Of a stretch of DNA of 64,000 bases, positions 1 through 64,000 are shown piece after piece; position 1 is the stretch's first letter; each line of letters opens with the position of its first letter. Under the pieces are notes generated by a model that was not told the DNA's origin, searched no databases, and was given only the letters and a program-made list of their open reading frames with translations. Location of the stretch: assembly GCA_011170285.1 (NCBI GenBank), contig DUEE01000002.1:1-64000 (forward strand). The letters are read 5' to 3'. Source of the DNA: Dehalococcoidia bacterium. Its GTDB lineage: Bacteria; Chloroflexota; Dehalococcoidia; Dehalococcoidales; W498. The position numbers were made by a program, and so were the translations under genes.

Positions 1-441
1 GATATCACGGTCACAGGCGTCTAGTACAACAAACAAGTAGGCATTGGCTCTGCCAGTCCACACGTAGGTAAGGTCAGCCTCCCAGTACATATTGCAGGCT
101 GACGGTCTGATGATGGCCGGTCTGCTCTATCTTTGGCCTTTCAGCTTCCTCGGTTGGGTCAATCCCAGGGCACGGAGATGCCGTAGCACCTTCTTGGCGT
201 TAACCTTCCACCCGGCAGCCCTTAGGGCCATGGTGACCTTCCTGTAGTCGTAAACAGAGGCATGCCCCTGGCGGACATCGTTTATTGCCCTGACCAATAC
301 TTCATCAAGGGCTCGAGGCTTCCTCCGCCGGATCGGTCGGCAGTAATAACTGGATTTCGCCATCCCTACCGCTTCTAAAGCTACTTTCAATGGCTTCCCT
401 TCCATTACCAATCCCTCTACCAGTTGACGCTTCATCACCAT
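1..441 (-). pseudogene. IS3-family transposase orfB, interrupted by an amber stop and cut by the window edge
   Basis: The first 104 codons (441 to 130) encode the HTH_21-type N-terminal part of an IS3 OrfB, including KSSYYCRP and an H-A-S-V-Y-D-Y-R-K segment. After a single TAG at 127-129 the same frame continues to position 1 and reads into the start of the rve DDE integrase domain, with the motif EADLTYVWT and then LFVVLDACDRDI. The first catalytic Asp is in that motif. One stop in an otherwise open frame suggests recent inactivation. The start overlaps the end of orfA by 7 bases, as expected for an element that fuses OrfA and OrfB by frameshifting. Confidence 0.8.
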
Positions 442-725
442 CCCGGGATTCCGGCCAACTTTTTCTGGGCTTCTATAATCAATGCCTGTTGTCCTGCGAG
501 CTCCTTCAGCCGGCGGTTCTCGTCTAGCAATGGATTATGACCTATCCTGGTCCGTTTATCGGTAAGGGCATTGCGCCCACCTTCCAGAAACCGGTCGAGC
601 CACCTGTAAACCTGCGTCGCACTCACCCCATGCCGGGTACATATCGATGCCGCCGATTCATCTCCACGCAGTATCTCCAATACAATTGATACCTTCTCTT
701 CATTGGACCACAGCTTCCGATTCAT
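435..725 (-). CDS. IS3-family transposase OrfA (HTH protein)
   Basis: A 96-residue protein that would bind the element ends. Residues about 8-50 form a helix-turn-helix of the IS3/IS911 OrfA type (WSNEEKVSIVLEILRG, then SATQVYRWLDRF). The rest is a short helical stretch (LLDENRRLKEL) like the leucine-zipper segment that multimerises OrfA with OrfAB. The size is normal for the family. It overlaps the start of orfB by 7 bases in a different frame. It is intact, but the partner frame is broken, so the element is unlikely to move unless supplied in trans. Confidence 0.8.
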   Translation of the reverse strand: MNRKLWSNEEKVSIVLEILRGDESAASICTRHGVSATQVYRWLDRFLEGGRNALTDKRTRIGHNPLLDENRRLKELAGQQALIIEAQKKLAGIPGW

Positions 726-796
726 GCCGACTCCTCCATTCCCTGTGGCCTAACTATAGCTTATTCCTCAGTCCAGTTCTAACGGGGTGCATTCCA

Positions 797-1251
797 AGAA
801 TTGCTTCTTCCAATAGTTCAGTAGTAGCTATTAATCCATTTAGACTTGTTGGAATCGTATTACTATTAGCTTAGTGTAGAGAGCTGGCAGGGAACCAGGA
901 AGAACCAACTTAGCTAGCTAGCTTGGCTACTTTGTAAAACCTGATTGGGAAAGAGCTGGTTCTCAACAACAATCCGATGGAAAGTACAGTTGGGTTATAA
1001 TAATATGCCGAACATTTCGGCAATGCTCAACCAATTACTCATCACCGATTGAACAAGTTAAGCAAGTGTTACTACAGTAACCCATAGGCTTACAGCCAAC
1101 TTGATGGCTATACTCAGCAGGAGTATCATAAAAGCCAGAGTTGACGGAAAGCGTCTTGCCTTAAAGAAAGGGAGATTCACTTTATCTGGCAGCTCCTTCT
1201 TACAAGGGTTAGATTGGTTGTTTATCCAAGATTTTCTAGAGAGACAGCTTC
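797..1251. other. Intergenic stretch between IS element and MFS gene
   Basis: About 455 bases with no convincing gene, RNA or repeat on either strand. It presumably holds the promoter of the downstream transporter, but no clear -35/-10 pair stands out. The purine run GAGAGACAG just before the TTG at 1252 is the only, weak, ribosome-binding candidate. Confidence 0.5.
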
Positions 1252-2571
1252 TTGATTAGGAGAGAAAAGTTCCCCAAGGTATTTTTTGGTTGGTGGACTG
1301 TTCTAGCTGGTAGTTTATTATCCGCGTGGGGAATTGGCTTTCAGGTTCACGGGTTCTCCGCATTGTTCAAACCTATAGCCTCAGAACTTGGGTTCAGTCG
1401 GGCAGTGACTTCTGTCGCTACCAGCATTGGAAGGCTTGGTCGGGGGATTGAAGCACCACTGGCAGGGTGGCTTGTTGACAGATTCGGACCTAGGTTTTTA
1501 ATTACTATCGGCATGTTCATCGCCGGTCTAGGCCTTATATTGATGAACTTCATAAATTCACTTTGGACTTTTTATTTGGTTTGGGGAATTATACTGGGAA
1601 CAGGTATTAATATTGGCCTAGAAATACCCGTAGATAAGGCAATTGCGAGCTGGTTTGTGAAGAAGAGGGGTTTAGCCCTAAGCGTTAGGTGGCTTTTTAC
1701 TGGGCTTGCTGGGTTGGTGTTGTTGTTTGTTGCCTGGCTCATCTCCACTCAGGGCTGGCGGATGACCTGCGTTATAGGTGGGCTAGGTATATGGTTTGTT
1801 GGCTTGCCACTTGCCTGGCTGCTTGTGAAGCCACGCCGACCAGAGTACTACGGGTTGCTTCCTGATGGCACCACAACTGAAGTAGAGCTAGATGAGGAAG
1901 TAAGCCGGACGATAGACAGGGGCGTAAACTATGCCGCTGAGCTTCAAGAGGTGGAATTTACCCTCAGGCAAGCGCTGAGGACACGAGCCTACTGGCTACT
2001 CATCGCAGCTGTGTCTGTTCGTATGGTGGGATTTTCAGCAATCCTGACCCATGGCATACCCTTTCTAACTGATATGGGGTTTGAACCAGTTAAGGCAGCA
2101 GCACTGCTTGGGATTATCATCTTAACTAGCACTCCATCGAGGCTAATAGGCGGAATTCTCATGGATCGTGTTCAGACGCGGTACATACGATTCCTGATGG
2201 CAGGAGCCTTCCTGCTACAGGCTGTTGGGATTGCCACCTTCCTGCTAAACCAAACTATAACTATGATATATGTTTTCCTTATCCTATTTTGGGTTGGTGT
2301 GGGGATAGCACTCCCCTTAGAAGCTGGGATAAGAGCTCGCTACTTCGGGCGGAAGGCTTTCGGTTCAATCGGAGGAACCTCAATGATTTTCACGACACCT
2401 GTTGGAGTATTAGCTCCTATCTATGCTGGGTGGGTATACGACAATACCGGCAGCTACATACCTGCCTTCACCCTATTTGCAATATTATTCGGTATTTCTG
2501 CGCTCGTTGTCTCGTTGGCTTCCCCTCCCAAACCACCAGTACAGGTCACTGATGTCCGTAAATTCCTGTAA
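1252..2571 (+). CDS. MFS transporter, OFA/monocarboxylate-porter-like
   Basis: A 439-residue polytopic inner-membrane protein with about 12 predicted transmembrane segments in two six-helix halves, separated by a charged loop at roughly residues 195-235. Residues about 66-75 (GWLVDRFGPR) match the MFS motif A between TM2 and TM3, and a weaker copy (GGILMDRVQTRY) lies in the second half. The early FFGWWTVLAGSL segment is typical of the oxalate/formate antiporter-like branch, so a small carboxylate is the likeliest substrate, but this cannot be fixed from sequence. The start is TTG. It stands alone, with no catabolic neighbours to suggest a substrate. Confidence 0.8.
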   Translation: MIRREKFPKVFFGWWTVLAGSLLSAWGIGFQVHGFSALFKPIASELGFSRAVTSVATSIGRLGRGIEAPLAGWLVDRFGPRFLITIGMFIAGLGLILMNFINSLWTFYLVWGIILGTGINIGLEIPVDKAIASWFVKKRGLALSVRWLFTGLAGLVLLFVAWLISTQGWRMTCVIGGLGIWFVGLPLAWLLVKPRRPEYYGLLPDGTTTEVELDEEVSRTIDRGVNYAAELQEVEFTLRQALRTRAYWLLIAAVSVRMVGFSAILTHGIPFLTDMGFEPVKAAALLGIIILTSTPSRLIGGILMDRVQTRYIRFLMAGAFLLQAVGIATFLLNQTITMIYVFLILFWVGVGIALPLEAGIRARYFGRKAFGSIGGTSMIFTTPVGVLAPIYAGWVYDNTGSYIPAFTLFAILFGISALVVSLASPPKPPVQVTDVRKFL

Positions 2572-3079
2572 TAACAACCGCCAACACTATCTCATCTTAT
2601 CGCCCAGTAATATCAGATAGCTTTGGATTAGTTATTTCGCTCCCTCAGAAATTTGACCAACTTCCAGGTAATGCTCTCGCAAAGCATATTTATATCATAG
2701 GTTGAGAGATAATCAGAGATGGCCGCATCAAATAGCATATTTCATTGAGAGAGGAACTGCTCTTGAATCTTAATAGATTTACATGTACCGAAGAATGAAA
2801 TAGTCCTACCTGGATTGATAGTAAGTCCCTTCTGAAATGGCATAAATTAGTATTCTTATACTTACATATAACAATGTATTAGTAATTTAGTAGTTACTGT
2901 GAGAATTTACATTGCTGACTATAATTAAGGATATGAGAGTAGAGGTAAGAATGAGTGAGTATATAATATTTGAGTATAAGAGCTATTCTATCATCAATGC
3001 TTATCATTATTTATTAGCCTAATAGAGTAGTGTGTGTGATAAGTAGTACAGTGTAGACAAACAAAGAGGGGAGAAGGGA
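2572..3079. other. AT-rich intergenic stretch
   Basis: About 508 bases of AT-rich sequence without a supportable gene, RNA or repeat. The only functional signal is a strong purine-rich ribosome-binding site (GAGGGGAGAAGGG) directly before the ATG at 3080. Confidence 0.5.
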
Positions 3080-3481
3080 ATGGAGTACAAAGAAGTACAA
3101 GAAAAGGCAATCGCGATCTACGAGTTCACTAAAACAGGACAGCGATATGCCCTAATGCCAACAGATTATGGTGGTTTTTATGCATATGCTATGGACTACG
3201 ATGATATATTCCCACAGGGTGCCACTAAAAGCCTAACAGATTTTGATGTTAGGTTACTTCACGAATACACCAAAGATGGTCGTGTCAAGTGGATAAAAAC
3301 CCCAGGCAATACTTATCATTGTTGGTATATCTGCCTATGTGACAAATGCTCCCCATATATAGCAGAAACTTATAGGCATCATGGGGAGGGTAAAATCTTT
3401 ACACACAGTCAAGATGATTGGGACTCACACCTAAAATTCGCACCAGCAGAAAGCCTTTTTACATTCCCGTCAGCTACCTAG
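3080..3481 (+). CDS. Hypothetical protein, 133 aa
   Basis: An intact reading frame with ATG and a very strong upstream Shine-Dalgarno, so it is probably expressed. The product is soluble, with no signal peptide or membrane segment. It is rich in aromatic residues (Y, W, F), and the stretch CWYICLCDKC at about 93-102 contains three cysteines that might bind metal or form disulfides. I do not recognise the family. It is followed 76 bases later by a UPF0158 fragment on the same strand in a region of broken genes, so it may be a passenger of the accessory region. Confidence 0.55.
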   Translation: MEYKEVQEKAIAIYEFTKTGQRYALMPTDYGGFYAYAMDYDDIFPQGATKSLTDFDVRLLHEYTKDGRVKWIKTPGNTYHCWYICLCDKCSPYIAETYRHHGEGKIFTHSQDDWDSHLKFAPAESLFTFPSAT

Positions 3482-3557
3482 TCGATTTACTCAGCCCGCC
3501 TGCCAACGGGCTGAGATGATATGCACAGTGATAATACTTTATAAGGGATATGATTAT

Positions 3558-3734
3558 ATGAATGATTTCACTGCGACTGTGGAGGATAAGCATCTTGCCG
3601 AAGTATTCAAAGTAGCTATCGATGGCAAGTATGCCTTTCGTCGGTTTAAGGACATACTGGCTCACTATCCAGAAGAAAGGGAAAGTTGGTTTCGCCTTAA
3701 GGACGATGGGATGGAACAGAAGGCATCAGAGTGA
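3558..3734 (+). pseudogene. UPF0158-family C-terminal fragment
   Basis: The 58 codons from ATG 3558 encode a stretch ending in DGKYAFRRFKDILAHYP-type sequence followed by W-F-R-L-K-D. This is the conserved C-terminal signature of UPF0158 proteins (G-AFRRFKD...YPE...W). Full-length members are usually well over 120 residues, so the N-terminal two thirds are missing, and the frame also stops slightly early. An upstream in-frame ATG at 3516 would add only 14 unrelated residues. It could be a truncated remnant or a small stand-alone form. The family's function is not known. Confidence 0.55.
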
Positions 3735-3873
3735 CACGATGACATAGGTATAAGTCTAGTTGAAGAATGAACCTGAATAAACGTCACAATACGTCAGATT
3801 GTTCAGCAACCGACTGGATTAGGAGTAAGGATCAAGGGGCTTTGCAGATAACAAATTCTATCGTATGGCAGAC

Positions 3874-4275
3874 TCAGTTCCAATTGGTAACCTTTATTGC
3901 ACATCCATCATTATATTCAGTAGATATATGTTCGCGCCCAACTTCCAAAAATCCGTGCCGGAGTCGGTTGCCGGTTGCTAGTGGATTATGTGGGTGTTTT
4001 ATAGCAATCACATATCCATCCGTAGGCATGATTAGACCGTTCTGGATATAATTGTGATACTTGTTATCGTATTTCTCTCTGATTGCATCACGATAACGAA
4101 GGACGATTTCATCGTCTGGGACTAGTGTTGCCACATCTGGTTTCATATCAGGAACACGATCAGGATTGGTATCTGCACCACTAGTGGGTGCGATAGCTTC
4201 CATCCATGTTCGACCATTTTCATCTTTAATGAATATGTCAGGCCCTACGTCCGCACTTGAAAGATGAATAGGTTG
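3874..4275 (-). pseudogene. Fragment of a conserved PD-(D/E)XK-like hypothetical protein
   Basis: From ATG 4203 the frame encodes 109 residues. The same frame is open back to 4275 without a start codon and adds a good family-like segment (VGPDIFIKDENGRTW). Together it reads P-D-I-F-I, then T-W-M-E-A, followed by PDRVPD and a DDEIVLRYRDAI block. The spacing of P-D...(W)-x-E-A resembles a PD-(D/E)XK nuclease core, and I recall similar uncharacterised proteins with this arrangement. The N-terminal part is lost at a TGA (4276-4278). The remaining sequence to 4573 has no supportable gene. The nuclease assignment is an inference. Confidence 0.45.
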
Positions 4276-4573
4276 TCATTTATCGTTTCGTCCTCGGAAA
4301 GCACAACAAATATTGTGCAAAAAAAATCTCCTCCGTCACAATATATTATGGCACCATCATTTCTGCATAATAAGCCAGGTAGTTCTGTACTTTTCATCTA
4401 AATGTATGAGGCGAAACCAGAAGTTACTGCAAAGCTGGAATAAACTGTTTCTTCTCGAAGAAAGTTCGGAATGCTTCCAACGCGGGCTACCAAGGAGACT
4501 AAGAGGTACAGCCCGTTGGCTGAATCTCTTAATTAGTTTAGTACCCCGTAGCAATTGGTGGGAGAAATAAAGC

Positions 4574-4975
4574 CTACCTGATTATAAAGGGTATAATAAT
4601 GGCGACCAGACCTGTGAAGAGGACGGTAAGCATAAAAAGATTATATCTGGTCTTATAATCGCTTAATAGGGATGGGTCATAGTAACCCTCTACCCCTTGG
4701 TCTTTATACATCTTCAGAAGCCCACCTAGCAGCTTACCCCTCATCTGTCTGCCTCTAATCAACCCGATTTCGGCGACAAAATTGACTACTATCAAGAGAG
4801 CGACGAGGGTAAACATCACGATGGTAGTGGTACCATTTCTTGATGAAGATGCGAGGCCAGAGTTGATACCCAATGTTATCAGGTTGAGAATAATCGCGGT
4901 GAGGACAAAAATTGTGTCGGTACGCGTGTTGGTACCAAGTTCGTTAACAATATGTTCATGAACCCGCTCAATCAT
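4574..4975 (-). CDS. Small integral membrane protein, 133 aa
   Basis: Three hydrophobic segments are visible at about residues 23-40 (FVLTAIILNLITLG), 50-70 (TIVMFTLVALLIVVNFV) and 113-131. They are separated by a basic loop (RGRQMRGKLLGGLLK) and a Y-rich loop. There is no enzymatic motif. The gene lies 46 bases downstream of a NEW3-domain membrane protein on the same strand, so the two are probably co-transcribed and may work together at the envelope. The ribosome-binding site is good (AAGAAAGGAGG before the ATG). The family is not recognised. Confidence 0.7.
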   Translation of the reverse strand: MIERVHEHIVNELGTNTRTDTIFVLTAIILNLITLGINSGLASSSRNGTTTIVMFTLVALLIVVNFVAEIGLIRGRQMRGKLLGGLLKMYKDQGVEGYYDPSLLSDYKTRYNLFMLTVLFTGLVAIIIPFIIR

Positions 4976-5021
4976 ATTTCCTCCTTTCTTATAAACAGAC
5001 GACCCTATTTATTAGGATAGC

Positions 5022-5531
5022 TTACTGTCGCCCGAAGCGAAAATAAACAATAATGAAGCCAGCAATGACCACAGCAGCTACTGCAACCCCAACCCATAAC
5101 CAGATTGAAGTAGCGGTCTCCACTCTTAAAAAAGTGCTGATGACTTTTCGCGTTTCGCTGGCCTCAGCAATAAGATTTATCCTATATTCGCCTCTCGTAG
5201 TGTTACTTGGTGGTTTTATGTTGACATCGACGGTTTGAAAACTGCTGGCACCAAGGTAATCTACACTTATTGGCTTAAACTTGACAACCCATTCTTCTGG
5301 TTCATCCGAGGAAAGCCTGATATTGTTAATTGGTTTATTACCGGCGTTATGAATCTCAAGATATAAGATGGTTTCCTCACCGGGCGTCACCTTTTTATAA
5401 TAATCACCGGGAATCAGTCTCAAGCTCAGGTCTACTTTCTCTTCCTGAGCTAAAACAGTGCCGGGCGATAGGATAAGCATCAAGCCCATCACACATAAGA
5501 GTAGCCAGTATATTATCAAACCAAATCTCAT
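5022..5531 (-). CDS. Exported NEW3-domain protein with C-terminal membrane anchor
   Basis: The 169-residue product has a signal peptide (residues 1-28, hydrophobic core IIYWLLLCVMGLMLIL, then VLAQEE). An immunoglobulin-like NEW3 (alpha-galactosidase-associated) domain follows at about 38-135, with the typical GEETILYLEIHNAGNKPI and W-V-V-K-F-K-P blocks. A C-terminal transmembrane helix (VGVAVAAVVIAGFIIVYF) is followed by a short basic tail. This topology puts the beta-sandwich outside the membrane, anchored at its C-terminus. NEW3 domains usually mediate surface binding, but the ligand is unknown. It is likely the first gene of a two-gene operon with the small membrane protein downstream. Confidence 0.75.
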   Translation of the reverse strand: MRFGLIIYWLLLCVMGLMLILSPGTVLAQEEKVDLSLRLIPGDYYKKVTPGEETILYLEIHNAGNKPINNIRLSSDEPEEWVVKFKPISVDYLGASSFQTVDVNIKPPSNTTRGEYRINLIAEASETRKVISTFLRVETATSIWLWVGVAVAAVVIAGFIIVYFRFGRQ

Positions 5532-5724
5532 TTATTCTGTCCTTGTGGAAAGTCTTTCTTGGCAAGATTTGTAAGCAAAGATAGCACTTAGTACCGGAGA
5601 ACGCAAGTTTAAATCATCTAGGTTACTAGTCAATTTCACCGCTGGGGTTCTCGGGAAATAGAATAAAGGCGTCAGAGGGTTAAAATTGGGGCAAATCCTA
5701 CTCCCACTACCAAGGAATGGAGAG

Positions 5725-5753
5725 AGACACAGATTTAGGTCTGTGTCTTTTTT
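5725..5753 (+). terminator. Rho-independent terminator without an obvious gene
   Basis: A perfect 9-base-pair stem (AGACACAGA / TCTGTGTCT) with a six-base loop is followed by six T residues, the classical intrinsic terminator on the plus strand. On the minus strand there is no T run. No plus-strand gene precedes it within 2 kb, because the nearest upstream genes are on the minus strand. It may end an unannotated small RNA from about 5560-5750 or block read-through toward 6147. Confidence 0.75.
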
Positions 5754-6022
5754 ACTTTAGGTAGGTCCCGTTTCGCAAAGTAGACCTCCTAGGATAACAA
5801 TTCATCATATTGTTAGACTTGTATCAGCAATTGAAGTTCATCGTTCCCACAATCCATCCAGCTATTTACCCGAATAAGTCCAACTTCTCAGCGTGGCGCT
5901 TCTTGGATAGCCCAGAGTGATATGCAATCACAACAATCAGGCTGTAGCCAAATCATCCCATAGAAAAGGGGGAAGAAAGTAAGGAAATAGGGCAAGTTTA
6001 GTACTACAATCACTTTCCTCCG

Positions 6023-6050
6023 TTCACATTCACCAAAATAGAGGTATAAT
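6023..6050 (+). promoter_or_regulatory. Sigma70-type promoter for the DUF2178-like/XRE pair
   Basis: TTCACA (6023-6028) and TATAAT (6045-6050) are separated by 16 bases, close to consensus. A second possible pair is TTGACT (6055-6060) and TACACT (6078-6083), spaced 17. Both lie 65-125 bases upstream of the gene at 6147, which also has a perfect AAAGGAGG ribosome-binding site. Confidence 0.6.
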
Positions 6051-6146
6051 GTAATTGACTATTTGTTATATATATATTACACTATGTTATTTGTAGAGTA
6101 CTCAGACACGTTGGGAAAGCAATAAAAAGAAAAGGAGGATAAAATC

Positions 6147-6578
6147 ATGGCACCACTGCAGAAAAGAGCGTTAGGCGGTTTGGTGTTTGGAGTTGTATGG
6201 GCGGTTGCCATAATTGTGGTGTTCATTGTTAAAGGAGGAGTCAGTACCTTTGGTGATGACCAGGGGTTTAGGTTAATTATAGACGGACTGTGGATTGGAG
6301 GACTCATATTCTACGGGATATTGATGCTTACTCTTCGCAAACAAAGTCAGGTCGATGAACGGGACAGATTGATACTAGGCCGGGCACCGGTGGTGCAGTT
6401 GTGGGCGGTCGTATTTTCACTGGTTATCTGGACTATTGTACTTACTGAAATCTACTGGGACCAGGGGATTCCACCGATATTCATGTACCTTGTCTTCATG
6501 TCCACTCTCATTGTCAGTGCGGTGGCGCAGTCTATCGGCATCCTGATTGGTTACTGGAGAATGGGCCGTAATGACTAA
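6147..6578 (+). CDS. Four-helix membrane protein, DUF2178-like
   Basis: A 143-residue protein with four hydrophobic segments (about 11-29, 48-65, 83-102 and 110-135). A conserved-looking DERDRLI motif sits in the cytoplasmic loop after TM2; this sequence is characteristic of the DUF2178-type proteins often paired with small XRE regulators. The downstream XRE gene overlaps its last 8 bases. In such pairs the membrane protein is thought to be regulated by, or to sequester, the HTH partner; this is an inference. The start is firm (AAAGGAGG, 9 bases before the ATG). Confidence 0.7.
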
Positions 6579-6783
6579 AATAAAAAACCGAATTAGAAGG
6601 CTTCGCTTTGACCATGACGAAATGACGCAGGAAGAATTAGCCAACCGTGCCGGCTGTACCCGGCAGACCATTATCGCTCTTGAGCAAGGGAAATATGTGC
6701 CGTCTATCGAGCTAGCCTTTGGAATTGCCAAAGCCTTTGGAGTAACTTTGGAGGAGGTATTTCAGTACGAAGAGAGCACATAG
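6571..6783 (+). CDS. XRE-family HTH transcriptional regulator, short
   Basis: From ATG 6571 the protein is 70 residues and almost entirely a helix-turn-helix: [19 protein letters not shown], then the recognition helix [17 protein letters not shown] and a [18 protein letters not shown] end. This is the YozG/HTH_3 class of minimal DNA-binding proteins. A longer reading from 6547 would add 8 residues that merely overlap the upstream gene. Translation is coupled to the membrane protein through an 8-base overlap. It probably autoregulates the operon. Confidence 0.85.
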
Positions 6784-7031
6784 TATACATTAATAATGAT
6801 TACGAGTCCACTACCCGAAGGTCGCCTGTTAATGTTCTATGATTTTGTCACTTTGTTCACTATGCAGTCCTGCTATATAATCTTTGATTGATAACAGAGG
6901 ATGCTCGGATGAAGGTTACATCAGCAACGATTGACATAGAGCATTACGCCTAGGACTGAATCTGGGGCTGATTGTACTAACCATTGAGTGAGATTGGGTT
7001 TCCCAAGCATGATAGCAAGGAGGAGAAGACG

Positions 7032-7361
7032 ATGACAATCCTAATGCAACCAGGGATGGATGTGGTCTATCATTTTAAAGTAACGCTCAAAGTCACTAAA
7101 CCATAGATCTGGAGACTTCTTCAGGTACCTGGCAATATTAGCCTGCATGACCTGCATATGATTGTTTAGATAGCTATGGGTTGGACTAACTCATATGTGT
7201 ATCGTTTCGTCATTGAAGGTGCACAGTTCGGTGAAACTCACCCCGAAGATGAGTACCATGTTCTAGCGAGGAGGAACTCCAGGAACACCAAACTGAGTGG
7301 GGTGGTGCCTCTGGGAAAAGCGTTTATCTACGAGTACGACTTTCAGGCAAAATGTGTGTGA
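7032..7361 (+). pseudogene. pRiA4b ORF-3-like protein, broken by two amber stops
   Basis: From ATG 7032 (preceded by AGGAGGAGAAG) one continuous frame reads VYHFKVTLK...KP, TAG at 7104-7106, IWRLLQVPGNISLHDLHMIV, TAG at 7167-7169, then IAMGWTNSYVYRF and FIYEYDF. This order (F-x-V-x-L...KP-x-IWRR...V-P...LH-x-L...I-x-x-x-MGW...YEYDFGD) is the signature of the plasmid pRiA4b ORF-3 family. The second stop sits where a Gln is usual, consistent with CAG to TAG. The protein also ends just after YDF, losing the C-terminal half. Function of the family is unknown; it often travels with mobile elements. Confidence 0.75.
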
Positions 7362-7488
7362 TAAGGGATAGAAACCTCTCCGAGAAGGGAAAGTCCAGCT
7401 TTGTCTAGTCCTAAGGCATACCATACCCATTCACTGCTACTCGTTGTTTACGAATGATGATTCGCTATTGGGAGTACATAGCATTACC

Positions 7489-9429
7489 CTATAGGTTCTC
7501 AATCGGTACTGGCTCAACCGGGTCGGCTAGGTCAAAGCCAAATATCTTTGAATAGAAATACAGCTCCGAATCAAGAGCACGCTTGATATTTTGAGCACGA
7601 CGGAATCCGTGTTGCTCTCCCTCAAATGGGATATAGGCAACAGGCATCCCCTTCTTGCGAAGTGCCTCAAACATAATCTCAGCCTGGTTAGGCGGGACAA
7701 TTTTGTCATCCAGTCCTTGAAAGAAAATTACCGGACATGAGAGACGCTCAATGGAGTTAATAGGCGACCGTTCTCGGTATAGGTCGCGGTGTTCACTATA
7801 TGAGCCTATTAGCCAATCAAGGTAATGCGACTCAAATTTGTGCGTATCCTTAACGAAAATCTCTAGATCACTGAGGCCAAAGTAACTTGCTCCCGCCTTA
7901 AAGATATTGCGAAAGGTAAGGGCACAGAGTGTTGTATATCCGCCGGCACTGCCTCCTCTGATAGCAAGCTGGCTATGGTTAACCTCATCGCCTGCGACAA
8001 GGTAACGTACACTACTTATGCAGTCGTCGAGATCCACGATACCCCAATTACCCTGTAGCCGCTGACGATATGCACGGCCATAGCCAGTACTGCCACCATA
8101 ATTAACATCAACGACAGCGATTCCACGACTGGTCCAATACTGAATCATCAGGTTGAGTATGCTGGATGCCGCACCTGTTGGTCCACCATGGCTCATAACA
8201 AGGAGAGGTGGTCGTTCACTAGGTGGAGCCACATAGTCACGGTTCTTCGGCGCATAAAAGAAGGCATGTGCCGTCAACCCTTGTTCGGTTGGAAAGTCAA
8301 TCGTCTGCGGCATCGACAGATAGTCAGTATCAACGGTAGTCTCGCTTGAACGACTAAGAACTTTCAGCTTTCGTGTGGAAAGATCAAAACGAATAACTGA
8401 ATTGAATTCGGTTGGTGAGCCACCCAAAAACACGGCCTGACCAGGCGATGCTTGTAGAGAATCGATTGAAGTATAAGGTGTCTTTATCACCTCGAGCTCA
8501 CCGGTCTGCGTGTTGAGGCTCGCCAAGTGCCAGATTCCCTGCTGGGCGTAGCAGCATATAATATGATTTGCCGATTCGAATGCATAAGTGGACATCCCAA
8601 ATATCCACTGTGGTACCCCAAAGTCAGCTTCCATCTTGCATAGTGGCTCGATACGCCCATCGCACCAGCGATAGAGGTTCCACCAACCATTACGGTCCGA
8701 AACAAAGTATAGGGTGCCGTCAGACGAATACTCTGGCTGGAAGATAGACTCATTAACCACGCCAGCCACCTGCTCGGTGTGACCAATAGAGCCATCTTCC
8801 ATCATCTCACCGACCCACAGCTCGGTTTGGGTCCAAGGCATATTCGGGTGGTTCCAGGTAAGCCAAGTCAAGCGAGAGCCATCGGGACTGAGCTTGGGAG
8901 ATGAGTAAAAGTCGTTTCCCGAAACCAGAACTTGACAACCATCACTACCATTGAGATTGATACTCACCAAGGTGTTAACCACTTCGCCTCTGGCATTAGT
9001 ATGGTCTTCCCGTACACAGATAATGCGTCCCCGGCGCCGATCAATGACACCGTCGGCATAGCGAAGATTCGCCTCAGGGGTGATTGGCCGCGGTTGAGAC
9101 ACATGAGTCTGGTGGTAGATACGTTGGTCACTGAAATTGGAGAAGTAAATCGTACCACCAGCGACTACAAATGAGCCGCCGCCATATTCGTGTACCAGCG
9201 TCCGAGCATTGAAGGGGGATGGCGTAACATCAACCGCTTGCCTATCTGGTGACCAATGCCTAATGACATAACGGCCTCCCTCCACTGGGCGCGTCTCGAT
9301 CCAGTAGATATCCTCACCATCAATGGCTATCTGCCCCAGTCCAACTGTTTCAGCAACAATCATCTCCGATGTAATCGGTGATTTCCAAGAGCCATAAGGT
9401 GTCATTCTTGGTGATGTCATACTGGTCAT
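7489..9429 (-). CDS. S9-family prolyl oligopeptidase / acylaminoacyl-peptidase
   Basis: A 646-residue serine peptidase that probably cleaves short peptides or acyl-amino acids in the cytoplasm; no signal peptide is seen. The N-terminal ~370 residues contain repeated beta-propeller blades (for example SPDGSRLTWLTW, YSSDGTLYFVSDR). The C-terminal ~260 residues form an alpha/beta hydrolase: the HGGPTG oxyanion motif, nucleophile Ser494 in GGSAGG, Asp near 574-575 (QGLDDKIVPP) and His607 (EQHGF). Length and order match the DAP4/AAP subfamily. It is monocistronic, with a plausible start at 9429 after GGAGATGA. Neighbouring genes give no hint about the natural substrate. Confidence 0.9.
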   Translation of the reverse strand: MTSMTSPRMTPYGSWKSPITSEMIVAETVGLGQIAIDGEDIYWIETRPVEGGRYVIRHWSPDRQAVDVTPSPFNARTLVHEYGGGSFVVAGGTIYFSNFSDQRIYHQTHVSQPRPITPEANLRYADGVIDRRRGRIICVREDHTNARGEVVNTLVSINLNGSDGCQVLVSGNDFYSSPKLSPDGSRLTWLTWNHPNMPWTQTELWVGEMMEDGSIGHTEQVAGVVNESIFQPEYSSDGTLYFVSDRNGWWNLYRWCDGRIEPLCKMEADFGVPQWIFGMSTYAFESANHIICCYAQQGIWHLASLNTQTGELEVIKTPYTSIDSLQASPGQAVFLGGSPTEFNSVIRFDLSTRKLKVLSRSSETTVDTDYLSMPQTIDFPTEQGLTAHAFFYAPKNRDYVAPPSERPPLLVMSHGGPTGAASSILNLMIQYWTSRGIAVVDVNYGGSTGYGRAYRQRLQGNWGIVDLDDCISSVRYLVAGDEVNHSQLAIRGGSAGGYTTLCALTFRNIFKAGASYFGLSDLEIFVKDTHKFESHYLDWLIGSYSEHRDLYRERSPINSIERLSCPVIFFQGLDDKIVPPNQAEIMFEALRKKGMPVAYIPFEGEQHGFRRAQNIKRALDSELYFYSKIFGFDLADPVEPVPIENL

Positions 9430-9725
9430 CTCCTTATCTAGGTAGTGTTATAAACAATTACGCAACGTTAATTCATCAGACAAATGTCAAATATGGCTTT
9501 GTGTTCAGAGTTAACATTGGGTCGAAGTGCCTTAAAAACATACTCAGGGTTAGTTAAATCCACCGCTCTTAGGAAAAGGGTAGCATTTGTCCCAACCAGT
9601 GTCAACAGCATTAGCTTCTTAGGGTTTGTCCCTAACAGTTCCGATTATAAGGTAACCCCCTTTGTTTGTTGATATTCTGTTGATATAAAGACATCGCATT
9701 CCGACATCTGCTTTATCAAAAACAA
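9430..9725. other. Intergenic stretch
   Basis: About 296 bases lie between the start of the peptidase gene and the end of the pseudogene on the same strand. No supportable coding frame, RNA or repeat was seen. Confidence 0.4.
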
Positions 9726-10209
9726 CTAAGCATCAAAACAATCAATTACCGTTTTCAGGTCAAGCAACATAATGCCCCTGTTGTCATCTCTAATGTGGTT
9801 CTCTTCCTCGGGTTTATTCATAATTACTTCGACTACATATCGCAGAACTTCTGATTGCCTATAACTACCGATTATGTTTCTTGTGGCATCCACGAAGCCA
9901 TTCTTGTTTTTCACTCGGAGGTATTCTGCCATTTTGACTTTTTTACCTTTGCATCGTCAAGAGTAGCCTCGGTAATCATGGGCAGAGCCTTTGACCCTTG
10001 TAACATTATTTGGCAGACCAACGCCCCAAGGTAAAGCAGTAGTTTTCTCTCATCTCGATTGAATAACTTGGCATCTACTGTAAAGAGATATACAAGGACA
10101 ACGGGTGCTCTGTAGTCATCCGCCGAATGAGCTTGGGAGCGCTACATGGCGAGAGGGAAGCCACCCTTTCCCAAGTCTTGTCTACAATCTCAGCGGCTAT
10201 TATCTCCAT
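9726..10209 (-). pseudogene. Conserved hypothetical gene with two frameshifts
   Basis: Three overlapping minus-strand pieces join into one protein-like sequence. Piece one starts at ATG 10209 after GAGG and reads MEIIAAEIVDKTWERVASLS to about TTEHP. A shift near 10100 leads to VVLVYLFTVDAKLFNRDERK and LLLYLGALVCQIML. A second shift at an A-rich run near 9935 leads to MAEYLRVKNKNG and then EVLRYVVEVIMNKPEEE, ending at 9726. The helical, continuous character of the joined sequence and the good start site argue for one ~160-residue gene broken twice. I cannot name the family with certainty. Confidence 0.6.
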
Positions 10210-10547
10210 ACCAAACCTCAAGTGTAATATTGTATGAAACGTCGCTGTACTTTGCTGAGAAATCTTTGCATCTATGGTGCAGTTGTGGTAGCTCACCCTG
10301 CTCTGTTCTCTCATACCTGCATCGTTGGCAGAATACTTCTCAATAACGGCATTAATCTTCTCATAGACAGCACTATCAATCCAAACGCCCGTAGAATAAA
10401 CGAAGTACCTAGATACAAAATCCCTGCCGATACCCGATAAGAAAATACGAAACGCTATTTGGAGGGATGGTTTAGATACAAAACTTCTTACTTTTAAGAA
10501 GGGTGTCTCAGATTCGAGACATGCACGGTCTACAATAATGACTTACA
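10210..10547. other. Intergenic stretch with small hairpins
   Basis: No supportable gene. Two short inverted repeats lie just downstream of the minus-strand acetyltransferase gene: CTTCTTACTTTTAAGAAG (about 10485-10502) and TGTCTC AGATTC GAGACA (about 10505-10522). Either could end that transcript, but neither has a clear U-tract. Confidence 0.35.
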
Positions 10548-10982
10548 TCAGAGCCACAGTTGCATCTTTATGTGTTTGATGCCATCTTCCCAAAAAGTTG
10601 GCCCGATTTCCACAAAGCCGCATGATTTATAAAATGCGGTTACTGCACATTGGGCGTGCAGAATTATGTGCTCTATTTGTTTGCTTTTTAGTTCTCTTTT
10701 CAGAAATGAAATAATATTGCGCCCGATTCCTCTGCGGCGAAATGGTCTAAAAACAGCTATCCTCTCTATCTTTGCTTGACTGGTAGTTAGAAATCTAACT
10801 CTGGCTGTGCCAATAACTCTCTCTTCGTCTTTAACCACCATGTGCAGTGCTTTGTCATCATAGCCATCGTACTCCAATACCTCCGACACGCCTTGCTCTT
10901 GAACAAACACTTGCCTTCTTAATTCAAGAGCGCTCCTGAGTTCCTCACCATTCGTAACCAGCTTAAAGGTGATGTTGTCCAT
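10548..10982 (-). CDS. GNAT-family N-acetyltransferase
   Basis: The protein is 144 residues from the ATG at 10982; an in-frame ATG at 11000 would add six residues. It has the GNAT fold order: ELRRQVFVQEQGV (substrate-side helix typical of the ElaA/YjcF type), then VIGTARVRFL and KIERIAVFRPFRRRGIGRNI. The last carries the R/Q-x-x-G-x-G/A acetyl-CoA pyrophosphate loop. The strand/helix FYKSCGFVEIGPTFWEDGI follows near the end. Acceptor substrate is unknown. It stands alone between a pseudogene and the ABC importer. Confidence 0.85.
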   Translation of the reverse strand: MDNITFKLVTNGEELRSALELRRQVFVQEQGVSEVLEYDGYDDKALHMVVKDEERVIGTARVRFLTTSQAKIERIAVFRPFRRRGIGRNIISFLKRELKSKQIEHIILHAQCAVTAFYKSCGFVEIGPTFWEDGIKHIKMQLWL

Positions 10983-11273
10983 GGCTATAATGTGTCTCAA
11001 TATAAGTTAGTGAGTTGTCACAATTATAACAGGGTTATGTTAAACATAACAGTAGTATATAAGAGCTGGAGATGTTCAATAACGAAGGATTCTAATGTAA
11101 GAGCTCTATATCATACTCAAAAATAGGTGTTTTGGCATTCGGACCTACTGCCAACGCGGATTATTAATTAGTTGAATACTTTAATTATTACCAGTTCACA
11201 TGGTGGAGTTATAGACAGCGTCCCCCAAATATGATAGACTCAACCAAAATAATGAAGAAGGGGGAGGTATATT

Positions 11274-12026
11274 ATGAAAAAGCTTTTTGGTTATGCCTTG
11301 ATTGGACTGGCACTAGTCAGCCTAGTGCTACCTGGCTGTACCCCAAAGACAACGAAGGTTGTTATTGCCACTGATGCCACGTGGTATCCCTTTGAGTATG
11401 TCGATGAGCAGACTAAGAAGATTGTAGGGTTTGATATTGACTTAATGACCGCCATTGCCGAAAAAGCAGGCATCGAAATTGAGATTAAGGACGTATCCTG
11501 GGATGCGCTTTTAGCTGGGATGGCGCAGTGCCACTATGATGCGGCTATCTCATCGATTAGCATTACAGAAGACCGCTCGAAAGATATGCTATTCTCAGAT
11601 CCCTATTTCCATGTAGGACAGATTGTAGTCGTGCGGTGGGAAAACACCGATATTACAGACAGATATGCATTGTCCGGTAAGGTTGCCGGAACACAAATCG
11701 GGACCACCGGTGCCTTTGCGATTGAGGAGATAGAGGGGGCAACCCTCAAGACCTACGATGATATTGGTCTGGCTTTCCAGGATTTGCTAAACGGGCAAAT
11801 TGATGCCGTTGTCACCGATAATCCCTTAGCTTATGGCTATGTAGGCAGGAACCCTGATAAACTCAAAACGGTGGGCGAGGTCTTCACAAGTGAAGAAATC
11901 GGGATTGCGGTATGTAAGGATAACCCAGACTTGCTGGAAAAAATCAACGACGGTTTGGCAGCCGTTATAGCAGAAGGGCTTATTGAAGAACTGATTGATA
12001 AGTGGTTTGCGCAAGAGCAAATATAA
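11274..12026 (+). CDS. Polar amino-acid ABC transporter, substrate-binding lipoprotein
   Basis: A 250-residue family 3 solute-binding protein (GlnH/ArtJ/HisJ type). Residues 1-22 are a lipoprotein signal with lipobox LPGC and Cys22 as the lipidated residue. The mature domain shows the family markers ATDATWYPFEYVD, GFDIDLMTAIAEKAGI, the SSISITEDR region and a QIGTTGAFAIEE-type second lobe. It captures an amino acid outside the cytoplasmic membrane and delivers it to the permease. The start is firm (GGGGGAGG before the ATG). The permease begins 61 bases downstream and the ATPase follows, so this is one operon. Specificity cannot be set from sequence. Confidence 0.92.
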   Translation: MKKLFGYALIGLALVSLVLPGCTPKTTKVVIATDATWYPFEYVDEQTKKIVGFDIDLMTAIAEKAGIEIEIKDVSWDALLAGMAQCHYDAAISSISITEDRSKDMLFSDPYFHVGQIVVVRWENTDITDRYALSGKVAGTQIGTTGAFAIEEIEGATLKTYDDIGLAFQDLLNGQIDAVVTDNPLAYGYVGRNPDKLKTVGEVFTSEEIGIAVCKDNPDLLEKINDGLAAVIAEGLIEELIDKWFAQEQI

Positions 12027-12087
12027 TTGAAATCATATTTGCGAAGCCTTTGAATACGGGGCTCATAAAGCCATTTCAAGAGGTCTT

Positions 12088-12915
12088 GTGGACGAACAGC
12101 CGAAACTTAAACCCAGCGGCAGTAAACTGGCTTATATCCCTGGCGCTGAAATAGTAGGACGCATTGACCCTTGGTGGGGTCTAGTTATCTTGGTGGTTGG
12201 CTTAACGGTAATTTTGGTTACCGTTAAAGCCGATCCCTTTTGGGATATTACAAAATTTGTTTGGGATGGCGTCCTCGTAACCGCTCTAATTACCATTTCA
12301 TCATTTGCGCTAACTTTAGTAGTGGGTTTGATTGGGGGCTTAGGTCGGCTGGCACGGAACCCGTTTCTTCATGGTATTGCTACGCTTTACGTTGAAATAG
12401 TCAGAGGTATCCCTCTTCTAGTACAGTTAATCTGGTGGTATTTTGCCTTCCCAGTTGTTATCCAACAGATTGGGGAATGGCTCCATATCTCGGTTATAGC
12501 TAACTATGTGGCTAACCCGATTCTTACAGCTATAATGGCCATAACAGTCTGCTATGGAGCTTACATGAGCGAAATTTACCGAGCCGGCATTCAGAGTATC
12601 CCCAAAGGCCAAATAGAAGCCGCCCGTAGCTTAGGAATGTCGCATTTTCAGTCAATGCGACACATTATCTTACCGCAAGCAGTCCGCGTAGTTCTGCCAC
12701 CAGTAGGCAACGAGTTTATTGCTCTGCTCAAGGATTCTTGCCTGGTGAGTGTGGTGGCGGTAGCCGATTTGACCCGCAGGGGGCGTTTATATATGGCCGT
12801 GCACTTTAACCCTATCGAAGTGTGGACAATGGTCGCCTTACTATATTTAGTGATGACTCTGTTTGCAGCTCGCGGAGTAGCCTGGATTGAGAAAAAGTCT
12901 CACTTTGAAAGGTAA
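12088..12915 (+). CDS. Polar amino-acid ABC transporter, permease
   Basis: The 275-residue membrane subunit starts at GTG 12088 behind AAGAGG. Transmembrane segments are visible from about residue 31 ([14 protein letters not shown]) through the end. The cytoplasmic EAA loop that docks on the ATPase is clear ([20 protein letters not shown]). The HisM/GlnP-type signature continues with [15 protein letters not shown]. Only one permease gene is present, so it presumably works as a homodimer. It is placed between the binding protein and the ATPase, 5 bases from the latter. Confidence 0.92.
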
Positions 12916-12920
12916 GCATA

Positions 12921-13652
12921 ATGGACCCAATTATCCATATTGAAAATATTCATAAACATTTCGGCAAGATTCATGCACTACGAGGAGTAGGCTTGGATGT
13001 GCATAAGGGTGAAGCTGTTGTGATTATCGGTCCCTCCGGATCTGGTAAGTCTACTTTACTACGTTGCATCAATCGTCTTGAGGAATACGAAGCAGGCAGA
13101 ATTGTGGTTGATGGAATTCCTTTAGACAGTGCCCAAAATATCAATGCCGTTCGCCGGGAAGTCGGCATGGTATTCCAGTCGTTTAATTTGTTTGCTCATC
13201 TTACGGTGATGGAAAATCTAACATTGGCACAACGCATAGTGCGTAAGCGTTCCAAGGATGAATCAGAAAAAGTTGCCCTTGATCTTTTAGAAAAAGTGGG
13301 AATTCCAGATAAAGCTCAGGCTTACCCTATCCAAATTTCTGGAGGGCAGCAACAACGAGTGGCTATTGCACGGGCTTTGGCGATGAATCCTAAAGTCATG
13401 CTATTCGATGAACCAACGAGTGCGCTCGACCCTGAGATGATCAAAGAAGTGTTGGATGTGATGCTAGCCCTAGCCAAGGAAGGAATGACCATGGTTGTGA
13501 TTTCACACGAGATGGGATTTGCCCGTGCCGCCGCTAACCGCATGATTCTCCTGGATGAAGGAATGATTATTGAAGAATCCACACCGGATAAATTCCTTAC
13601 CTCCAATAATGAGCGTATCAGGATATTCCTGAGCAAGGTGCTACACATGTAA
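12921..13652 (+). CDS. Polar amino-acid ABC transporter, ATP-binding protein (GlnQ-like)
   Basis: A 243-residue ATPase that powers the importer. It has Walker A GPSGSGKS at residues 37-44, Q-loop [13 protein letters not shown], signature [15 protein letters not shown], Walker [12 protein letters not shown] and the switch His in [10 protein letters not shown]. Length and motifs match GlnQ/HisP ATPases. It is the last gene of the three-gene operon. The remaining 320 bases downstream show no clear intrinsic terminator. Confidence 0.94.
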
Positions 13653-13975
13653 ATAGTCACCGCAGATAATGTTGGCGTAAAGTCTTCAAACCATCTTAGA
13701 CACATACTGATTTTATCCACTGCTCCACTATTGATAGCAACCCTGTTACATCGGATATATTTGTCATTTTTGTATGGATAGGTATCGTCGGGTCTTGATA
13801 TTGTCTGGCTCTAATTAACTATTAGCCAATAGGCTCTTAATTACTATAGTATCAACAATATCAGCAGGATGACCTAACTCTTTTTCAATGGCTGTGCTTT
13901 GATAAGTCTTAGGTATAGTACGGTCAACACATTGTTGGTGAGTCGACCATTATGCAATAATCAAGTCGGCCAGTG
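13653..13975. other. Intergenic stretch between convergent genes
   Basis: About 323 bases between the importer ATPase and a small membrane protein on the opposite strand. No gene, RNA or repeat is supportable. Confidence 0.45.
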
Positions 13976-14194
13976 TTATTCCATCTTTTTCCGCAGTATC
14001 ATGACAACCACTGCCCCCACTCCGAAGGCAAGAGAAACTGCAAAAGACACGGGAAATGTCATTGGTACTGGCTGACCACTATATAGTGCTCCAGTGATAA
14101 TGCCCATCACGAATGTTGAGAGCCCCATTACCCAAAAAATAACAAACATGGCCCATGCGGTTATTGACGCTAATGTTTTAAATATATCTGGCAT
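13976..14194 (-). CDS. Small membrane protein, 72 aa
   Basis: Two hydrophobic segments (about residues 10-37 and 47-66) are joined by a short polar turn (YSGQPVP), and the protein ends in a basic tail (LRKKME), suggesting the C-terminus is cytoplasmic. A good Shine-Dalgarno (AGGAGG) precedes the ATG, which supports real translation. No family is recognised. It is divergently placed from dprA and is probably monocistronic. Confidence 0.6.
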   Translation of the reverse strand: MPDIFKTLASITAWAMFVIFWVMGLSTFVMGIITGALYSGQPVPMTFPVSFAVSLAFGVGAVVVMILRKKME

Positions 14195-14339
14195 TTTCCT
14201 ACCTCCTGTTAAATAGTGTGATGATAGTATACTTCATATAGTTTCTTGTCAAGATAGACACACATTTTCTTATTTAGCATAGCATTTCGCAACAAGCTAA
14301 ATTGTCTTCAATTTATCCCTGTGCTAGAATGCCATTACT

Positions 14340-15467
14340 TTGGAGATGAGTAATAAGGATACTAAATACTGGGTGGGGTTTAATATTATACCCGGTATTG
14401 GTCGCGTAAAATTTACCCAGCTTGAGAACTACTTCGGTAGTCTGGAATATGCCTGGCAGGCTACCCCGGCTGATTTAAAGCACGCTGGTCTGGATAGTGC
14501 TTCAATACAGGCCGTCACGTCGTGGCGACCCAAGATTTCCCTGGAAGCAGAGATGGAGAAGCTAGACCGCTATGGGGTCAAAGTCCTCACCTTTCACGAC
14601 CCTGATTATCCATCTCGGCTCAGGGAGATATATGACTATCCATTGATAATTTATGTCAGGGGTTCCTTCCTCCCCCAGGATGAGTGGTGCCTGGCAGTAG
14701 TAGGCACCCGGCGGGCTACTGTTTATGGGCGGCAGGTAACAGAGGAAATAGTAGCTGACCTGGCACGAAGCAGAATCACTATTGTCAGCGGTTTGGCTAA
14801 AGGAATTGACTCTATAGCTCACCATAGTGCCTTAGACGCCGGTGGTAGAAGCATTGCTGTATTTGCCTGCGGACTTGATATTGTTTACCCTGCTGAGAAC
14901 GCAAATATGGCTCTCAGTATCATTCAGCAAGGCGCTCTAATAAGCGAGTATCCTTTAGACACCAGACCTAAAGCCGATAACTTCCCCCGTCGTAATAGAA
15001 TCATGAGTGCACTGAGCCTGGGAGTTCTAGTCGTTGAAGCTGGAGAGATTAGTGGAGCTATGATTACTGCTCGTCTAGCCTTAGAACAAAATAGAGAGGT
15101 GTTTGCTATTCCGGGCAGTATTCTGTCGCCGGCCAGTAGAGGCACTAATCACCTAATCCAAGAAGGGGCGAAGTTAGTCCGTGACTATACTGATATTTTA
15201 GAGGAATTGAACCTGACTGCTGTGGCTCACCAGATAGAATTTAAAGAGGTTATACCGGCTTCTGATAACGAGTCCCTGTTATTAAAGCAGCTCTGTGCTG
15301 AACCGACCCATATTGATGAAGTCTGTCGCACCAGCGGTCTGCCTATATCAACAGTCAGCAGTACTCTGGCTATGATGGAGCTTAAGGGCTTGGTAAAACA
15401 AGTGGGGACTATGAATTATGCTCTGGTTCGGGAAGTAAGGGAGAAATATAGAGTAAAAGTAGATTAG
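14340..15467 (+). CDS. dprA: DNA-processing protein DprA
   Basis: DprA/Smf binds incoming single-stranded DNA and loads RecA during natural transformation. The 375-residue protein has an N-terminal helix-hairpin-helix/SAM-like region (about 10-70) and the Rossmann-like DprA core. Core motifs are AVVGTRRATVYG, SGLAKGIDSIAHHSAL, FPRRNRIMSALS, VVEAGEISGAMITA and VFAIPGS. A C-terminal winged helix covers about 300-365. TTG 14340 and ATG 14346 are both possible starts; a GGAG lies between them, too close to favour either. topA follows after 4 bases. dprA-topA is a common bacterial pairing. Confidence 0.95.
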   Translation: MEMSNKDTKYWVGFNIIPGIGRVKFTQLENYFGSLEYAWQATPADLKHAGLDSASIQAVTSWRPKISLEAEMEKLDRYGVKVLTFHDPDYPSRLREIYDYPLIIYVRGSFLPQDEWCLAVVGTRRATVYGRQVTEEIVADLARSRITIVSGLAKGIDSIAHHSALDAGGRSIAVFACGLDIVYPAENANMALSIIQQGALISEYPLDTRPKADNFPRRNRIMSALSLGVLVVEAGEISGAMITARLALEQNREVFAIPGSILSPASRGTNHLIQEGAKLVRDYTDILEELNLTAVAHQIEFKEVIPASDNESLLLKQLCAEPTHIDEVCRTSGLPISTVSSTLAMMELKGLVKQVGTMNYALVREVREKYRVKVD

Positions 15468-15471
15468 CACT

Positions 15472-17583
15472 GTGAAAAAAAAGTTAGTTATAGTTGAGTC
15501 ACCAGCCAAAGCCAGGACGCTGACTAAGATTTTAGGTAGAGGCTATAGCCTTAAAGCCTCACTGGGTCACATAAGAGATCTGCCTAAGAGCCGATTAGGA
15601 GTAGATATAGAAAATGGCTTTGTGCCAAAATATGTTGTTCCTAAGGAGAAAAAGAAAGTCGTAGCTGAGCTTAAAGAGGCAGCTAAGACTGCATCTACCA
15701 TATATCTAGCCACCGACCCAGACCGTGAGGGTGAAGCAATTTCCTGGCACCTAACCGAGTTAACCAAAACGAACCGTATTACTTACTACCGTGTCGTTTT
15801 TCACGAAATAATCAAGGAAGCAGTCGAGCATGCTTTTAAACATCCTCGTTCTATAGATATGCAATTAGTCAATGCTCAGCAAGCCCGGCGTGTCTTGGAT
15901 AGGCTGGTAGGTTATGAAATTAGCCCATTGCTTTGGCGGAAGGTAAGAAGAGGTCTCTCAGCAGGCAGAGTTCAGTCAGTAGCACTAAGGATTATTGTTG
16001 ACCGTGAGCGAGAAATTAAAGAGTTTACCCCGATTGAATACTGGACTATTGAGGCTGAGTTAATCAAGAAAATACCGGCTGATGAGGCGAAAACTTTTCG
16101 GGCTATGCTGGTTGGTCTTATTGATGGCACCAAGCTGGATATTCATAATCAGGAACAAGCCACCGATATCAATAGTGAACTTGAACAAGCCAGCTACAGT
16201 GTTGTTAAGGTAAAGACTAAGAAGCTAACCCGCCAGCCAGCACCACCATTTATAACCAGCACCCTCCAGCAGGAAGCCTGGCGCAAGCTTCGCTTTACCG
16301 CCAAGCAGACTATGGCAATTGCCCAACAGCTATACGAGGGTCTGACCATAGGTGATGAGGGAAGCGTTGGGCTTATTACCTATATGCGTACTGATTCTAC
16401 CCGGGTAGCCCACTCGGCTTTGGTTGAAGCTAGAGAGTTTATTAGTGATAAGTATGGCTCACAGTTTATTCCACCACATTCCCGTTCCTTCATCAGAGTG
16501 GCAAAGGGGGCGCAGGAGGCGCATGAAGCTATCCGTCCCACTAAAATTTGGCGGGAGCCATCTTTGATTAAGTCATATCTTAATGCGTCTCAATTTAAAC
16601 TTTATCAGCTTATCTGGAAAAGAATGGTGGCTAGCCAAATGTCGGCAGCCCTATTTGATAATACCACTATTGACATTAGAGCCAGATGCCCCGATTCTAA
16701 AACTGATTACCTCCTAAGAACTTCCAGCTCTATTATCACCTTTCCCGGTTTCACTATTCTTTATACCGAGAGCAAAGACGAGAATAAGGAAGAGGAGAAG
16801 AAAAGCTCCCTACTCCCCCATTTGGAAAAAGGTGATGAGCTTGCGCTTCTAGACCTTTTCCCTGAGCAGCATTTTACCCAGCCCCCACCCCACTTTACTG
16901 AAGCCACATTGATTAAGATGTTAGAGCAATGGGGTATAGGACGTCCCAGCACCTATGCCCCTATCATATCCACAATTCAGGAGCGTGCATATGTTATCAA
17001 GGCTAATGGAAGCTTTCAGCCTACAGAGCTAGGAATTGTGGTTAATGACTTGCTGGCTAAACATTTTCCTGATGTTTTTGACATTGAGTTTACGGCTCGT
17101 ATGGAAGAGGAATTAGACCAAATAGCTCAGGAGAACAGGGATTGGGTTAATGTGGTTAAAGACTTTTATATTCCCTTTGAGAAGAGCCTTCAGGATGCCT
17201 CCCTGCTTATGGAAAAGATAAAGTTAGCCGATGAACTTACCGAGGAAATTTGTCCTGAATGTGGCAAGACCTTGGTAGTTAAACACGGGCGCTATGGCAA
17301 ATTCCTAGCCTGTATTGGTTACCCTGAGTGCAAATATACTAAATCCTTTCAGGTTAAGATGGGCGCTAAGTGCCCCGAGTGTGGTGCCGAGATAGTGCAG
17401 AAGATAAACAAAAAGAAACGCACCTTTTATGGCTGCAGTAACTACCCTAACTGCAAGTTTGCCATCAATTCTAAACCACTCCCCCAACCCTGCCCCAAAT
17501 GTGGTGGACTCCTCACCCAATACAGAAAAAACCTGGCAAAATGCACCAAATGTGAGTATAAGGGTAAGCTTCCGCAGGATTGA
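15472..17583 (+). CDS. topA: DNA topoisomerase I (type IA)
   Basis: Relaxes negative supercoils through a covalent 5'-phosphotyrosine intermediate. The 703-residue protein starts at GTG. It has the N-terminal TOPRIM domain (KLVIVESPAKARTL, acidic triad in ATDPDREGEA), the SAGRVQSVALRI motif and catalytic Tyr304 in YMRTDSTR. The C-terminus carries two four-cysteine zinc ribbons starting CPECGKTL and CPECGAEI, plus a third short one beginning CPKCGG. Size is normal. It is directly preceded by dprA. The native next gene was evidently xerC, whose truncated 5' copy begins 2 bases after the topA stop. Confidence 0.97.
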   Translation: MKKKLVIVESPAKARTLTKILGRGYSLKASLGHIRDLPKSRLGVDIENGFVPKYVVPKEKKKVVAELKEAAKTASTIYLATDPDREGEAISWHLTELTKTNRITYYRVVFHEIIKEAVEHAFKHPRSIDMQLVNAQQARRVLDRLVGYEISPLLWRKVRRGLSAGRVQSVALRIIVDREREIKEFTPIEYWTIEAELIKKIPADEAKTFRAMLVGLIDGTKLDIHNQEQATDINSELEQASYSVVKVKTKKLTRQPAPPFITSTLQQEAWRKLRFTAKQTMAIAQQLYEGLTIGDEGSVGLITYMRTDSTRVAHSALVEAREFISDKYGSQFIPPHSRSFIRVAKGAQEAHEAIRPTKIWREPSLIKSYLNASQFKLYQLIWKRMVASQMSAALFDNTTIDIRARCPDSKTDYLLRTSSSIITFPGFTILYTESKDENKEEEKKSSLLPHLEKGDELALLDLFPEQHFTQPPPHFTEATLIKMLEQWGIGRPSTYAPIISTIQERAYVIKANGSFQPTELGIVVNDLLAKHFPDVFDIEFTARMEEELDQIAQENRDWVNVVKDFYIPFEKSLQDASLLMEKIKLADELTEEICPECGKTLVVKHGRYGKFLACIGYPECKYTKSFQVKMGAKCPECGAEIVQKINKKKRTFYGCSNYPNCKFAINSKPLPQPCPKCGGLLTQYRKNLAKCTKCEYKGKLPQD

Positions 17584-17585
17584 CC

Positions 17586-17690
17586 ATGCAAGATATTTTT
17601 AATAGATATATTAATTATCTTGAGGCGGAGCGGAATGCTTCACCTTATACCGTGCGTAATTATACTACTGATTTACTGAGCTTCTTTTAT
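17586..17690 (+). pseudogene. Truncated 5' copy of xerC
   Basis: The first 35 codons match the start of the intact xerC at 21949 (MQ-x-x-FNRYI-x-YLEAERNASP, then YTVRNYTTDLL). Roughly a dozen of 105 bases differ, mostly at third codon positions. Similarity begins exactly at the ATG and ends near 17690, eleven bases before the stop of the WYL gene on the other strand. The fragment sits 2 bases after the topA stop, where xerC would be expected in a dprA-topA-xerC operon. It is therefore probably the remnant of the original xerC. Confidence 0.88.
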
Positions 17691-17700
17691 CATTGTTCCC

Positions 17701-18519
17701 TTATTCATAGTTCTGATTGTGCCTCTTCTTAATTATTGACCAACGTATTATGTAATAGCTAGTAGCGTCACTATCAGCTTGGCGAGCTTTCTTAAGTGCT
17801 TCCTTGACTTTTTGTGGGTCTGCACCTTCCTTCTCTAGTTTATGCGCTTCATACAAGTAGGGCAAAGCTGGGCTCCATTCCTCTGGGAAAGGCGTTAGGA
17901 TTGATTCTTCGAAGAGTTTCTGCCTATCATATCGGGCATAAGTTCTAGTACCCTCACGGCCGCTGTATGAAACTCTTCCCCTAGATACTCGTTCTCGTTT
18001 AGTTCGTTCGTCCTTATCCTCGGTGTCTTCTGGAATAGACGAATGAGTCTCATCTGTAGGCACTAACTCAACCGGCTCTAATATAGTATCACCTAAATCC
18101 CCCCATCCTTCAGTGACCCAAGTGCTTGGAGTATATGTACGTGGTATTCCATATGCCTCGCCAGACAAACGAGCCCACAATACTCTCGATATCTTGAATG
18201 TACGAACTTCACAGCGGTAATGACAATACGCTTCAAAATATTCGTCTCCAAGTCCATACATGTCAATGTCTCTAATCTTAACTGGTGGGTCTCCCGGCAG
18301 TGGGTTGCCAGTTTCGTATTTCATTGTCAAGCGCTGCTTAGTTGTATATGCCAAGTCAAGCAACCAGTGCATTTCTACCTCTTTACTTGACCTCTTTGGG
18401 GGAATAATCGCTGTAGTCCGATGTGGCGGGGTCTTCTCCTTACGCCGGCTTGAGGATTTATTTAAGATGAAAAAGAGGAATACTGCAATACAAATAAATA
18501 CGAAAATAAACCAGCCCAT
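17701..18519 (-). CDS. Membrane-anchored WYL-like domain protein
   Basis: The 272-residue protein has one N-terminal transmembrane helix (residues 2-20, WFIFVFICIAVFLFFIL) and a basic linker. Residues about 52-118 resemble a WYL domain: a Y/T-rich strand followed by IRDIDMYGLGDEYFEAYCHY and then EVRTFKISRV. A long charged linker (about 155-210) leads to a C-terminal alpha-helical region with EAHKLEKEGADPQKVKEALK. WYL domains usually sense ligands or nucleic acids and are common beside anti-phage genes. It is encoded 21 bases downstream of the helicase/PLD gene on the same strand and shares its island. Confidence 0.65.
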   Translation of the reverse strand: MGWFIFVFICIAVFLFFILNKSSSRRKEKTPPHRTTAIIPPKRSSKEVEMHWLLDLAYTTKQRLTMKYETGNPLPGDPPVKIRDIDMYGLGDEYFEAYCHYRCEVRTFKISRVLWARLSGEAYGIPRTYTPSTWVTEGWGDLGDTILEPVELVPTDETHSSIPEDTEDKDERTKRERVSRGRVSYSGREGTRTYARYDRQKLFEESILTPFPEEWSPALPYLYEAHKLEKEGADPQKVKEALKKARQADSDATSYYIIRWSIIKKRHNQNYE

Positions 18520-18540
18520 TTAGTCATACCTCCAAACCTG

Positions 18541-21522
18541 CTAAAGACGACGGGTGTATTTACATCTAGGATAGCTTGAGCAACCGAGAAATCTATTCCC
18601 TCTCCTCCGATTTCTCCTAACAACTAAGTAACCATTGTACTTGCATCCCGTTCCATCTGGTCCAGGACAAGGCTCTGATGTCTGAACTCCCGCGGCATGT
18701 TCCTCTAGTAGCTCGAGGTTTCTAATTATTTCCTCGATAGCTGATTGGCCTGTAAATCTTCTCATCTGCTCACCGCTGTCGCGATGGCTAAGGATATTAA
18801 GGCTGCCTTCCCATGCAACGTCATTATCAAGAATGGCTACCTTCTGATGCATGTTGCGACGTTCAATCACATTTACTCCAATACTCCGCAATTGCCCCAC
18901 TACAATTTCTGATTGACTGGCCATCTCACCAACCTGTTGATTTAAAGGCCTTGTGTAAATTCTTATGTCTATACCTTGTCCTATCATGGCTCTGAAATAA
19001 TCCATGAACGTACCGGCACGGTTGACAGAAACAAATGGGCTGAGTATCATAAGTCGTTGCTGGACTCCCCTAATATCTTGTAGAAACTGGGCCCAGAAAT
19101 TACGCTCAGTATATAGTTCTCCGGATACTGGCTGAGTGTCCACACTTCTAGCTGCCAGCAATGCATCAGCCCATTTCTCAAAGTCAGTAGTGAAATAGTT
19201 GTCAACCAGACTTTCTGACTCAGAGTATTCCGCCTTCTGCTGGAAATGACGAATTATTCGCGATAATAGAGATTCACGATCTAGTTCACCCAATAAACGC
19301 TTTGTATTAGCCACCAGATATAGTTTATCTTTAGCTCGAGTCATGGCTACATTCAAAACTCGTAAGGCATCAGAATCACGCTTTGTATCATCTAGCATAG
19401 GAGCAGTTTTGAGGCCTATGCCCTCAGTACTGTCAAATATGATTATTTGTTGCTCGCCACCTTGAAACATATGGATAGTGCTTACACGCACACGGTTCAA
19501 TAGTTGCCAGTCCTTAGCAATCTTGTTTATTAACCGTGCTTGGTGTCTATATGGCGTAACTATGCCGATTTTACAATCCGGTGTCTGTTGTATTATCTTC
19601 CTAGCAAGTGTAGCGCAGACCAGTGCGTGATAAAGATTGAATCGTCCACCAGTGGAAATCTAGCTACACCACGCGTTCATCTTGCCGGTTTTAATTAACA
19701 CCAAAGGTGATGACGAAACGCCATCCGTAAGACTGTACCTTCCAGTAGATAAGTGGTCTCTCAAGACACCTTGGTAAATAAAGCGATTAGAAATTTCGGA
19801 GATGGCAGGAACCATTCGATACTGTGTATCTAATAACGTAACCCTTTCATCCAACTGAGCTTCCTTTATGTCCCAGATGCCCAAGACATCGAAGATACTT
19901 CTACCAAGCCATCGCTGTGCCATTGGTTTCTCTGAGATACAGATTGGCGGTAGTTGCAGAAAATCACCAACTATAGTAACAGATTGACAGCATCGCCCAA
20001 CTGCCCAATATAGGTGCGGTAATGGAGCCATACTGGCTTCGTCAAGAATAAGGACATCAAACTTCCTACTAGGAAATTGCTTCGCTGTAAAAGTCTTCGT
20101 CAGTGTTGTAGCAACTAATCTAGCTTCGGATAGAACCTTATTCTGTATCTCTTCCAGCTCCTTGTTAATTTCAGCTATCCTGGATAGAATAGCATCTTTA
20201 CGAACCTCATACTTATTTCTCTGCTCTTCTAGTTCTCCTTGTGGAATCCCAATTTCCTGCAGCAAAATGTTAGCTTCTGCTCTGGTCTCAGCCAGTTCAT
20301 TATCTTTAGCTTTACAAGAGCTCTCAAGGGTGCTGCGGAGTTTGATATTAGCCTCAAAAGCACGTACCAGTGAGTCACGACGAATGCCAGCTTGGTCAAT
20401 TTCATGCTGGATTTTGTCAGGCTGAAGTCCTGTCAGGAACCTTTTTATTGCTCCTGCGGATTGAGCTTCCACTAATCTTCTTCTATTTCTTTCCTGCATT
20501 TCTTCAAGTTGGTTCAACTTTGCCTGTGTCTCTTCTAACTTACCTGAGGTTTGTGATAGAGAGGTCTTAACACTATCAAGCTCAGAAGACAAGGTTTTGA
20601 TTTTTTCTAAAATGTGGAGTATACTGCCAAAACTTGAAATAGTATTATCGATTTGTACCTTCTCAGCTTCCAATGTCTGTCTCTCTTGACTAAGTGTTTC
20701 GCCCCTTTTCTCGGCAATCTTGTCTAGAAGAACCAGTTCATATTTACTCTCTAAGATTTTCAGGTGTTCCTCTTGTGGCTTTCCTAGCCGAACTAATCTT
20801 CCTTCTTGATAGAAAGAAGAACCCTTTAAATGGTCAGCGATATCTTCGAGGGCTTCGTCGACTGCATTATTGGCATGCGAAACGAGAAGCACACTACGTC
20901 CCGCATTTAAATGAGCTTCTACTGCTTTTGCTACAGTCTTGGTCTTACCTGTTCCAGGTGGACCCCAGACTATTGACAACTTGGAGGAATAGGAGGTTTC
21001 TATCGCTCGCTTTTGAGCGTCGTTCGGAGGTTCTTGACCGAGTGAGTAGCTTATTGCGCTTTGAGTTGAAGAGCTTGACCCAGAAAGTGTACCAAGAAAT
21101 AACGCCTCACTGAGGGCAAAATTTGCTTTCTCTGACCCACTATGAGACTCAGTCAACTTATTTTTAAGTAGTTCAAGAAGATACCAAGAATTCGTGTGCA
21201 ATGTAGCAGTTGATATAAACTTGCCCAAAAATCGTTCTATACCGATTTCAACTTCTAAGCCCTGTGTGAGTAATACTTGGGCGGAGTACCTGTAATTATT
21301 GATTTCTATTTCTGCGGGTGAGTCATCTAGGACGGTAAGGAAATTTTCTAGGTTGAATAAGTATACATTAAGTGCTGATATCTCCCGCAGAAATCGTCCG
21401 TTAAATAATTTGACAATGTTCCCACCCCTGTTTCTACCTCTAGGATTCTTAAGGGCATCAATTTCTTCATCGAGTGATTGGATTAGCTCCTCGGCAAGTT
21501 TAGATAACATCTTTTCAGCCAT
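18541..21522 (-). pseudogene. SF1 helicase-PLD nuclease fusion (Mokosh type II-like), split by one amber codon
   Basis: One continuous frame of 993 codons contains a single stop, TAG at 19660-19662 (codon 621); the frame is otherwise open and protein-like across it (NAWCS, stop, ISTGGRFNLYHALV). Order of domains: an N-terminal region, Walker A GPPGTGKT near residues 187-194, a long coiled coil (about 275-450), and helicase motifs ILDEASMAPL, GDFLQLPP and TLDTQYRM. The motif-V/VI part follows (ISTIHMFQGGE, NVAMTRAKDKLYLV). Next come a phospholipase-D-type nuclease module with HQK at residue 892 and a C-terminal topoisomerase-type zinc ribbon. COG1112-like helicase plus PLD in one chain matches the described type II Mokosh protein; the zinc ribbon is extra. 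It may be inactive, or a sequencing error. Confidence 0.8.
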
Positions 21523-21948
21523 TTTTAAATTCGAATTGATGACTACGAAACATTATACAACTTTCGCGGCCAGATGTAATTTAGATAGCGTCTCCTGCTC
21601 ATAGGAAATTTACAAATCGCACTAAATAACGTTATGTTATTCTCGACAATCTTGTGTACTAATAAAACTTATTATCAATAAATTTGAAAATAGAATTACG
21701 GCGAAGCAAAAAGTGATGTAATGCGCGAGAAGAAAATTTTATTTCACCTCTTAACTAGTTTGCACCTCAAGTAATTTTCATACATGCGAGGCGAAGTCAT
21801 GGCAATATCATCTTAGAGATTGCTTCGGCGCAAAGCGCCTCACAATGACAGATATTCGTAATGACAAAAAGGGGAGTTACGCGTTACTAAGGTACTGGAT
21901 GAGCGCGGCATTTGCTAACGATACAGGAAACCTAGTAAACTTCATCCT
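21523..21948. other. Intergenic stretch upstream of xerC, right end of island
   Basis: No gene is supportable. It contains one copy of a dispersed repeat (21816-21850) and AT-rich sequence that presumably holds the promoters of the divergent helicase gene and of xerC. It shows no similarity to the dprA-topA operon that xerC would normally follow. Confidence 0.5.
21816..21850. repeat. Dispersed repeat of the GAGATTGCTTCG...CAATGACA type
   Basis: The segment reads GAGATTGCTTCGGCGCAAAG followed by CGCCTCACAATGACA. The internal GGCGCAAAGCGCC is a short palindrome. Sequences of this type are common intergenic repeats in many bacterial and archaeal genomes. It is the only copy I found in the window. 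Confidence 0.5.
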
Positions 21949-22869
21949 ATGCAAGAGGTTTTTAATAGATATATAGATTACCTTGAGGCGGAGCGGAATG
22001 CTTCACCTTATACGGTGCGCAATTATACTACCGATTTGCTGGACTTCTTTCACTCTCTCAGCGCCAAAGGGATTGGTTCACTTAAAGAAGTGGATAAACA
22101 TACCTTGCGGGATTATATGGCTCATCTTATGGAGCAAGGTTTTGTTAAGGCAAGCATTGCCCGTAAGCTATCGGCTATTCGCTCTTTTTACCGCTACTTA
22201 CTTAGAGAAGAAATACTATCCACCAGCCCGGTAGCCACTACCTTTTCACCCAAGCTAGATAAGCGACTACCCCCATTTCTTGCTATGGAAGAGATGCTGC
22301 GACTTCTGGAAGCCCCTGATTTATCCACGCCACAGGGACAGCGTGACCGGGCTTTGCTGGAACTACTTTATGCTTCAGGCATCAGGGTAAGCGAATTGGT
22401 AAACCTAAATGTGGAGCAGGTTAATCTGGATAGCCGTGAAATTCGCGTCTTAGGAAAGGGCTCTAAGGAGCGACTAGTGTTAATGGGTCAGCCGGCAGCC
22501 ATGGCTCTGAGTGCTTACATTAGCCAGGGCAGACCCAAGCTCCTGGGTAAGAAAGGAAGTAGCGCCCTGTTCCTTAATCGCTACGGGGAACGCCTCCCGG
22601 AACGAAGGGTTCAAAGAATATTAGTAAAATATGCTAATATAGCTGGTATAGATAAGGGGGTTCATCCCCATATGCTGCGTCATACCTTTGCCACACATCT
22701 CCTTGATGGGGGGGCTGATTTAAGAGTGGTTCAGGAGCTTCTGGGTCATGCCAACTTGTCTTCCACCCAGATTTACACCCATGTAACCACAAGTCAGGCA
22801 AGAAAGGTTTACCTCTCAGCTCACCCCATGGCACAAAAAAATAAAACTGACAAACTCGTTACAGAATAG
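21949..22869 (+). CDS. xerC: Tyrosine recombinase XerC/XerD
   Basis: A 306-residue site-specific recombinase that resolves chromosome dimers at dif. It has an N-terminal SAM-like core-binding domain (residues 1-90). The catalytic domain shows Arg146 (SGIRVSEL), Lys in LGKGSKERL, His241 and Arg244 (HMLRHTFATH), His267 (LLGHANLSS) and nucleophile Tyr276 (IYTHV). All catalytic residues are present. A partial second copy of its 5' end lies 4.36 kb upstream beside topA, showing that the gene was displaced from that operon or acquired with the island. It might serve mobile elements that exploit Xer. Confidence 0.94.
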   Translation: MQEVFNRYIDYLEAERNASPYTVRNYTTDLLDFFHSLSAKGIGSLKEVDKHTLRDYMAHLMEQGFVKASIARKLSAIRSFYRYLLREEILSTSPVATTFSPKLDKRLPPFLAMEEMLRLLEAPDLSTPQGQRDRALLELLYASGIRVSELVNLNVEQVNLDSREIRVLGKGSKERLVLMGQPAAMALSAYISQGRPKLLGKKGSSALFLNRYGERLPERRVQRILVKYANIAGIDKGVHPHMLRHTFATHLLDGGADLRVVQELLGHANLSSTQIYTHVTTSQARKVYLSAHPMAQKNKTDKLVTE

Positions 22870-22920
22870 CTGGGAATTGAGCTAGCTTTTAACAAAATCT
22901 TAGATTAGGAGGCTTGGAAG

Positions 22921-24000
22921 TTGAAAATAGATAATAGACTACAGAAATTGCGCCAAAGATTATCCGAAGAGGATATTGAGGCTATCTTTATCTCTCAGCC
23001 GGAGAACAGGCATTACCTTTCTGGCTTTGATGGTTCAGCCGGTTTTCTATTGATTACACCGCAAAAATCTACCTTGGCTACCGATTTTCGCTATATAGAG
23101 CAAGCCAAAGGACAAGCTCCCGACTACGAGATTTTTCAAATTTCAGGTAATATGGTTAACTGGTTCCCTGAACTAGTAGCTGGGTTGGGGAGGCTGGGGT
23201 TTGAAGCCGGACATATTACCTTTGCTATGTATCGGCAGTTAACTGATATATTGAATAAAGCACAATCTCAACTCAAGCTTATTCCTACCGACGGACTGGT
23301 AGAGTCCCTCCGAGCTATAAAAGAGCCTGAGGAGATTGAGCTTATTACCAAAGCAGTAGCCATTAGTGATAACGCCATAGACCATGTTCACAATATAATT
23401 CATATAGGTATGAGTGAAAAGGAATTAGCCTGGGAGATAGAGAAATTTATGCGAGAGAATGGCAGCGAGTCTATACCCTTTGATATTATTGTGGCTTCAG
23501 GTCCAAATTCTGCTTTACCTCACGCCCAGCCCTCATCGCGCGCCATATGCTCTGGCGAGCCGATATTAATAGATATTGGAGCCAGGGTTGGAGGTTACTC
23601 CAGCGACTTGAGCCGCACTATCTGCCTTGGGGTTCCTGACGATATCTTCAATAAGGTATATAATACTGTTCTTGGAGCACAACTAGCGGCGCTGGCTATA
23701 ATTAGTGAGGGTATGACTGGTGGACAGATTGACAATGTGGCAAGGACGGTTATTCAGGAAGCAGGCTATGGTGAAGCCTTTGGGCATAGTTTAGGTCATG
23801 GTGTAGGTCTTGCACCACACGAGCAGCCACGCTTGAGTCCCAATTCACCAGAATATTTTGTTGATGGCATGGTTTTCACGGTTGAGCCTGGCATTTATCT
23901 TTCCGGTTGGGGAGGAGTGAGAATTGAAGATTTAGCAGTAATGGAAAATGGCAAACCCAGAGTAATTTCACAAGCTAGAAAGGTTGGAAATGATAAGTAG
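22921..24000 (+). CDS. M24-family Xaa-Pro peptidase
   Basis: A 359-residue aminopeptidase P/prolidase-type enzyme starting at TTG after AGGAGG. The N-terminal creatinase-like domain (1-125) has the NRHYLSGFDGSAGFLL motif. The C-terminal pita-bread domain carries all five metal ligands: two Asp in LIDIGARVGGYSSDLSRT, His in HSLGHGVGL, Glu in FTVEPGIYL and Glu in VRIEDLAV. It probably removes N-terminal residues before proline in cytoplasmic peptides. Its end overlaps the start of efp by 11 bases, a frequent bacterial arrangement. Confidence 0.93.
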   Translation: MKIDNRLQKLRQRLSEEDIEAIFISQPENRHYLSGFDGSAGFLLITPQKSTLATDFRYIEQAKGQAPDYEIFQISGNMVNWFPELVAGLGRLGFEAGHITFAMYRQLTDILNKAQSQLKLIPTDGLVESLRAIKEPEEIELITKAVAISDNAIDHVHNIIHIGMSEKELAWEIEKFMRENGSESIPFDIIVASGPNSALPHAQPSSRAICSGEPILIDIGARVGGYSSDLSRTICLGVPDDIFNKVYNTVLGAQLAALAIISEGMTGGQIDNVARTVIQEAGYGEAFGHSLGHGVGLAPHEQPRLSPNSPEYFVDGMVFTVEPGIYLSGWGGVRIEDLAVMENGKPRVISQARKVGNDK

Positions 24001-24547
24001 CAGTGAATTAAGGAAGGGAATTACTATTGAACTGGATGGATCCCTGTATCAGGTGCTTGAATGCCAGCATATTAAGATGAAGCGAACCGCATTGTCTCGG
24101 CTCAAACTTCGTGATATACGTGGCGGTCATACTATCGAGCGAACCTTTCAGTCCAGTGAGAAGTTCATTCGGGCACGGCTTGAATATCGCCGGATGCAAT
24201 ACCTCTATAATGAGGGCAATTTATATTACTTTATGGATGAGGAAAATTACGAGCAGATACCCCTTAGTGTCTCCCAACTGGGTGATGCTGTTAACTACTT
24301 GAAAGAAGGCCTGTCATTAGAGGTATCAAGCTATAAGGATGAGCTAATAGGCGTAGAGTTACCTATTACTGTTGAGCTTCAGGTAATTGATACCGCTCCT
24401 GGTTTTAAAGGAGATACCGCTACCGCTGGGAATAAATCAGCTAATCTGGAGACAGGCATTATCATCCAGGTTCCCCTATTCGTTAATACCGGAGATATTA
24501 TCAAGGTTGACACTCGCAGTGGTAGCTACCTGGAAAGGGTTAGTTGA
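23990..24547 (+). CDS. efp: Translation elongation factor P
   Basis: EF-P rescues ribosomes stalled at polyproline. From ATG 23990 (AAAGG, spacing 6) the protein is 185 residues with the KOW-like N-domain (1-65), the middle OB domain (MQYLYNEGNLYYFMD) and the C-terminal OB domain, including the PGFKGDTATAG and LETGIIIQVPLFV signatures. The tip of the N-domain loop is unusual. Instead of the typical HVKPGKG, it reads HIKMKRTALSR, about one residue shorter and with no PG or KG. K31 and R32 are the candidate tip residues. A TTG at 23984 would add two residues. Confidence 0.94.
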   Translation: MISSSELRKGITIELDGSLYQVLECQHIKMKRTALSRLKLRDIRGGHTIERTFQSSEKFIRARLEYRRMQYLYNEGNLYYFMDEENYEQIPLSVSQLGDAVNYLKEGLSLEVSSYKDELIGVELPITVELQVIDTAPGFKGDTATAGNKSANLETGIIIQVPLFVNTGDIIKVDTRSGSYLERVS

Positions 24548-24548
24548 A

Positions 24549-25196
24549 TTGCTGAAAGCCGATTTTCATGTTCACACTGAATATTCAATGGACAGTAATA
24601 CACCTTTGGAGAAAGTGATTAGTCGCTGCCTGCAGACCGGGATAAACTGTATTGCCGTATCTGACCATGGCACCATTGAAGGGGCGGTAAAGATGCAGGA
24701 CATAGCCTCCTTCCCCGTAATTGTTGCTGAGGAAATTTTAACCCCAATTGGTGACATTATCGGTATGTTTCTTAAACAGACTATACCCAGTGGTCTTTCT
24801 GCTGAACAGGTAATATCCCGAATCAGGGCTCAAGGTGGCTTGGTATACATCCCACACCCTTTTGACACATTATTCAGGCACGCTCTAGGTGGTAACATGC
24901 TAGAAGCACTGGTGGAGCAAATTGATATCATAGAGGTATTTAATGCCCGAAGTCCTTTCCCCTGGTATTCAGCCAAAGCTCGAGCCTTTGCCCAAAAGTA
25001 TGGTATTCCGGGAAGTGCCGGCAGTGATGCCCATACTCCTGGCGAGATAGGTAATGCCTATGTAGAGATGCCTGAATTCAGTGGTAAGGATGATTTTCTA
25101 AACGCTTTAGCCCAAGGCAAGATTTTTGGGCATATGGCAAGCCCCTTGGTTCACTTTGGCAGCCTTTGGGCAAGAGTAAGAAAAAAGTTCCAATAG
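24549..25196 (+). CDS. PHP-domain metal-dependent phosphoesterase
   Basis: The frame extends further upstream inside efp, but homology begins only at ADFHVHTEYSMDS, so the probable start is TTG 24549, just after the efp stop. The 215-residue protein has PHP metal-binding motifs: HVH near the N-terminus, then AVSDHGTIEG, VYIPHPFD and AGSDAHTPGEIG. It lacks any polymerase domain and resembles stand-alone PHP enzymes such as TrpH-like 3',5'-nucleotide or oligonucleotide phosphatases. The exact substrate is unknown. Translation is probably coupled to efp, and the formyltransferase-like gene follows within 10 bases. Confidence 0.85.
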   Translation: MLKADFHVHTEYSMDSNTPLEKVISRCLQTGINCIAVSDHGTIEGAVKMQDIASFPVIVAEEILTPIGDIIGMFLKQTIPSGLSAEQVISRIRAQGGLVYIPHPFDTLFRHALGGNMLEALVEQIDIIEVFNARSPFPWYSAKARAFAQKYGIPGSAGSDAHTPGEIGNAYVEMPEFSGKDDFLNALAQGKIFGHMASPLVHFGSLWARVRKKFQ

Positions 25197-25205
25197 ATAG
25201 TAGTG

Positions 25206-26057
25206 ATGTATAAGCTAGGCTGGTTTTCTACAGGTAGAGATAGGGCAGCCAGAGACTTATTTAAAGCGGTACAGAACAGCATCAAGCTTGGTGATATTGA
25301 GGCTGAGATAGCCTTTGTTTTTTGCAACCGTGAACCAGGTGAATCACAGGAGAGCGACTTATTCCTCAAGCTGGTTGAAGGTTACCATATCCCTCTCATT
25401 TGCCTTTCCTACCGAAAGTTTAAAGTTAATAAGGGGGCTTCTATTACAGGACAGGAAGGAACTTTACCTCTATGGCGGCTTGATTATGACCGAGAGGTTA
25501 TGTATCGGTTACAGGGCTTTCACCCTGACCTATGCGTACTAGCTGGTTATATGCTTATCGTGGGTGAAAAGATGTGCCACCGATACGATATGATTAACCT
25601 TCATCCGGCGGCTCCGGGTGGACCCCCAGGAACATGGCAGGAGGTAATCTGGAAGCTAATTGACAGTAAAGCTTATGAAACAGGGGTAATGATGCACTTG
25701 GTAGCCCCAGAGCTGGACAAGGGACCACCGGTAACCTATTGCACATTTCCTATTAGGGGCAAAGCATTTGATAGATATTGGGATGAAGTGGAGGAGCATT
25801 CAGAGAAAGAGATTGAAAAGAAGCCGGGCGGAAATAATCACCTGTTCAGGCTCATCCGCGAACAAGGGCTGTCTAGAGAATTCCCTCTAACAATATCTAC
25901 CCTTAAGGCTTTTAGCCAGGGTAGAATAAAGATAACAGCAGACAAACGACTCATTGATGCTAATGGAAGACCAATTAAAGGCTATAATCTGACCGACGAG
26001 ATAAATGAAGTGGTAAAAGAGCCGTTTTCTAAAGAGCCTGACGAACTCGATTACTAA
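25206..26057 (+). CDS. Formyltransferase-family protein (PurN-like)
   Basis: About 283 residues from ATG 25206 (GTG 25203 is an alternative). It has the formyl-transferase Rossmann fold features: LGWFSTGRDRAARDL at the N-terminus, DLCVLAGYMLIVG in the middle and INLHPAAPGGPPGTWQE, where the catalytic Asn-His-Asp set of PurN lies around N-L-H-P. A later ETGVMMHLVAPELDKGP strand follows. The C-terminal ~90 residues are an extra helical part not found in short PurN proteins. Whether it acts on GAR is uncertain. It is the last gene of the M24-efp-PHP cluster. Confidence 0.7.
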   Translation: MYKLGWFSTGRDRAARDLFKAVQNSIKLGDIEAEIAFVFCNREPGESQESDLFLKLVEGYHIPLICLSYRKFKVNKGASITGQEGTLPLWRLDYDREVMYRLQGFHPDLCVLAGYMLIVGEKMCHRYDMINLHPAAPGGPPGTWQEVIWKLIDSKAYETGVMMHLVAPELDKGPPVTYCTFPIRGKAFDRYWDEVEEHSEKEIEKKPGGNNHLFRLIREQGLSREFPLTISTLKAFSQGRIKITADKRLIDANGRPIKGYNLTDEINEVVKEPFSKEPDELDY

Positions 26058-26060
26058 AGA

Positions 26061-26215
26061 AAGCCTGAAGGGGCGAAGCCCCTCTAAAGAAACTATCTTC
26101 TCCTTTGCAGGAGAGATACTAAAGGAGAGTTAAAGAGAGGCGAAGCCTCTCTTATATAACCAGTCCCCCCTTCCCCTTAATAAGGGGAAGGGGGATAAAG
26201 GGGGATGGGGTTACC
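26061..26215. repeat. Dispersed GC-palindrome repeat, copy A
   Basis: Composite intergenic repeat made of three palindromes: AGGGGCGAAGCCCCT (26069-26083), GAGAGGCGAAGCCTCTC, and CCCCTTCCCCTTAATAAGGG continuing into GAAGGGGG. A tail GGATAAAGGGGGATGGGGTT follows. Related copies lie near 27976, 33440, 43043 and 57024. All are intergenic. This copy has no nested insert and serves as a reference. Confidence 0.85.
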
Positions 26216-26243
26216 AATAAAAAACCTAAAGGGGGTGAGGTAG

Positions 26244-27236
26244 ATAAACAATTTTATCTGTTTTGACCTTGAAGGACCGCTATCACCTCAGGATAATGCC
26301 TATGAGTTAATGAAACTTTTCCCCAACGGGGATAAGATTTTTGAGGTCATTAGTCGTTATGATGACCTGCTAACACTTGAGGAAAGGGAGGATTATGAGC
26401 CGGGGGATACCCTGTCTCTCATAGTGCCATTCCTGGCGCTGCATAATATTTCAGAGGATAATATCGCCACCCTAGCCGCTAAAGCCAGCCTAACTGGCGG
26501 TGCTTACAAACTTATATCCTGGCTTGAATATAGTGGCTGGAAGGTATTTTGTATTAGCACCAGTTACGAACAGTATGCCATTCATATTACCCAGAAATTA
26601 GGTATTTATGCTCATAATGTTGCTTGTACACCATTCCCTTTAGATAAATTCCACACAACTTTATGTAAAGAAGGCCTTAAGTTGTTACACCAGACTGAGG
26701 AAGACATTCTAACTATGCGCCCTGTTGCCGATGATGACCGAATTAAACAAAGCTTGGATAATTTCTTTTGGGAAAAACTGCCGACCACTGATTTAGGGGA
26801 AGCAATAAAAGAGTTGAAGCCGGTAGGGGGACGACGCAAGGTAGCTGCCTTAAACAGATTTGCTGATAAATATGACCAACCGTTATCCAACTGGGTAGTG
26901 GTTGGTGATAGCATTACCGATTTCAGAATGCTCCAGGCTGTGGAGGAGGAGAAAGGGTTAGCTATCTCCTTTAACGCTAATGAATATGCCCTGCCCTACT
27001 CAACAATGAGCCTGGCTTCCACACTTATTAGTTACCTAACCGAGGTGCTGGAGGTGTGGCAAAAAGGTCAACGAACAGCAGTGGAGAAAATAGTAAAAGA
27101 TAAAGAGAAGGCTGGAGGTGCGGCAGACGGGCCTTACTTTCACTGGCTATCGGGTAGAGAAAATATAGATGAAGTCATTGAGATTCACAAGAGAATGCGG
27201 CGTCTGGTTAGAGAAGAGACTGGCAAGCTGGGATAA
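26244..27236 (+). CDS. HAD-superfamily hydrolase with probable AUA start
   Basis: The HAD motif I (ICFDLEGPLSPQDNAYE) is encoded upstream of the first ATG at 26310, in the same frame. Between the upstream in-frame TAG (26241-26243) and that motif no ATG, GTG or TTG exists. The first codon is ATA at 26244, with the Shine-Dalgarno-like GGGGGTGAGG just before it. This gives 330 residues. Later motifs include FCISTSYEQY (motif II region), GGRRKVAALNRF with a conserved Lys, and VVVGDSITDFRML (motif IV). The EGPL-x-x-x-DNA pattern resembles a family also found in archaea (EhaR-like); the substrate is unknown. Confidence 0.75.
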   Translation: MNNFICFDLEGPLSPQDNAYELMKLFPNGDKIFEVISRYDDLLTLEEREDYEPGDTLSLIVPFLALHNISEDNIATLAAKASLTGGAYKLISWLEYSGWKVFCISTSYEQYAIHITQKLGIYAHNVACTPFPLDKFHTTLCKEGLKLLHQTEEDILTMRPVADDDRIKQSLDNFFWEKLPTTDLGEAIKELKPVGGRRKVAALNRFADKYDQPLSNWVVVGDSITDFRMLQAVEEEKGLAISFNANEYALPYSTMSLASTLISYLTEVLEVWQKGQRTAVEKIVKDKEKAGGAADGPYFHWLSGRENIDEVIEIHKRMRRLVREETGKLG

Positions 27237-27276
27237 TTATTTATTACCTATAGTTCATCAAATAGGAAAAAGTTAT

Positions 27277-27932
27277 ATGGACAACGAAGATTGGCTAGAA
27301 GACCCTCTCATGGAAATCAGCAAAGGTTCTTACCAATATCGCAAACTAAAGAGCCCTAATGATAAACATAATGACTTATGGAATAGTTTCCACTTTGCTA
27401 CCAGACTTAAGCTAGATGGAGCCGAGCATTTCTGCAGACAAGTGCTCGGTGCAGCCAGTATGCCGGACGACCTCGGTCTGCCACTTTTGTCCCATAGACA
27501 GTTAAAATGGTATTTAGATGCATTCTTTTTTGAATTGATGTCAGCATATTATACACTCTTACAGGAATTAAACATCGTTTTTGCCTACTATCCGGTATTT
27601 AAGCCAGAGGATGTCAACTGGAATACTATAAGAGGCAAATTAACTGAAAGATTGACCGAGTATATGGATAAAGAATGGGAAAAAGAATGGTTTGATAAAG
27701 TCCGTAGGTACAGACATATGGCAACCCATCATTACATTGTTCCGACAGGCTCGGGGAAAGCGGGATGAGGAGATAAACCCTTGGATTATACAACACATCA
27801 TGTTTTTATACCCTGTTTAGACAATACCGGAAATTTAAAAGATGAAGAAATCAGTGTTTGTAAAGACTATTTGAAGAATATGGTTAGGTATATTAGCTCG
27901 GTTTGGGAAAAGATGGCACAGGATTTCAATTA
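27277..27932 (+). pseudogene. HEPN-like protein interrupted by an in-frame TGA
   Basis: From ATG 27277 (AGGAAAAAG upstream) the frame encodes 163 residues and stops at TGA 27766-27768. The same frame then stays open through LDYTTHHVFIPCLDNTG, ISVCKDYLKNMVRYISSVWE and stops at TAG 27930-27932. The C-terminal part reads as a natural continuation. The sequence is helical, with an R-x4-6-H motif (VRRYRHMATHH), suggesting a HEPN-type RNase or nucleotidyl-transfer partner similar to Cthe_2314-like proteins. Alternatively, a second short protein could start at TTG 27781. The single stop probably makes this a recent pseudogene. Confidence 0.55.
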
Positions 27933-27975
27933 GGTTAAAGTATGCTTTTAGAGGCTAATGATATTGGCAATGGAG

Positions 27976-28060
27976 TTTTAGAGGGGCGAAGCCCCTCTTA
28001 AGAAATTCTCTTCCCCCTTCCCCTTAGTAAGGGGAAGGGGGATTAAGGGGGATGGGGTTC
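27976..28060. repeat. Dispersed GC-palindrome repeat, copy B
   Basis: GAGGGGCGAAGCCCCTC (27981-27997) is followed by CCCCTTCCCCTTAGTAAGGG extending into GAAGGGGG and the tail GGATTAAGGGGGATGGGGTT. It is a shorter version of copy A, lacking the central GAGAGGC palindrome. The tail ends 3 bases before the GTG start of the PfkB gene, so its GGGG appears to provide that gene's ribosome-binding site. Confidence 0.85.
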
Positions 28061-28062
28061 AA

Positions 28063-29046
28063 GTGAGCAATATTGACATAATTGGGTTGGGGGCACTAAA
28101 TATAGACTACCTATATAAGGTTGAGCACATCCTTGATGATGGTGAGGCAGTGGTGGAAAGCTCAAAATCATCCCCCGGTGGCTCGGCAGCCAATACTATC
28201 TATGGTTTGGCAAAGCTCGGGGTAAAAACTAGCTTTACCGGCGTTGTTGGTGATGATGATGAAGGCAAAATATTGCTCCACGACTTTCAGAAAGTGGGAG
28301 TAGATGTTAGCCAAATCAAGATAAAGACCAAGGTAAAAACAGGCTCAGTATTGTGTCTTAGTGATAGGGTCGGTAAACGCTCCCTCTATGTTATACCTGG
28401 CGCCAATAACTTACTAACTATAGATGATTTAGACCAGGATTATATAAACCAGGCAAGAATGCTTCACCTCTCCTCTTTTGCTGATGATAGGCAATTCAAG
28501 ATATTGCTGGAGGTAATAGATAGGTTGGATTCACCGGTCAAGGTTAGTTTTGCTCCGGGAGCACTATATGCTTCTAAAGGTCTTAAGACTCTGGCCCCAA
28601 TGTTAAGAAGGTCAGGTGTTCTTTTCATTAACCAGAATGAAATGAGGCAATTAACAGGAGAAGATATTATAGTCGGAACAGAAAACTGCCTTAATCAAGG
28701 ATGCCATATTGTTGCCGTTACCTTAGGTAAAAGGGCAAGGCTAGAAATAGGCAAGGGGGTTAGCCATAGAATTGTTACCGCTGTCTGTTATATTAGAGAC
28801 GCCGACAATGAATATGCAGTTGAATCTGATAGCCAATCCCTGGTATCTGAGGTAGATACAACTGGCGCTGGTGATGCTTTTGCTGCTGGATTTCTCTATG
28901 GTCTACTTAAAGGAATGGGGCTTAGGGAATGTGGTCAACTCGGTCACATTGTAGCCCAGTTCTCTATTACTAAAATGGGGGCAAGACAGGGATTACCCAC
29001 ATTAAATCAATTAGTCCAGCGCTACCGAGAGCTTTATTTAGAATAA
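28063..29046 (+). CDS. PfkB-family carbohydrate/nucleoside kinase
   Basis: A 327-residue ribokinase-fold sugar kinase starting at GTG. The N-terminal GLGALNIDYLYKV and SSPGGSAANTIYGLAKLG (substrate-binding GG) and the C-terminal DTTGAGDAFAAGFLYGLL (anion hole and catalytic Asp) are all intact. Substrate is undetermined; ribose, adenosine or a sugar phosphate are possible. It stands after a repeat that supplies its upstream GGGG. clpP lies on the opposite strand just after it, with 9 bases between stop codons. Confidence 0.9.
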   Translation: MSNIDIIGLGALNIDYLYKVEHILDDGEAVVESSKSSPGGSAANTIYGLAKLGVKTSFTGVVGDDDEGKILLHDFQKVGVDVSQIKIKTKVKTGSVLCLSDRVGKRSLYVIPGANNLLTIDDLDQDYINQARMLHLSSFADDRQFKILLEVIDRLDSPVKVSFAPGALYASKGLKTLAPMLRRSGVLFINQNEMRQLTGEDIIVGTENCLNQGCHIVAVTLGKRARLEIGKGVSHRIVTAVCYIRDADNEYAVESDSQSLVSEVDTTGAGDAFAAGFLYGLLKGMGLRECGQLGHIVAQFSITKMGARQGLPTLNQLVQRYRELYLE

Positions 29047-29055
29047 TTATAAGGT

Positions 29056-29703
29056 TTACTTCTCTGCGGGCTTATCTACAGCTTCATCAGTCTTGGCTGT
29101 TTCTTTCGTCGGTTTACTAAGGATTTGGTCCACAATACCATACTCTACTGCTTGTTCAGGGTTAAGGTAAAAGTCACGGTCAGTATCATGGATTATCTTT
29201 TCCAGTGGTTGACCAGTGTGTTTAGCTATTATGTCTCGTATTATGTCTTGAATTCGCATTATCTCACGGGCGGCAATTTCCACATCGGCTGCCTGCCCCT
29301 GAGCACCGCCAAATGCCTGATGGAGATGGATAGTGGAGTTGGGTAAGGCGTAACGCTTGCCCTTGGCTCCGGCACAAAGTAGCAATGTCCCCATACTAGC
29401 CGCCAGCCCAACGCAGATAGTAGATACATCAGGGCGAACAAGCTGCATGGTATCGTAAATGGCAAGACCGGCGCTAATGATGCCACCCGGGCAGTGAATA
29501 TAGAGGTTTATATCCTTATCCGGGTCTTCCCGCTCCAGATAGAGAAGCTGGGCAATAGTAACATTAGCCACCTGGTCGTTAATCGGCATGCCCAACATGA
29601 TAATGCGTTCTCTTAAAAGGAGTGAATATATATCAAAAGACCGTTCCCCTCTGGCTCCACTCTCAATCACCATAGGTATAATGTTCATCGGTTGATTATT
29701 CAT
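29056..29703 (-). CDS. clpP: ATP-dependent Clp protease proteolytic subunit
   Basis: A 215-residue ClpP serine protease. The catalytic triad is visible: Ser103 ([11 protein letters not shown]), His128 (IHLHQAFGG) and Asp near 177 (DRDFYLN). The IYDTM and [12 protein letters not shown] blocks are typical. It forms the tetradecameric chamber fed by ClpX or ClpC. The charged C-terminal tail ([19 protein letters not shown]) is longer than in E. coli. Its start overlaps the end of tig by 4 bases, forming the classical tig-clpP operon; no clpX follows here. Confidence 0.97.
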
Positions 29704-31013
29704 TCTTCTGCCTCCATTATTTTGTTACTTATATCTGAACCCTTAGCTATTTCCACCAGTCGCTGTATAGTCTTTCGAGAAATTAATGAGCGCTTGATTG
29801 ACTCGCGAGACTGCGGAGTATTTAGAAATTTGTTTAGTTCATCCTTATTGTCGGTAGCACTTTCTACCATGCCTTCAATATCAGCCTCTATCTCAGTATC
29901 ATTGACTTCAATCTTTTCCTCTTCGGCAATCTTCCCCAGCACTAGGGAGTTGGTAACCCTCTTTGTCGACAACGGACGAATCTCTCCCCGTAGCTCTTCC
30001 TCTGTCTTGTTTTTACTACTAAGATATTCCTCAAAACTTCTACCCTCTCTTTGCAAATACCTTAATCGTTCGATGAGAATTCGGTCAATCTCCATCTCGG
30101 TCAAGATGGGCGGAAACTCTACTTTAGCCAGGTCAACTACGGCTTCAATTACCCGTTCCTCAAAATCTATCTTGGCTCTCTCCTCGGCTTTGAGCCTAAA
30201 GCTGGTGGCAACCTGCTCCCGAAGTGAGTCTAAAGTTTTTAAATCAGGGTTTATTTCTGTGGCAAATTCATCGTTTAGCTCAGGAAGTTTCTCCTGTTTT
30301 ATCTCAGTAACTCTCACTTTAAACCAAGCCTCTTTCTCAGCCAGCTCACCTCTGGGAAAATCCAAAGGGAATTGGAGCTTAAACTCTTTCTCCTCATCCC
30401 TTCTCATTCCTGATAACTGTTCAGCAAACCCGGGTGCCGGGAAAAGGTAGTTGCGAACCACCCGATACTGAATTCCTTCCTGGTTCATAAAAGGCTTACC
30501 GTCAATACTACTCTCCAAATCTAAAAATATCAGGTCATCAAATTCTACCGGACGCTCCACAGGCTCCCAGATAGCGTGCTGATGGCGTAGTTGTTCAATT
30601 GCGATGTTAACATCATCCTCAGCTAATTTCAAAGGTTCTGGTACAACTTTAAGGTGATGGTAATCACCAAGCTTAATTGTGGGTGGTAATGGCACCGTCA
30701 CCTTAAATATCACTGGGTCAGTTTGAGCTATATCAATATGTGGCTTAGCGATAGGCTCAATATTTTGTTTCTTAATCGCTTGTTCGTAAGCTTGAGGTAT
30801 CAGATTATTTATAGCCTCCTCAAATAGGCTTTCTGTACCTATGTAGCGTTCCAGTATAGCCCGTGGTGCCTTTCCCTTACGGAAGCCTGGAATATTCGTC
30901 TTTTTAACCAAGCGATAATAGGATGCTTCTAAAGACTCCTCTACCTCAGACGGCTCCATCTCAATAGTCATAAATGCTTGACTGTTTTCTGTTTTATCGT
31001 TAGTTACTTTCAA
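29700..31013 (-). CDS. tig: Trigger factor
   Basis: The ribosome-associated chaperone and prolyl isomerase, 437 residues. The N-terminal ribosome-binding domain carries the signature [17 protein letters not shown] near residues 40-56. The FKBP-like domain (about 160-245) and the helical C-terminal domain follow. The length is typical. It overlaps aspS upstream by 4 bases and clpP downstream by 4 bases, so the three genes are translationally coupled. Confidence 0.96.
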
Positions 31014-32815
31014 GATTCCTCCCGCAGACGCAGGTGTAATTCAGCCAGTTGTTGTTCGGTAATTGTCGAAGGAGCACTAAAGGTTAAATCACAAGCAGTT
31101 TGACTCTTAGGGAAAGGAATGACCTCCCTGATGGTCTCCTCCCCTGTCAGAAGCATCACAATGCGGTCAATACCAGGGGCGATACCACCATGAGGGGGAG
31201 CACCGTAGTCAAATGCCTCGAGCAGATGTCCAAAACGCTCCTCAATTTCATCATCATTATAACCCAGCAGTTTAAATATCTTCCTTTGAAGTTCACTGGT
31301 ATGAATCCTAATGCTGCCGCCAGCAATTTCACACCCGTTACATACTATATCATAATGTTTACCCTGTACTTTTTCCGGAGCCACATCAAGTAAGGAAGCA
31401 TCCTCATCCTTGGGCGCAGTAAATGGATGATGCATTGCCTCCCATTGCCCCGTCTCCTCATTCCACCATAACAATGGGAAATCCACGATGAAGATAAAGG
31501 CAAGCACATTTGGGTCAGCCAGCTTAAGCCGACGCCCCAACTCCAGGCGCAGTTCACCAAGCGCCACATCAACTATCTTGCTTGCTTTGCCAGCAATGAT
31601 AAACAGAAGGTCTCCCCTATTTGCCCCTAAACGCTCCGCTATCTGTTTAATTTGGTCCAAAGTTAGAAATTTGGTCGCTACCGACCTCACCATTTCAAGG
31701 GTTAAATCATTTATACTACCACCAGAAGCACCTAGAGGCAAGGTTATAAATCCTTCAGCACCAACATTTCGTACCACTTCATTTAGCTCAACGAGCTGAT
31801 GGCGTGTATAATTAGCACAGCCAGGAGCGCATATTCCCTTTACTTTACCTCCTTCAGCGATAGCCGAGAGAAAAATAGAAAAGTTAGATTGGGCAACAAT
31901 GTCTGACAGGTCTCTTATTTCCATGCCAAGTCGTAAATCAGGCTTATCAGTGCCATAATACTCCATTGCTTCAGTGTAGGTAAGACGGGGGAAGGGCTTT
32001 GTCATTCGTATTTCCGGTTTAATAGTCTTCACCATAGAGATGAAAAGCTCTTCAAGCAGATTAAGAATGTCCTCCTCCTCAACAAAGCTCATTTCCAGAT
32101 CAAGCTGAGTGAATTCAGGTTGACGGTCAGCTCGAGTGTCCTCATCACGGAAGCATTTGGCTATCTGAAAATATTTCTCCACACCGGCTACCATCAGTAG
32201 CTGTTTAAGTTGCTGTGGAGACTGAGGCAGAGCATAGAACTTGCCGGGATGAACACGACTAGGCACCAAGTAATCACGAGCCCCCTCAGGAGTGCTCTTA
32301 ATCAGTATTGGCGTTTCTATTTCAATAAACCCTTTGGTATCCAGGAAATCACGAATAAATTTCACTACTCGGTAGCGAAGGAGTAGATTTTCCTTCATCC
32401 GGGCCCGGCGCAAATCAAGATAGCGATACTTGAGACGAAGGCTCTCCTCTATCTCAGTGTCTTCATTTATATAAAAAGGAGGTGTCTTTGATGTATTAAG
32501 TATATCTGTATTATAGGCGATAACTTCAATATCCCCGGTAGGCAATTTAGGGTTCTCTGTTCCTGGGGGTCGCAGGGCAACTTCACCACTAACCCTGACC
32601 ACATATTCACTGCGCATCTGGCTAGCTACTTCATGGCACAATTTTGATACTTCTGGGTTAAATACTACCTGAACTATGCCCTCTCTGTCTCGCAGGTCAA
32701 TAAACGTCAGTCCCCCGTGGTCTCGCCGGCGGTTGACCCAACCAGCCAAGGTTACCTTGGCACCTAAATGCTTTTTGTTTAACTCGCCACAGCTATGACT
32801 CTTAAGCAAAATCAT
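31010..32815 (-). CDS. aspS: Aspartyl-tRNA synthetase (bacterial type)
   Basis: A 601-residue class II synthetase with an N-terminal OB-fold anticodon-binding domain (GWVNRRRDHGGLTFIDLRDR), motif 2 (QIAKCFRDEDTRADRQPEFTQ), a bacterial GAD insertion domain (about 290-420) and motif 3 (GIAPGIDRIVMLL). No gatCAB is seen in this window, so whether it is non-discriminating (AspRS2) cannot be decided. It is the first gene of the aspS-tig-clpP operon. Confidence 0.97.
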   Translation of the reverse strand: MILLKSHSCGELNKKHLGAKVTLAGWVNRRRDHGGLTFIDLRDREGIVQVVFNPEVSKLCHEVASQMRSEYVVRVSGEVALRPPGTENPKLPTGDIEVIAYNTDILNTSKTPPFYINEDTEIEESLRLKYRYLDLRRARMKENLLLRYRVVKFIRDFLDTKGFIEIETPILIKSTPEGARDYLVPSRVHPGKFYALPQSPQQLKQLLMVAGVEKYFQIAKCFRDEDTRADRQPEFTQLDLEMSFVEEEDILNLLEELFISMVKTIKPEIRMTKPFPRLTYTEAMEYYGTDKPDLRLGMEIRDLSDIVAQSNFSIFLSAIAEGGKVKGICAPGCANYTRHQLVELNEVVRNVGAEGFITLPLGASGGSINDLTLEMVRSVATKFLTLDQIKQIAERLGANRGDLLFIIAGKASKIVDVALGELRLELGRRLKLADPNVLAFIFIVDFPLLWWNEETGQWEAMHHPFTAPKDEDASLLDVAPEKVQGKHYDIVCNGCEIAGGSIRIHTSELQRKIFKLLGYNDDEIEERFGHLLEAFDYGAPPHGGIAPGIDRIVMLLTGEETIREVIPFPKSQTACDLTFSAPSTITEQQLAELHLRLREES

Positions 32816-32879
32816 CTCCTACATATTGAATCTCGTAGTGATTATAGCTTATATGAGGGTGCTCTTCAACTTGTGATGG

Positions 32880-33116
32880 CTAATCGGTGTAGAAATAAGT
32901 CCGCTGTTCGGTCTCATGAATGTAACGCGTTGCTTGACGAACAATAGCCCGCAATGTTCCCACATCGAGTTCGGCATGTAAAGGAATGGTTAAGGTTTGC
33001 CTCTCTCCTGCGACTTCAATCCTGCGCAACTTGACATGGCTACCTCTTTGGGAGTGCTTCTCAAAGCCGAAGATACGCATAATATCTACTACCTCAGAAA
33101 CCGAGAAGCGTTTCAG
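32880..33116 (-). CDS. hicA: HicA-type toxin (mRNA interferase)
   Basis: HicA toxins are small double-stranded-RNA-binding-fold RNases that cut mRNA. The conserved core GFEKHSQRGSHVKLRR with catalytic His is present. The first ATG (33080) lies inside the protein: the typical first helix (LKRFSVSEVVDIM) is encoded upstream in the same frame, where the best start is CTG 33116, one base past the HicB stop codon. That gives 78 residues, normal for the family, and would use translational coupling. The C-terminal block RQATRYIHETEQRTYFYTD is slightly long. Confidence 0.85.
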   Translation of the reverse strand: MKRFSVSEVVDIMRIFGFEKHSQRGSHVKLRRIEVAGERQTLTIPLHAELDVGTLRAIVRQATRYIHETEQRTYFYTD

Positions 33117-33117
33117 C

Positions 33118-33345
33118 TTAGGCGATAACCGTAGGCTCCAGCTCCAAGGTCACTAAAAGAGAAGGATTAGGGGTAAGGTCAAAATCCGCCAGTTTCTCGC
33201 CATCAAGATGGAGGGCAACAGCTTCCTGGAGATTGGACACAGTCTCATCTAGGGTTTTATCCTGAGTCACCACTGCTATCTCTATGCACTCGGCAACGTA
33301 ATAGCCCTCACCCTTGTGCATAAAAGCCTTAATAGGATGGTGCAT
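33118..33345 (-). CDS. hicB: HicB-type antitoxin
   Basis: A 75-residue HicB: partial RNase H-like fold with the signature GYYVAECIEIAVVTQDKTLDETVSNLQEA. It lacks the C-terminal DNA-binding tail found in long HicB proteins, so operon autoregulation may rely on another protein. It starts with a strong Shine-Dalgarno (AGGAGG, six bases before the ATG) and is encoded first. hicA follows immediately, the reverse of the hicA-hicB order found in E. coli but common elsewhere. Confidence 0.9.
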   Translation of the reverse strand: MHHPIKAFMHKGEGYYVAECIEIAVVTQDKTLDETVSNLQEAVALHLDGEKLADFDLTPNPSLLVTLELEPTVIA

Positions 33346-33847
33346 ATTGACCTCCTATTTATAGCTGATTATAGCTTACAACAAGGTATGCTTCAACTTG
33401 CGCTTCTTGATACTAAACTCGCCCCCTTAATATTTATTTGCAACCCTCCCGCTTTATCCCCTCTCCGAGTCGAGCCAAAGGTTACCAGACTGCGACTCTT
33501 TCCGCCTAAGGCAGACTCTGTCGAGCTACTCAAGGCGAGTCTGCGACCTACCTTACCAAGGGAGGGGGAAGAATATTAAAAGAGAGGCTTCGCTCACCAG
33601 AGGTCGCCCTGCTACTCGCCTCTGGAGAGCGACTCTGTCGACCTCTCTTTGACTCTCCTTTAGCACCTCCTACTTTAAAGGAGAGGGGAAGAAATTTAAG
33701 AGAGGGGCTTTGCCCCTCTCTTACCTATACTCCCCCTTCCCTTATTATTTATTTAAGGGAAGGGGGCCAGGGGGATAGGTTTCTAAACAACCTCACCACC
33801 TGGCTAAATTGACAAGACTAAGGTTTTAGGATTATTATCTTAAAGTC
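33346..33847. other. Repeat-filled intergenic stretch
   Basis: About 500 bases between hicB and the DUF39 gene hold no gene. Most of it (33440-33785) is a large, rearranged copy of the dispersed repeat. The last ~60 bases presumably contain the promoter of the DUF39 operon. Confidence 0.6.
33440..33785. repeat. Dispersed repeat, copy C, with two nested inserts
   Basis: Compared with copy A read on the other strand, this copy matches AGAGAGGCTTCGC and CCTCTCTTTGACTCTCCTTT but has 48 extra bases (33594-33641) between them, with an inner palindrome CCAGAGG...CCTCTGG. A second extra block (33477-33547) begins GAGTCGAG and ends GTCTGCGAC, splitting CCCCTCTCC from the CTTACCAAGGGAGGGGG arm. Both extra blocks are rich in GACTC/GTCGA words. 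The usual AGGGGC and CCCTTCCC palindromes follow at 33701-33775. Confidence 0.75.
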
Positions 33848-35056
33848 ATGGCAAAAACGATTGAGGAAATTAACGAAAAGATAAAAGCAGGTAAAGCGGT
33901 AGTAGTTACTGCTGATGAGGTAATAGACCTGGTTAAACAGAAGGGTGCCAAAAAAGTGGCACAGGAGGTGGATGTAGTTACTACCGGCACTTTTGGGCCT
34001 ATGTGTTCATCTGGTGCCTATTTAAATATTGGACACTCCAAGCCCCGAATCAAGCTTGGTGGTGGTAGGGTCTACCTTAATGATGTCCCGGCTTATGCCG
34101 CTTTTGCCGCCATAGACATATACTTAGGAGCTAATGCCCTTCCCGATGATGACCCCAGAAATAGGGTCTATCCCGGCGAATTCAATTACGGTGGTGGACA
34201 TGTAATTGAGGAGCTTGTCGGCGGGAAAGATATAAGGCTGATAGCAACCGCTTACGGCACAGATTGCTACCCAAGGAAAAAGCTGGAAACCTGGATTAAT
34301 ATTAAAGACATTAACGAGGCAGTACTGTTTAACTTCAGGAACGCTTACCAGAATTACAATGTTGCGGCCAACACTTCGAATAAAACGCTCTACACCTATA
34401 TGGGAGTCTTGAAGCCTAACCTGGGTAATATTAACTATTCCACTACTGGCCAGCTATCTCCGTTACTCAATGACCCCTATTACAAGACCATTGGCATAGG
34501 TACCAAAATATTTTTAGGTGGAGGGACTGGCTTTATCACCTGGCAGGGCACTCAGCATAACCCGGATGTGCCTCGTTCTGAAAATGGGGTGCCCAAGAGA
34601 GGTGCCGGTGCTATTGCCGTAATAGGTGATTTGAAGCAGATGAGCCCACGGTGGTTAGTAGGAACAAGTATGTTAGGTTATGGTTGCACCATCACGGTGG
34701 GTATTGGAGTACCTATCCCGATACTTTCCGAGGAAATCTTAGCCTACACCACGGTAACCGATGACGAAATATTTGCCGCTGTCATCGATTATGGTGGTGC
34801 CTATCAGAATCTGCAGCCAGGCATTATAGGTGAAGTTAACTATGGGCAACTCAGGAGTGGCCGGGTAGTAGTCCAAGGTAAAGAGGTGCCCACTGCTTCT
34901 CTATCTAGCTACCCAAGGGCGGTAGAAATCGCCACCATTCTAAAGGAGTGGATACTAAGCGGAAAGTTCTGGCTAACCCAACCAGTGGTACCTTTGCCTG
35001 GTATAGATTCAGGTATAATCCTTAAGCCACTTAACGAACGCCCCATAGAAGAGTAA
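33848..35056 (+). CDS. DUF39 homocysteine biosynthesis protein
   Basis: A 402-residue DUF39 protein. In methanogens this family, together with a NIL/ferredoxin protein, is required for a route that forms homocysteine from aspartate semialdehyde and sulfide. Recognisable blocks are GTFGPMCSSGAYLNIGH (a conserved Cys), GEFNYGGGHVIEELV, GTDCYPRKK and FLGGGTGFITWQGTQHNP. No CBS domains are present. It is followed by the NIL/4Fe-4S gene and a UPF0280 gene within 30 bases each, matching the set linked to this pathway. The start ATG lies 28 bases after the likely promoter-end AT-rich region. Confidence 0.9.
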   Translation: MAKTIEEINEKIKAGKAVVVTADEVIDLVKQKGAKKVAQEVDVVTTGTFGPMCSSGAYLNIGHSKPRIKLGGGRVYLNDVPAYAAFAAIDIYLGANALPDDDPRNRVYPGEFNYGGGHVIEELVGGKDIRLIATAYGTDCYPRKKLETWINIKDINEAVLFNFRNAYQNYNVAANTSNKTLYTYMGVLKPNLGNINYSTTGQLSPLLNDPYYKTIGIGTKIFLGGGTGFITWQGTQHNPDVPRSENGVPKRGAGAIAVIGDLKQMSPRWLVGTSMLGYGCTITVGIGVPIPILSEEILAYTTVTDDEIFAAVIDYGGAYQNLQPGIIGEVNYGQLRSGRVVVQGKEVPTASLSSYPRAVEIATILKEWILSGKFWLTQPVVPLPGIDSGIILKPLNERPIEE

Positions 35057-35082
35057 GACCTAATTTAATAGAGGTGGTAGCC

Positions 35083-35493
35083 ATGGCTTTTTCCAGAAGA
35101 ATAGTCCTGCATTTTCCCCGTCGTCTGGTAAACCGACCTATAGTATATCGGCTGATCAGGGATTTCAACCTTGAGTTCAATATTTTAAAGGCATCAGTTA
35201 CTCCAGATGAAGAAGGACTAATGGTATTAGAATTGAAGGGAAAACAAGAGGACTATGAAAAAGGCATCGAGTATTTGACTAAAGCCGGAGTGAGAATTCA
35301 ACCGCTTAGCCGGAATGTTATTCGCAATGAGGAGAGGTGCACTCATTGCGGTGCCTGTATTACTATTTGTCCCACCGGCGCTTTTAAGCTTGACTTTGTA
35401 ACCAGAGAGGTGAAATTTTGTGATGAGAAATGCCTGGCTTGCGGTCTGTGTATAAAAGCCTGTCCTCCAAGAGCCATGGAGTTGCACTTTTAG
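35083..35493 (+). CDS. NIL domain / two-[4Fe-4S] ferredoxin protein
   Basis: Residues 1-75 form a NIL domain (the ACT-like sulfur-amino-acid regulatory fold, named after the NIL motif in MetN; here FNILKASVTPDEEG). Two clusters follow: CTHCGACITICPTGAF and CLACGLCIKACPPRAM, eight Cys in total. From ATG 35083 it is 136 residues; a GTG at 35074 would add three. In methanogens the counterpart supplies electrons or regulation to the DUF39 protein during homocysteine formation. It sits between the DUF39 and UPF0280 genes. Confidence 0.9.
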   Translation: MAFSRRIVLHFPRRLVNRPIVYRLIRDFNLEFNILKASVTPDEEGLMVLELKGKQEDYEKGIEYLTKAGVRIQPLSRNVIRNEERCTHCGACITICPTGAFKLDFVTREVKFCDEKCLACGLCIKACPPRAMELHF

Positions 35494-35496
35494 TCA

Positions 35497-36225
35497 ATGT
35501 ATGAGCCGAGAACCTATCGCCACTGGATTAAAGGTAAAGACCTGCTCTCTTTTAATATAGCGGCGAAGGAGACAGATTTATGTATTCGCGCCTCAACTAA
35601 CCTCCGAAGAAAAGCCTACAAAGTGGTATCAAAGTATCGTGATATATTGGAAAGGTATATTGAGAGGCATCCTACCTTTCTAACTTCCCTCGAACCCGTT
35701 TCAGTTGGTGATGATGCTCCGAATATTGTAAAGTTAATGGCAGAGGCAACAGCCAGGGTCGGAATTGGGCCTATGGCTTCAGTAGCCGGGGCTATAGCTG
35801 AATCCGTTGGTATTGAATTATCAGCCTTTTCACCAGAGATAATTGTAGAGAATGGAGGTGATATATACCTGAAAAGCCTGAGAGATAGGTTGATAGGGAT
35901 TTATGCCGGCGAATCGCCTTTAACCGGCAAAATTGGTCTGGAAATTAATGGTGAGGATACACCATTAGGAATTTGCACTTCTTCAGGGACAGTGGGACAC
36001 TCTCTGAGTTATGGGAAGGCTGACGCAGTTATAGTAGTTTCCAAATCAGCTATTGTGGCTGATGCGGCTGCCACCGCTATAGGTAACTTGATTGTCCAGT
36101 CTAACGACATCCCGAGTGGAATTGAATTTGCTCAAGGTATTAACGGGCTATTGGGAGTAATAATTATTAGAGATGATAATATTGGGCTGTGGGGTGAAGT
36201 AAAAATCTGTCAATTGTCTGTATAA
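35497..36225 (+). CDS. UPF0280-family protein (ApbE-like), homocysteine-pathway associated
   Basis: A 242-residue UPF0280 (COG2122) protein. It begins YEPRTYRHWIKGKDLLSF, then contains MASVAGAIAESVG, IVENGGDIYL and ICTSSGTVGHSLSYGKADAV, the ApbE/flavin-transferase-like blocks. In methanogens, disruption of the corresponding gene impairs homocysteine biosynthesis, and it is thought to help assemble or supply sulfur for the DUF39 system. It begins 3 bases after the ferredoxin stop, so it is the third gene of the operon. Confidence 0.9.
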   Translation: MYEPRTYRHWIKGKDLLSFNIAAKETDLCIRASTNLRRKAYKVVSKYRDILERYIERHPTFLTSLEPVSVGDDAPNIVKLMAEATARVGIGPMASVAGAIAESVGIELSAFSPEIIVENGGDIYLKSLRDRLIGIYAGESPLTGKIGLEINGEDTPLGICTSSGTVGHSLSYGKADAVIVVSKSAIVADAAATAIGNLIVQSNDIPSGIEFAQGINGLLGVIIIRDDNIGLWGEVKICQLSV

Positions 36226-36382
36226 GAAAGATTACTTACGAAGCTGTAAAGACCCGTCAATCTAACCTTAATAAATGATTTAAATTAGGAAGTAGTAGCC
36301 CAGCCTTTATGGTCTGGGCTACTGGCATTCGTGGATAGGTACATGCTTAATGTCTAGCTCTAGAAGTTAAAGATAGAATTTA

Positions 36383-36420
36383 TTGACATCATTCTTTATA
36401 TGAACTATAATTCATATAAA
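36383..36420 (+). promoter_or_regulatory. Consensus promoter with overlapping ArsR-type operator
   Basis: TTGACA (36383-36388) and TATAAT (36406-36411) are exact sigma70 consensus hexamers spaced by 17 bases. A perfect 10-bp inverted repeat, TTTATATGAA at 36395-36404 and TTCATATAAA at 36411-36420, with a 6-base centre surrounds the -10 box. Binding of the regulator encoded immediately downstream would block polymerase. The Shine-Dalgarno AGGAG (36422-36426) follows directly. Confidence 0.88.
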
Positions 36421-36431
36421 TAGGAGTTCAA

Positions 36432-36731
36432 ATGACAGTTGATGAAGACCAGGCAAGATTCCTGAGGTGCATTGGGGAGCCTACACGACTCCAAATACTC
36501 AAGCTAGTGGCTGAAGGCGACAGGTACGTTGGTGAGCTCGCCGAGATTCTAAACAAGGAACAATCCCTTATTTCACACCACCTGAGAGTCCTAAAGGAAT
36601 GCAACATTGTGAAGGACAAGCAAGAAGCCCAAAAGGTCTACTACAGGATCATGGATGATAGGTTAGCCAAGTTGATTACTGAGATCGAAGCCCTGATGAT
36701 AGAGCTATCGCTGTGTAAGTGTCAGCAGTGA
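36432..36731 (+). CDS. arsR: ArsR/SmtB-family repressor
   Basis: A 99-residue winged-helix metalloregulator: LQILKLVAEGDRYVGELAEI, the recognition helix NKEQSLISHHLRVLKECNIV, then the wing and dimer helix. Cysteines are at residue 14 (FLRCIGEPTR) and at the C-terminus (SLCKCQQ). The usual ArsR1 motif ELCVCDL is absent from the recognition helix, so the inducer site is probably built from these cysteines, perhaps for As(III). It is the first gene of the arsenic operon and has its own palindromic operator. Confidence 0.9.
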   Translation: MTVDEDQARFLRCIGEPTRLQILKLVAEGDRYVGELAEILNKEQSLISHHLRVLKECNIVKDKQEAQKVYYRIMDDRLAKLITEIEALMIELSLCKCQQ

Positions 36732-36734
36732 ATT

Positions 36735-36839
36735 ATGAAGGAGAAGGAAATCAAGGAAGTGGTGCGGGGGAGATACGCCTAGATAGATAAGCAAAACCAA
36801 CCGAACTGCCTGGTCCTGAGGCAATGGCAAGCGAAGTGA
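36735..36839 (+). pseudogene. N-terminal remnant of arsM (arsenite methyltransferase)-like gene
   Basis: Directly after arsR, ATG 36735 begins MKEKEIKEVVRGRYA and stops at TAG 36780-36782; the frame then continues IDKQNQPNC and stops. The start resembles the first ~20 residues of ArsM-type SAM methyltransferases (EKEIKEVVREKY-x-x-IAKQ). Nothing of the methyltransferase domain remains before acr3. The assignment rests on a short stretch, helped by the arsenic context. Confidence 0.4.
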
Positions 36840-36884
36840 TGGAGAAGCCCATTAGTATCATAGTAGAAGCACATAGTTTATGAA

Positions 36885-37985
36885 ATGAGGCATAATATAG
36901 CCCAAGAAAAAGAGAGAAGGCTGGGGATTTGGGGAAAATATCTGACCCTGTGGGTAGCTCTCTGTATTGGTGCAGGTTTAGTTCTGGGAAAAGCTTTCCC
37001 CCAGGTTTCTGATATATTAGGCGGACTAACTGTTGCCAATGTCTCTATCCCAGTTGCCATCTGTCTGTTCTGGATGATATATCCCATAATGGTGCAAATA
37101 GATTTCAGCCAGGTGGTAAAGGCAGCTAAAACCCCAAAGCCGATAATTACCACCCTTGTTGCCAACTGGGCGATAAAGCCTTTTACTATGGCCTTCTTTG
37201 CCTGGCTATTTATGAGTGTGGTTTTCAGAGGTTTCCTACCTCCCGAGATTGCCCAGGAGTATAGAGCCGGGCTAATTCTCCTTGGAGTTGCTCCCTGTAC
37301 TGCCATGGTCTTAATGTGGAGCTATCTGGCGAAGGGGAATATGGGACATACCCTGGTAATGACGGCGATAAACTCATTATCAATGGTGATTCTCTATGCC
37401 CCGCTGGCTCAGTTCCTGTTAGGTATTTCAGGAATTATCATACCCTGGGCAACTATAGCCTTCTCAGTAGCTATTTATATTTGCGTTCCCCTTATATGCG
37501 GCTACTTTACCAGAACTCAGGCGATTAAAAGAAAGGGTATTGAATGGTTTGAGTCAAAACTTATTCCGCCATTACGCACCGTTTCTATTATTGCCCTCCT
37601 CATCACTCTTGTGGTTCTATTCTCTCTACAGGGAGGCATAATCATAGAACTTCCAGCAGTTGTCGGCATAATTGCCATTGGAATATTTTGTAATATCCTT
37701 CTTGTCTTCGCTCTCACCTATCTCATCTCTAAGCCCATTCGTCTCTCCTATGAGGATGCGGCACCAACAGCAATAATCGCTGGGAGCAATCACTTTGAGG
37801 TAGCCGTTGCCGTAGCAATAACCGTCTTCGGTCTCTCTTCAGGAGCAGTGCTGGCTACAGTGGTCGGCATTTTGACGGAAGTTCCCTTTATGCTCTTTCT
37901 GGTATGGCTCTGTAGGAAGACAAGGGGTTTCTTCTACCAGCCACGGCTTCAATACGCCGATGATTACAGTGAGGAACCAAAATAA
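36885..37985 (+). CDS. acr3: Arsenite efflux permease Acr3
   Basis: A 366-residue bile-acid/arsenite transporter fold protein with about 10 transmembrane helices. Its conserved helix-4 segment GVAPCTAMVLMWSYLAKGN includes the essential Cys, and a second conserved part AAPTAIIAGSNHFEVAVA lies near the end. It exports As(III) using the proton-motive force. It is preceded by arsR and a remnant of arsM, and followed with no gap by an ArsP-like permease. The ATG at 36885 overlaps a possible upstream ATG in another frame and has only a weak ribosome-binding site. Confidence 0.93.
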   Translation: MRHNIAQEKERRLGIWGKYLTLWVALCIGAGLVLGKAFPQVSDILGGLTVANVSIPVAICLFWMIYPIMVQIDFSQVVKAAKTPKPIITTLVANWAIKPFTMAFFAWLFMSVVFRGFLPPEIAQEYRAGLILLGVAPCTAMVLMWSYLAKGNMGHTLVMTAINSLSMVILYAPLAQFLLGISGIIIPWATIAFSVAIYICVPLICGYFTRTQAIKRKGIEWFESKLIPPLRTVSIIALLITLVVLFSLQGGIIIELPAVVGIIAIGIFCNILLVFALTYLISKPIRLSYEDAAPTAIIAGSNHFEVAVAVAITVFGLSSGAVLATVVGILTEVPFMLFLVWLCRKTRGFFYQPRLQYADDYSEEPK

Positions 37986-38987
37986 TTGATAGTTCAGTTT
38001 TTTATTGTATTCAAGGATTATCTTATTGCAGTATTGCCCTTCCTGGCAATAGGCTTTTTCCTGAGTGGTTTAATCCATCAATTTATCCCCGCTGAATGGG
38101 TGGATAGGCATCTAGGTGGGCGAGGAATAAAGCCTCTTCTCTATGCTATCCTTGCCGGGACAGTTCTCCCTATCTGTTGTCTTGGCTCTCTCCCGGTAGC
38201 GGTGAGCCTTCATCAGAAGGGGGCAAGATTAGGAGCTGTTTTAGCCTTTCTGGTAGCAACCCCAGCTACCTCCGTAACTGCTCTCCTCGTTTGCTATGCC
38301 CTGCTGGGGATAAAATTCACCGTGTTCATATTCTTGGCTGTGATTTTGATGGGGCTGGTTATGGGTCTTGTTGGAAATTTGCTCAAGGTCAAGCCTGAAG
38401 CCTTCGCTTCTCAAAATAAACAGCTAGCTATAGATCCAGTTTGTGGGATGAGTGTAGAAATAGGGAAGGCAATTAAAACAGAGTATAATGGGGAGGTTTA
38501 TTATTTTGGCTGTCCCTACTGCCAACAGGCATTTGAAAGTAGCCCGGAAGAATATTTGGGTACTCATTCCAGGAATATTCCTCACCGGTTGAAGCATGTC
38601 TTCAAGTTTGCCTTTGTGGATATGGTTAAGGAGATTGGTCCCGAGTTACTTTTGGCATTAGTCCTAGCAGCATTAGTGGCGACCATTACGCCAGTAGGGA
38701 AATTTGTCGGAGATTATTTTAGTGGTGGCTTGGGCTACCTATTCAGCCTGGTCTTTGGGTTGGTGATGTATATCTGCTCCACTGCCAGTGTTCCTCTGGT
38801 ACACGCCTTCATATTGCAGGGGATGAACATTGGCGCCGGGATGGTACTGCTCTTGGTAGGTCCGATTACCAGTTGGGGGACAATTCTGGTGTTAAGGAAA
38901 GAATTCGGCGGTAAAACCCTGCTTGTATATTTGGTAGTCATTAGTATAATAGCCTTGGTGTTGGGCTATTGCTTTTCAATAATGTAG
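37986..38987 (+). CDS. ArsP/YraQ-like permease with central YHS domain
   Basis: A 333-residue membrane permease starting at TTG on the base after the acr3 stop. Two blocks of four transmembrane helices flank a soluble insert (about 145-195). The first block contains PICCLGSLPVAVSLHQKGA with the conserved Cys pair of the DUF318/ArsP family. The insert is a YHS domain (DPVCGMSVE, YFGCPYCQQAFESSPEEYL), a small Cys-based metal-binding module. ArsP exports trivalent organoarsenicals; the YHS insert may hand over metalloid. Its position in the arsenic operon supports this role, but the substrate is inferred. Confidence 0.85.
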   Translation: MIVQFFIVFKDYLIAVLPFLAIGFFLSGLIHQFIPAEWVDRHLGGRGIKPLLYAILAGTVLPICCLGSLPVAVSLHQKGARLGAVLAFLVATPATSVTALLVCYALLGIKFTVFIFLAVILMGLVMGLVGNLLKVKPEAFASQNKQLAIDPVCGMSVEIGKAIKTEYNGEVYYFGCPYCQQAFESSPEEYLGTHSRNIPHRLKHVFKFAFVDMVKEIGPELLLALVLAALVATITPVGKFVGDYFSGGLGYLFSLVFGLVMYICSTASVPLVHAFILQGMNIGAGMVLLLVGPITSWGTILVLRKEFGGKTLLVYLVVISIIALVLGYCFSIM

Positions 38988-39211
38988 AATTATTTAAGCA
39001 TGACCATTATCGGCTTTATCAGAGGAAAGAAGATGAATGTTTACACTAATAGATGGAGGATAGTTGACTAAAAACATAAATAACAAGAAATGGAGGCTAA
39101 TTTATGTTTAAAAACTAGCCTAAGACAGATTATTAAGGGTATAATTAGTGAAACCAAACTTGTGCGGCAATACCTCTACAATTTGGGAAATTTTATAGGG
39201 GAAGGATAGAA

Positions 39212-39454
39212 ATGTCAAAGCGGCAGGTAATGCTTACCTTTACTCCGGAAACAAGCGCCGAACCAATCATCTATAATATTGGTCAGCAATTCAATATAGT
39301 GACCAATATTCGCCAGGCTGATGCCTCAGAGGACTGGGGCTGGATAGTAGTGGAATTTGAAGGTAAAGACCAGGATATTGAAGCCGGAATTGATTGGGTT
39401 ACCTCCAAGGGAGTAAGGGTTGACCTGATTAGCGAGGAGACAATAAAGAGCTAG
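39212..39454 (+). CDS. Stand-alone NIL-domain protein
   Basis: An 80-residue protein that is almost entirely a NIL domain (RQVMLTFTPE, PIIYNIGQQFNIVTNIRQAD, GWIVVEFEGK, GIDWVTSKGVRVDLI). It matches the layout of the NIL part of the ferredoxin at 35083 but lacks the 4Fe-4S clusters. The start is supported by GGGGAAGG upstream. It may act as a sulfur-amino-acid sensor or partner of the homocysteine-forming system 3 kb away; this is inference. Confidence 0.85.
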   Translation: MSKRQVMLTFTPETSAEPIIYNIGQQFNIVTNIRQADASEDWGWIVVEFEGKDQDIEAGIDWVTSKGVRVDLISEETIKS

Positions 39455-39464
39455 TCAACCGTAG

Positions 39465-40640
39465 TTATTGGTTAGAAGTGCGTGATTCTAGCCACTTTTG
39501 TTTTTGACTAAGACGTACCTGCTCATCAGTAGGCTTGTAACTGGTTAAAAAATTATCCCTAAAAGAGCTAAAGGTGCCATCCTGAATGGCACTTCTTATT
39601 TTGTGCATTAGATTACTAATGAAACTCAGGTTATGAATGGTAGCTAATCTATAGGCTAGTAGTTCGTCACAATTAAATAGGTGGTGTAAATAAGATGCCG
39701 AGAAAGTGCGACAGGTATAGCAATCGCAGCCAGGAACAATTGGCTCTTCTATCTGGCTATAGGCAGCATTCAGAATATTATGCCTGCCTTGCCAGGAAAA
39801 GAAGGCACCGTTCCGGGCTACACGAGTGGGAAGGGCACTATCAAACATATCAACTCCTCTAGCTACGGCTTCAATAATATCCTCTGGAGAACCTACCCCC
39901 ATTAGGTATCGTGGCTTATTCTCCGGTAACAAAGCTACTATCTCTTCAACCATAGCCAGAGTTACTCTCTTAGGTTCGCCGAGACTCAGACCACCAATAG
40001 CATAACCAGGGAAGTCTAGTCGGGTAAGGTATTCAGACGACTGGCGCCGAAGCTCAGGGGAAATACCTCCTTGCACGATAGCGTATAGAGCTTGGTCACT
40101 GCGCTTTTGACATTTCTGGCATCTCTCTGCCCATTGATGCGTTCTGTTCATTGCCCTTTTTACCTTTTCTAATCTATCATCATTGGCTGGGCACTCGTCT
40201 AGAACCATAATAATATCAGCACCAAGGGTCTCTTGAAAATGAATAATTGACTCAGGGGTAATATGATGTTGACTCCCATCAATGTGGGAGCGGAATATAA
40301 TCCCTTCGTCACTGATCTGGCGTAACGATGATAAGCTGAATACCTGATAACCGCCACTATCAGTGAGAATAGCCCTGTCCCAAGCCATAAATTTATGTAA
40401 ACCTCCCATTTTTTCAATTACGCTAATGCCTGGTCTGAGGTAAAGATGGTAGGTGTTAGCCAATACTATGTCTATACTAATATCTTTAAGCTCCTCAGGG
40501 ACCAGAGTTTTAACCGTTGCCTGGCTGCCCACGGGTAAAAATACGGGTGTAGGTATCCTACCGTGTGGCGTTATCAACTCACCAACACGAGCTTTACTAG
40601 CAGGACAAGTTTGTATTAAGCTGAAGCTATTACTTATCAT
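39465..40640 (-). CDS. tgt: Queuine tRNA-ribosyltransferase
   Basis: A 391-residue TIM-barrel enzyme that exchanges guanine 34 for a queuine precursor (preQ1) in tRNAs with GUN anticodons. Visible are the active-site DSGGYQVFS (Asp), YLMGVGSPEDIIEAV, the nucleophilic Asp region DMFDSALPTRVARNGAFF and the zinc site CDCYTC plus C and H in the following LFNCDELLAYRLATIHN. Length is typical. An inverted repeat (40651-40679) just before its start separates it from the ClC gene on the same strand. Confidence 0.96.
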   Translation of the reverse strand: MISNSFSLIQTCPASKARVGELITPHGRIPTPVFLPVGSQATVKTLVPEELKDISIDIVLANTYHLYLRPGISVIEKMGGLHKFMAWDRAILTDSGGYQVFSLSSLRQISDEGIIFRSHIDGSQHHITPESIIHFQETLGADIIMVLDECPANDDRLEKVKRAMNRTHQWAERCQKCQKRSDQALYAIVQGGISPELRRQSSEYLTRLDFPGYAIGGLSLGEPKRVTLAMVEEIVALLPENKPRYLMGVGSPEDIIEAVARGVDMFDSALPTRVARNGAFFSWQGRHNILNAAYSQIEEPIVPGCDCYTCRTFSASYLHHLFNCDELLAYRLATIHNLSFISNLMHKIRSAIQDGTFSSFRDNFLTSYKPTDEQVRLSQKQKWLESRTSNQ

Positions 40641-40650
40641 CTAACCTCAA

Positions 40651-40679
40651 TATAGTCCCTAATTATTTTAGGGACTATA
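40651..40679. terminator. Perfect 12-bp hairpin between ClC gene and tgt
   Basis: TATAGTCCCTAA and TTAGGGACTATA form a perfect 12-bp stem with a 5-base loop. It begins 21 bases after the ClC gene stop and ends 11 bases before the tgt start codon. It lacks a clear T run on either strand. It could partially terminate the ClC transcript or structure the tgt leader. Confidence 0.5.
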
Positions 40680-40699
40680 AATCTTCATAAATTACTATT

Positions 40700-42478
40700 T
40701 TAGCGGCGAGGCTTCCGCCCCATTGCCTTAGTATAAGCATGAACAATATCATGCCGCCGTAATACCCCGATTAAGTGCTTGGGGTTGCTCCTATCAACTA
40801 CAGGAATCCGACCTACATCTCTTGCTCCCAATTTTACTAATACTTCATGTAAATACTCATCAGAGTAAGCTACAATCACCGACTTGGTAGCAATATCACC
40901 AACGGTTACACTTTTAGAATAACCCTTTGACATTGTCATAGCTGCTTCGACATCAGATATACTAACACATCCGAAAAGATTTCCATCATTATCCACCACA
41001 GGAAAGCCATGGTGCCCCGTCCTTCGTAGCTTGGTTACTAATTCGCCAATGGGCATTGTCGGCAGAACGGTGGGGAAATTCCGTGTCATAACCTTACCAA
41101 CAGTAATCTCCCTCATTGGTCTAGTTTCCTCTAACCTACGAATATCTATACCACTCCGTATTAGTTTAAGCGTGTAGATAGTCTCGCGGTTTAAGCTCCG
41201 GGCAACTATGGTGCTGATAACTACGGCAATCATCAGTGGTAGGATTATTTTATAATCACCGGTCATTTCAAAAAGCATAATGATTGATGTAATAGGGGCG
41301 CGGGCAGCCCCAGCAAATACAGCTGCCATACCTACCAATGCGTAAGCACCTGAAGAAGCTATAAGCGATGGAAATAGATTGTGAGCAAGGGTGCCAAAAG
41401 CCCCACCTAGCATAACCCCTATAAAGAGGGAGGGAGCAAAGATGCCACCGCTGCCACCACTGCCTATTGTTAGCGAAGTAGCAATTATCTTCAAGATGAG
41501 CAGGATGATAAGTGACTGAAGCACTATCTCTCCCGCCAAGGCTTGATTAGCACTCATGTGGCTTACCCAATAGACATCTCCATACCCCACACCAAAGAGG
41601 TCATAGGAGTATAATCCAATGAGCCCTATCCCAATACCACCTATAGCAGGCTTGAGATATTCGGGAATATGAAGAGAATTAAAAATGTCTTCGCACTTGT
41701 AAAGTGAGCGGATAAAGAAGAGAGCAACTAAAGCGGATAAAATTCCAAGTATAGCATAAGTTATAATTTCCCAGTAGCTAACCATGCTATAAGGAACTAC
41801 ACTAAAAGACGGCTGGTCTCCCAGGAACATATGAGTAATGAAATTAGCTGCTACCGAGCTTATAACAACGAAGCCAAGCTTGGGCGTTATAAACCTACCA
41901 AGGATTATCTCCATAGCAAAAAACACCCCGCCAATGGGGGTGTTAAATGTAGCTGAGATGCCGCCAGCGGCCCCACAAGCGACCAATGTCTTTACCCATT
42001 CATCAGATAAGTGGAGCCATTGTCCGATGGTTGAGCCTGCGGAGGCGCCAATCTGGACAATAGGTCCCTCACGACCAACTGAACCACCACTGCCAATACA
42101 AATTGAGGAGGCTAGTGATTTGATTGCCGCCACCCGCGAGCGAATGCGACCACCTTTAACAACAACTGCTTCCATTACTTCGGGAACACCATGTCCCTTA
42201 GCCTCACGAGCCCCGAAATGGATTAAAAGACCAACGAGAAGCCCACCAACCGCCGGTAGTAGTATGATGTAGTATTGCCCCAGAAAGCCTAAATAATTGG
42301 CTCCACCACCAAAGAAAATCGATTGGAAGGTGCTAATTAACCACCTGAAAACTATAGCACCAAAGCCAGAGATAACCCCTACCGTAATGCCTAGGACTAC
42401 GCCAAAAACCATCTCATTGGAGCGTATTCTATACAGAATATTAGGTATTCTAGCTCTTTGTGATTTATCAGTATCCAT
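40700..42478 (-). CDS. ClC-family chloride channel/antiporter with CBS pair
   Basis: A 592-residue ClC protein: about 18 membrane helices in residues 20-440 and a CBS-domain pair in residues 455-585 (MTRNFPTVLPTMPIGELV, then SVIVAYSDEYLHEVLVKLG). Selectivity-filter blocks are intact: GSGGSVGREGP (with the gating-region Glu) and GSGGSGGIFAPSLF. The Glu in GREGP argues that gating by the glutamate side chain is preserved. CBS domains probably bind an adenosine ligand. Whether it is a channel or a Cl-/H+ exchanger cannot be told. Confidence 0.93.
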   Translation of the reverse strand: MDTDKSQRARIPNILYRIRSNEMVFGVVLGITVGVISGFGAIVFRWLISTFQSIFFGGGANYLGFLGQYYIILLPAVGGLLVGLLIHFGAREAKGHGVPEVMEAVVVKGGRIRSRVAAIKSLASSICIGSGGSVGREGPIVQIGASAGSTIGQWLHLSDEWVKTLVACGAAGGISATFNTPIGGVFFAMEIILGRFITPKLGFVVISSVAANFITHMFLGDQPSFSVVPYSMVSYWEIITYAILGILSALVALFFIRSLYKCEDIFNSLHIPEYLKPAIGGIGIGLIGLYSYDLFGVGYGDVYWVSHMSANQALAGEIVLQSLIILLILKIIATSLTIGSGGSGGIFAPSLFIGVMLGGAFGTLAHNLFPSLIASSGAYALVGMAAVFAGAARAPITSIIMLFEMTGDYKIILPLMIAVVISTIVARSLNRETIYTLKLIRSGIDIRRLEETRPMREITVGKVMTRNFPTVLPTMPIGELVTKLRRTGHHGFPVVDNDGNLFGCVSISDVEAAMTMSKGYSKSVTVGDIATKSVIVAYSDEYLHEVLVKLGARDVGRIPVVDRSNPKHLIGVLRRHDIVHAYTKAMGRKPRR

Positions 42479-42564
42479 AGACTTGCTGCGTAATCCTAAT
42501 AGTTGATGGCAACCGAGAGCTTCATGAAAGTGTTAACTCAGAATACCTAGTCTAACCACTGTGG

Positions 42565-42978
42565 CTAATGTTCCTCGTCAAGATAGCCTTGTAAGATAAG
42601 GGCGGCAGCAATAGCATCATCGTGTGCTTTTTTCTTGCCTCTCTTATTATTAACCCCTTGCATCAGGCGTTTAGCCGATACTGTTGATAATCGCTCGTCT
42701 CTAGACTCAATGGAAACTTCAGTAAATTTACCTAATTTATGGGTAAAGGCGTTCACCTTCTCTGCCTGGTTACCTATACTGCCATCCATAGAGCGGGGTA
42801 GACCCACTATAACCTGCTTAACTTGGTGCCGGCTAATAATATTAGTAATAGCCTCAATATCTTCTGTTTCATCACTACGGTTAATAATAGTAAACGGACT
42901 CGCTAATATACCCAGGGGGTCACTGAGAGCTACCCCAATCCTTTTGTCTCCAATATCAAGTCCTAAGCTGCGCGTTAT
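42565..42978 (-). CDS. ruvX: RuvX/YqgF Holliday-junction resolvase-like protein, AUA start
   Basis: A 137-residue RNase H-fold protein (pre-16S rRNA nuclease/resolvase family). The key motif LGLDIGDKRIGVALSDPLG lies upstream of the first ATG (42807), followed by VIVGLPRSMDGSIG and, near the end, HDDAIAAALILQGYL. Upstream of the DIG motif in this frame there is no ATG, GTG or TTG down to a TAG. The best start is ATA 42978, five bases after a perfect GGAGG. This gives the family's usual length. It lies downstream of alaS, a common pairing. Confidence 0.88.
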   Translation of the reverse strand: MTRSLGLDIGDKRIGVALSDPLGILASPFTIINRSDETEDIEAITNIISRHQVKQVIVGLPRSMDGSIGNQAEKVNAFTHKLGKFTEVSIESRDERLSTVSAKRLMQGVNNKRGKKKAHDDAIAAALILQGYLDEEH

Positions 42979-43042
42979 ACTTACCTCCAGATTTTTGGGG
43001 ATTATCTATCAACCTCACCCTTTTAGGCTTTTACTTAGTAAC

Positions 43043-43163
43043 CCTATCCCCTTTGTCCTTCACCTGTGAAGGATTTATCCCCTCTCCGAGTCGAGTCTGC
43101 GACTTCCCCTTATCAAGGGGAAGGGGAAGTCAATTTTTTAGAGGGGCGAAGCCCCTCTAAAAC
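43043..43163. repeat. Dispersed repeat, copy D, with 16-base insert
   Basis: Contains CCCCTTATCAAGGGGAAGGG and GAGGGGCGAAGCCCCTC (43141-43157). Between CCCCTCTCC and TTCCCCTT there is a 16-base block GAGTCGAGTCTGCGAC (43088-43103) that copies A, B and E lack. Its ends match those of the larger insert in copy C. Confidence 0.8.
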
Positions 43164-43169
43164 TCTCCA

Positions 43170-45785
43170 TTATATTAAGCTCTTTACAAGCTCAAGGGCT
43201 TCGTCTATTTTATCTTTATCCTTACCACCTGCCTGACCAAATTGGGCTTTGCCCCCACCACCACCTCCTGTTACCTCAGCCACCTGTTTCACTATATCTC
43301 CAGCATTATAACCTTTGGCTACCAGATCTGGAGTTATTGTAGCCAAGAAAACAGGCTTATCCTCATAAACCGTACCCAAAACTATCACTGCACTTTTCAG
43401 CTTTTCTCTAAGTAGATCGCCCATTTCTCGTAAAGCCTCTAGCCGAGATGATGGCACTCTGGATGCCAACATCCTTACCCCGTTAATTACTTCTGCTTGA
43501 ACCGCCAAAGATTCGGCTATTTTCTTGGACAGCTCCCTCTCTAAAACTAGCCTTTGTTTACCCTCCTTATCTAGTTCGGTAATTAAGCTAGATATCTGAT
43601 CCTGAACATTATCCGTTGAAGTTCCTAGTAGTTGGGCAACCTTCTCCAAACTAGAAAGATGCCTGTCAACATATTCCACAGCTCCCCTACCGGTAACTGC
43701 TTCAATACGGCGCATGCCAGCACCAATACTACTTTCACTAATGATATGAAAGAAGCCTATCTCCCCGGTTTGTGCTACATGAGTGCCGCCACATAGCTCA
43801 GCACTAATCACTGGCTCACCAATTTTCAATACCCGGACGACATCGCCATACTTTTCATCAAATATAGCTATAGCTCCATCATCTATAGCCCTTTTATAAG
43901 GAATATCCTCATCATATACCGTCAAGTTTTGGCGGATTTTATCATTGACAATCTGCTGTATCTCTTGCAATTCTTCTTTTGTCACCGCTGTCAGGTGAGA
44001 GAAGTCAAATCTAAGTCGGTCCGGGGCTACCAATGAACCCCGTTGCTGAACATGCTTACCTAATACCTGGCGGAGAGCAAATTGAAGCAAATGAGTAGCA
44101 GTATGATTGCGGGCAATATCCAGCCGCCGTTCCCTGTTCACATCAGCCTCAACCTCATCCCCCACAGCCAAGCTGCCTTCAACGACCTTGCCCTGATGAA
44201 CGATGATGTCGGGCAGAACGTGAACGGTATTGGTCACCAAAAACTTACCCGATGGACTGCGTATCTCACCCGTGTCGCCCACCTGCCCCCCCATTTCCCC
44301 ATAGAAGGAGGTGGACTCTAATATTATGACCGCTTCCTTATTCCCTTCTATTATCTGTACCGTCTTATTGTCAACGGCGAGGTCAAGGATTTTGGACTTA
44401 CAACTCAGATTATCATAGCCGACGAAATTTACAGCTTTAACACCTGGTGTTCCTACCGCTTCAGCAGACGGTATCCCCACATGTTCTATGACCTGAGCTT
44501 TCCTGGCTCGCTCCCGCTGTTTCTCCATTTCCAGTTCAAAGCCTTCTAAATCTACAGATAAGCCGCGGCCGGCAGCAATCTCACTTGTTAATTCTACTGG
44601 GAAGCCGTAGGTATCATATAGCTTAAACGCCTTTTTGCCAGAGATTCTATTTTCTCCTTTGTTGGCCGCTTCCCCCATAATTCCGTCTAATAACTCAAGT
44701 CCAGTGTTAAGTGTTTCGCTGAATCTGGCTTCCTCAAGTTCAATTACCTTAGTGATAAAATCCTGTCTCTGTATTATTTCGGGATAAATATGCCCCATCT
44801 GCTGGATAGTGGTCTTGGCTGTTTCAGCCAGGAATGGCTCATCCAATCCCAATCTTTTGCCAAAGAGTACGGCACGGCGTAGTAATCGGCGCAGCACATA
44901 GCCTTGCCCTTCGTTGCTGGGAATTACCCCGTCACCAATAAGAAAGGCAATTCCTCTACTGTGCTCAACTATGATTCGCCTAGCATTATCATTATTACCA
45001 GAGCCGTATTTCTTTCCGGCTAATTCAGATATTCTTTGCATTAAAGGAACAAAGAGGTCTGTCTCATAGACAGAGGTTTTACCCTGGACCACGGCTGCGG
45101 TTCTCTCCAAGCCCATTCCGGTATCAATGTTAGGTCTGGGCAATGAAGTCCGATGCCCTTCTTCGTCCTGATTATATTGAGTAAACACCAGGTTCCAGAT
45201 TTCAGAAAAGCGACCGCAATCACAGCCCGGGGCGCAAGAAGGCTTGCCACAACCAACTTCCTCCCCGAAGTCGTAATGAATCTCGCTACACGGTCCACAG
45301 GGTCCGGTATTACCGGCCGGTCCCCAAAAATTATCCTCCTCACCAAATCTTAGTATCCTTGGCTCAAGGATGCCTAGCTCTCGCCAGTAACGGAAAGACT
45401 CATCGTCATTAAGAAAGATAGTTATCCACAGGCGCGCGGGTGGAAGACCCAAGCGCTGGGTAACAAATTCCCATGCCCAGTTGATGGCTTCCTGCTTAAA
45501 GTAGTCACCAACACTGAAGTTACCCAGCATCTCAAAGAAGGTAAGATGTCCAGTATCACCTACCGATTCAATATCAGTAGTGCGAAAACACTTTTGACAT
45601 GATGCCAAACGGGGACTGGGCGGCACTTCTTCGCCCAAGAAGTAAGGCTTAAACTGCACCATGCCGGCACTGGTAAGTAGTAAGGTGGGATCACCTTGAG
45701 GTACCAAAGAGGAGCCAGGAATAATTTTGTGTCCTTTTTCCTCAAAAAAGCTCAAAAATGCCGACCGAATTTCATCACTAGTCAT
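43170..45785 (-). CDS. alaS: Alanyl-tRNA synthetase
   Basis: The 871-residue protein has a catalytic class II core (SAGMVQFKPYFLG, ERTAAVVQGK), a tRNA-recognition region and the editing domain with HTATHLLQFALRQ plus CGGTHVAQTG (zinc ligands). A C-terminal DHHA1 domain carries GGGGGGKAQFGQAGG. All domains are present, so mischarged Ser/Gly-tRNA editing should be intact. No T-box leader is seen upstream. The order alaS then ruvX is common in bacteria. Confidence 0.97.
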   Translation of the reverse strand: MTSDEIRSAFLSFFEEKGHKIIPGSSLVPQGDPTLLLTSAGMVQFKPYFLGEEVPPSPRLASCQKCFRTTDIESVGDTGHLTFFEMLGNFSVGDYFKQEAINWAWEFVTQRLGLPPARLWITIFLNDDESFRYWRELGILEPRILRFGEEDNFWGPAGNTGPCGPCSEIHYDFGEEVGCGKPSCAPGCDCGRFSEIWNLVFTQYNQDEEGHRTSLPRPNIDTGMGLERTAAVVQGKTSVYETDLFVPLMQRISELAGKKYGSGNNDNARRIIVEHSRGIAFLIGDGVIPSNEGQGYVLRRLLRRAVLFGKRLGLDEPFLAETAKTTIQQMGHIYPEIIQRQDFITKVIELEEARFSETLNTGLELLDGIMGEAANKGENRISGKKAFKLYDTYGFPVELTSEIAAGRGLSVDLEGFELEMEKQRERARKAQVIEHVGIPSAEAVGTPGVKAVNFVGYDNLSCKSKILDLAVDNKTVQIIEGNKEAVIILESTSFYGEMGGQVGDTGEIRSPSGKFLVTNTVHVLPDIIVHQGKVVEGSLAVGDEVEADVNRERRLDIARNHTATHLLQFALRQVLGKHVQQRGSLVAPDRLRFDFSHLTAVTKEELQEIQQIVNDKIRQNLTVYDEDIPYKRAIDDGAIAIFDEKYGDVVRVLKIGEPVISAELCGGTHVAQTGEIGFFHIISESSIGAGMRRIEAVTGRGAVEYVDRHLSSLEKVAQLLGTSTDNVQDQISSLITELDKEGKQRLVLERELSKKIAESLAVQAEVINGVRMLASRVPSSRLEALREMGDLLREKLKSAVIVLGTVYEDKPVFLATITPDLVAKGYNAGDIVKQVAEVTGGGGGGKAQFGQAGGKDKDKIDEALELVKSLI

Positions 45786-45936
45786 AATACAATACGATTT
45801 TAGTGTAAGCCAAGCTAGCTGTCAATGAAGCTGGTAGTTTATTATGCGGTGGCATCTGACCACGATCCGATCTTGACAAGGTTGTAGCCTAGTTGCCAAT
45901 GTAGCCCTGACTCTGTTTTCGCCCCTTTCTTCCGGC

Positions 45937-46968
45937 TTAGCTTTGGATTCCGCTGGTATCCTTGCCTGCGTGACGCCCTTGCCCTAGATTTTTTGGTGGT
46001 TCAGATTTCGTCCAGAAGAAACCATGTTCATACTTCTCAAAATCAACCCGAAGCATGAACTCAACCTTGCTTATGGTATAGCACAAGACCCACATCAGTC
46101 CGCACAAGGGATGACAAAGCAAGGAGGACAATATAGTTCGCCATAGACCAGGAACGCTCATATCCCTGTCTATCAGCTCTTTGCCAAAGTATTGACGCGA
46201 TTTACCGGTGTAGAAGAAGTACCTGCTCCACTGGTGGCTGAAATCTGCAATTGACTTGGGCGGTCCATAGTAGAATATAGCACTGTCAGCCCATACAAAC
46301 CGGCAGCCTTGTTGAATGCAGGAATAGAAGATAAACTGGTCATCGGCAAGAGAGAGTAGTAAAACAAGATGTTTGTAAAAATCTCTGGATAAGGCCATTA
46401 CTCGCCCATCAATACTCCACCATGAAATGGACTTCCGCCTTCTTACCTTGTCTACCAGGACCCAGTCAAAATATGCCGCCTGCTTCGCCGGATTGAGAGT
46501 AAAGCCAGGACGGGGACGGACGAGACCACCCTGAACCACGGCAACATTACCGTCACGGAAGTGTTGCACCAGCTTCGTTATGCTATCTTCACCCGCCAAT
46601 CTGACATCGGCATCAATAAAAACAATAACATCGGCGTTGGTGATTGAGAAGGCTAAATTTATTGAGTTTTGCTTGCCCTTCCTTTCCTGTTTCCTGAGCA
46701 GCTTTACCCTCCGGTCTCTTGCAGCCATTTCTTGCACGATGTCATCTGTTTGATCCGTCGATGCATCCGATATCACATAGATATTCTGGATTTGAAACCA
46801 CTCATCCTGTCTTGCCATCACGACATCTTGTAGCACGCCCCTGATACAGCTTCCTTCATTGAACGCAGGGATAACAACATCAACAGTGACCACTGCCCCC
46901 CGAAGCCTCTCCTCGGTCTTATCCGAAAGGATAGTTCCTCTATTTATTGATTCGACCCTCTCTACCAT
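45937..46968 (-). CDS. Family 2 glycosyltransferase
   Basis: The 343-residue protein has a GT-A fold: VDVVIPAFNEGSCIRGVL, nucleotide-binding VISDASTDQTDDIV, the metal-binding DAD of VIVFIDADVRLAG and a catalytic-region ADDQFIFYSCIQQGCRFVW. One hydrophobic segment near 280-305 (LSSLLCHPLCGLMWVLCY) suggests membrane association. Sugar donor and acceptor are not known. It is 111 bases downstream of galU on the same strand, so UDP-glucose or a derivative is a plausible donor. Confidence 0.85.
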   Translation of the reverse strand: MVERVESINRGTILSDKTEERLRGAVVTVDVVIPAFNEGSCIRGVLQDVVMARQDEWFQIQNIYVISDASTDQTDDIVQEMAARDRRVKLLRKQERKGKQNSINLAFSITNADVIVFIDADVRLAGEDSITKLVQHFRDGNVAVVQGGLVRPRPGFTLNPAKQAAYFDWVLVDKVRRRKSISWWSIDGRVMALSRDFYKHLVLLLSLADDQFIFYSCIQQGCRFVWADSAIFYYGPPKSIADFSHQWSRYFFYTGKSRQYFGKELIDRDMSVPGLWRTILSSLLCHPLCGLMWVLCYTISKVEFMLRVDFEKYEHGFFWTKSEPPKNLGQGRHAGKDTSGIQS

Positions 46969-47079
46969 GTGTGCCTACTTCCTTGTTAGTTCCCAAGTTG
47001 TTAGTACTCTAATGCCGAAGTAAAGACAGGTGAGGCAGGCATTGTTGCCATGGGAATGGAGGGATTAAACAACTCCTAC

Positions 47080-47943
47080 TTAGAGTAGTTGACGCAAATA
47101 CTCCCTTAGCTCTTGCCCAATATCAGGACGCTTTAGGGCAAAGGCCATTGTTGCCTTCAGCCAGCCTAATGGGGTGCCAGTATCATAGCGCACCCCCTCA
47201 AACTCATAGGCTAATATTGCTTGTCGCTTGATTAGTAACTGCAGAGCATCAGTAAGTTGAATCTCTTGATTTTTACCTGGCGGAGTAACCTCTAGGACAT
47301 CAAATATCTGGGGCACAAGGATATACCTGCCTACCACCCCTAGGTTAGATGGTGCTTGTGACGGCTCAGGCTTTTCGGTAAGACTTAGAACTTGGTACAT
47401 ATGACCTGAAATCTTCTTGGGTTCAATTATACCATACTTTGTAGTATCCTGGCGGTCAATACGCTCAACGGCTACAATATTAGTTTTATATTGCTCATAG
47501 ACTTTAATCATCTGCTTTAAGACAGGCACCTTACTATCCACAATATCATCCGGCAGCAATACAGCGAAAGGCTCTTCACCAATAATATCCTTAGCGGTTA
47601 GGATAGCATGACCCAGACCCAATTGCTCCTTTTGCCTGATGTAGCAGACATTGACCAGGTCGGACAGCTCACGCATCTCTTGTAGGCGCTTAGTCTCCCC
47701 TTTTCTCTCCAGAACATATTCTAACTCAAAGGAGCGATCAAAGTAGTCCTCAATAGCTCGCTTGCCTAGGGCTGTTACTAAAATAACTTGCTCAATACCT
47801 GAATTAATAGCCTCTTCAACTGAATACTGAATTAGTGGTTTATCCACCAGTGGTAGCATCTCCTTAGGTTGAGCCTTGGTAATAGGTAGGAACCTTATTC
47901 CCCAACCAGCTACAGCAATAACCGCCTTACGAACCTTCATCAT
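47080..47943 (-). CDS. galU: UTP-glucose-1-phosphate uridylyltransferase
   Basis: Makes UDP-glucose from UTP and glucose-1-phosphate. The 287-residue protein has the family signature VRKAVIAVAGWGIRFLPITK, the conserved KPLIQYSVEEAINSGI, the QLGLGHAILTAKDIIGEEPFAVL blocks and GVRYDTGTPLGWL. It begins 6 bases after the ROK kinase gene and starts with two Met (47943 or 47940). UDP-glucose is a substrate of OtsA encoded nearby. Confidence 0.95.
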   Translation of the reverse strand: MMKVRKAVIAVAGWGIRFLPITKAQPKEMLPLVDKPLIQYSVEEAINSGIEQVILVTALGKRAIEDYFDRSFELEYVLERKGETKRLQEMRELSDLVNVCYIRQKEQLGLGHAILTAKDIIGEEPFAVLLPDDIVDSKVPVLKQMIKVYEQYKTNIVAVERIDRQDTTKYGIIEPKKISGHMYQVLSLTEKPEPSQAPSNLGVVGRYILVPQIFDVLEVTPPGKNQEIQLTDALQLLIKRQAILAYEFEGVRYDTGTPLGWLKATMAFALKRPDIGQELREYLRQLL

Positions 47944-47949
47944 ACTCTC

Positions 47950-48936
47950 CTAGTCTGATTCTTGCTCAAAGGCAAAGATAGCCGCCCCAAGCACCCCGGC
48001 ATCTTCACCAAGGTGAGCCAGAACTATCCGCACTACCTGAGCCGATAGTTGGAAAGCCCTTTCCTTTACTACCTGCCTGGCCGGATTAAGCAAAAGGTCC
48101 CCCATCTTAGACACCCCACCACCAACGATTATCATTTCCGGATTAAAGATATTGACCAGGTTTACCATGCCTACTCCCAGATAAGTGGCTGCTTGAGAAA
48201 CAATCTCTAAGGCTAGAGAATCCCCCTCTTGAGCTGCCGCTCCAACCTTATCGGCGGTGATATCCTCTATCTTACCCCCTACCATCTCGTTAATGGAAGA
48301 CCTTTCCCCCTGTCTAATGCGCCTTATCGCCTCTTTAGCCACTGCGGTACCAGAGGCTAATACTTCGAGACAGCCGATATTGCCGCAATTACACCTTGGT
48401 CCATTAACATCAATGGTCATATGCCCTATCTCACCAGCACCACCGCATTGACCAGAGTATAACTTGCCATTAATGATAATGCCACCGCCAATACCAGTGC
48501 TTACTGTGAGGTAGATGAGATTACTTACTCCGCTCCCAGCACCAAGCCGATGCTCACCCAGGGCAGCAGCGCTGGCATCATTAAGTAGGAAGGTATTAAC
48601 CCTATATTTCTCCTTCACAATATCTCTCAACGGGACATCATTCCAGCCGGGAAGGTTTGGTGATGAGGTTACTAGTCCCTTATTAAAATCTATCGCTCCG
48701 GCAGCAGCAATACTTATGCTGGCTAGTTGAGATGAGTCTATATTTCTTAGGCTAAGAAGGTGGTCTATAGCTGAGGATATTCTTTCAATTACCGACTGTG
48801 AACTCTCGTCAGCCAGGGTAAGCTGGTAATCCTTGGCTATTACTTGACCACTATTAGAAATAATAGCGGTAATTATCTTGGTGCCGCCCAGGTCTATGGC
48901 TAAAACCGGTAGCTTCTGCCTTTCAGTTTTCTCCAT
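47950..48936 (-). CDS. ROK-family glucokinase
   Basis: The 328-residue sugar kinase has ATP-binding DLGGTKIITAII at the N-terminus and the ROK signature LNDASAAALGEHRLG. The catalytic GIGGGIIINGKLYSG loop is followed by the zinc site CNCGNIGCLEVLASG. A glucokinase is the best guess because it sits just upstream of galU and close to otsA, which need glucose-6-phosphate and its derivatives. It is divergently arranged relative to otsB, with 85 bases between the starts. Confidence 0.9.
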   Translation of the reverse strand: MEKTERQKLPVLAIDLGGTKIITAIISNSGQVIAKDYQLTLADESSQSVIERISSAIDHLLSLRNIDSSQLASISIAAAGAIDFNKGLVTSSPNLPGWNDVPLRDIVKEKYRVNTFLLNDASAAALGEHRLGAGSGVSNLIYLTVSTGIGGGIIINGKLYSGQCGGAGEIGHMTIDVNGPRCNCGNIGCLEVLASGTAVAKEAIRRIRQGERSSINEMVGGKIEDITADKVGAAAQEGDSLALEIVSQAATYLGVGMVNLVNIFNPEMIIVGGGVSKMGDLLLNPARQVVKERAFQLSAQVVRIVLAHLGEDAGVLGAAIFAFEQESD

Positions 48937-49021
48937 CTAAACATTACTTTACCTTATCTCAGCCAATTTGTGAAGTTATCAATTAGTTGACGCAAGACAT
49001 ACCTTCTGTTAAATTTAGTTT

Positions 49022-49831
49022 GTGCCCTATGCCTTTGAGCACTTAGATTTAATTGAAGAAGTCCTCAGGCGGTCTCCCTTTGGGCTTATTACTGATGTTG
49101 ATGGCACTATAAGTCAAACTGCACCTACCCCGCAGCAAGCTAGTGTTTCCCCATTATGTTATCATTATCTTTCCCTCCTCTGTAGCCATCTAGCTCTGGT
49201 AGCTGCCATGTCAGGTAGACCAGCGGCTGAAGTTAAATACATGATAAAAATTGATGGGATGGTCTATATGGGTAATCATGGACTGGAGCGATGGACTGAG
49301 GGTCATTCTGAATTTCCCAGAGATGTCCAGAACTATTCAAAAGTAGTAAAAGATGCCATTAAGGAACTAACCCCGTTACTTTCCATACCAGGCGTTACTA
49401 TAGAGGACAAGGGAATAACGGCTACAATCCACTATCGTCTTTGTCCTGAACCTCAATCGGTTGAAAAAGTTATCTTGGCTGCGATAGAGGATTCACCCCG
49501 GGTCAGAAGTTTACGAGTTATACAGGAGAGAATGGCAATTGACCTTCTACCACCGGTAGATGTAAACAAAGGCATGGCTACATTGGACTTAATACAAGGC
49601 TATAATTTGCATGGCTGTATCTATTTAGGCAATGATACCACCGATATTGATGCCTTCAGAGCAATACACGCTGCTTCCCACGATTTAAATTTTCAGGGCT
49701 TTGCCATCGGCATCATTACTCAGGAAACGCCAGAAAAGCTGGTGGTAGAAGCCGATTTTACCTTGAATGGGGTAAATGATGTGGAGCGTTTTCTTATGTG
49801 GATGTCCCAGACCGTTCTGCTACCAAGCTAA
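49022..49831 (+). CDS. otsB: Trehalose-6-phosphate phosphatase
   Basis: The 269-residue HAD-fold enzyme removes phosphate from trehalose-6-phosphate. Motifs: TDVDGTISQTAPTP (nucleophile Asp), AAMSGRPAAEVKYM, MGNHGLERW, the Lys of VNKGMATLDLI and GNDTTDIDAFRAI. The start is GTG 49022. Its last 38 bases overlap the end of otsA on the opposite strand, so the two genes are convergent and their 3' ends are antisense to one another. OtsA makes its substrate. Confidence 0.94.
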   Translation: MPYAFEHLDLIEEVLRRSPFGLITDVDGTISQTAPTPQQASVSPLCYHYLSLLCSHLALVAAMSGRPAAEVKYMIKIDGMVYMGNHGLERWTEGHSEFPRDVQNYSKVVKDAIKELTPLLSIPGVTIEDKGITATIHYRLCPEPQSVEKVILAAIEDSPRVRSLRVIQERMAIDLLPPVDVNKGMATLDLIQGYNLHGCIYLGNDTTDIDAFRAIHAASHDLNFQGFAIGIITQETPEKLVVEADFTLNGVNDVERFLMWMSQTVLLPS

Positions 49832-51332
49832 CTGCATCTTCCAGTAAACATAAAAGCCAGTTAGTTAAATCCTCTTGCTCAATTAACCTCTTGAGTGCAG
49901 TGGCACGCTTATTTTTCTCATCAGGTGGCATGGTCAATGCCGTATACAGTGCTTGAGTTGTTCCTTCCAAGTCAGTCGGCGCCACAGTTAGCGCATTTTG
50001 CCCTAACTGCTCCCAAGCACCAACTGTCTCCGATAGTATCAGCACCCCGTCTTGCTTATTAACCGTGGGACCCTCTTTAGCTACCAGGTTCATCCCATCA
50101 ATGACAGCATTTACCATCAGAACATCATAGAGGCACATACCCGCTATAGCTTGTATGTAATTGTTCTCATAAAAGGAATCAATAGGATGCCATTGTTCAT
50201 TCCCATACTTATTATTTATAGCTTCTATTAGTTGAGTGACCTCTTGTGTATACCTCTGGTATGGCTTCAGATGAGTTCTGGTCGGGACTAGAAAAGCTAA
50301 GAATTTGACCTTTTCCCGAAACTGGGGATAACGCTCCAGCAGCATATCAAAGGCTCTAAAACCACGAATGATGTTTTTACTGGGCTCAACCCTATCAACA
50401 CGGACTATGGTTTGTTCTCCGCAAAGATGACGCAACCTCTCTTCATCTTCCTTCACCCTAGCTGAAGAAACGAGATTCTTAAGCCCGGCGACATCAATGG
50501 ATACCGGGTAGGCTTTAACCTGAACAATATGCCCATTTAGTTGAACGGTTTGTTGCCCGTAATCTATCTCAGCTTCGTCAATGAACGATTGACAACAGTA
50601 AAGGAAATTACGCACATCTCGCATCGTTTGCAAGCCCACAATATCGGTAGTGCATAAACTACTGAAGATTGCCTGCCGCATAGAACTTGGCAATAGCTGC
50701 CAGTAGGTTGGTGATGGCCAGGGAATATGAATAAAGTGTTGAATCACTAGGTCTGGCATCTGTTTGCGAATATAACTACTGGCTAAATAGAGGTGATAGT
50801 CGTTTATCATTACTATTGGTGGCAATTCATTGGCTGATGCCTCATCAATAACCGCTTGAGCAAAGGCTTGATTTACCGGGATATAACCATTCTCCCAAGC
50901 ATCGTAAATCGCTTGGTCTATATTAGGCGTGCGGGAGGAGTTCCACATGTAGTGCTGCAGGAACCAAAGAAGGGGATTACAAATAACGCTATAAAATTTG
51001 TGATAAGTATCTCTACGACTAACTACAAAATTGAGATATAGGTTATTATTAAATGAGGGTACTTTAAAGTGCGTTCCGCGGGCTCTTTGTGCTACCTCTC
51101 TATCCCCTTCCCCCATAGAACTGGCGATCCAATTAAGTTCTACATAATTAGTGAGACTACTGAGGGCGGTAACAATACCACCGCTACCGCGCCGTAATCG
51201 AAGTCGCCTATCCTCAGTAAAATAGTATTCAACGGGTCCCCGATTGCTGGCAAGAATTAGCCGCCTAGGTGATAATCTCTGGCTGCACAACTCTTTTAGC
51301 CGGGCATTACTACTCTCTGGGCTGGCTGCCAT
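49794..51332 (-). CDS. otsA: Trehalose-6-phosphate synthase
   Basis: The 512-residue GT20 enzyme joins UDP-glucose and glucose-6-phosphate. Visible blocks are LILASNRGPVEYYF, the VMINDYHLYL region, FIHIPWPSPTYWQLLP, VDRVEPSKNIIRGFRAFDMLL and DGMNLVAKEG...VLILSETVGAWEQLG. The catalytic region is complete. It converges on otsB with a 38-base overlap. UDP-glucose would come from galU and glucose-6-phosphate from the ROK kinase, both within 4 kb. No otsA/otsB promoter pair is obvious. Confidence 0.94.
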   Translation of the reverse strand: MAASPESSNARLKELCSQRLSPRRLILASNRGPVEYYFTEDRRLRLRRGSGGIVTALSSLTNYVELNWIASSMGEGDREVAQRARGTHFKVPSFNNNLYLNFVVSRRDTYHKFYSVICNPLLWFLQHYMWNSSRTPNIDQAIYDAWENGYIPVNQAFAQAVIDEASANELPPIVMINDYHLYLASSYIRKQMPDLVIQHFIHIPWPSPTYWQLLPSSMRQAIFSSLCTTDIVGLQTMRDVRNFLYCCQSFIDEAEIDYGQQTVQLNGHIVQVKAYPVSIDVAGLKNLVSSARVKEDEERLRHLCGEQTIVRVDRVEPSKNIIRGFRAFDMLLERYPQFREKVKFLAFLVPTRTHLKPYQRYTQEVTQLIEAINNKYGNEQWHPIDSFYENNYIQAIAGMCLYDVLMVNAVIDGMNLVAKEGPTVNKQDGVLILSETVGAWEQLGQNALTVAPTDLEGTTQALYTALTMPPDEKNKRATALKRLIEQEDLTNWLLCLLEDAVSLVAERSGTST

Positions 51333-51597
51333 TTTGCTTCTCTGTCCACTCCGACTTTAAGGAGGGGAATTTATTAACAAGTGAGCTTATTTGATTAGTA
51401 AAATAATACAGGGGCTAATAAAGAAGTGTAACAATAAGCAATAATCATGTCAAGTTTGTAGCCTCATCTTGTACCTGCAAATGTATTGCTCCCATTTTGG
51501 GTCCTTCAAGATTTGTTTCAGCATAATCTATGATTTACAAAGTGGTAGCCAAAAGCTACAATATCAATTGAGTTTGGCAATATGTAGGGATTAAGTA

Positions 51598-51963
51598 ATG
51601 CAATATGTTGGTATAGACATAATAGAAATAGCTCGCATTAAAAGAGCTATAGCCCGCTGGGGAGAGCAATTCCTTCACCGGGTATATACCGAGCCAGAGC
51701 TCAGATTAAGCCGCAAAAAGCCTTCATCGCTGGCTGCCCGTTTTGCCGGCAAGGAAGCGGTAATAAAGGCATTTGGCACACAGAACAAAGGCATCGGATG
51801 GAGAGATATTGAGATATTGTCTGACCCTAGCGGTAAGCCATTAGTTTATCTCTATGGTAAGGCACAAAATCAAGCTAACCACATAGGCTTAGCCAGCCTG
51901 GCTATTAGCCTTTCCCACTCTAGGGAATATGCCATAGCCTTGGTAACCGGCGAAACAAAATAA
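51598..51963 (+). CDS. acpS: Holo-[acyl-carrier-protein] synthase
   Basis: The 121-residue AcpS transfers 4'-phosphopantetheine to ACP. It has the two family motifs: VGIDIIEIARIKRAI (metal-binding Asp) and FAGKEAVIKAFG (Glu and Lys). A SLAISLSHSREYAIALV end follows. Length is normal. The ribosome-binding site before ATG 51598 is weak (GGGATTAAGTA). yebC follows after 61 bases. Confidence 0.94.
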   Translation: MQYVGIDIIEIARIKRAIARWGEQFLHRVYTEPELRLSRKKPSSLAARFAGKEAVIKAFGTQNKGIGWRDIEILSDPSGKPLVYLYGKAQNQANHIGLASLAISLSHSREYAIALVTGETK

Positions 51964-52024
51964 GGCGATAAACCCTTTGACCGCAGGCAGGTGAGGTGAT
52001 AGAATCTAAAAGGAGGGGCTAGAA

Positions 52025-52786
52025 ATGTCGGGGCATTCTAAGTGGTCTTCGATTAAGCATCAAAAAGGGGTAACTGATGCCAGGCGTGGTCAGCTTTTCA
52101 CCAAACTGACTCGCGAGATTATTATTGCCGTGCGGGAGGGGGGTATTAACCCAGAGGCAAACTTCCGGCTGCGATTGGCTATACAGAGAGCTCGGGATAA
52201 TAATATGCCGCTGGATAATATAGAAAGGGCCATTAAGCGGGGCAGCGGTGAGACAGAGGGAGCCACCCTAGTAGAAATGGTTCTGGAGGGCTATGGAGCC
52301 AGTGGCACGGCTATTCTGGTGCGAGCTCTAACTGATAATCGCAATCGAACCCTGCAAGATGTAAGGAATATATTCTCTCGCCACGGTGGCAGTCTGGGAG
52401 AGAGTGGTTGTGTCGCCTGGCTTTTTGACTCCCGAGGATTGATTACGGTAGAGACCAAGGAATTAGATGCTGATGAATTAGCCCTACAGGCTATTGATAG
52501 TGGTGCCGAGGATGTTAAGGTAGAGAATAAATATATAGAAATTTATACCAAACCTGACGAGCTTGAGATGGTCAGGGCATCACTAGAGCAAAATAATCTA
52601 CCCATAGCTTCGACTGAGCTATCTATGGTGCCCAAGACTATGGTTGAGCTTGAAGAAAAGGCAGCGCTACAAATGCTGAAGCTGCTAGATAAATTAGATG
52701 AGCTGGATGAGGTACAGTATGTGTCCAGCAATGCTGACTTTTCTGACTCCATTCTGGAGAAGTATCACGCCAGTTTAGCAGGGTAA
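52025..52786 (+). CDS. YebC/PmpR-family transcriptional or translational regulator
   Basis: The 253-residue YebC-type protein begins MSGHSKWSSIKHQKGVTDA and has GSGETEGATLVEMVLEGYG and GCVAWLFDSRGLITVE. YebC was first described as a DNA-binding regulator; a related group acts in translation at proline stretches. The start is firm (AAAAGGAGG). Its last base overlaps the ruvC start (TAATG), giving the typical yebC-ruvC-ruvA order. Confidence 0.95.
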   Translation: MSGHSKWSSIKHQKGVTDARRGQLFTKLTREIIIAVREGGINPEANFRLRLAIQRARDNNMPLDNIERAIKRGSGETEGATLVEMVLEGYGASGTAILVRALTDNRNRTLQDVRNIFSRHGGSLGESGCVAWLFDSRGLITVETKELDADELALQAIDSGAEDVKVENKYIEIYTKPDELEMVRASLEQNNLPIASTELSMVPKTMVELEEKAALQMLKLLDKLDELDEVQYVSSNADFSDSILEKYHASLAG

Positions 52787-53283
52787 TGAAAATTTTAGGC
52801 ATTGACCCGGGCACAGTAACTATGGGTTACGGAGTGATAGAGAGCAGTGAGGATGAAATAGGCCTGGTTGATTATGGAGACTTAAGCTGCCCAGCACGCT
52901 CCCCGATTGGGGAGCGTTTAAGCTATCTGTATAGTGGGCTTTTAGAGGTTATCTCACGCCATCAGCCCGATGTGGTAGCTATTGAGCAGCCTTTTATGTC
53001 TAAGAATGTGAAATCGGCACTGGCAGTAGGCAAGGCTCAGGCGGTGGCTATTCTGGCAGCATCTATCCAGGGAATTCCAACCTATGAATATACCCCAGCC
53101 CAGATAAAGCAAAGGGTTAGTAATTACGGGGCTAGCTCAAAGCAGCAGATTCAAGAAATGGTCAGGCTTCAGCTTGGGTTATCCCAGATTCCTCAGCCAA
53201 ACGATGCTGCTGATGCCTTAGCCGTGGCTATCTGCCACCTTCGTGAGACACACCTGGAAAGTTTGCTGGCTAAGCAGGAGTAA
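52786..53283 (+). CDS. ruvC: Crossover junction endodeoxyribonuclease RuvC
   Basis: The 165-residue Holliday-junction resolvase has catalytic acids in ILGIDPGTVTMGYGV (Asp7), VAIEQPFM (Glu) and the C-terminal NDAADALAVAICH (two Asp). It cuts junctions processed by RuvAB. It overlaps yebC by one base and precedes ruvA by 9 bases. ruvB is not in this cluster, as in several Chloroflexota. Confidence 0.96.
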   Translation: MKILGIDPGTVTMGYGVIESSEDEIGLVDYGDLSCPARSPIGERLSYLYSGLLEVISRHQPDVVAIEQPFMSKNVKSALAVGKAQAVAILAASIQGIPTYEYTPAQIKQRVSNYGASSKQQIQEMVRLQLGLSQIPQPNDAADALAVAICHLRETHLESLLAKQE

Positions 53284-53292
53284 CTAGAGCAA

Positions 53293-53877
53293 ATGATAGC
53301 TGGTCTTCATGGGAAACTAGAGTCGGTGGGTAGTGATTGGGCAATTATTGATGTTAGTGGAATAGGTTTTCAGGTATATATGCCTACCTCTACCTTAAGC
53401 TTACTGGGCGCTATTGGCGAGTGGGTTAAGCTATATACTCACCTTCATCTCAGGGAGGATAATGCTACCCTTTATGGCTTCGCTTCAACTGATGAGTTGG
53501 GACTGTTTGAAAGCCTGATTAATGTATCGGGATTAGGTCCCAAGCTGGCGCTAGCCATGCTCTCAGCTATGAGTGTGGACAAACTAACTATGGCGATTGC
53601 TACCGGCAGTACCGACCTGCTAACTGTAATTCCGGGAATAGGCAAGAAAATGGCTGAACGCCTTATTCTAGAACTTAAAGAGAAAATAGGTGCTGGCTGG
53701 ATAACAACCCCAGCCGCTCAATTAGCTCAGGAAAACACTGATGTATTAGCCGCCCTAACCTCCTTGGGTTATTCTATGGTCGAAGCCAACCGAGCCGTAG
53801 CCACCCTCCCCCCTTCCTCCGACTTAAGCCTAGAGGAAAGGATTAAGCAGGCACTACAGTATTTCGGGGGGAAGTAA
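53293..53877 (+). CDS. ruvA: Holliday junction DNA helicase subunit RuvA
   Basis: The 194-residue protein has the N-terminal OB domain (MIAGLHGKLESVGSDWAIIDV), the two HhH motifs (LINVSGLGPKLALAML and LTVIPGIGKKMAERLILELK) and the C-terminal RuvB-contacting domain (DVLAALTSLGYSMVEANRAV). Tetramers hold the junction for RuvB. It follows ruvC in the same operon. Confidence 0.96.
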   Translation: MIAGLHGKLESVGSDWAIIDVSGIGFQVYMPTSTLSLLGAIGEWVKLYTHLHLREDNATLYGFASTDELGLFESLINVSGLGPKLALAMLSAMSVDKLTMAIATGSTDLLTVIPGIGKKMAERLILELKEKIGAGWITTPAAQLAQENTDVLAALTSLGYSMVEANRAVATLPPSSDLSLEERIKQALQYFGGK

Positions 53878-53898
53878 ATATATATTGGGAGGGGAATT

Positions 53899-55182
53899 AT
53901 GGGACAAATTATAAGATGCCCTTTAACCGGTATCTCATGCTACAAGCCGATAATAATAGAGGAGAAGTCCTTCTTTCTCGCTGAAGCTGAAAAGCCGGAG
54001 GAGGATAGAAAACGGCGCATAAAAGCCATAAACGAAGCTATAGAAGACGAATACAAAATAAGAAGCGCGTTAGACGAGAAGGGAATAAATGCCTTCACCT
54101 GCAAAATCTGTGAGATGATCCAAACCTGTGCTTACGGAATAGCGGATATCACACAGAGAAATCCCAATGTTCTACTAGAGCTAGGGATGATGATAGCCCT
54201 GGGAAAGCCAACGATAATATTATCGAAAAGTGGAGAAGAGCAAGAACTCAAATTGCCTTCCGATCTGAATGCCATAGAGGTGATCCCTTTCACCGAATAC
54301 ATAGACATAATAGACCAGTTAAGGGAAGTAGTGCAGAAATTACCATCACCTGTATCACCACTCAGCCCCATTCAAGATTTAGAGAAGATACAGCCGCAGT
54401 TTGCTGATGAGTTGAGAAAGATGGGAGCCGATATAGTCGAAGAATTCAAGGAGAGTATGGATAGAGCGAAACTGGATACCATCTTACTTAGAGAAGAAAA
54501 AATAGAGGTTCCCACTGAGCTGAGTGAAAGGATAGTGAAGCTGGAAGAGACATTGAAGGACTTGGTAAGATTAGGCTTTACCACAGATGCTGGAACCGCT
54601 TTCTTGCGGGGTAACTTTTACTGTGACCAAGGAAAATATGAGGAAGCTCTTGCCAACTATAACTGGTCCCTGGAGCTCAGACCCGATGACCCAGCTACCC
54701 TTAACAACCGTGGTGTTACCTATGCCAAACTAGGAAGATATGATGATGCCCTTGCTGACTTCAATCGCTCCCTTGAACTTACAACTGATCACCCAAATAC
54801 CCTTGCTAACCGTGGTGCTGCCTATGTAAAGCTGGAAAGATATGAGGAGGCGCTTGCTAACCTCAATCGCTCCCTGGAGCTTAAACCTGATGACCCAGCT
54901 ACCCTTTGCAACCGGGGTGTTACTTATGCCCATATGGAAAGATATGATGATGCCCTTGCTGACTTTAATCGCTCCCTAGAGCTTAGACCTGATCACACAG
55001 CTACATTGTATAATCTAGCCTGTCTTTTCTCACTGTGGCGGAAAACTGATGAGGCACTGGCTTACCTAGAAAAGGCTATCAGTAGGGATAAGAAGTATCG
55101 CGAAGATGCCAAAACAGATAAAGACTTTGATAATATCCGAGATGACCCCCGCTTTAAGGAACTAGTAGAACTGGAAGATTAG
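53899..55182 (+). CDS. NDT/TIR-like N-terminal domain fused to TPR repeats
   Basis: The 427-residue protein starts behind GGGAGGGG. Its N-terminal ~150 residues hold a Cys-rich start (CPLTGISCYKP and CKICEMIQTC) and then CAYGIADITQRNPNVLLELGMMIALGKP, a signature shared by nucleoside-deoxyribosyltransferase-like and TIR-like enzymes (D-I-T...N-P-N-V...E-L-G). The Glu in that motif is where the catalytic acid lies in those folds. A helical linker follows. Four TPR repeats, about 34 residues each (RGNFYCDQGKYEEALANYNW type), run from about 230 to 370. It probably senses or assembles complexes through the TPRs. Function is unknown. Confidence 0.75.
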   Translation: MGQIIRCPLTGISCYKPIIIEEKSFFLAEAEKPEEDRKRRIKAINEAIEDEYKIRSALDEKGINAFTCKICEMIQTCAYGIADITQRNPNVLLELGMMIALGKPTIILSKSGEEQELKLPSDLNAIEVIPFTEYIDIIDQLREVVQKLPSPVSPLSPIQDLEKIQPQFADELRKMGADIVEEFKESMDRAKLDTILLREEKIEVPTELSERIVKLEETLKDLVRLGFTTDAGTAFLRGNFYCDQGKYEEALANYNWSLELRPDDPATLNNRGVTYAKLGRYDDALADFNRSLELTTDHPNTLANRGAAYVKLERYEEALANLNRSLELKPDDPATLCNRGVTYAHMERYDDALADFNRSLELRPDHTATLYNLACLFSLWRKTDEALAYLEKAISRDKKYREDAKTDKDFDNIRDDPRFKELVELED

Positions 55183-55305
55183 TCGTCCCCTAGTTTGAAA
55201 TAGTCTCCGATTTTAGACTTCCCGGTGACCAGCTAGTAATCCCGGTTACATAAAATAGAGAGGGTTTGACGCTTGTATTCTGACTCTTTATACTAAATCT
55301 GCTAA

Positions 55306-55394
55306 GGAGGGGTGTCCGAGTGGTTTAAGGAGACGGTCTTGAAAACCGTTCTCGTCTATGGCGAGCGTGGGTTCGAATCCCACCCCCTCCGCCA
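55306..55394 (+). tRNA. tRNA-Ser (UGA)
   Basis: Cloverleaf with acceptor stem GGAGGGG (55306-55312) pairing CCCCTCC (55384-55390), discriminator G and encoded CCA. The anticodon loop CTTGAAA has anticodon TGA, and the long variable arm (about 55350-55366) is typical of serine. The T-arm is GGGTTCGAATCCCAC. The next base (55395) is the last base of the stop codon of the minus-strand peptide-binding gene. Confidence 0.97.
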
Positions 55395-57002
55395 CTAGTG
55401 AGGTTCAACCGAAACACTATTTAACATAGCCAAACCCAGGGGGTTTAGATTATACCCCTTGATATACGGCTTAATAAGTATATAGTTTTCCCCAAACCAT
55501 AGAGGTATACAGGCAGCATCGTTAATCAGTTCTTGCTCAGCCTTTTGATATAATGCCAGGCTCAGGTTGCTGTCTGGCTCCATGCCTGCCATCTCCAATA
55601 GTGCGTCTATTTCAGGGCTGGTATAATCGCCGTAGTTATTATCAGTGCCGCTATAAAATAAAACCTCTAAGAAGTCCTGTGGATGTGGATAGTCGGCAAT
55701 CCAGCCTATATAGAACATCTCATCCTTCTCCTGCTTGAGGTGATAAAGGAATCGTTGTGGTTCTAGCTGCCTTACTTTAACCTCCACCCCCAGGTTCTGT
55801 CGCCACTGGTGAACAATAGCTTCCAGTCCCGATGAAATCAATCCTCCCCAACCGGCAGTGGTAATAGTGATAAGAGGCAACTCAGATACATTACCATATT
55901 TGGAGGCACTGATTAACTCCTTTGCCCTATCTATATCGTAATTCAGCCCTGCCAAATCTTCATTGAAACCTGGCATACCTGGTGGCAAGACGCCATCCGC
56001 CCGCTCCACCATATCTTTGAAAACCAGGGTAACTAGCTTATCCTTATCAATAGCCTGAGAGAAGGCACGGCGAATATTAACATCATCAAACGGTGGTTTA
56101 CTGCAGTTAAATCCAATATAGGAAAAGCTCAGCTCAGGGACTATCACCAGTTCCCGGTAAAAGGGGCCTGACTCATCGGTAACCTTATCAATATAACTCC
56201 GATAGACATTGGTGACATCAATTTTGCCAGTCTCATACATATTCATCGGCATCCCACCCCACAATTGAAAGACAACAAAATTGACCTTAGCCAACTCCCC
56301 ATAGTAAATCTCGTTCTTCTCCAGAATAAGCAAGCTATTTTCGTCCCACTGTTTAAGATTGAATGCACTGGTACCATTCGGTTCCCGCCACCACCCCCCT
56401 CCTGACTCTACATTGGCTCTATCCACGACAAAGGTGGTGGGATAGGTCAACTTGGATAAAAAATATGACTTGGGGGCATCTATAGTCACTTGAAGGGTAT
56501 AATCATCAATAACCGTGACACCGCTAATCTCCTTGGTTTCACCGGCTAATACTTCCCTCACCCCAACAATATCACCTAGGTAGGTAGCTGCCGTCAACGA
56601 CCCAGTCTCAGGGTCACAGGCACGCTGCCAGGAATATATAAAATCATCAGCCTTGACCTCCCTACCATTGTGGAATCTAACATCATGTCTCAGATAAAAG
56701 GTATAGGTGCTACCATCATCACTAATCTGCCATCTCTGGGCTATATCAGGCACTGGCTCCAGGTTATCATCAAGGCGAACCAAACCGCTAAATATCTGCA
56801 TTACATAGCTATGGGATGTCATTTCAGCGGAGACCGCCGGGTCAAGGGTTAATGGGTCAGTTCCATATAGATTAAGTATATTTTCTTCAGTAGGTGGCAC
56901 TTCTCCCTGCCTGGGCTGGCAACCAATTCTCGGCAAGCCCAATACCAGTAGACTACATACCACCACTACTGTAAATATTATATATAAGCTTCTTTTCATC
57001 AT
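55395..57002 (-). CDS. Oligopeptide ABC transporter substrate-binding lipoprotein
   Basis: The 535-residue family 5 solute-binding protein has a lipoprotein signal ending in PRIGC (Cys28 likely lipidated). It contains the OppA-type blocks RWQISDDGSTYTFYLRHDVRFH, VKADDFIYSWQRACDPETGS, FNCSKPPFDDVNIRRAFSQAIDK and IGWIADYPHPQDFL. It binds peptides outside the membrane. No permease or ATPase genes are next to it, so it must share a transporter encoded elsewhere. Its stop codon abuts the CCA of tRNA-Ser. Confidence 0.92.
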   Translation of the reverse strand: MMKRSLYIIFTVVVVCSLLVLGLPRIGCQPRQGEVPPTEENILNLYGTDPLTLDPAVSAEMTSHSYVMQIFSGLVRLDDNLEPVPDIAQRWQISDDGSTYTFYLRHDVRFHNGREVKADDFIYSWQRACDPETGSLTAATYLGDIVGVREVLAGETKEISGVTVIDDYTLQVTIDAPKSYFLSKLTYPTTFVVDRANVESGGGWWREPNGTSAFNLKQWDENSLLILEKNEIYYGELAKVNFVVFQLWGGMPMNMYETGKIDVTNVYRSYIDKVTDESGPFYRELVIVPELSFSYIGFNCSKPPFDDVNIRRAFSQAIDKDKLVTLVFKDMVERADGVLPPGMPGFNEDLAGLNYDIDRAKELISASKYGNVSELPLITITTAGWGGLISSGLEAIVHQWRQNLGVEVKVRQLEPQRFLYHLKQEKDEMFYIGWIADYPHPQDFLEVLFYSGTDNNYGDYTSPEIDALLEMAGMEPDSNLSLALYQKAEQELINDAACIPLWFGENYILIKPYIKGYNLNPLGLAMLNSVSVEPH

Positions 57003-57023
57003 TTAGCTCTACTATCCAGGGAA

Positions 57024-57102
57024 GATTGAAGGGGCTTCGCCCCTTCAAAACCTACTCCCTCCCCTTCCCCTTTGAAGGGGAAGGGGACACAGGGGATAGG
57101 GT
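57024..57102. repeat. Dispersed GC-palindrome repeat, copy E
   Basis: TTGAAGGGGCTTCGCCCCTTCAA (57026-57048, a palindrome) is followed by CCCTCCCCTTCCCCTTTGAA and GGGGAAGGGGACACAGGGGA, ending GATAGGGT. It lacks the GAGTCGAG block of copies C and D. It lies between the radC stop and the start of the peptide-binding gene. Confidence 0.8.
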
Positions 57103-57114
57103 AGATTAACAATC

Positions 57115-57825
57115 TCAAAACAGCCCCTCCCTTTTTAGGCTCAGGTGTTGTTTATCACAGACGATTATGTGGTCTAATACATCTATGCCCATAATCTCTC
57201 CGACTTCGGCTAATCTTTTGGTTAGCTTTATGTCATCTTCTGAGGCGGTGGGGTCACCTGAGGGGTGGTTATGGACAAAGATAACTGAGGCAGCACTGGC
57301 TGATATTGCCTCTTTAAATACCTCTCTGGGGTGAACGATGCTGGTATCCAGGCTGCCGACCGAGATTTCTGCCACTTTTATTAGCTGATTCCTGGTGTCC
57401 AGCAAAAGGGCTAGAAAATGTTCCTTCTTTTTACCCTTCAGCCTGCCCTTCACCAAGCTGGCTACATCGTCTGGTGTCTTAATTACTGGCTTGTCTTCAG
57501 CCTCAGAGTAACCTTCCAACCGGTTAGCTAGCTCAAAAGCAGCCTTAATCTGAGACGCCTTGGCAACACCGATTCCCTTTATCTGGGATAGCTCCTCCAC
57601 CGAGGCACCAGCAATCCTTTTAAGATTGCCAAACTGGCTGAGTAACCTCTGCGCAGTTACCATCACCGATTCGCCAGCAACCCCACGACCCAGAATCAGA
57701 GCCAGAATTTCTTGAGCGGAAAGGGCGGCTACCCCTAATTTTTGCAGCCTCTCTCTCGGTCGCTCGGAAACAGGTAAATCATGAATGGTAAATGACTTTT
57801 TCACCAGCCTCGCCTCCATGCCCAA
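57115..57825 (-). CDS. radC: RadC-family JAB-domain protein
   Basis: The 236-residue protein has an N-terminal HhH domain (LSQIKGIGVAKASQIKAAFEL) and the C-terminal MPN/JAMM domain with the zinc-ligand pattern VHNHPSGDPTASEDD. JAMM proteins can be metallopeptidases, but RadC's function is not settled; it is not essential for DNA repair. The start overlaps the end of the gluzincin gene by 25 bases. Confidence 0.93.
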   Translation of the reverse strand: MGMEARLVKKSFTIHDLPVSERPRERLQKLGVAALSAQEILALILGRGVAGESVMVTAQRLLSQFGNLKRIAGASVEELSQIKGIGVAKASQIKAAFELANRLEGYSEAEDKPVIKTPDDVASLVKGRLKGKKKEHFLALLLDTRNQLIKVAEISVGSLDTSIVHPREVFKEAISASAASVIFVHNHPSGDPTASEDDIKLTKRLAEVGEIMGIDVLDHIIVCDKQHLSLKREGLF

Positions 57826-59021
57826 CTTTCAATAGCCAGACCTAACCATAAAAGGAGCACTGCTGCCAGTGCCGATATTACTCCGATTAGTGCCGGGGGC
57901 ATCAACTCCTTTTCAACTGGCTGGGTTGGCACAGTAATATAATCACGCCACAAAGCGTCCAGACCATCCATATCAAAGCCATATGCTTTTCCCAAAGCTT
58001 CATCGTAGCTGCTGCCCTGTTTAAAGATAAGGAGTAGTTCAAGCATCATGTCCTGCCCGTAACTAGTAATAAGAAATTCAACCAAACTATAACTCTGAGC
58101 ATAAGAAAGTAAGGACTCCTCAGTATAAGCCGAAAAGGGACTTGATAAGCTACGAACTGAAATAAGGTTATCTTCGGCTATCGCCTTATCAAGGTAGGCT
58201 TTATATAGTGGAACCAGTGGTCCCTCAGCATACATAGCTAAACCCTCGTCAAGCCAGGTAGGCAGGGAATTATAGGGATTAAGTGTCATCTGGTGTATGA
58301 CCAGGTGTGCCAGCTCATGGGCAATTGCCCTCTTTCCCCAGCTAAGATTATCTGGGGCTATACCAATAGCCATAATACCATATCTGGTAAAGGCTACTCC
58401 TCCTGTCCACTCCTGAGGATAAATCATAGCTCCCTGTAAATCCTGAGCATCAGCGTAGATATAGAGCTTGGCTGGTCTTTCCAAATAGGCGCCAGTATTC
58501 TGGCCCAGCTTAGTCAGTGCTTGCTGAGCCGCAGCCATCAGCTCCCGAACAAAGGACTCCTCGCCTTCATACCAATAAATAGTTACTTTACCTTCAGTTA
58601 GACTATGCCAGGAATAACGAGTGTCATCGAATTGAAGCTGAGCTGGGGTAGTTTTAATCTTCTCGCCCTTGCCATCCTCTATTATCCACCAGTATTTTAT
58701 GCTGGAGCCAGGCGGTAATCCGCCAATTCTTACCATTTCCAAAGCCCAGCTAACATCAACCGTAGTAGTAGGCACAAACTCAATACAAACTTCGCTGGTC
58801 ACCTGGGCGAAGCTTACTCGGTCAACAGTATAGCAAAGGCGAACACCAGTGATATTAACATCACTCTCGGCTGACATATTAAAGATAAACCTAGAAGGAA
58901 ACTCTACTTGAGCCGAACTACTTAGTAGGGTTAGCCCGGTCCGGGCTTGAATCAAGCTAGGGCTCAGCACAGTCAGCAATAAGCAAATAACTAAGGCCAG
59001 CAGGCTGGCTTTTTTAATCAT
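57801..59021 (-). CDS. Exported gluzincin (peptidase MA-like), membrane anchored
   Basis: The 406-residue protein has a signal peptide (about 1-27), a beta-rich N-terminal region (about 30-140) and a metallopeptidase domain with zinc-binding HELAHLVIHQ, then the downstream Glu in WLDEGLAMYAEG. A helical part follows (YAQSYSLVEFLITSYGQD). A C-terminal transmembrane helix (ALIGVISALAAVLLLWLGLAI) and short basic tail (WAWRRGW) anchor it. This is the common M61-like or MA family form. The target is unknown. It overlaps prfB by 4 bases. Confidence 0.88.
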   Translation of the reverse strand: MIKKASLLALVICLLLTVLSPSLIQARTGLTLLSSSAQVEFPSRFIFNMSAESDVNITGVRLCYTVDRVSFAQVTSEVCIEFVPTTTVDVSWALEMVRIGGLPPGSSIKYWWIIEDGKGEKIKTTPAQLQFDDTRYSWHSLTEGKVTIYWYEGEESFVRELMAAAQQALTKLGQNTGAYLERPAKLYIYADAQDLQGAMIYPQEWTGGVAFTRYGIMAIGIAPDNLSWGKRAIAHELAHLVIHQMTLNPYNSLPTWLDEGLAMYAEGPLVPLYKAYLDKAIAEDNLISVRSLSSPFSAYTEESLLSYAQSYSLVEFLITSYGQDMMLELLLIFKQGSSYDEALGKAYGFDMDGLDALWRDYITVPTQPVEKELMPPALIGVISALAAVLLLWLGLAIESWAWRRGW

Positions 59022-60116
59022 CCTTCTTCACCTACAATAGACCTAAGGTAGGCGGTTATGAAGCCATCCAACTCACCATCTAATACAGCATCAGTATCGC
59101 TTGTCTGATAACCGGTTCTGTGGTCTTTTACCATCTGATAGGGATGAAGGACATAACTCCTAATCTGATTGCCCCAACCAGCGGCTATGCGCTTCCCCTT
59201 AATCCTGGCTCTTTCCTCAGCTCTCCTGGCTAACTCTAACTTCAGCAGACGGGCTTGGAGTATTTTTAAAGCAAATTCTTTATTCTGGTGCTGAGAACGC
59301 TCACTCTGACAAGTAGCAACCAGCCCCGTGGGCAGATGAGTTAACCTGACAGCACTACTTGTCTTCTGCATGTGCTGTCCGCCTGGTCCGCTTGACCTGA
59401 ACACATCAACCTTCAAATCCTCAGGTTCTATCTTTACATCAACATCTGCTTCTGCTTCAGGCATAACCTCCACCAAAGCAAATGAGGTATGCCGAGCATG
59501 GTCGGCATCAAAGGGGGAAAGACGAACCAGGCGATGAACACCGTGCTCTGATTTTAGATAGCCGCAGGCATAATCACCGCTAATCCCAATAATGGCACTC
59601 TTTATTCCTGTCTCATCGCCCGGTGAAACATCTAGTATCTCAGACCGGTAACCACGGCGCTCAGTCCAGCGAAGGTACATTCTCATCAGCATCTGCGCCC
59701 AATCTTGAGATTCGGTGCCTCCGGCTCCAGCGTGAATTGTCAAGATAGCGTTTCTAGCATCATACTCACTGCTAAACGCCAGCTCCAATTCCAGCTCATC
59801 AAGGCGGGAAGCTAACTCTCCTAGCTCAGACTGAATCTCTTCACCAAGAATAGCATCTTCATCAGCTAGCGGGCTTAATTCAGCAATGTCAGCCAGTTCT
59901 TTCTCCAGCCCTCGCCACTCTTGCACTACCTTCTTCTGCTCAGACAAAAGACGCATAATACTCTGCGCTTCAGCTTGGTCTAACCAGAAGTCAGACTGTG
60001 CAGTCTCCTTTTCTAATCGAGTAATTTCCTCTTCCCTAGCAGCAATATCAAAGATGCACCAGTGCCATAGACATTCTAGCCTGCAAATCCTTTAGTTTAT
60101 CCCTTAATTCCTGCAT
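59018..60116 (-). CDS. prfB: Peptide chain release factor 2, programmed +1 frameshift
   Basis: RF2 ends translation at UGA and UAA. The first 22 codons start at ATG 60116 and end CTT; an in-frame TGA (60050-60048) follows as CTTTGAT. Skipping one base continues the second frame from 60049 for 343 residues (DIAAREEEITRLEKE...), giving 365 in total, the E. coli length. GGQ (SSGPGGQHMQKT) and the SPF anticodon-like motif (RLSPFDADHA) are intact. The usual upstream AGGGGG is weak here; only GGTG lies before the slip site. Confidence 0.95.
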
Positions 60117-60188
60117 TTATCCTCCCCCACATTTTATCTGCTCAAAAAGCTTTCCTTAATAGCCGACCTCGGATACCGTATTACTTTC

Positions 60189-60857
60189 TTATTTCAGATT
60201 TCCTCCAGCCGCTAGATGGGCAAGCCGGGTAGGCTCAGGTAGGCGGTAACCACGGCAGCATTTCATAACCCAGTGAATGGCAGTTTGAAGGTCAATCTTA
60301 TGCCCAATGGAAACATAAATGGGCTTTACTCCAAACTTGGTTCGCAAAGCCACCCCTATAGTCTCATCCCTATCAATTACTTTAGCATAGCTACCGGAGT
60401 CAACACCAGGTTCCTCGTGTTGACCACATAGCCGGGATTTAGCACAACCTATTGTTGGCGTATTTAAAAAGAGCCCAAGGTGAGAGGCAAGACCCAATCG
60501 CCGGGGGTGGGCAACTCCCTGACCATCAACCAGGATGAGGTCTGGGGTGATAGTAAGTTCCTGACAAGCGGCCAGTGTTAATGGCGACTCCCTGAACGAG
60601 AGGAACCCAGGGACATAAGGAAAATCAAGTTTTCCTTGAGCTAACTTCGTTTCCACCAATCTAAGTTCGGGATAGTTTAAGACAACCACCGCCGCTGTAG
60701 CTACTTCCTGTGCCTTTCCCGCTGATATATCCACTCCAGCTATAAAATGAGGAGCGGTGACCTCACTGCTCCTAGATACCTGTTCTGCCAATCTCCGCTG
60801 TATTTCCAAAGCCTCAGTAGTGCTAACCTGCCAACTGTGTAATTTCTCCACTCTCAC
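60189..60857 (-). CDS. nfi: Endonuclease V
   Basis: Cleaves near deoxyinosine in damaged DNA. The frame is open from 61004, but homology starts near RVEKLHSWQVSTTEALE, so the start is probably GTG 60857 (222 residues). A longer start would overlap the divergent gene at 60985. Catalytic acids lie in FIAGVDISAGK (Asp) and LILVDGQGVAHPRRLGLASHLG (Asp), with His in that block. The substrate-wedge region FPYVPGFLSFRE is present. No clear ribosome-binding site marks the start. Confidence 0.88.
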   Translation of the reverse strand: MRVEKLHSWQVSTTEALEIQRRLAEQVSRSSEVTAPHFIAGVDISAGKAQEVATAAVVVLNYPELRLVETKLAQGKLDFPYVPGFLSFRESPLTLAACQELTITPDLILVDGQGVAHPRRLGLASHLGLFLNTPTIGCAKSRLCGQHEEPGVDSGSYAKVIDRDETIGVALRTKFGVKPIYVSIGHKIDLQTAIHWVMKCCRGYRLPEPTRLAHLAAGGNLK

Positions 60858-60984
60858 ATCTCGATTATAGCTCCTACATAACCTTCTGACAACTATATTT
60901 AACGAGGTTGGTAAAGAAAAAGGCATACTGCCTCCAACCGCAAGCAAGTTGACATTCCTATTCGTCACGGCTAATCTATAGTTA

Positions 60985-61509
60985 TTGGACAAACCTATGG
61001 ACATTAAACAAAACTTAGCGAGAGGTTGGATAACTTTAGGCGCAAGTTTACTTCTGGGGCTAATGCTATTGGTATCTGGGTTTGGTAAGCTACCAGGGCA
61101 GACTGAATTTATTGATGTCCTTCTTCAGTCTTTCTGGACACCCCCTGTAGCCTATTTTGTTGGTTATTGCCTCCCCTGGGTGGAGATAATTTTAGGGGTA
61201 CTTCTGCTGGTGGGTTCGTTACCTAGAATTGCGGCTGGCCTATGCCTTCCCCTCATTGCCGGATTTATGGCTAATAATTCTTGGGCATTAAGCCAGGGTG
61301 TGGAGCAGTTTCCTGAATGCGGCTATTGTTTTGGTATATGGGAGGAATGGTTGGGTGCCCTTTCCCCACTGCAAGCCCTATACTTTGATATAGTACTTTT
61401 CTGTTTAGCCTTAATCGTATTATTGTTTTATCCCAGTGGCTTTTTAAGTTTTCGACCATGGTTTATTAAACACAAAGGAGGCAGAATATATGATAAAGCA
61501 AGTTCGTAA
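60985..61509 (+). CDS. MauE/DoxX-like membrane protein
   Basis: The 174-residue protein (from TTG 60985; ATG 60997 is an alternative) has four hydrophobic segments with the DoxX/MauE-type start GLMLLVSGFGKLPGQTEF. CGYC near residues 112-115 (FPECGYCFGIWEE) is a redox-like cysteine pair. MauE-type proteins often take part in disulfide formation or redox exchange at the membrane. The PKD lipoprotein gene overlaps it by 20 bases. Confidence 0.8.
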   Translation: MDKPMDIKQNLARGWITLGASLLLGLMLLVSGFGKLPGQTEFIDVLLQSFWTPPVAYFVGYCLPWVEIILGVLLLVGSLPRIAAGLCLPLIAGFMANNSWALSQGVEQFPECGYCFGIWEEWLGALSPLQALYFDIVLFCLALIVLLFYPSGFLSFRPWFIKHKGGRIYDKASS

Positions 61510-62128
61510 TCAGATGGGATGGCTAGCTCGCTTAATAATCCCAGTTTTAGCTATCCTTTTTATTGGCGGCTGTGCCCCAGCTAATCAACCACCAGTCATT
61601 TCTAGTCTTATAGCCGATGAGGAACAGATTAGTCCTTATGGTAACTGTCTGGTTAGTTGTGTCGCCTCAGACCCCGATGGCGACGAATTAAGCTATACCT
61701 GGTCAGCAAGCGGAGGAAATATCTCTGGAGATGGGGCTGTTGTTACCTGGGTTGCTCCTGAGGAAGTTATTACTTATACCATCACGGTTAAAGTAATAGA
61801 TGGTAGAGGTGGCGAAGCCACGGCACAAGTGACCATTAATGTTTTTATTAACCATCCTCCGGTTATTGATACCCTGGTAACTGAGGCGCTGAATATTAGA
61901 CGAGCTACATCTTGTGTTATTGAGTGCATTGCCTCAGACCCTGATGGCGACGAATTATACTACAACTGGTTACCAAGCAGAGGTAGTATCTCTGGAGACG
62001 GGGCTGTTATCACCTGGATTGCTCCTAATACCTATGGAACTTATACTATTACAGTAACTGTAACCGATGTCTGGGGTGATAAAACCACTGACAGTATGAG
62101 TATTGTAGTGAGTTGCGGGTGTGGATGA
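61490..62128 (+). CDS. Lipoprotein with two PKD/Ig-like repeats
   Basis: The 212-residue protein has a lipoprotein signal (LIIPVLAILFIGGCAPA; lipidated Cys28) and two tandem beta-sandwich repeats of about 85 residues. Each carries ASDPDGDEL, then SGDGAV, TW and YTITV. The C-terminus ends in SCGCG. The Cys-containing starts of both repeats may form disulfides, which fits the redox-type MauE neighbour, with which it overlaps by 20 bases. Such repeats usually mediate adhesion on the cell surface. Confidence 0.85.
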   Translation: MIKQVRNQMGWLARLIIPVLAILFIGGCAPANQPPVISSLIADEEQISPYGNCLVSCVASDPDGDELSYTWSASGGNISGDGAVVTWVAPEEVITYTITVKVIDGRGGEATAQVTINVFINHPPVIDTLVTEALNIRRATSCVIECIASDPDGDELYYNWLPSRGSISGDGAVITWIAPNTYGTYTITVTVTDVWGDKTTDSMSIVVSCGCG

Positions 62129-62185
62129 AGTAATCTACAAATTTGTAATTAGGAGAACAGGAATAGAGTCTCCAGAGAATTGTAA

Positions 62186-62794
62186 ATGATTGAATCGATT
62201 CTCACCTTTTTTAAAGATGTCGGGGTAAGTTTTATCCCCCTTTTTATAGCTATTGATGCTATCGGTATTCTGCCCTTCATTTTATCCTTGACTCAGGATA
62301 TGAATCCTGCAGAACGACCAAGGACAATCCGCTATGCCATGCTCACTGCTTTCGCTCTGGGCTTGGTATTTATCGGAATTGGAAAGGGCATATTTTTTGT
62401 CCTTGGTATTGCTATTGGCGACTTTTTGGTAGCTGGTGGACTTATTCTACTGGTGTTAGCTATAAGGCATTTGATAACCGGTAAATTTATAGAGCTTCAG
62501 CCAAGCGTTTCCAAGGAAATGATTGGGGTGGTACCTATAGGAACACCTCTAGTGGTGGGACCAGCAGTTTTGACCACATTACTCCTTCTCACCCAACAGT
62601 ATTCTCTTGGTGCAGTAATACTCTCTTTCGTGCTCAATTTGGTATTTGCCTGGCTTGTCTTTTCCCAGGCAAACAGGGTAGTTCGCCTGTTGCGGGAGCA
62701 GGGACTTCGGGCATCATCTCAGATAGCTAGTCTACTCCTAGCAGCTATAGCAGTGATGATGATTCGCCAGGGTCTTACTGAAATCCTGATGTGA
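62186..62794 (+). CDS. MarC-family (UPF0056) membrane protein
   Basis: The 202-residue protein has six hydrophobic segments. The MarC features include FIPLFIAIDAIGILPFILSLT (first helix) and VPIGTPLVVGPAVLTTLLLL after a short loop. Function of the family is unclear; an earlier link to multiple antibiotic resistance has not held up. The start ATG 62186 has only a weak upstream AGAG. Confidence 0.85.
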   Translation: MIESILTFFKDVGVSFIPLFIAIDAIGILPFILSLTQDMNPAERPRTIRYAMLTAFALGLVFIGIGKGIFFVLGIAIGDFLVAGGLILLVLAIRHLITGKFIELQPSVSKEMIGVVPIGTPLVVGPAVLTTLLLLTQQYSLGAVILSFVLNLVFAWLVFSQANRVVRLLREQGLRASSQIASLLLAAIAVMMIRQGLTEILM

Positions 62795-62889
62795 GAGCCT
62801 TAAAACTTTGGGATTCTAGCCCCATTGACAAGCCATATAATTATAGCGCATAATAACCTATATATTCAGATTAAAAGGGGTTTATAGAA

Positions 62890-63159
62890 GTGGTAAAGAT
62901 TAGGTTACGACGGACAGGTGTCAAAAAAAAGCCAAGTTATCGAGTTGTAGTAGCCGATGCTCGAGCCCCCCGTGATGGGGTGTTCATTGCTATTATAGGG
63001 CACTATAATCCCTTAACTGACCCAGAAACGGTAGTTATAGATGAAGAAAAAGCATTAAATTGGCTCAGGCAAGGGGCTCAGCCGACAGCTACTACTGCTA
63101 GATTACTATCAAAGCTAGGTATTATTGAAAAGTTCAAAGAAAGCAAGGAGAAACCATGA
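62890..63159 (+). CDS. rpsP: 30S ribosomal protein S16
   Basis: The 89-residue protein starts at GTG with AAAAGGGG before it. It carries the S16 signature [22 protein letters not shown] and RDG[15 protein letters not shown]. It is the first gene of an operon with khpA and rimM; the stop overlaps the khpA start by four bases. Confidence 0.97.
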
Positions 63160-63383
63160 AAGAAATAGTAGAATACATCGCTAAATCAATTGTCAATTTA
63201 CCTGATGAGGTAGTGGTTACTGAGGAAAGTACTGACGAAGGCGTAACGCTTAAGTTGCAAGTTGCGGAAGAGGATAAGGGAAGAGTTATCGGCAAGCAAG
63301 GGCGAGTGGCTGAAGCCATGCGCACTTTAATCAGGGTAAAAGCAGCCAAGCAAGGCACCAGAGCTACCCTAGAGATTATTTAA
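63156..63383 (+). CDS. khpA: KH-domain RNA-binding protein KhpA
   Basis: The 75-residue protein is a single type II KH domain with the GKQG loop in [17 protein letters not shown]. It binds RNA and often works with KhpB in cell-wall or ribosome control. It lies between rpsP and rimM, as in many bacteria. Confidence 0.95.
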
Positions 63384-63412
63384 AAATAACCGCTGAGCCA
63401 CCAAAATTTGGG

Positions 63413-63937
63413 ATGAAATTGTCCGAGCCGGAATTTATAACCATCGGTATAATTCTAGCTCCTTGGGGGAATAAGGGGAACCTAAAGGTAGAGGTACTAA
63501 CCGATTTCCCAGAGCGATTTGCCTCTTGTTCAGAAATTTACATTAGGCGTCAGCCTATGATTATTGACGGCACTGAGTGGTACAAGGGGAAGGCAATCAT
63601 CAAGCTTAACACCATTAATAGCATTGAAGAAGCTCAAAAGCTTAAGGGGCAAACTGTAGAAATACACCATAGTCAGCTTAAGCCTCTGGCTGAAGGACAA
63701 TACTATCATTTTCAACTCATCGGGCTAGAGGTATGGACAACCCAAGGCGAACTATTAGGCAATATCACCGAAATTTTGACCTCAGCCAGTAATGATAACT
63801 ATATAGTCAGCGGCGATAGTGGAGAGACCATTATTCCTGCCATTGAGGATGTAGTAAAATCTATTGACATTGATAAAAGACTCTTGGTTATAGAAGCTAT
63901 TAATGGATTACTGAGCTTAAATCAAAAGTCCAGTTAA
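63413..63937 (+). CDS. rimM: Ribosome maturation factor RimM
   Basis: The 174-residue protein has an N-terminal RimM domain (ITIGIILAPWGNKGNLKVEVLTDFP) and a C-terminal PRC-barrel (YYHFQLIGLEVWTTQGELLGNI, then ETIIPAIEDVVKSIDID). It aids 16S rRNA processing at the 30S head near S19. It is the third gene after rpsP and khpA. trmD, usual in many operons, is not visible in the last 63 bases. Confidence 0.95.
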   Translation: MKLSEPEFITIGIILAPWGNKGNLKVEVLTDFPERFASCSEIYIRRQPMIIDGTEWYKGKAIIKLNTINSIEEAQKLKGQTVEIHHSQLKPLAEGQYYHFQLIGLEVWTTQGELLGNITEILTSASNDNYIVSGDSGETIIPAIEDVVKSIDIDKRLLVIEAINGLLSLNQKSS

Positions 63938-64000
63938 TATGAGACACTGGTCTTTCTTTTTCTCCTCTTCTCCGCTACCTTAAGACGGGCAAGTGAGCGC
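63934..64000 (-). CDS. Possible C-terminal end of a minus-strand gene, cut by window edge
   Basis: On the minus strand, 21 codons are open from the window edge to a TAA at 63934-63936, reading RSLARLKVAEKRRKRKTSVS. The end overlaps the rimM stop. Arg/Lys-rich tails like this are common at protein ends, but the stretch is too short to assign. It could be chance. Confidence 0.2.
   Translation of the reverse strand, partial: RSLARLKVAEKRRKRKTSVSY

What the first reader, a model, noticed from the sequence alone, without database searches (positions are those of the whole stretch)
18541..21522. Mokosh type II-like helicase/PLD protein carrying one amber codon
Seen: one 993-codon frame with an SF1 helicase (Walker A GPPGTGKT, DEAS-type motif II, QYRM), a long coiled-coil insert, a PLD-like HQK nuclease motif and an added C-terminal topoisomerase-type zinc ribbon, interrupted only by TAG at 19660-19662. 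Known: Mokosh type II anti-phage systems are a single protein with a COG1112-like helicase and a PLD nuclease. Inferred: this is a Mokosh relative with an extra zinc ribbon. It may be dying, read through, or affected by an assembly error.
Basis: partly seen in the sequence, partly recalled or inferred. Interest (0 to 1): 0.75.

Follow-up and report, generated by a model that had tools for sequence, protein, structure and literature searches.

The report
Helicase-nuclease gene with amber stop
A bacterial gene for one large helicase-plus-nuclease protein, resembling but not belonging to the Mokosh anti-phage systems, is cut by a single recent stop codon here, while intact relatives elsewhere carry an immune TIR domain or sit beside a known anti-phage operon.

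Summary
On the minus strand (21522->18541) lies a 993-codon frame with an SF1 helicase, coiled-coil insert, single-HKD PLD nuclease and C-terminal four-cysteine ribbon, broken only by TAG at 19660-19662. Intact 66% and 62% relatives keep every part. Membership in Mokosh type II is not supported: a real MkoC scores 929 bits over its whole PADLOC profile, this protein 139 bits over 30%. The helicase tree puts MkoA and MkoC in their own clades and AU tests reject grouping the window with either (p 5e-5, 2e-7). It belongs to a third UPF1-like lineage, helicase-PLD-zinc ribbon, rare and patchy in Chloroflexota. That lineage has a TIR-fused member and one member directly upstream of a complete Zorya type I operon, so a defence role is likely. 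The core folds like IGHMBP2, UPF1 and SETX, the PLD like Nuc and Zucchini. The gene and a WYL-like gene form a 4.36-kb insert between topA and xerC that duplicates the first 102 nt of xerC. The TAG is a substitution in a gene still looking constrained, with no suppressor tRNA and no recoding: a recent null, a strain variant or a consensus error.

The parts
18541..21522 (-). 993-codon helicase-PLD-zinc ribbon gene with one in-frame TAG
   Evidence: intact relatives L004, L005
19660..19662 (-). in-frame TAG, codon 621, inside RecA domain 2; relatives carry a sense codon there
21190..21423 (-). N-terminal beta-barrel, OB-fold-like, residues 34-111
   Evidence: AlphaFold2 secondary structure; OB reading by analogy with the UPF1 family
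20941..20964 (-). Walker A GPPGTGKT, residues 187-194
20125..20700 (-). coiled-coil helical insert, residues 275-466
   Evidence: AlphaFold2 model, pLDDT mostly 77-93
20032..20043 (-). motif II DEAS, residues 494-497
18718..19119 (-). PLD nuclease domain, residues 802-935
   Evidence: Pfam PLDc_2; Foldseek Nuc, NucT, Zucchini, BfiI
18826..18849 (-). HKD motif HQKVAILD, residues 892-899, followed by GSLN
   Evidence: invariant H, K, D, GSLN in six members
18562..18669 (-). C-terminal topoisomerase-type four-cysteine ribbon, residues 952-987
17701..18519 (-). downstream gene, 21 nt after the helicase stop: N-terminal hydrophobic segment plus WYL-like domain, no HTH
   Evidence: weak Pfam WYL 20.0 bits (cut-off 21.8); aligns with the WYL core of HTH-WYL regulators
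17586..17687 (+). displaced first 102 nt of xerC, left of the insert
   Evidence: 89% identical to 21949-22050
21949..22869 (+). intact xerC, right of the insert
21552..21580 (-). promoter-like site ATTACA-17-TATAAT, 30 nt upstream of the start codon
   Evidence: consensus match only, 15 found against 9.5 expected in the region

Best explanation
This is a disrupted copy of a mobile, single-protein helicase-nuclease of the UPF1-like SF1 family. It belongs to a lineage distinct from Mokosh (helicase-PLD-zinc ribbon), most likely an intracellular defence protein against phages or other foreign nucleic acid. Proposed working, inferred: the helicase with its OB-like barrel loads on and moves along single-stranded RNA or DNA; the coiled coil couples ATP turnover to activation or assembly; two chains pair their single HKD motifs into one PLD active site, as in Nuc and Zucchini; the ribbon helps hold the substrate. 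In this genome the TAG would stop translation at residue 620, removing the rest of RecA domain 2, the PLD and the ribbon, so the product should be inactive. Shown: domain content, distinct lineage, mobile-looking insertion, no suppressor tRNA found, no relaxed constraint. Inferred: substrate, dimerisation, defence role.
For: Domains and catalytic residues. Fold of the core like SETX, IGHMBP2, UPF1, DNA2 and of the PLD like Nuc, NucT, Zucchini, BfiI and SauUSI. Own lineage: the clade holding it is 99% supported apart from MkoA (98%) and MkoC (100%). Defence links of homologs: TIR_2 fused to the N-terminus in G227 (46 bits); homolog in G539 directly upstream of ZorA, ZorB, ZorC and ZorD (163, 228, 294, 979 bits). 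Patchy spread: 2 of 156 order genomes, 6 of 393 class genomes (E<=1e-40), a 64% fragment in a Thermodesulfovibrionales MAG, distant relatives on plasmids. Insert between topA and xerC, which are near neighbours without it in most relatives tested. TAG: 44 tRNAs, none CTA, over 1.379 Mb; 276 of 876 long frames end in TAG. Window-branch changes after the TAG 18/369, before it 46/612.
Against: The window's own neighbours are housekeeping genes (dprA, topA, xerC, pepP, efp), as are those of L004, L005 and L202; only one homolog was seen beside a known defence operon and one with TIR. No activity is shown. Some clade members have lost the HKD motif or the PLD, so cleavage may not be the general function.
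Confidence: 0.7

Rival explanations
1. It is a true Mokosh type II protein (MkoC) with an added zinc ribbon, as first proposed.
For: Same order of parts: helicase, then single-HKD PLD at the C-terminus; MkoC profile hit 139 bits spanning helicase end and PLD.
Against: Match covers profile 771-1109 of 1136, real MkoC covers 6-1135 at 929 bits. MkoA model scores higher than MkoC. MkoC is its own clade (100/99) and AU test rejects adding the window family, p 1.7e-7.
Confidence: 0.07
2. It is a chromosomal DNA-repair or RNA-processing helicase-nuclease, not a defence protein.
For: Closest solved folds include DNA2, SETX and UPF1; neighbours in the window and in L005 include topA, dprA, polA and mutM.
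Against: Present in 2 of 156 genomes of the order and 6 of 393 of the class, inserted at different sites, relatives on plasmids, TIR fusion and Zorya neighbour.
Confidence: 0.2
3. The TAG is a sequencing, assembly or consensus error and the gene is intact in the living strain. (This can be true together with the best explanation of the protein.)
For: No other stop or frameshift in 993 codons; no loss of constraint after the TAG; the record is a fragmentary assembly of 27 contigs, 88% complete.
Against: It is a clean substitution, not a homopolymer slip; nothing in hand shows read disagreement.
Confidence: 0.4
4. The TAG is read as an amino acid (pyrrolysine or suppression).
For: The frame stays open and constrained on both sides.
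Against: No CTA-anticodon tRNA among 44 found over 1.379 Mb; TAG ends 276 of 876 long open frames; same-frame TAG junctions (16) are no commoner than TAA ones (17). The assembly is 88% complete, so a missed tRNA is not fully excluded.
Confidence: 0.02

Closest known systems
Mokosh type II (MkoC)
   Same: One protein with a UPF1/COG1112-like helicase followed by a single-HKD PLD nuclease (PMC10013915).
   Different: Different helicase clade, only 30% of the profile matched, added C-terminal ribbon, different N-terminal region.
Mokosh type I (MkoA + MkoB)
   Same: Helicase part scores 177 bits to MkoA.
   Different: No kinase domain, nuclease in the same chain instead of a second gene, separate clade, AU p 4.9e-5.
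CoCoNuT CnuH/CnuE (type III-C has PLD)
   Same: UPF1-like helicase with OB stalk and coiled-coil insertion after Walker A, coupled to nuclease effectors (PMC11090510).
   Different: No McrB/McrC-type genes beside it in the window; single PLD fused in the same chain; no direct sequence test against CnuH was made.
UPF1 / IGHMBP2 / SETX / DNA2 helicases
   Same: Helicase core fold, TM-score to target up to 0.73.
   Different: No PLD or such ribbon fused there; eukaryotic functions.
Nuc, NucT, Zucchini, BfiI PLD nucleases
   Same: Single-HKD PLD fold, TM-score to Nuc 0.74.
   Different: Stand-alone or fused to other domains, not to an SF1 helicase.

Membership tests
Mokosh type II (MkoC) | full-length match to the MkoC profile | tested here: not met
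   139 bits over 771-1109/1136 against 929 bits over 6-1135 for a genuine MkoC
Mokosh type II (MkoC) | helicase and PLD in one chain | tested here: met
Mokosh type II (MkoC) | helicase inside the MkoC clade | tested here: not met
   MkoC clade 100/99 without it; AU p 1.7e-7
Mokosh type I (MkoA/MkoB) | separate mkoB PLD gene next to an MkoA helicase (with a kinase domain in the reference used) | tested here: not met
   No kinase match, no second PLD gene seen beside it; AU p 4.9e-5
UPF1-like SF1 helicases | AAA_11 + AAA_12 core with UPF1/IGHMBP2 fold and OB-like barrel | tested here: met
PLD nuclease superfamily | HxKx4D followed by GSxN, Nuc-like fold | tested here: met
PLD nuclease superfamily | second HKD in the active site, supplied by a dimer | not testable with these tools
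   one HKD per chain; no multimer modelling available
CoCoNuT type III | McrB-like GTPase and McrC genes in the locus | tested here: not met
   none recognised by eye among the ORFs of window 12000-30000; no profile search was run on all of them
Anti-phage defence system | protection against phages | not testable with these tools
   only indirect: TIR fusion and Zorya neighbour of homologs

The most novel reading that the evidence does not exclude
A distinct, apparently undescribed family of single-protein immune helicase-nucleases (UPF1-like helicase, coiled coil, PLD, topoisomerase-type ribbon), which acquired the helicase-PLD plan separately from MkoC, can take on TIR effectors and can ride with Zorya.
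Probability: 0.5. Interest if true: 0.6.

Novelty: new variant of a known kind. Interest (0 to 1): 0.45.

Why it matters
It separates a look-alike lineage from Mokosh and gives it an immune context (TIR fusion, Zorya neighbour), so profile searches that call such proteins Mokosh would mislabel them. If the family defends, the helicase-PLD plan of Mokosh type II arose or was reused more than once. The topA-xerC junction is shown as an insertion site in Dehalococcoidales that leaves a duplicated xerC start.

Tried and rejected
Recoding of TAG: rejected on tRNA content and terminator usage. Long-dead pseudogene: rejected, no excess of changes after the TAG. Ribbon captured from the neighbouring topA: rejected as unneeded, since relatives in other loci have it too and the topA match is weak (36% over 33 aa). 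Conserved two-gene system with the WYL-like gene: not supported, no match to it in L004-L009, although a genuine MkoC in Hymenobacter also has a WYL gene next to it. Viral origin: no close relative in phage records or viral contigs. RNA families in 15-24 kb: none. The C-terminal piece alone found no solved relative by sequence, only by fold.

Full report
Check of the observation. The frame lies on the minus strand, 21522 to 18541, 993 codons with one TAG at 19660-19662. Pfam finds AAA_11 and AAA_12, a PLD-like domain just above its cut-off and a topoisomerase-type ribbon just below its cut-off. The same parts are intact in L004 (Dehalococcoidales, 66%) and L005 (Dehalococcoidia, 62%), so this is a real gene. 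A third close relative, L006 from a Thermodesulfovibrionales MAG (64%), is a fragment with a frame change near its HKD motif.

What kind of protein. The AlphaFold2 model (12 sequences, mean pLDDT 80.6) shows an N-terminal beta barrel, a helicase with a helical insert at 275-466, a PLD domain and a poorly modelled C-terminus. Foldseek places the core with SETX, IGHMBP2, UPF1, Sen1 and DNA2. The C-terminal part alone (mean pLDDT 78.7) matches Nuc, Zucchini, NucT and BfiI. H, K, D and GSLN are invariant over six members down to 26% identity. There is one HKD per chain, so a dimer is expected from what is known of Nuc and Zucchini; this is inference.

Not Mokosh by descent. As yardsticks, a Hymenobacter plasmid protein scores 929 bits over the whole MkoC profile and an Oscillatoria plasmid protein 923 bits over the whole MkoA profile; the window protein reaches 139 and 177 bits on parts. 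In a tree of helicase cores MkoA and MkoC are each starred clades and the window family lies in neither. AU tests reject joining it to MkoC (p 1.7e-7) or MkoA (p 4.9e-5). With three further homologs, all ten PLD-bearing members, most with ribbons, fall on one side of a branch at 99%, together with helicases whose PLD is lost, degenerate or absent. The tree is unrooted and the reference sets are small, mostly from plasmids.

Defence context. A 1270-residue member in G227 carries an N-terminal TIR domain (PF13676, 46 bits against a cut-off of 28). A member in G539 is followed by ZorA, ZorB, ZorC and ZorD in the same direction. Other members, including the window's, stand among housekeeping genes. 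Distribution is sparse: 2 of 156 genomes of the order, 6 of 393 of the class.

Insertion site. In most Dehalococcoidales relatives tested topA is followed closely by xerC; some have a gap of up to about 1 kb with another gene. In the window 4.36 kb lie between them. The first 102 nt of xerC stand directly after topA and again, 89% identical, at the true xerC. The insert has 42.2% G+C against 44.7% for the window. The genus mate G001 has a shorter version of the same xerC-start duplication without the cargo. An integration by homology or a site-specific event at the xerC start is a reasonable inference; the mechanism is not shown.

The stop codon. It changes a position that is a sense codon in the relatives. 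There is no CTA-anticodon tRNA among 44 tRNAs in 99.7% of the assembly, and TAG is an ordinary terminator. Changes unique to the window branch are no denser after the TAG (18 of 369) than before it (46 of 612). So the change is recent, a strain variant or an error. If real, the product ends at residue 620 and loses the later helicase motifs, PLD and ribbon; the next in-frame start candidate is a TTG at 19500, which would not restore the helicase.

Literature. The primary Mokosh paper is not held. PMC10013915 and PMC10952713 describe Mokosh II as helicase plus PLD or as holding a PLD-like domain, PMC11291487 states that Mokosh degrades viral transcripts, and PMC11090510 describes CnuH, a UPF1-like helicase with a coiled-coil insertion coupled to nucleases including PLD. 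No paper describing this exact family was found in the searches made, which cover open-licence papers only.

Noticed in passing
window 17586-17687 and 21949-22050: Duplicated first 102 nt of xerC flanking a 4.36-kb insert between topA and xerC; G001 (L045 1201-1266 and 1491-1556) has a cargo-free version.
   Followed up: partly
window 17701-18519 (-): Probable membrane-anchored WYL-like protein without HTH, 21 nt downstream of the helicase; no close relative in the 60 relatives searched.
   Followed up: partly
L201 (G539:C24) 651-11255: Helicase-PLD homolog directly upstream of a complete Zorya type I operon.
   Followed up: yes
L176 (G227:C62) 6610-10422 (-): TIR - helicase - PLD - zinc ribbon fusion protein of 1270 residues.
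   Followed up: yes
L046, L048, L050: Other gene cargo of about 1 kb between topA and xerC in related genomes, suggesting a variable site.
   Followed up: no
L014, L017, L018, L019: Clade members whose PLD region has lost the HKD motif.
   Followed up: partly
window 21785-21851: Stretch with two weaker copies elsewhere in the genome (80% identity over 67 and 41 nt), possibly a small dispersed repeat.
   Followed up: no
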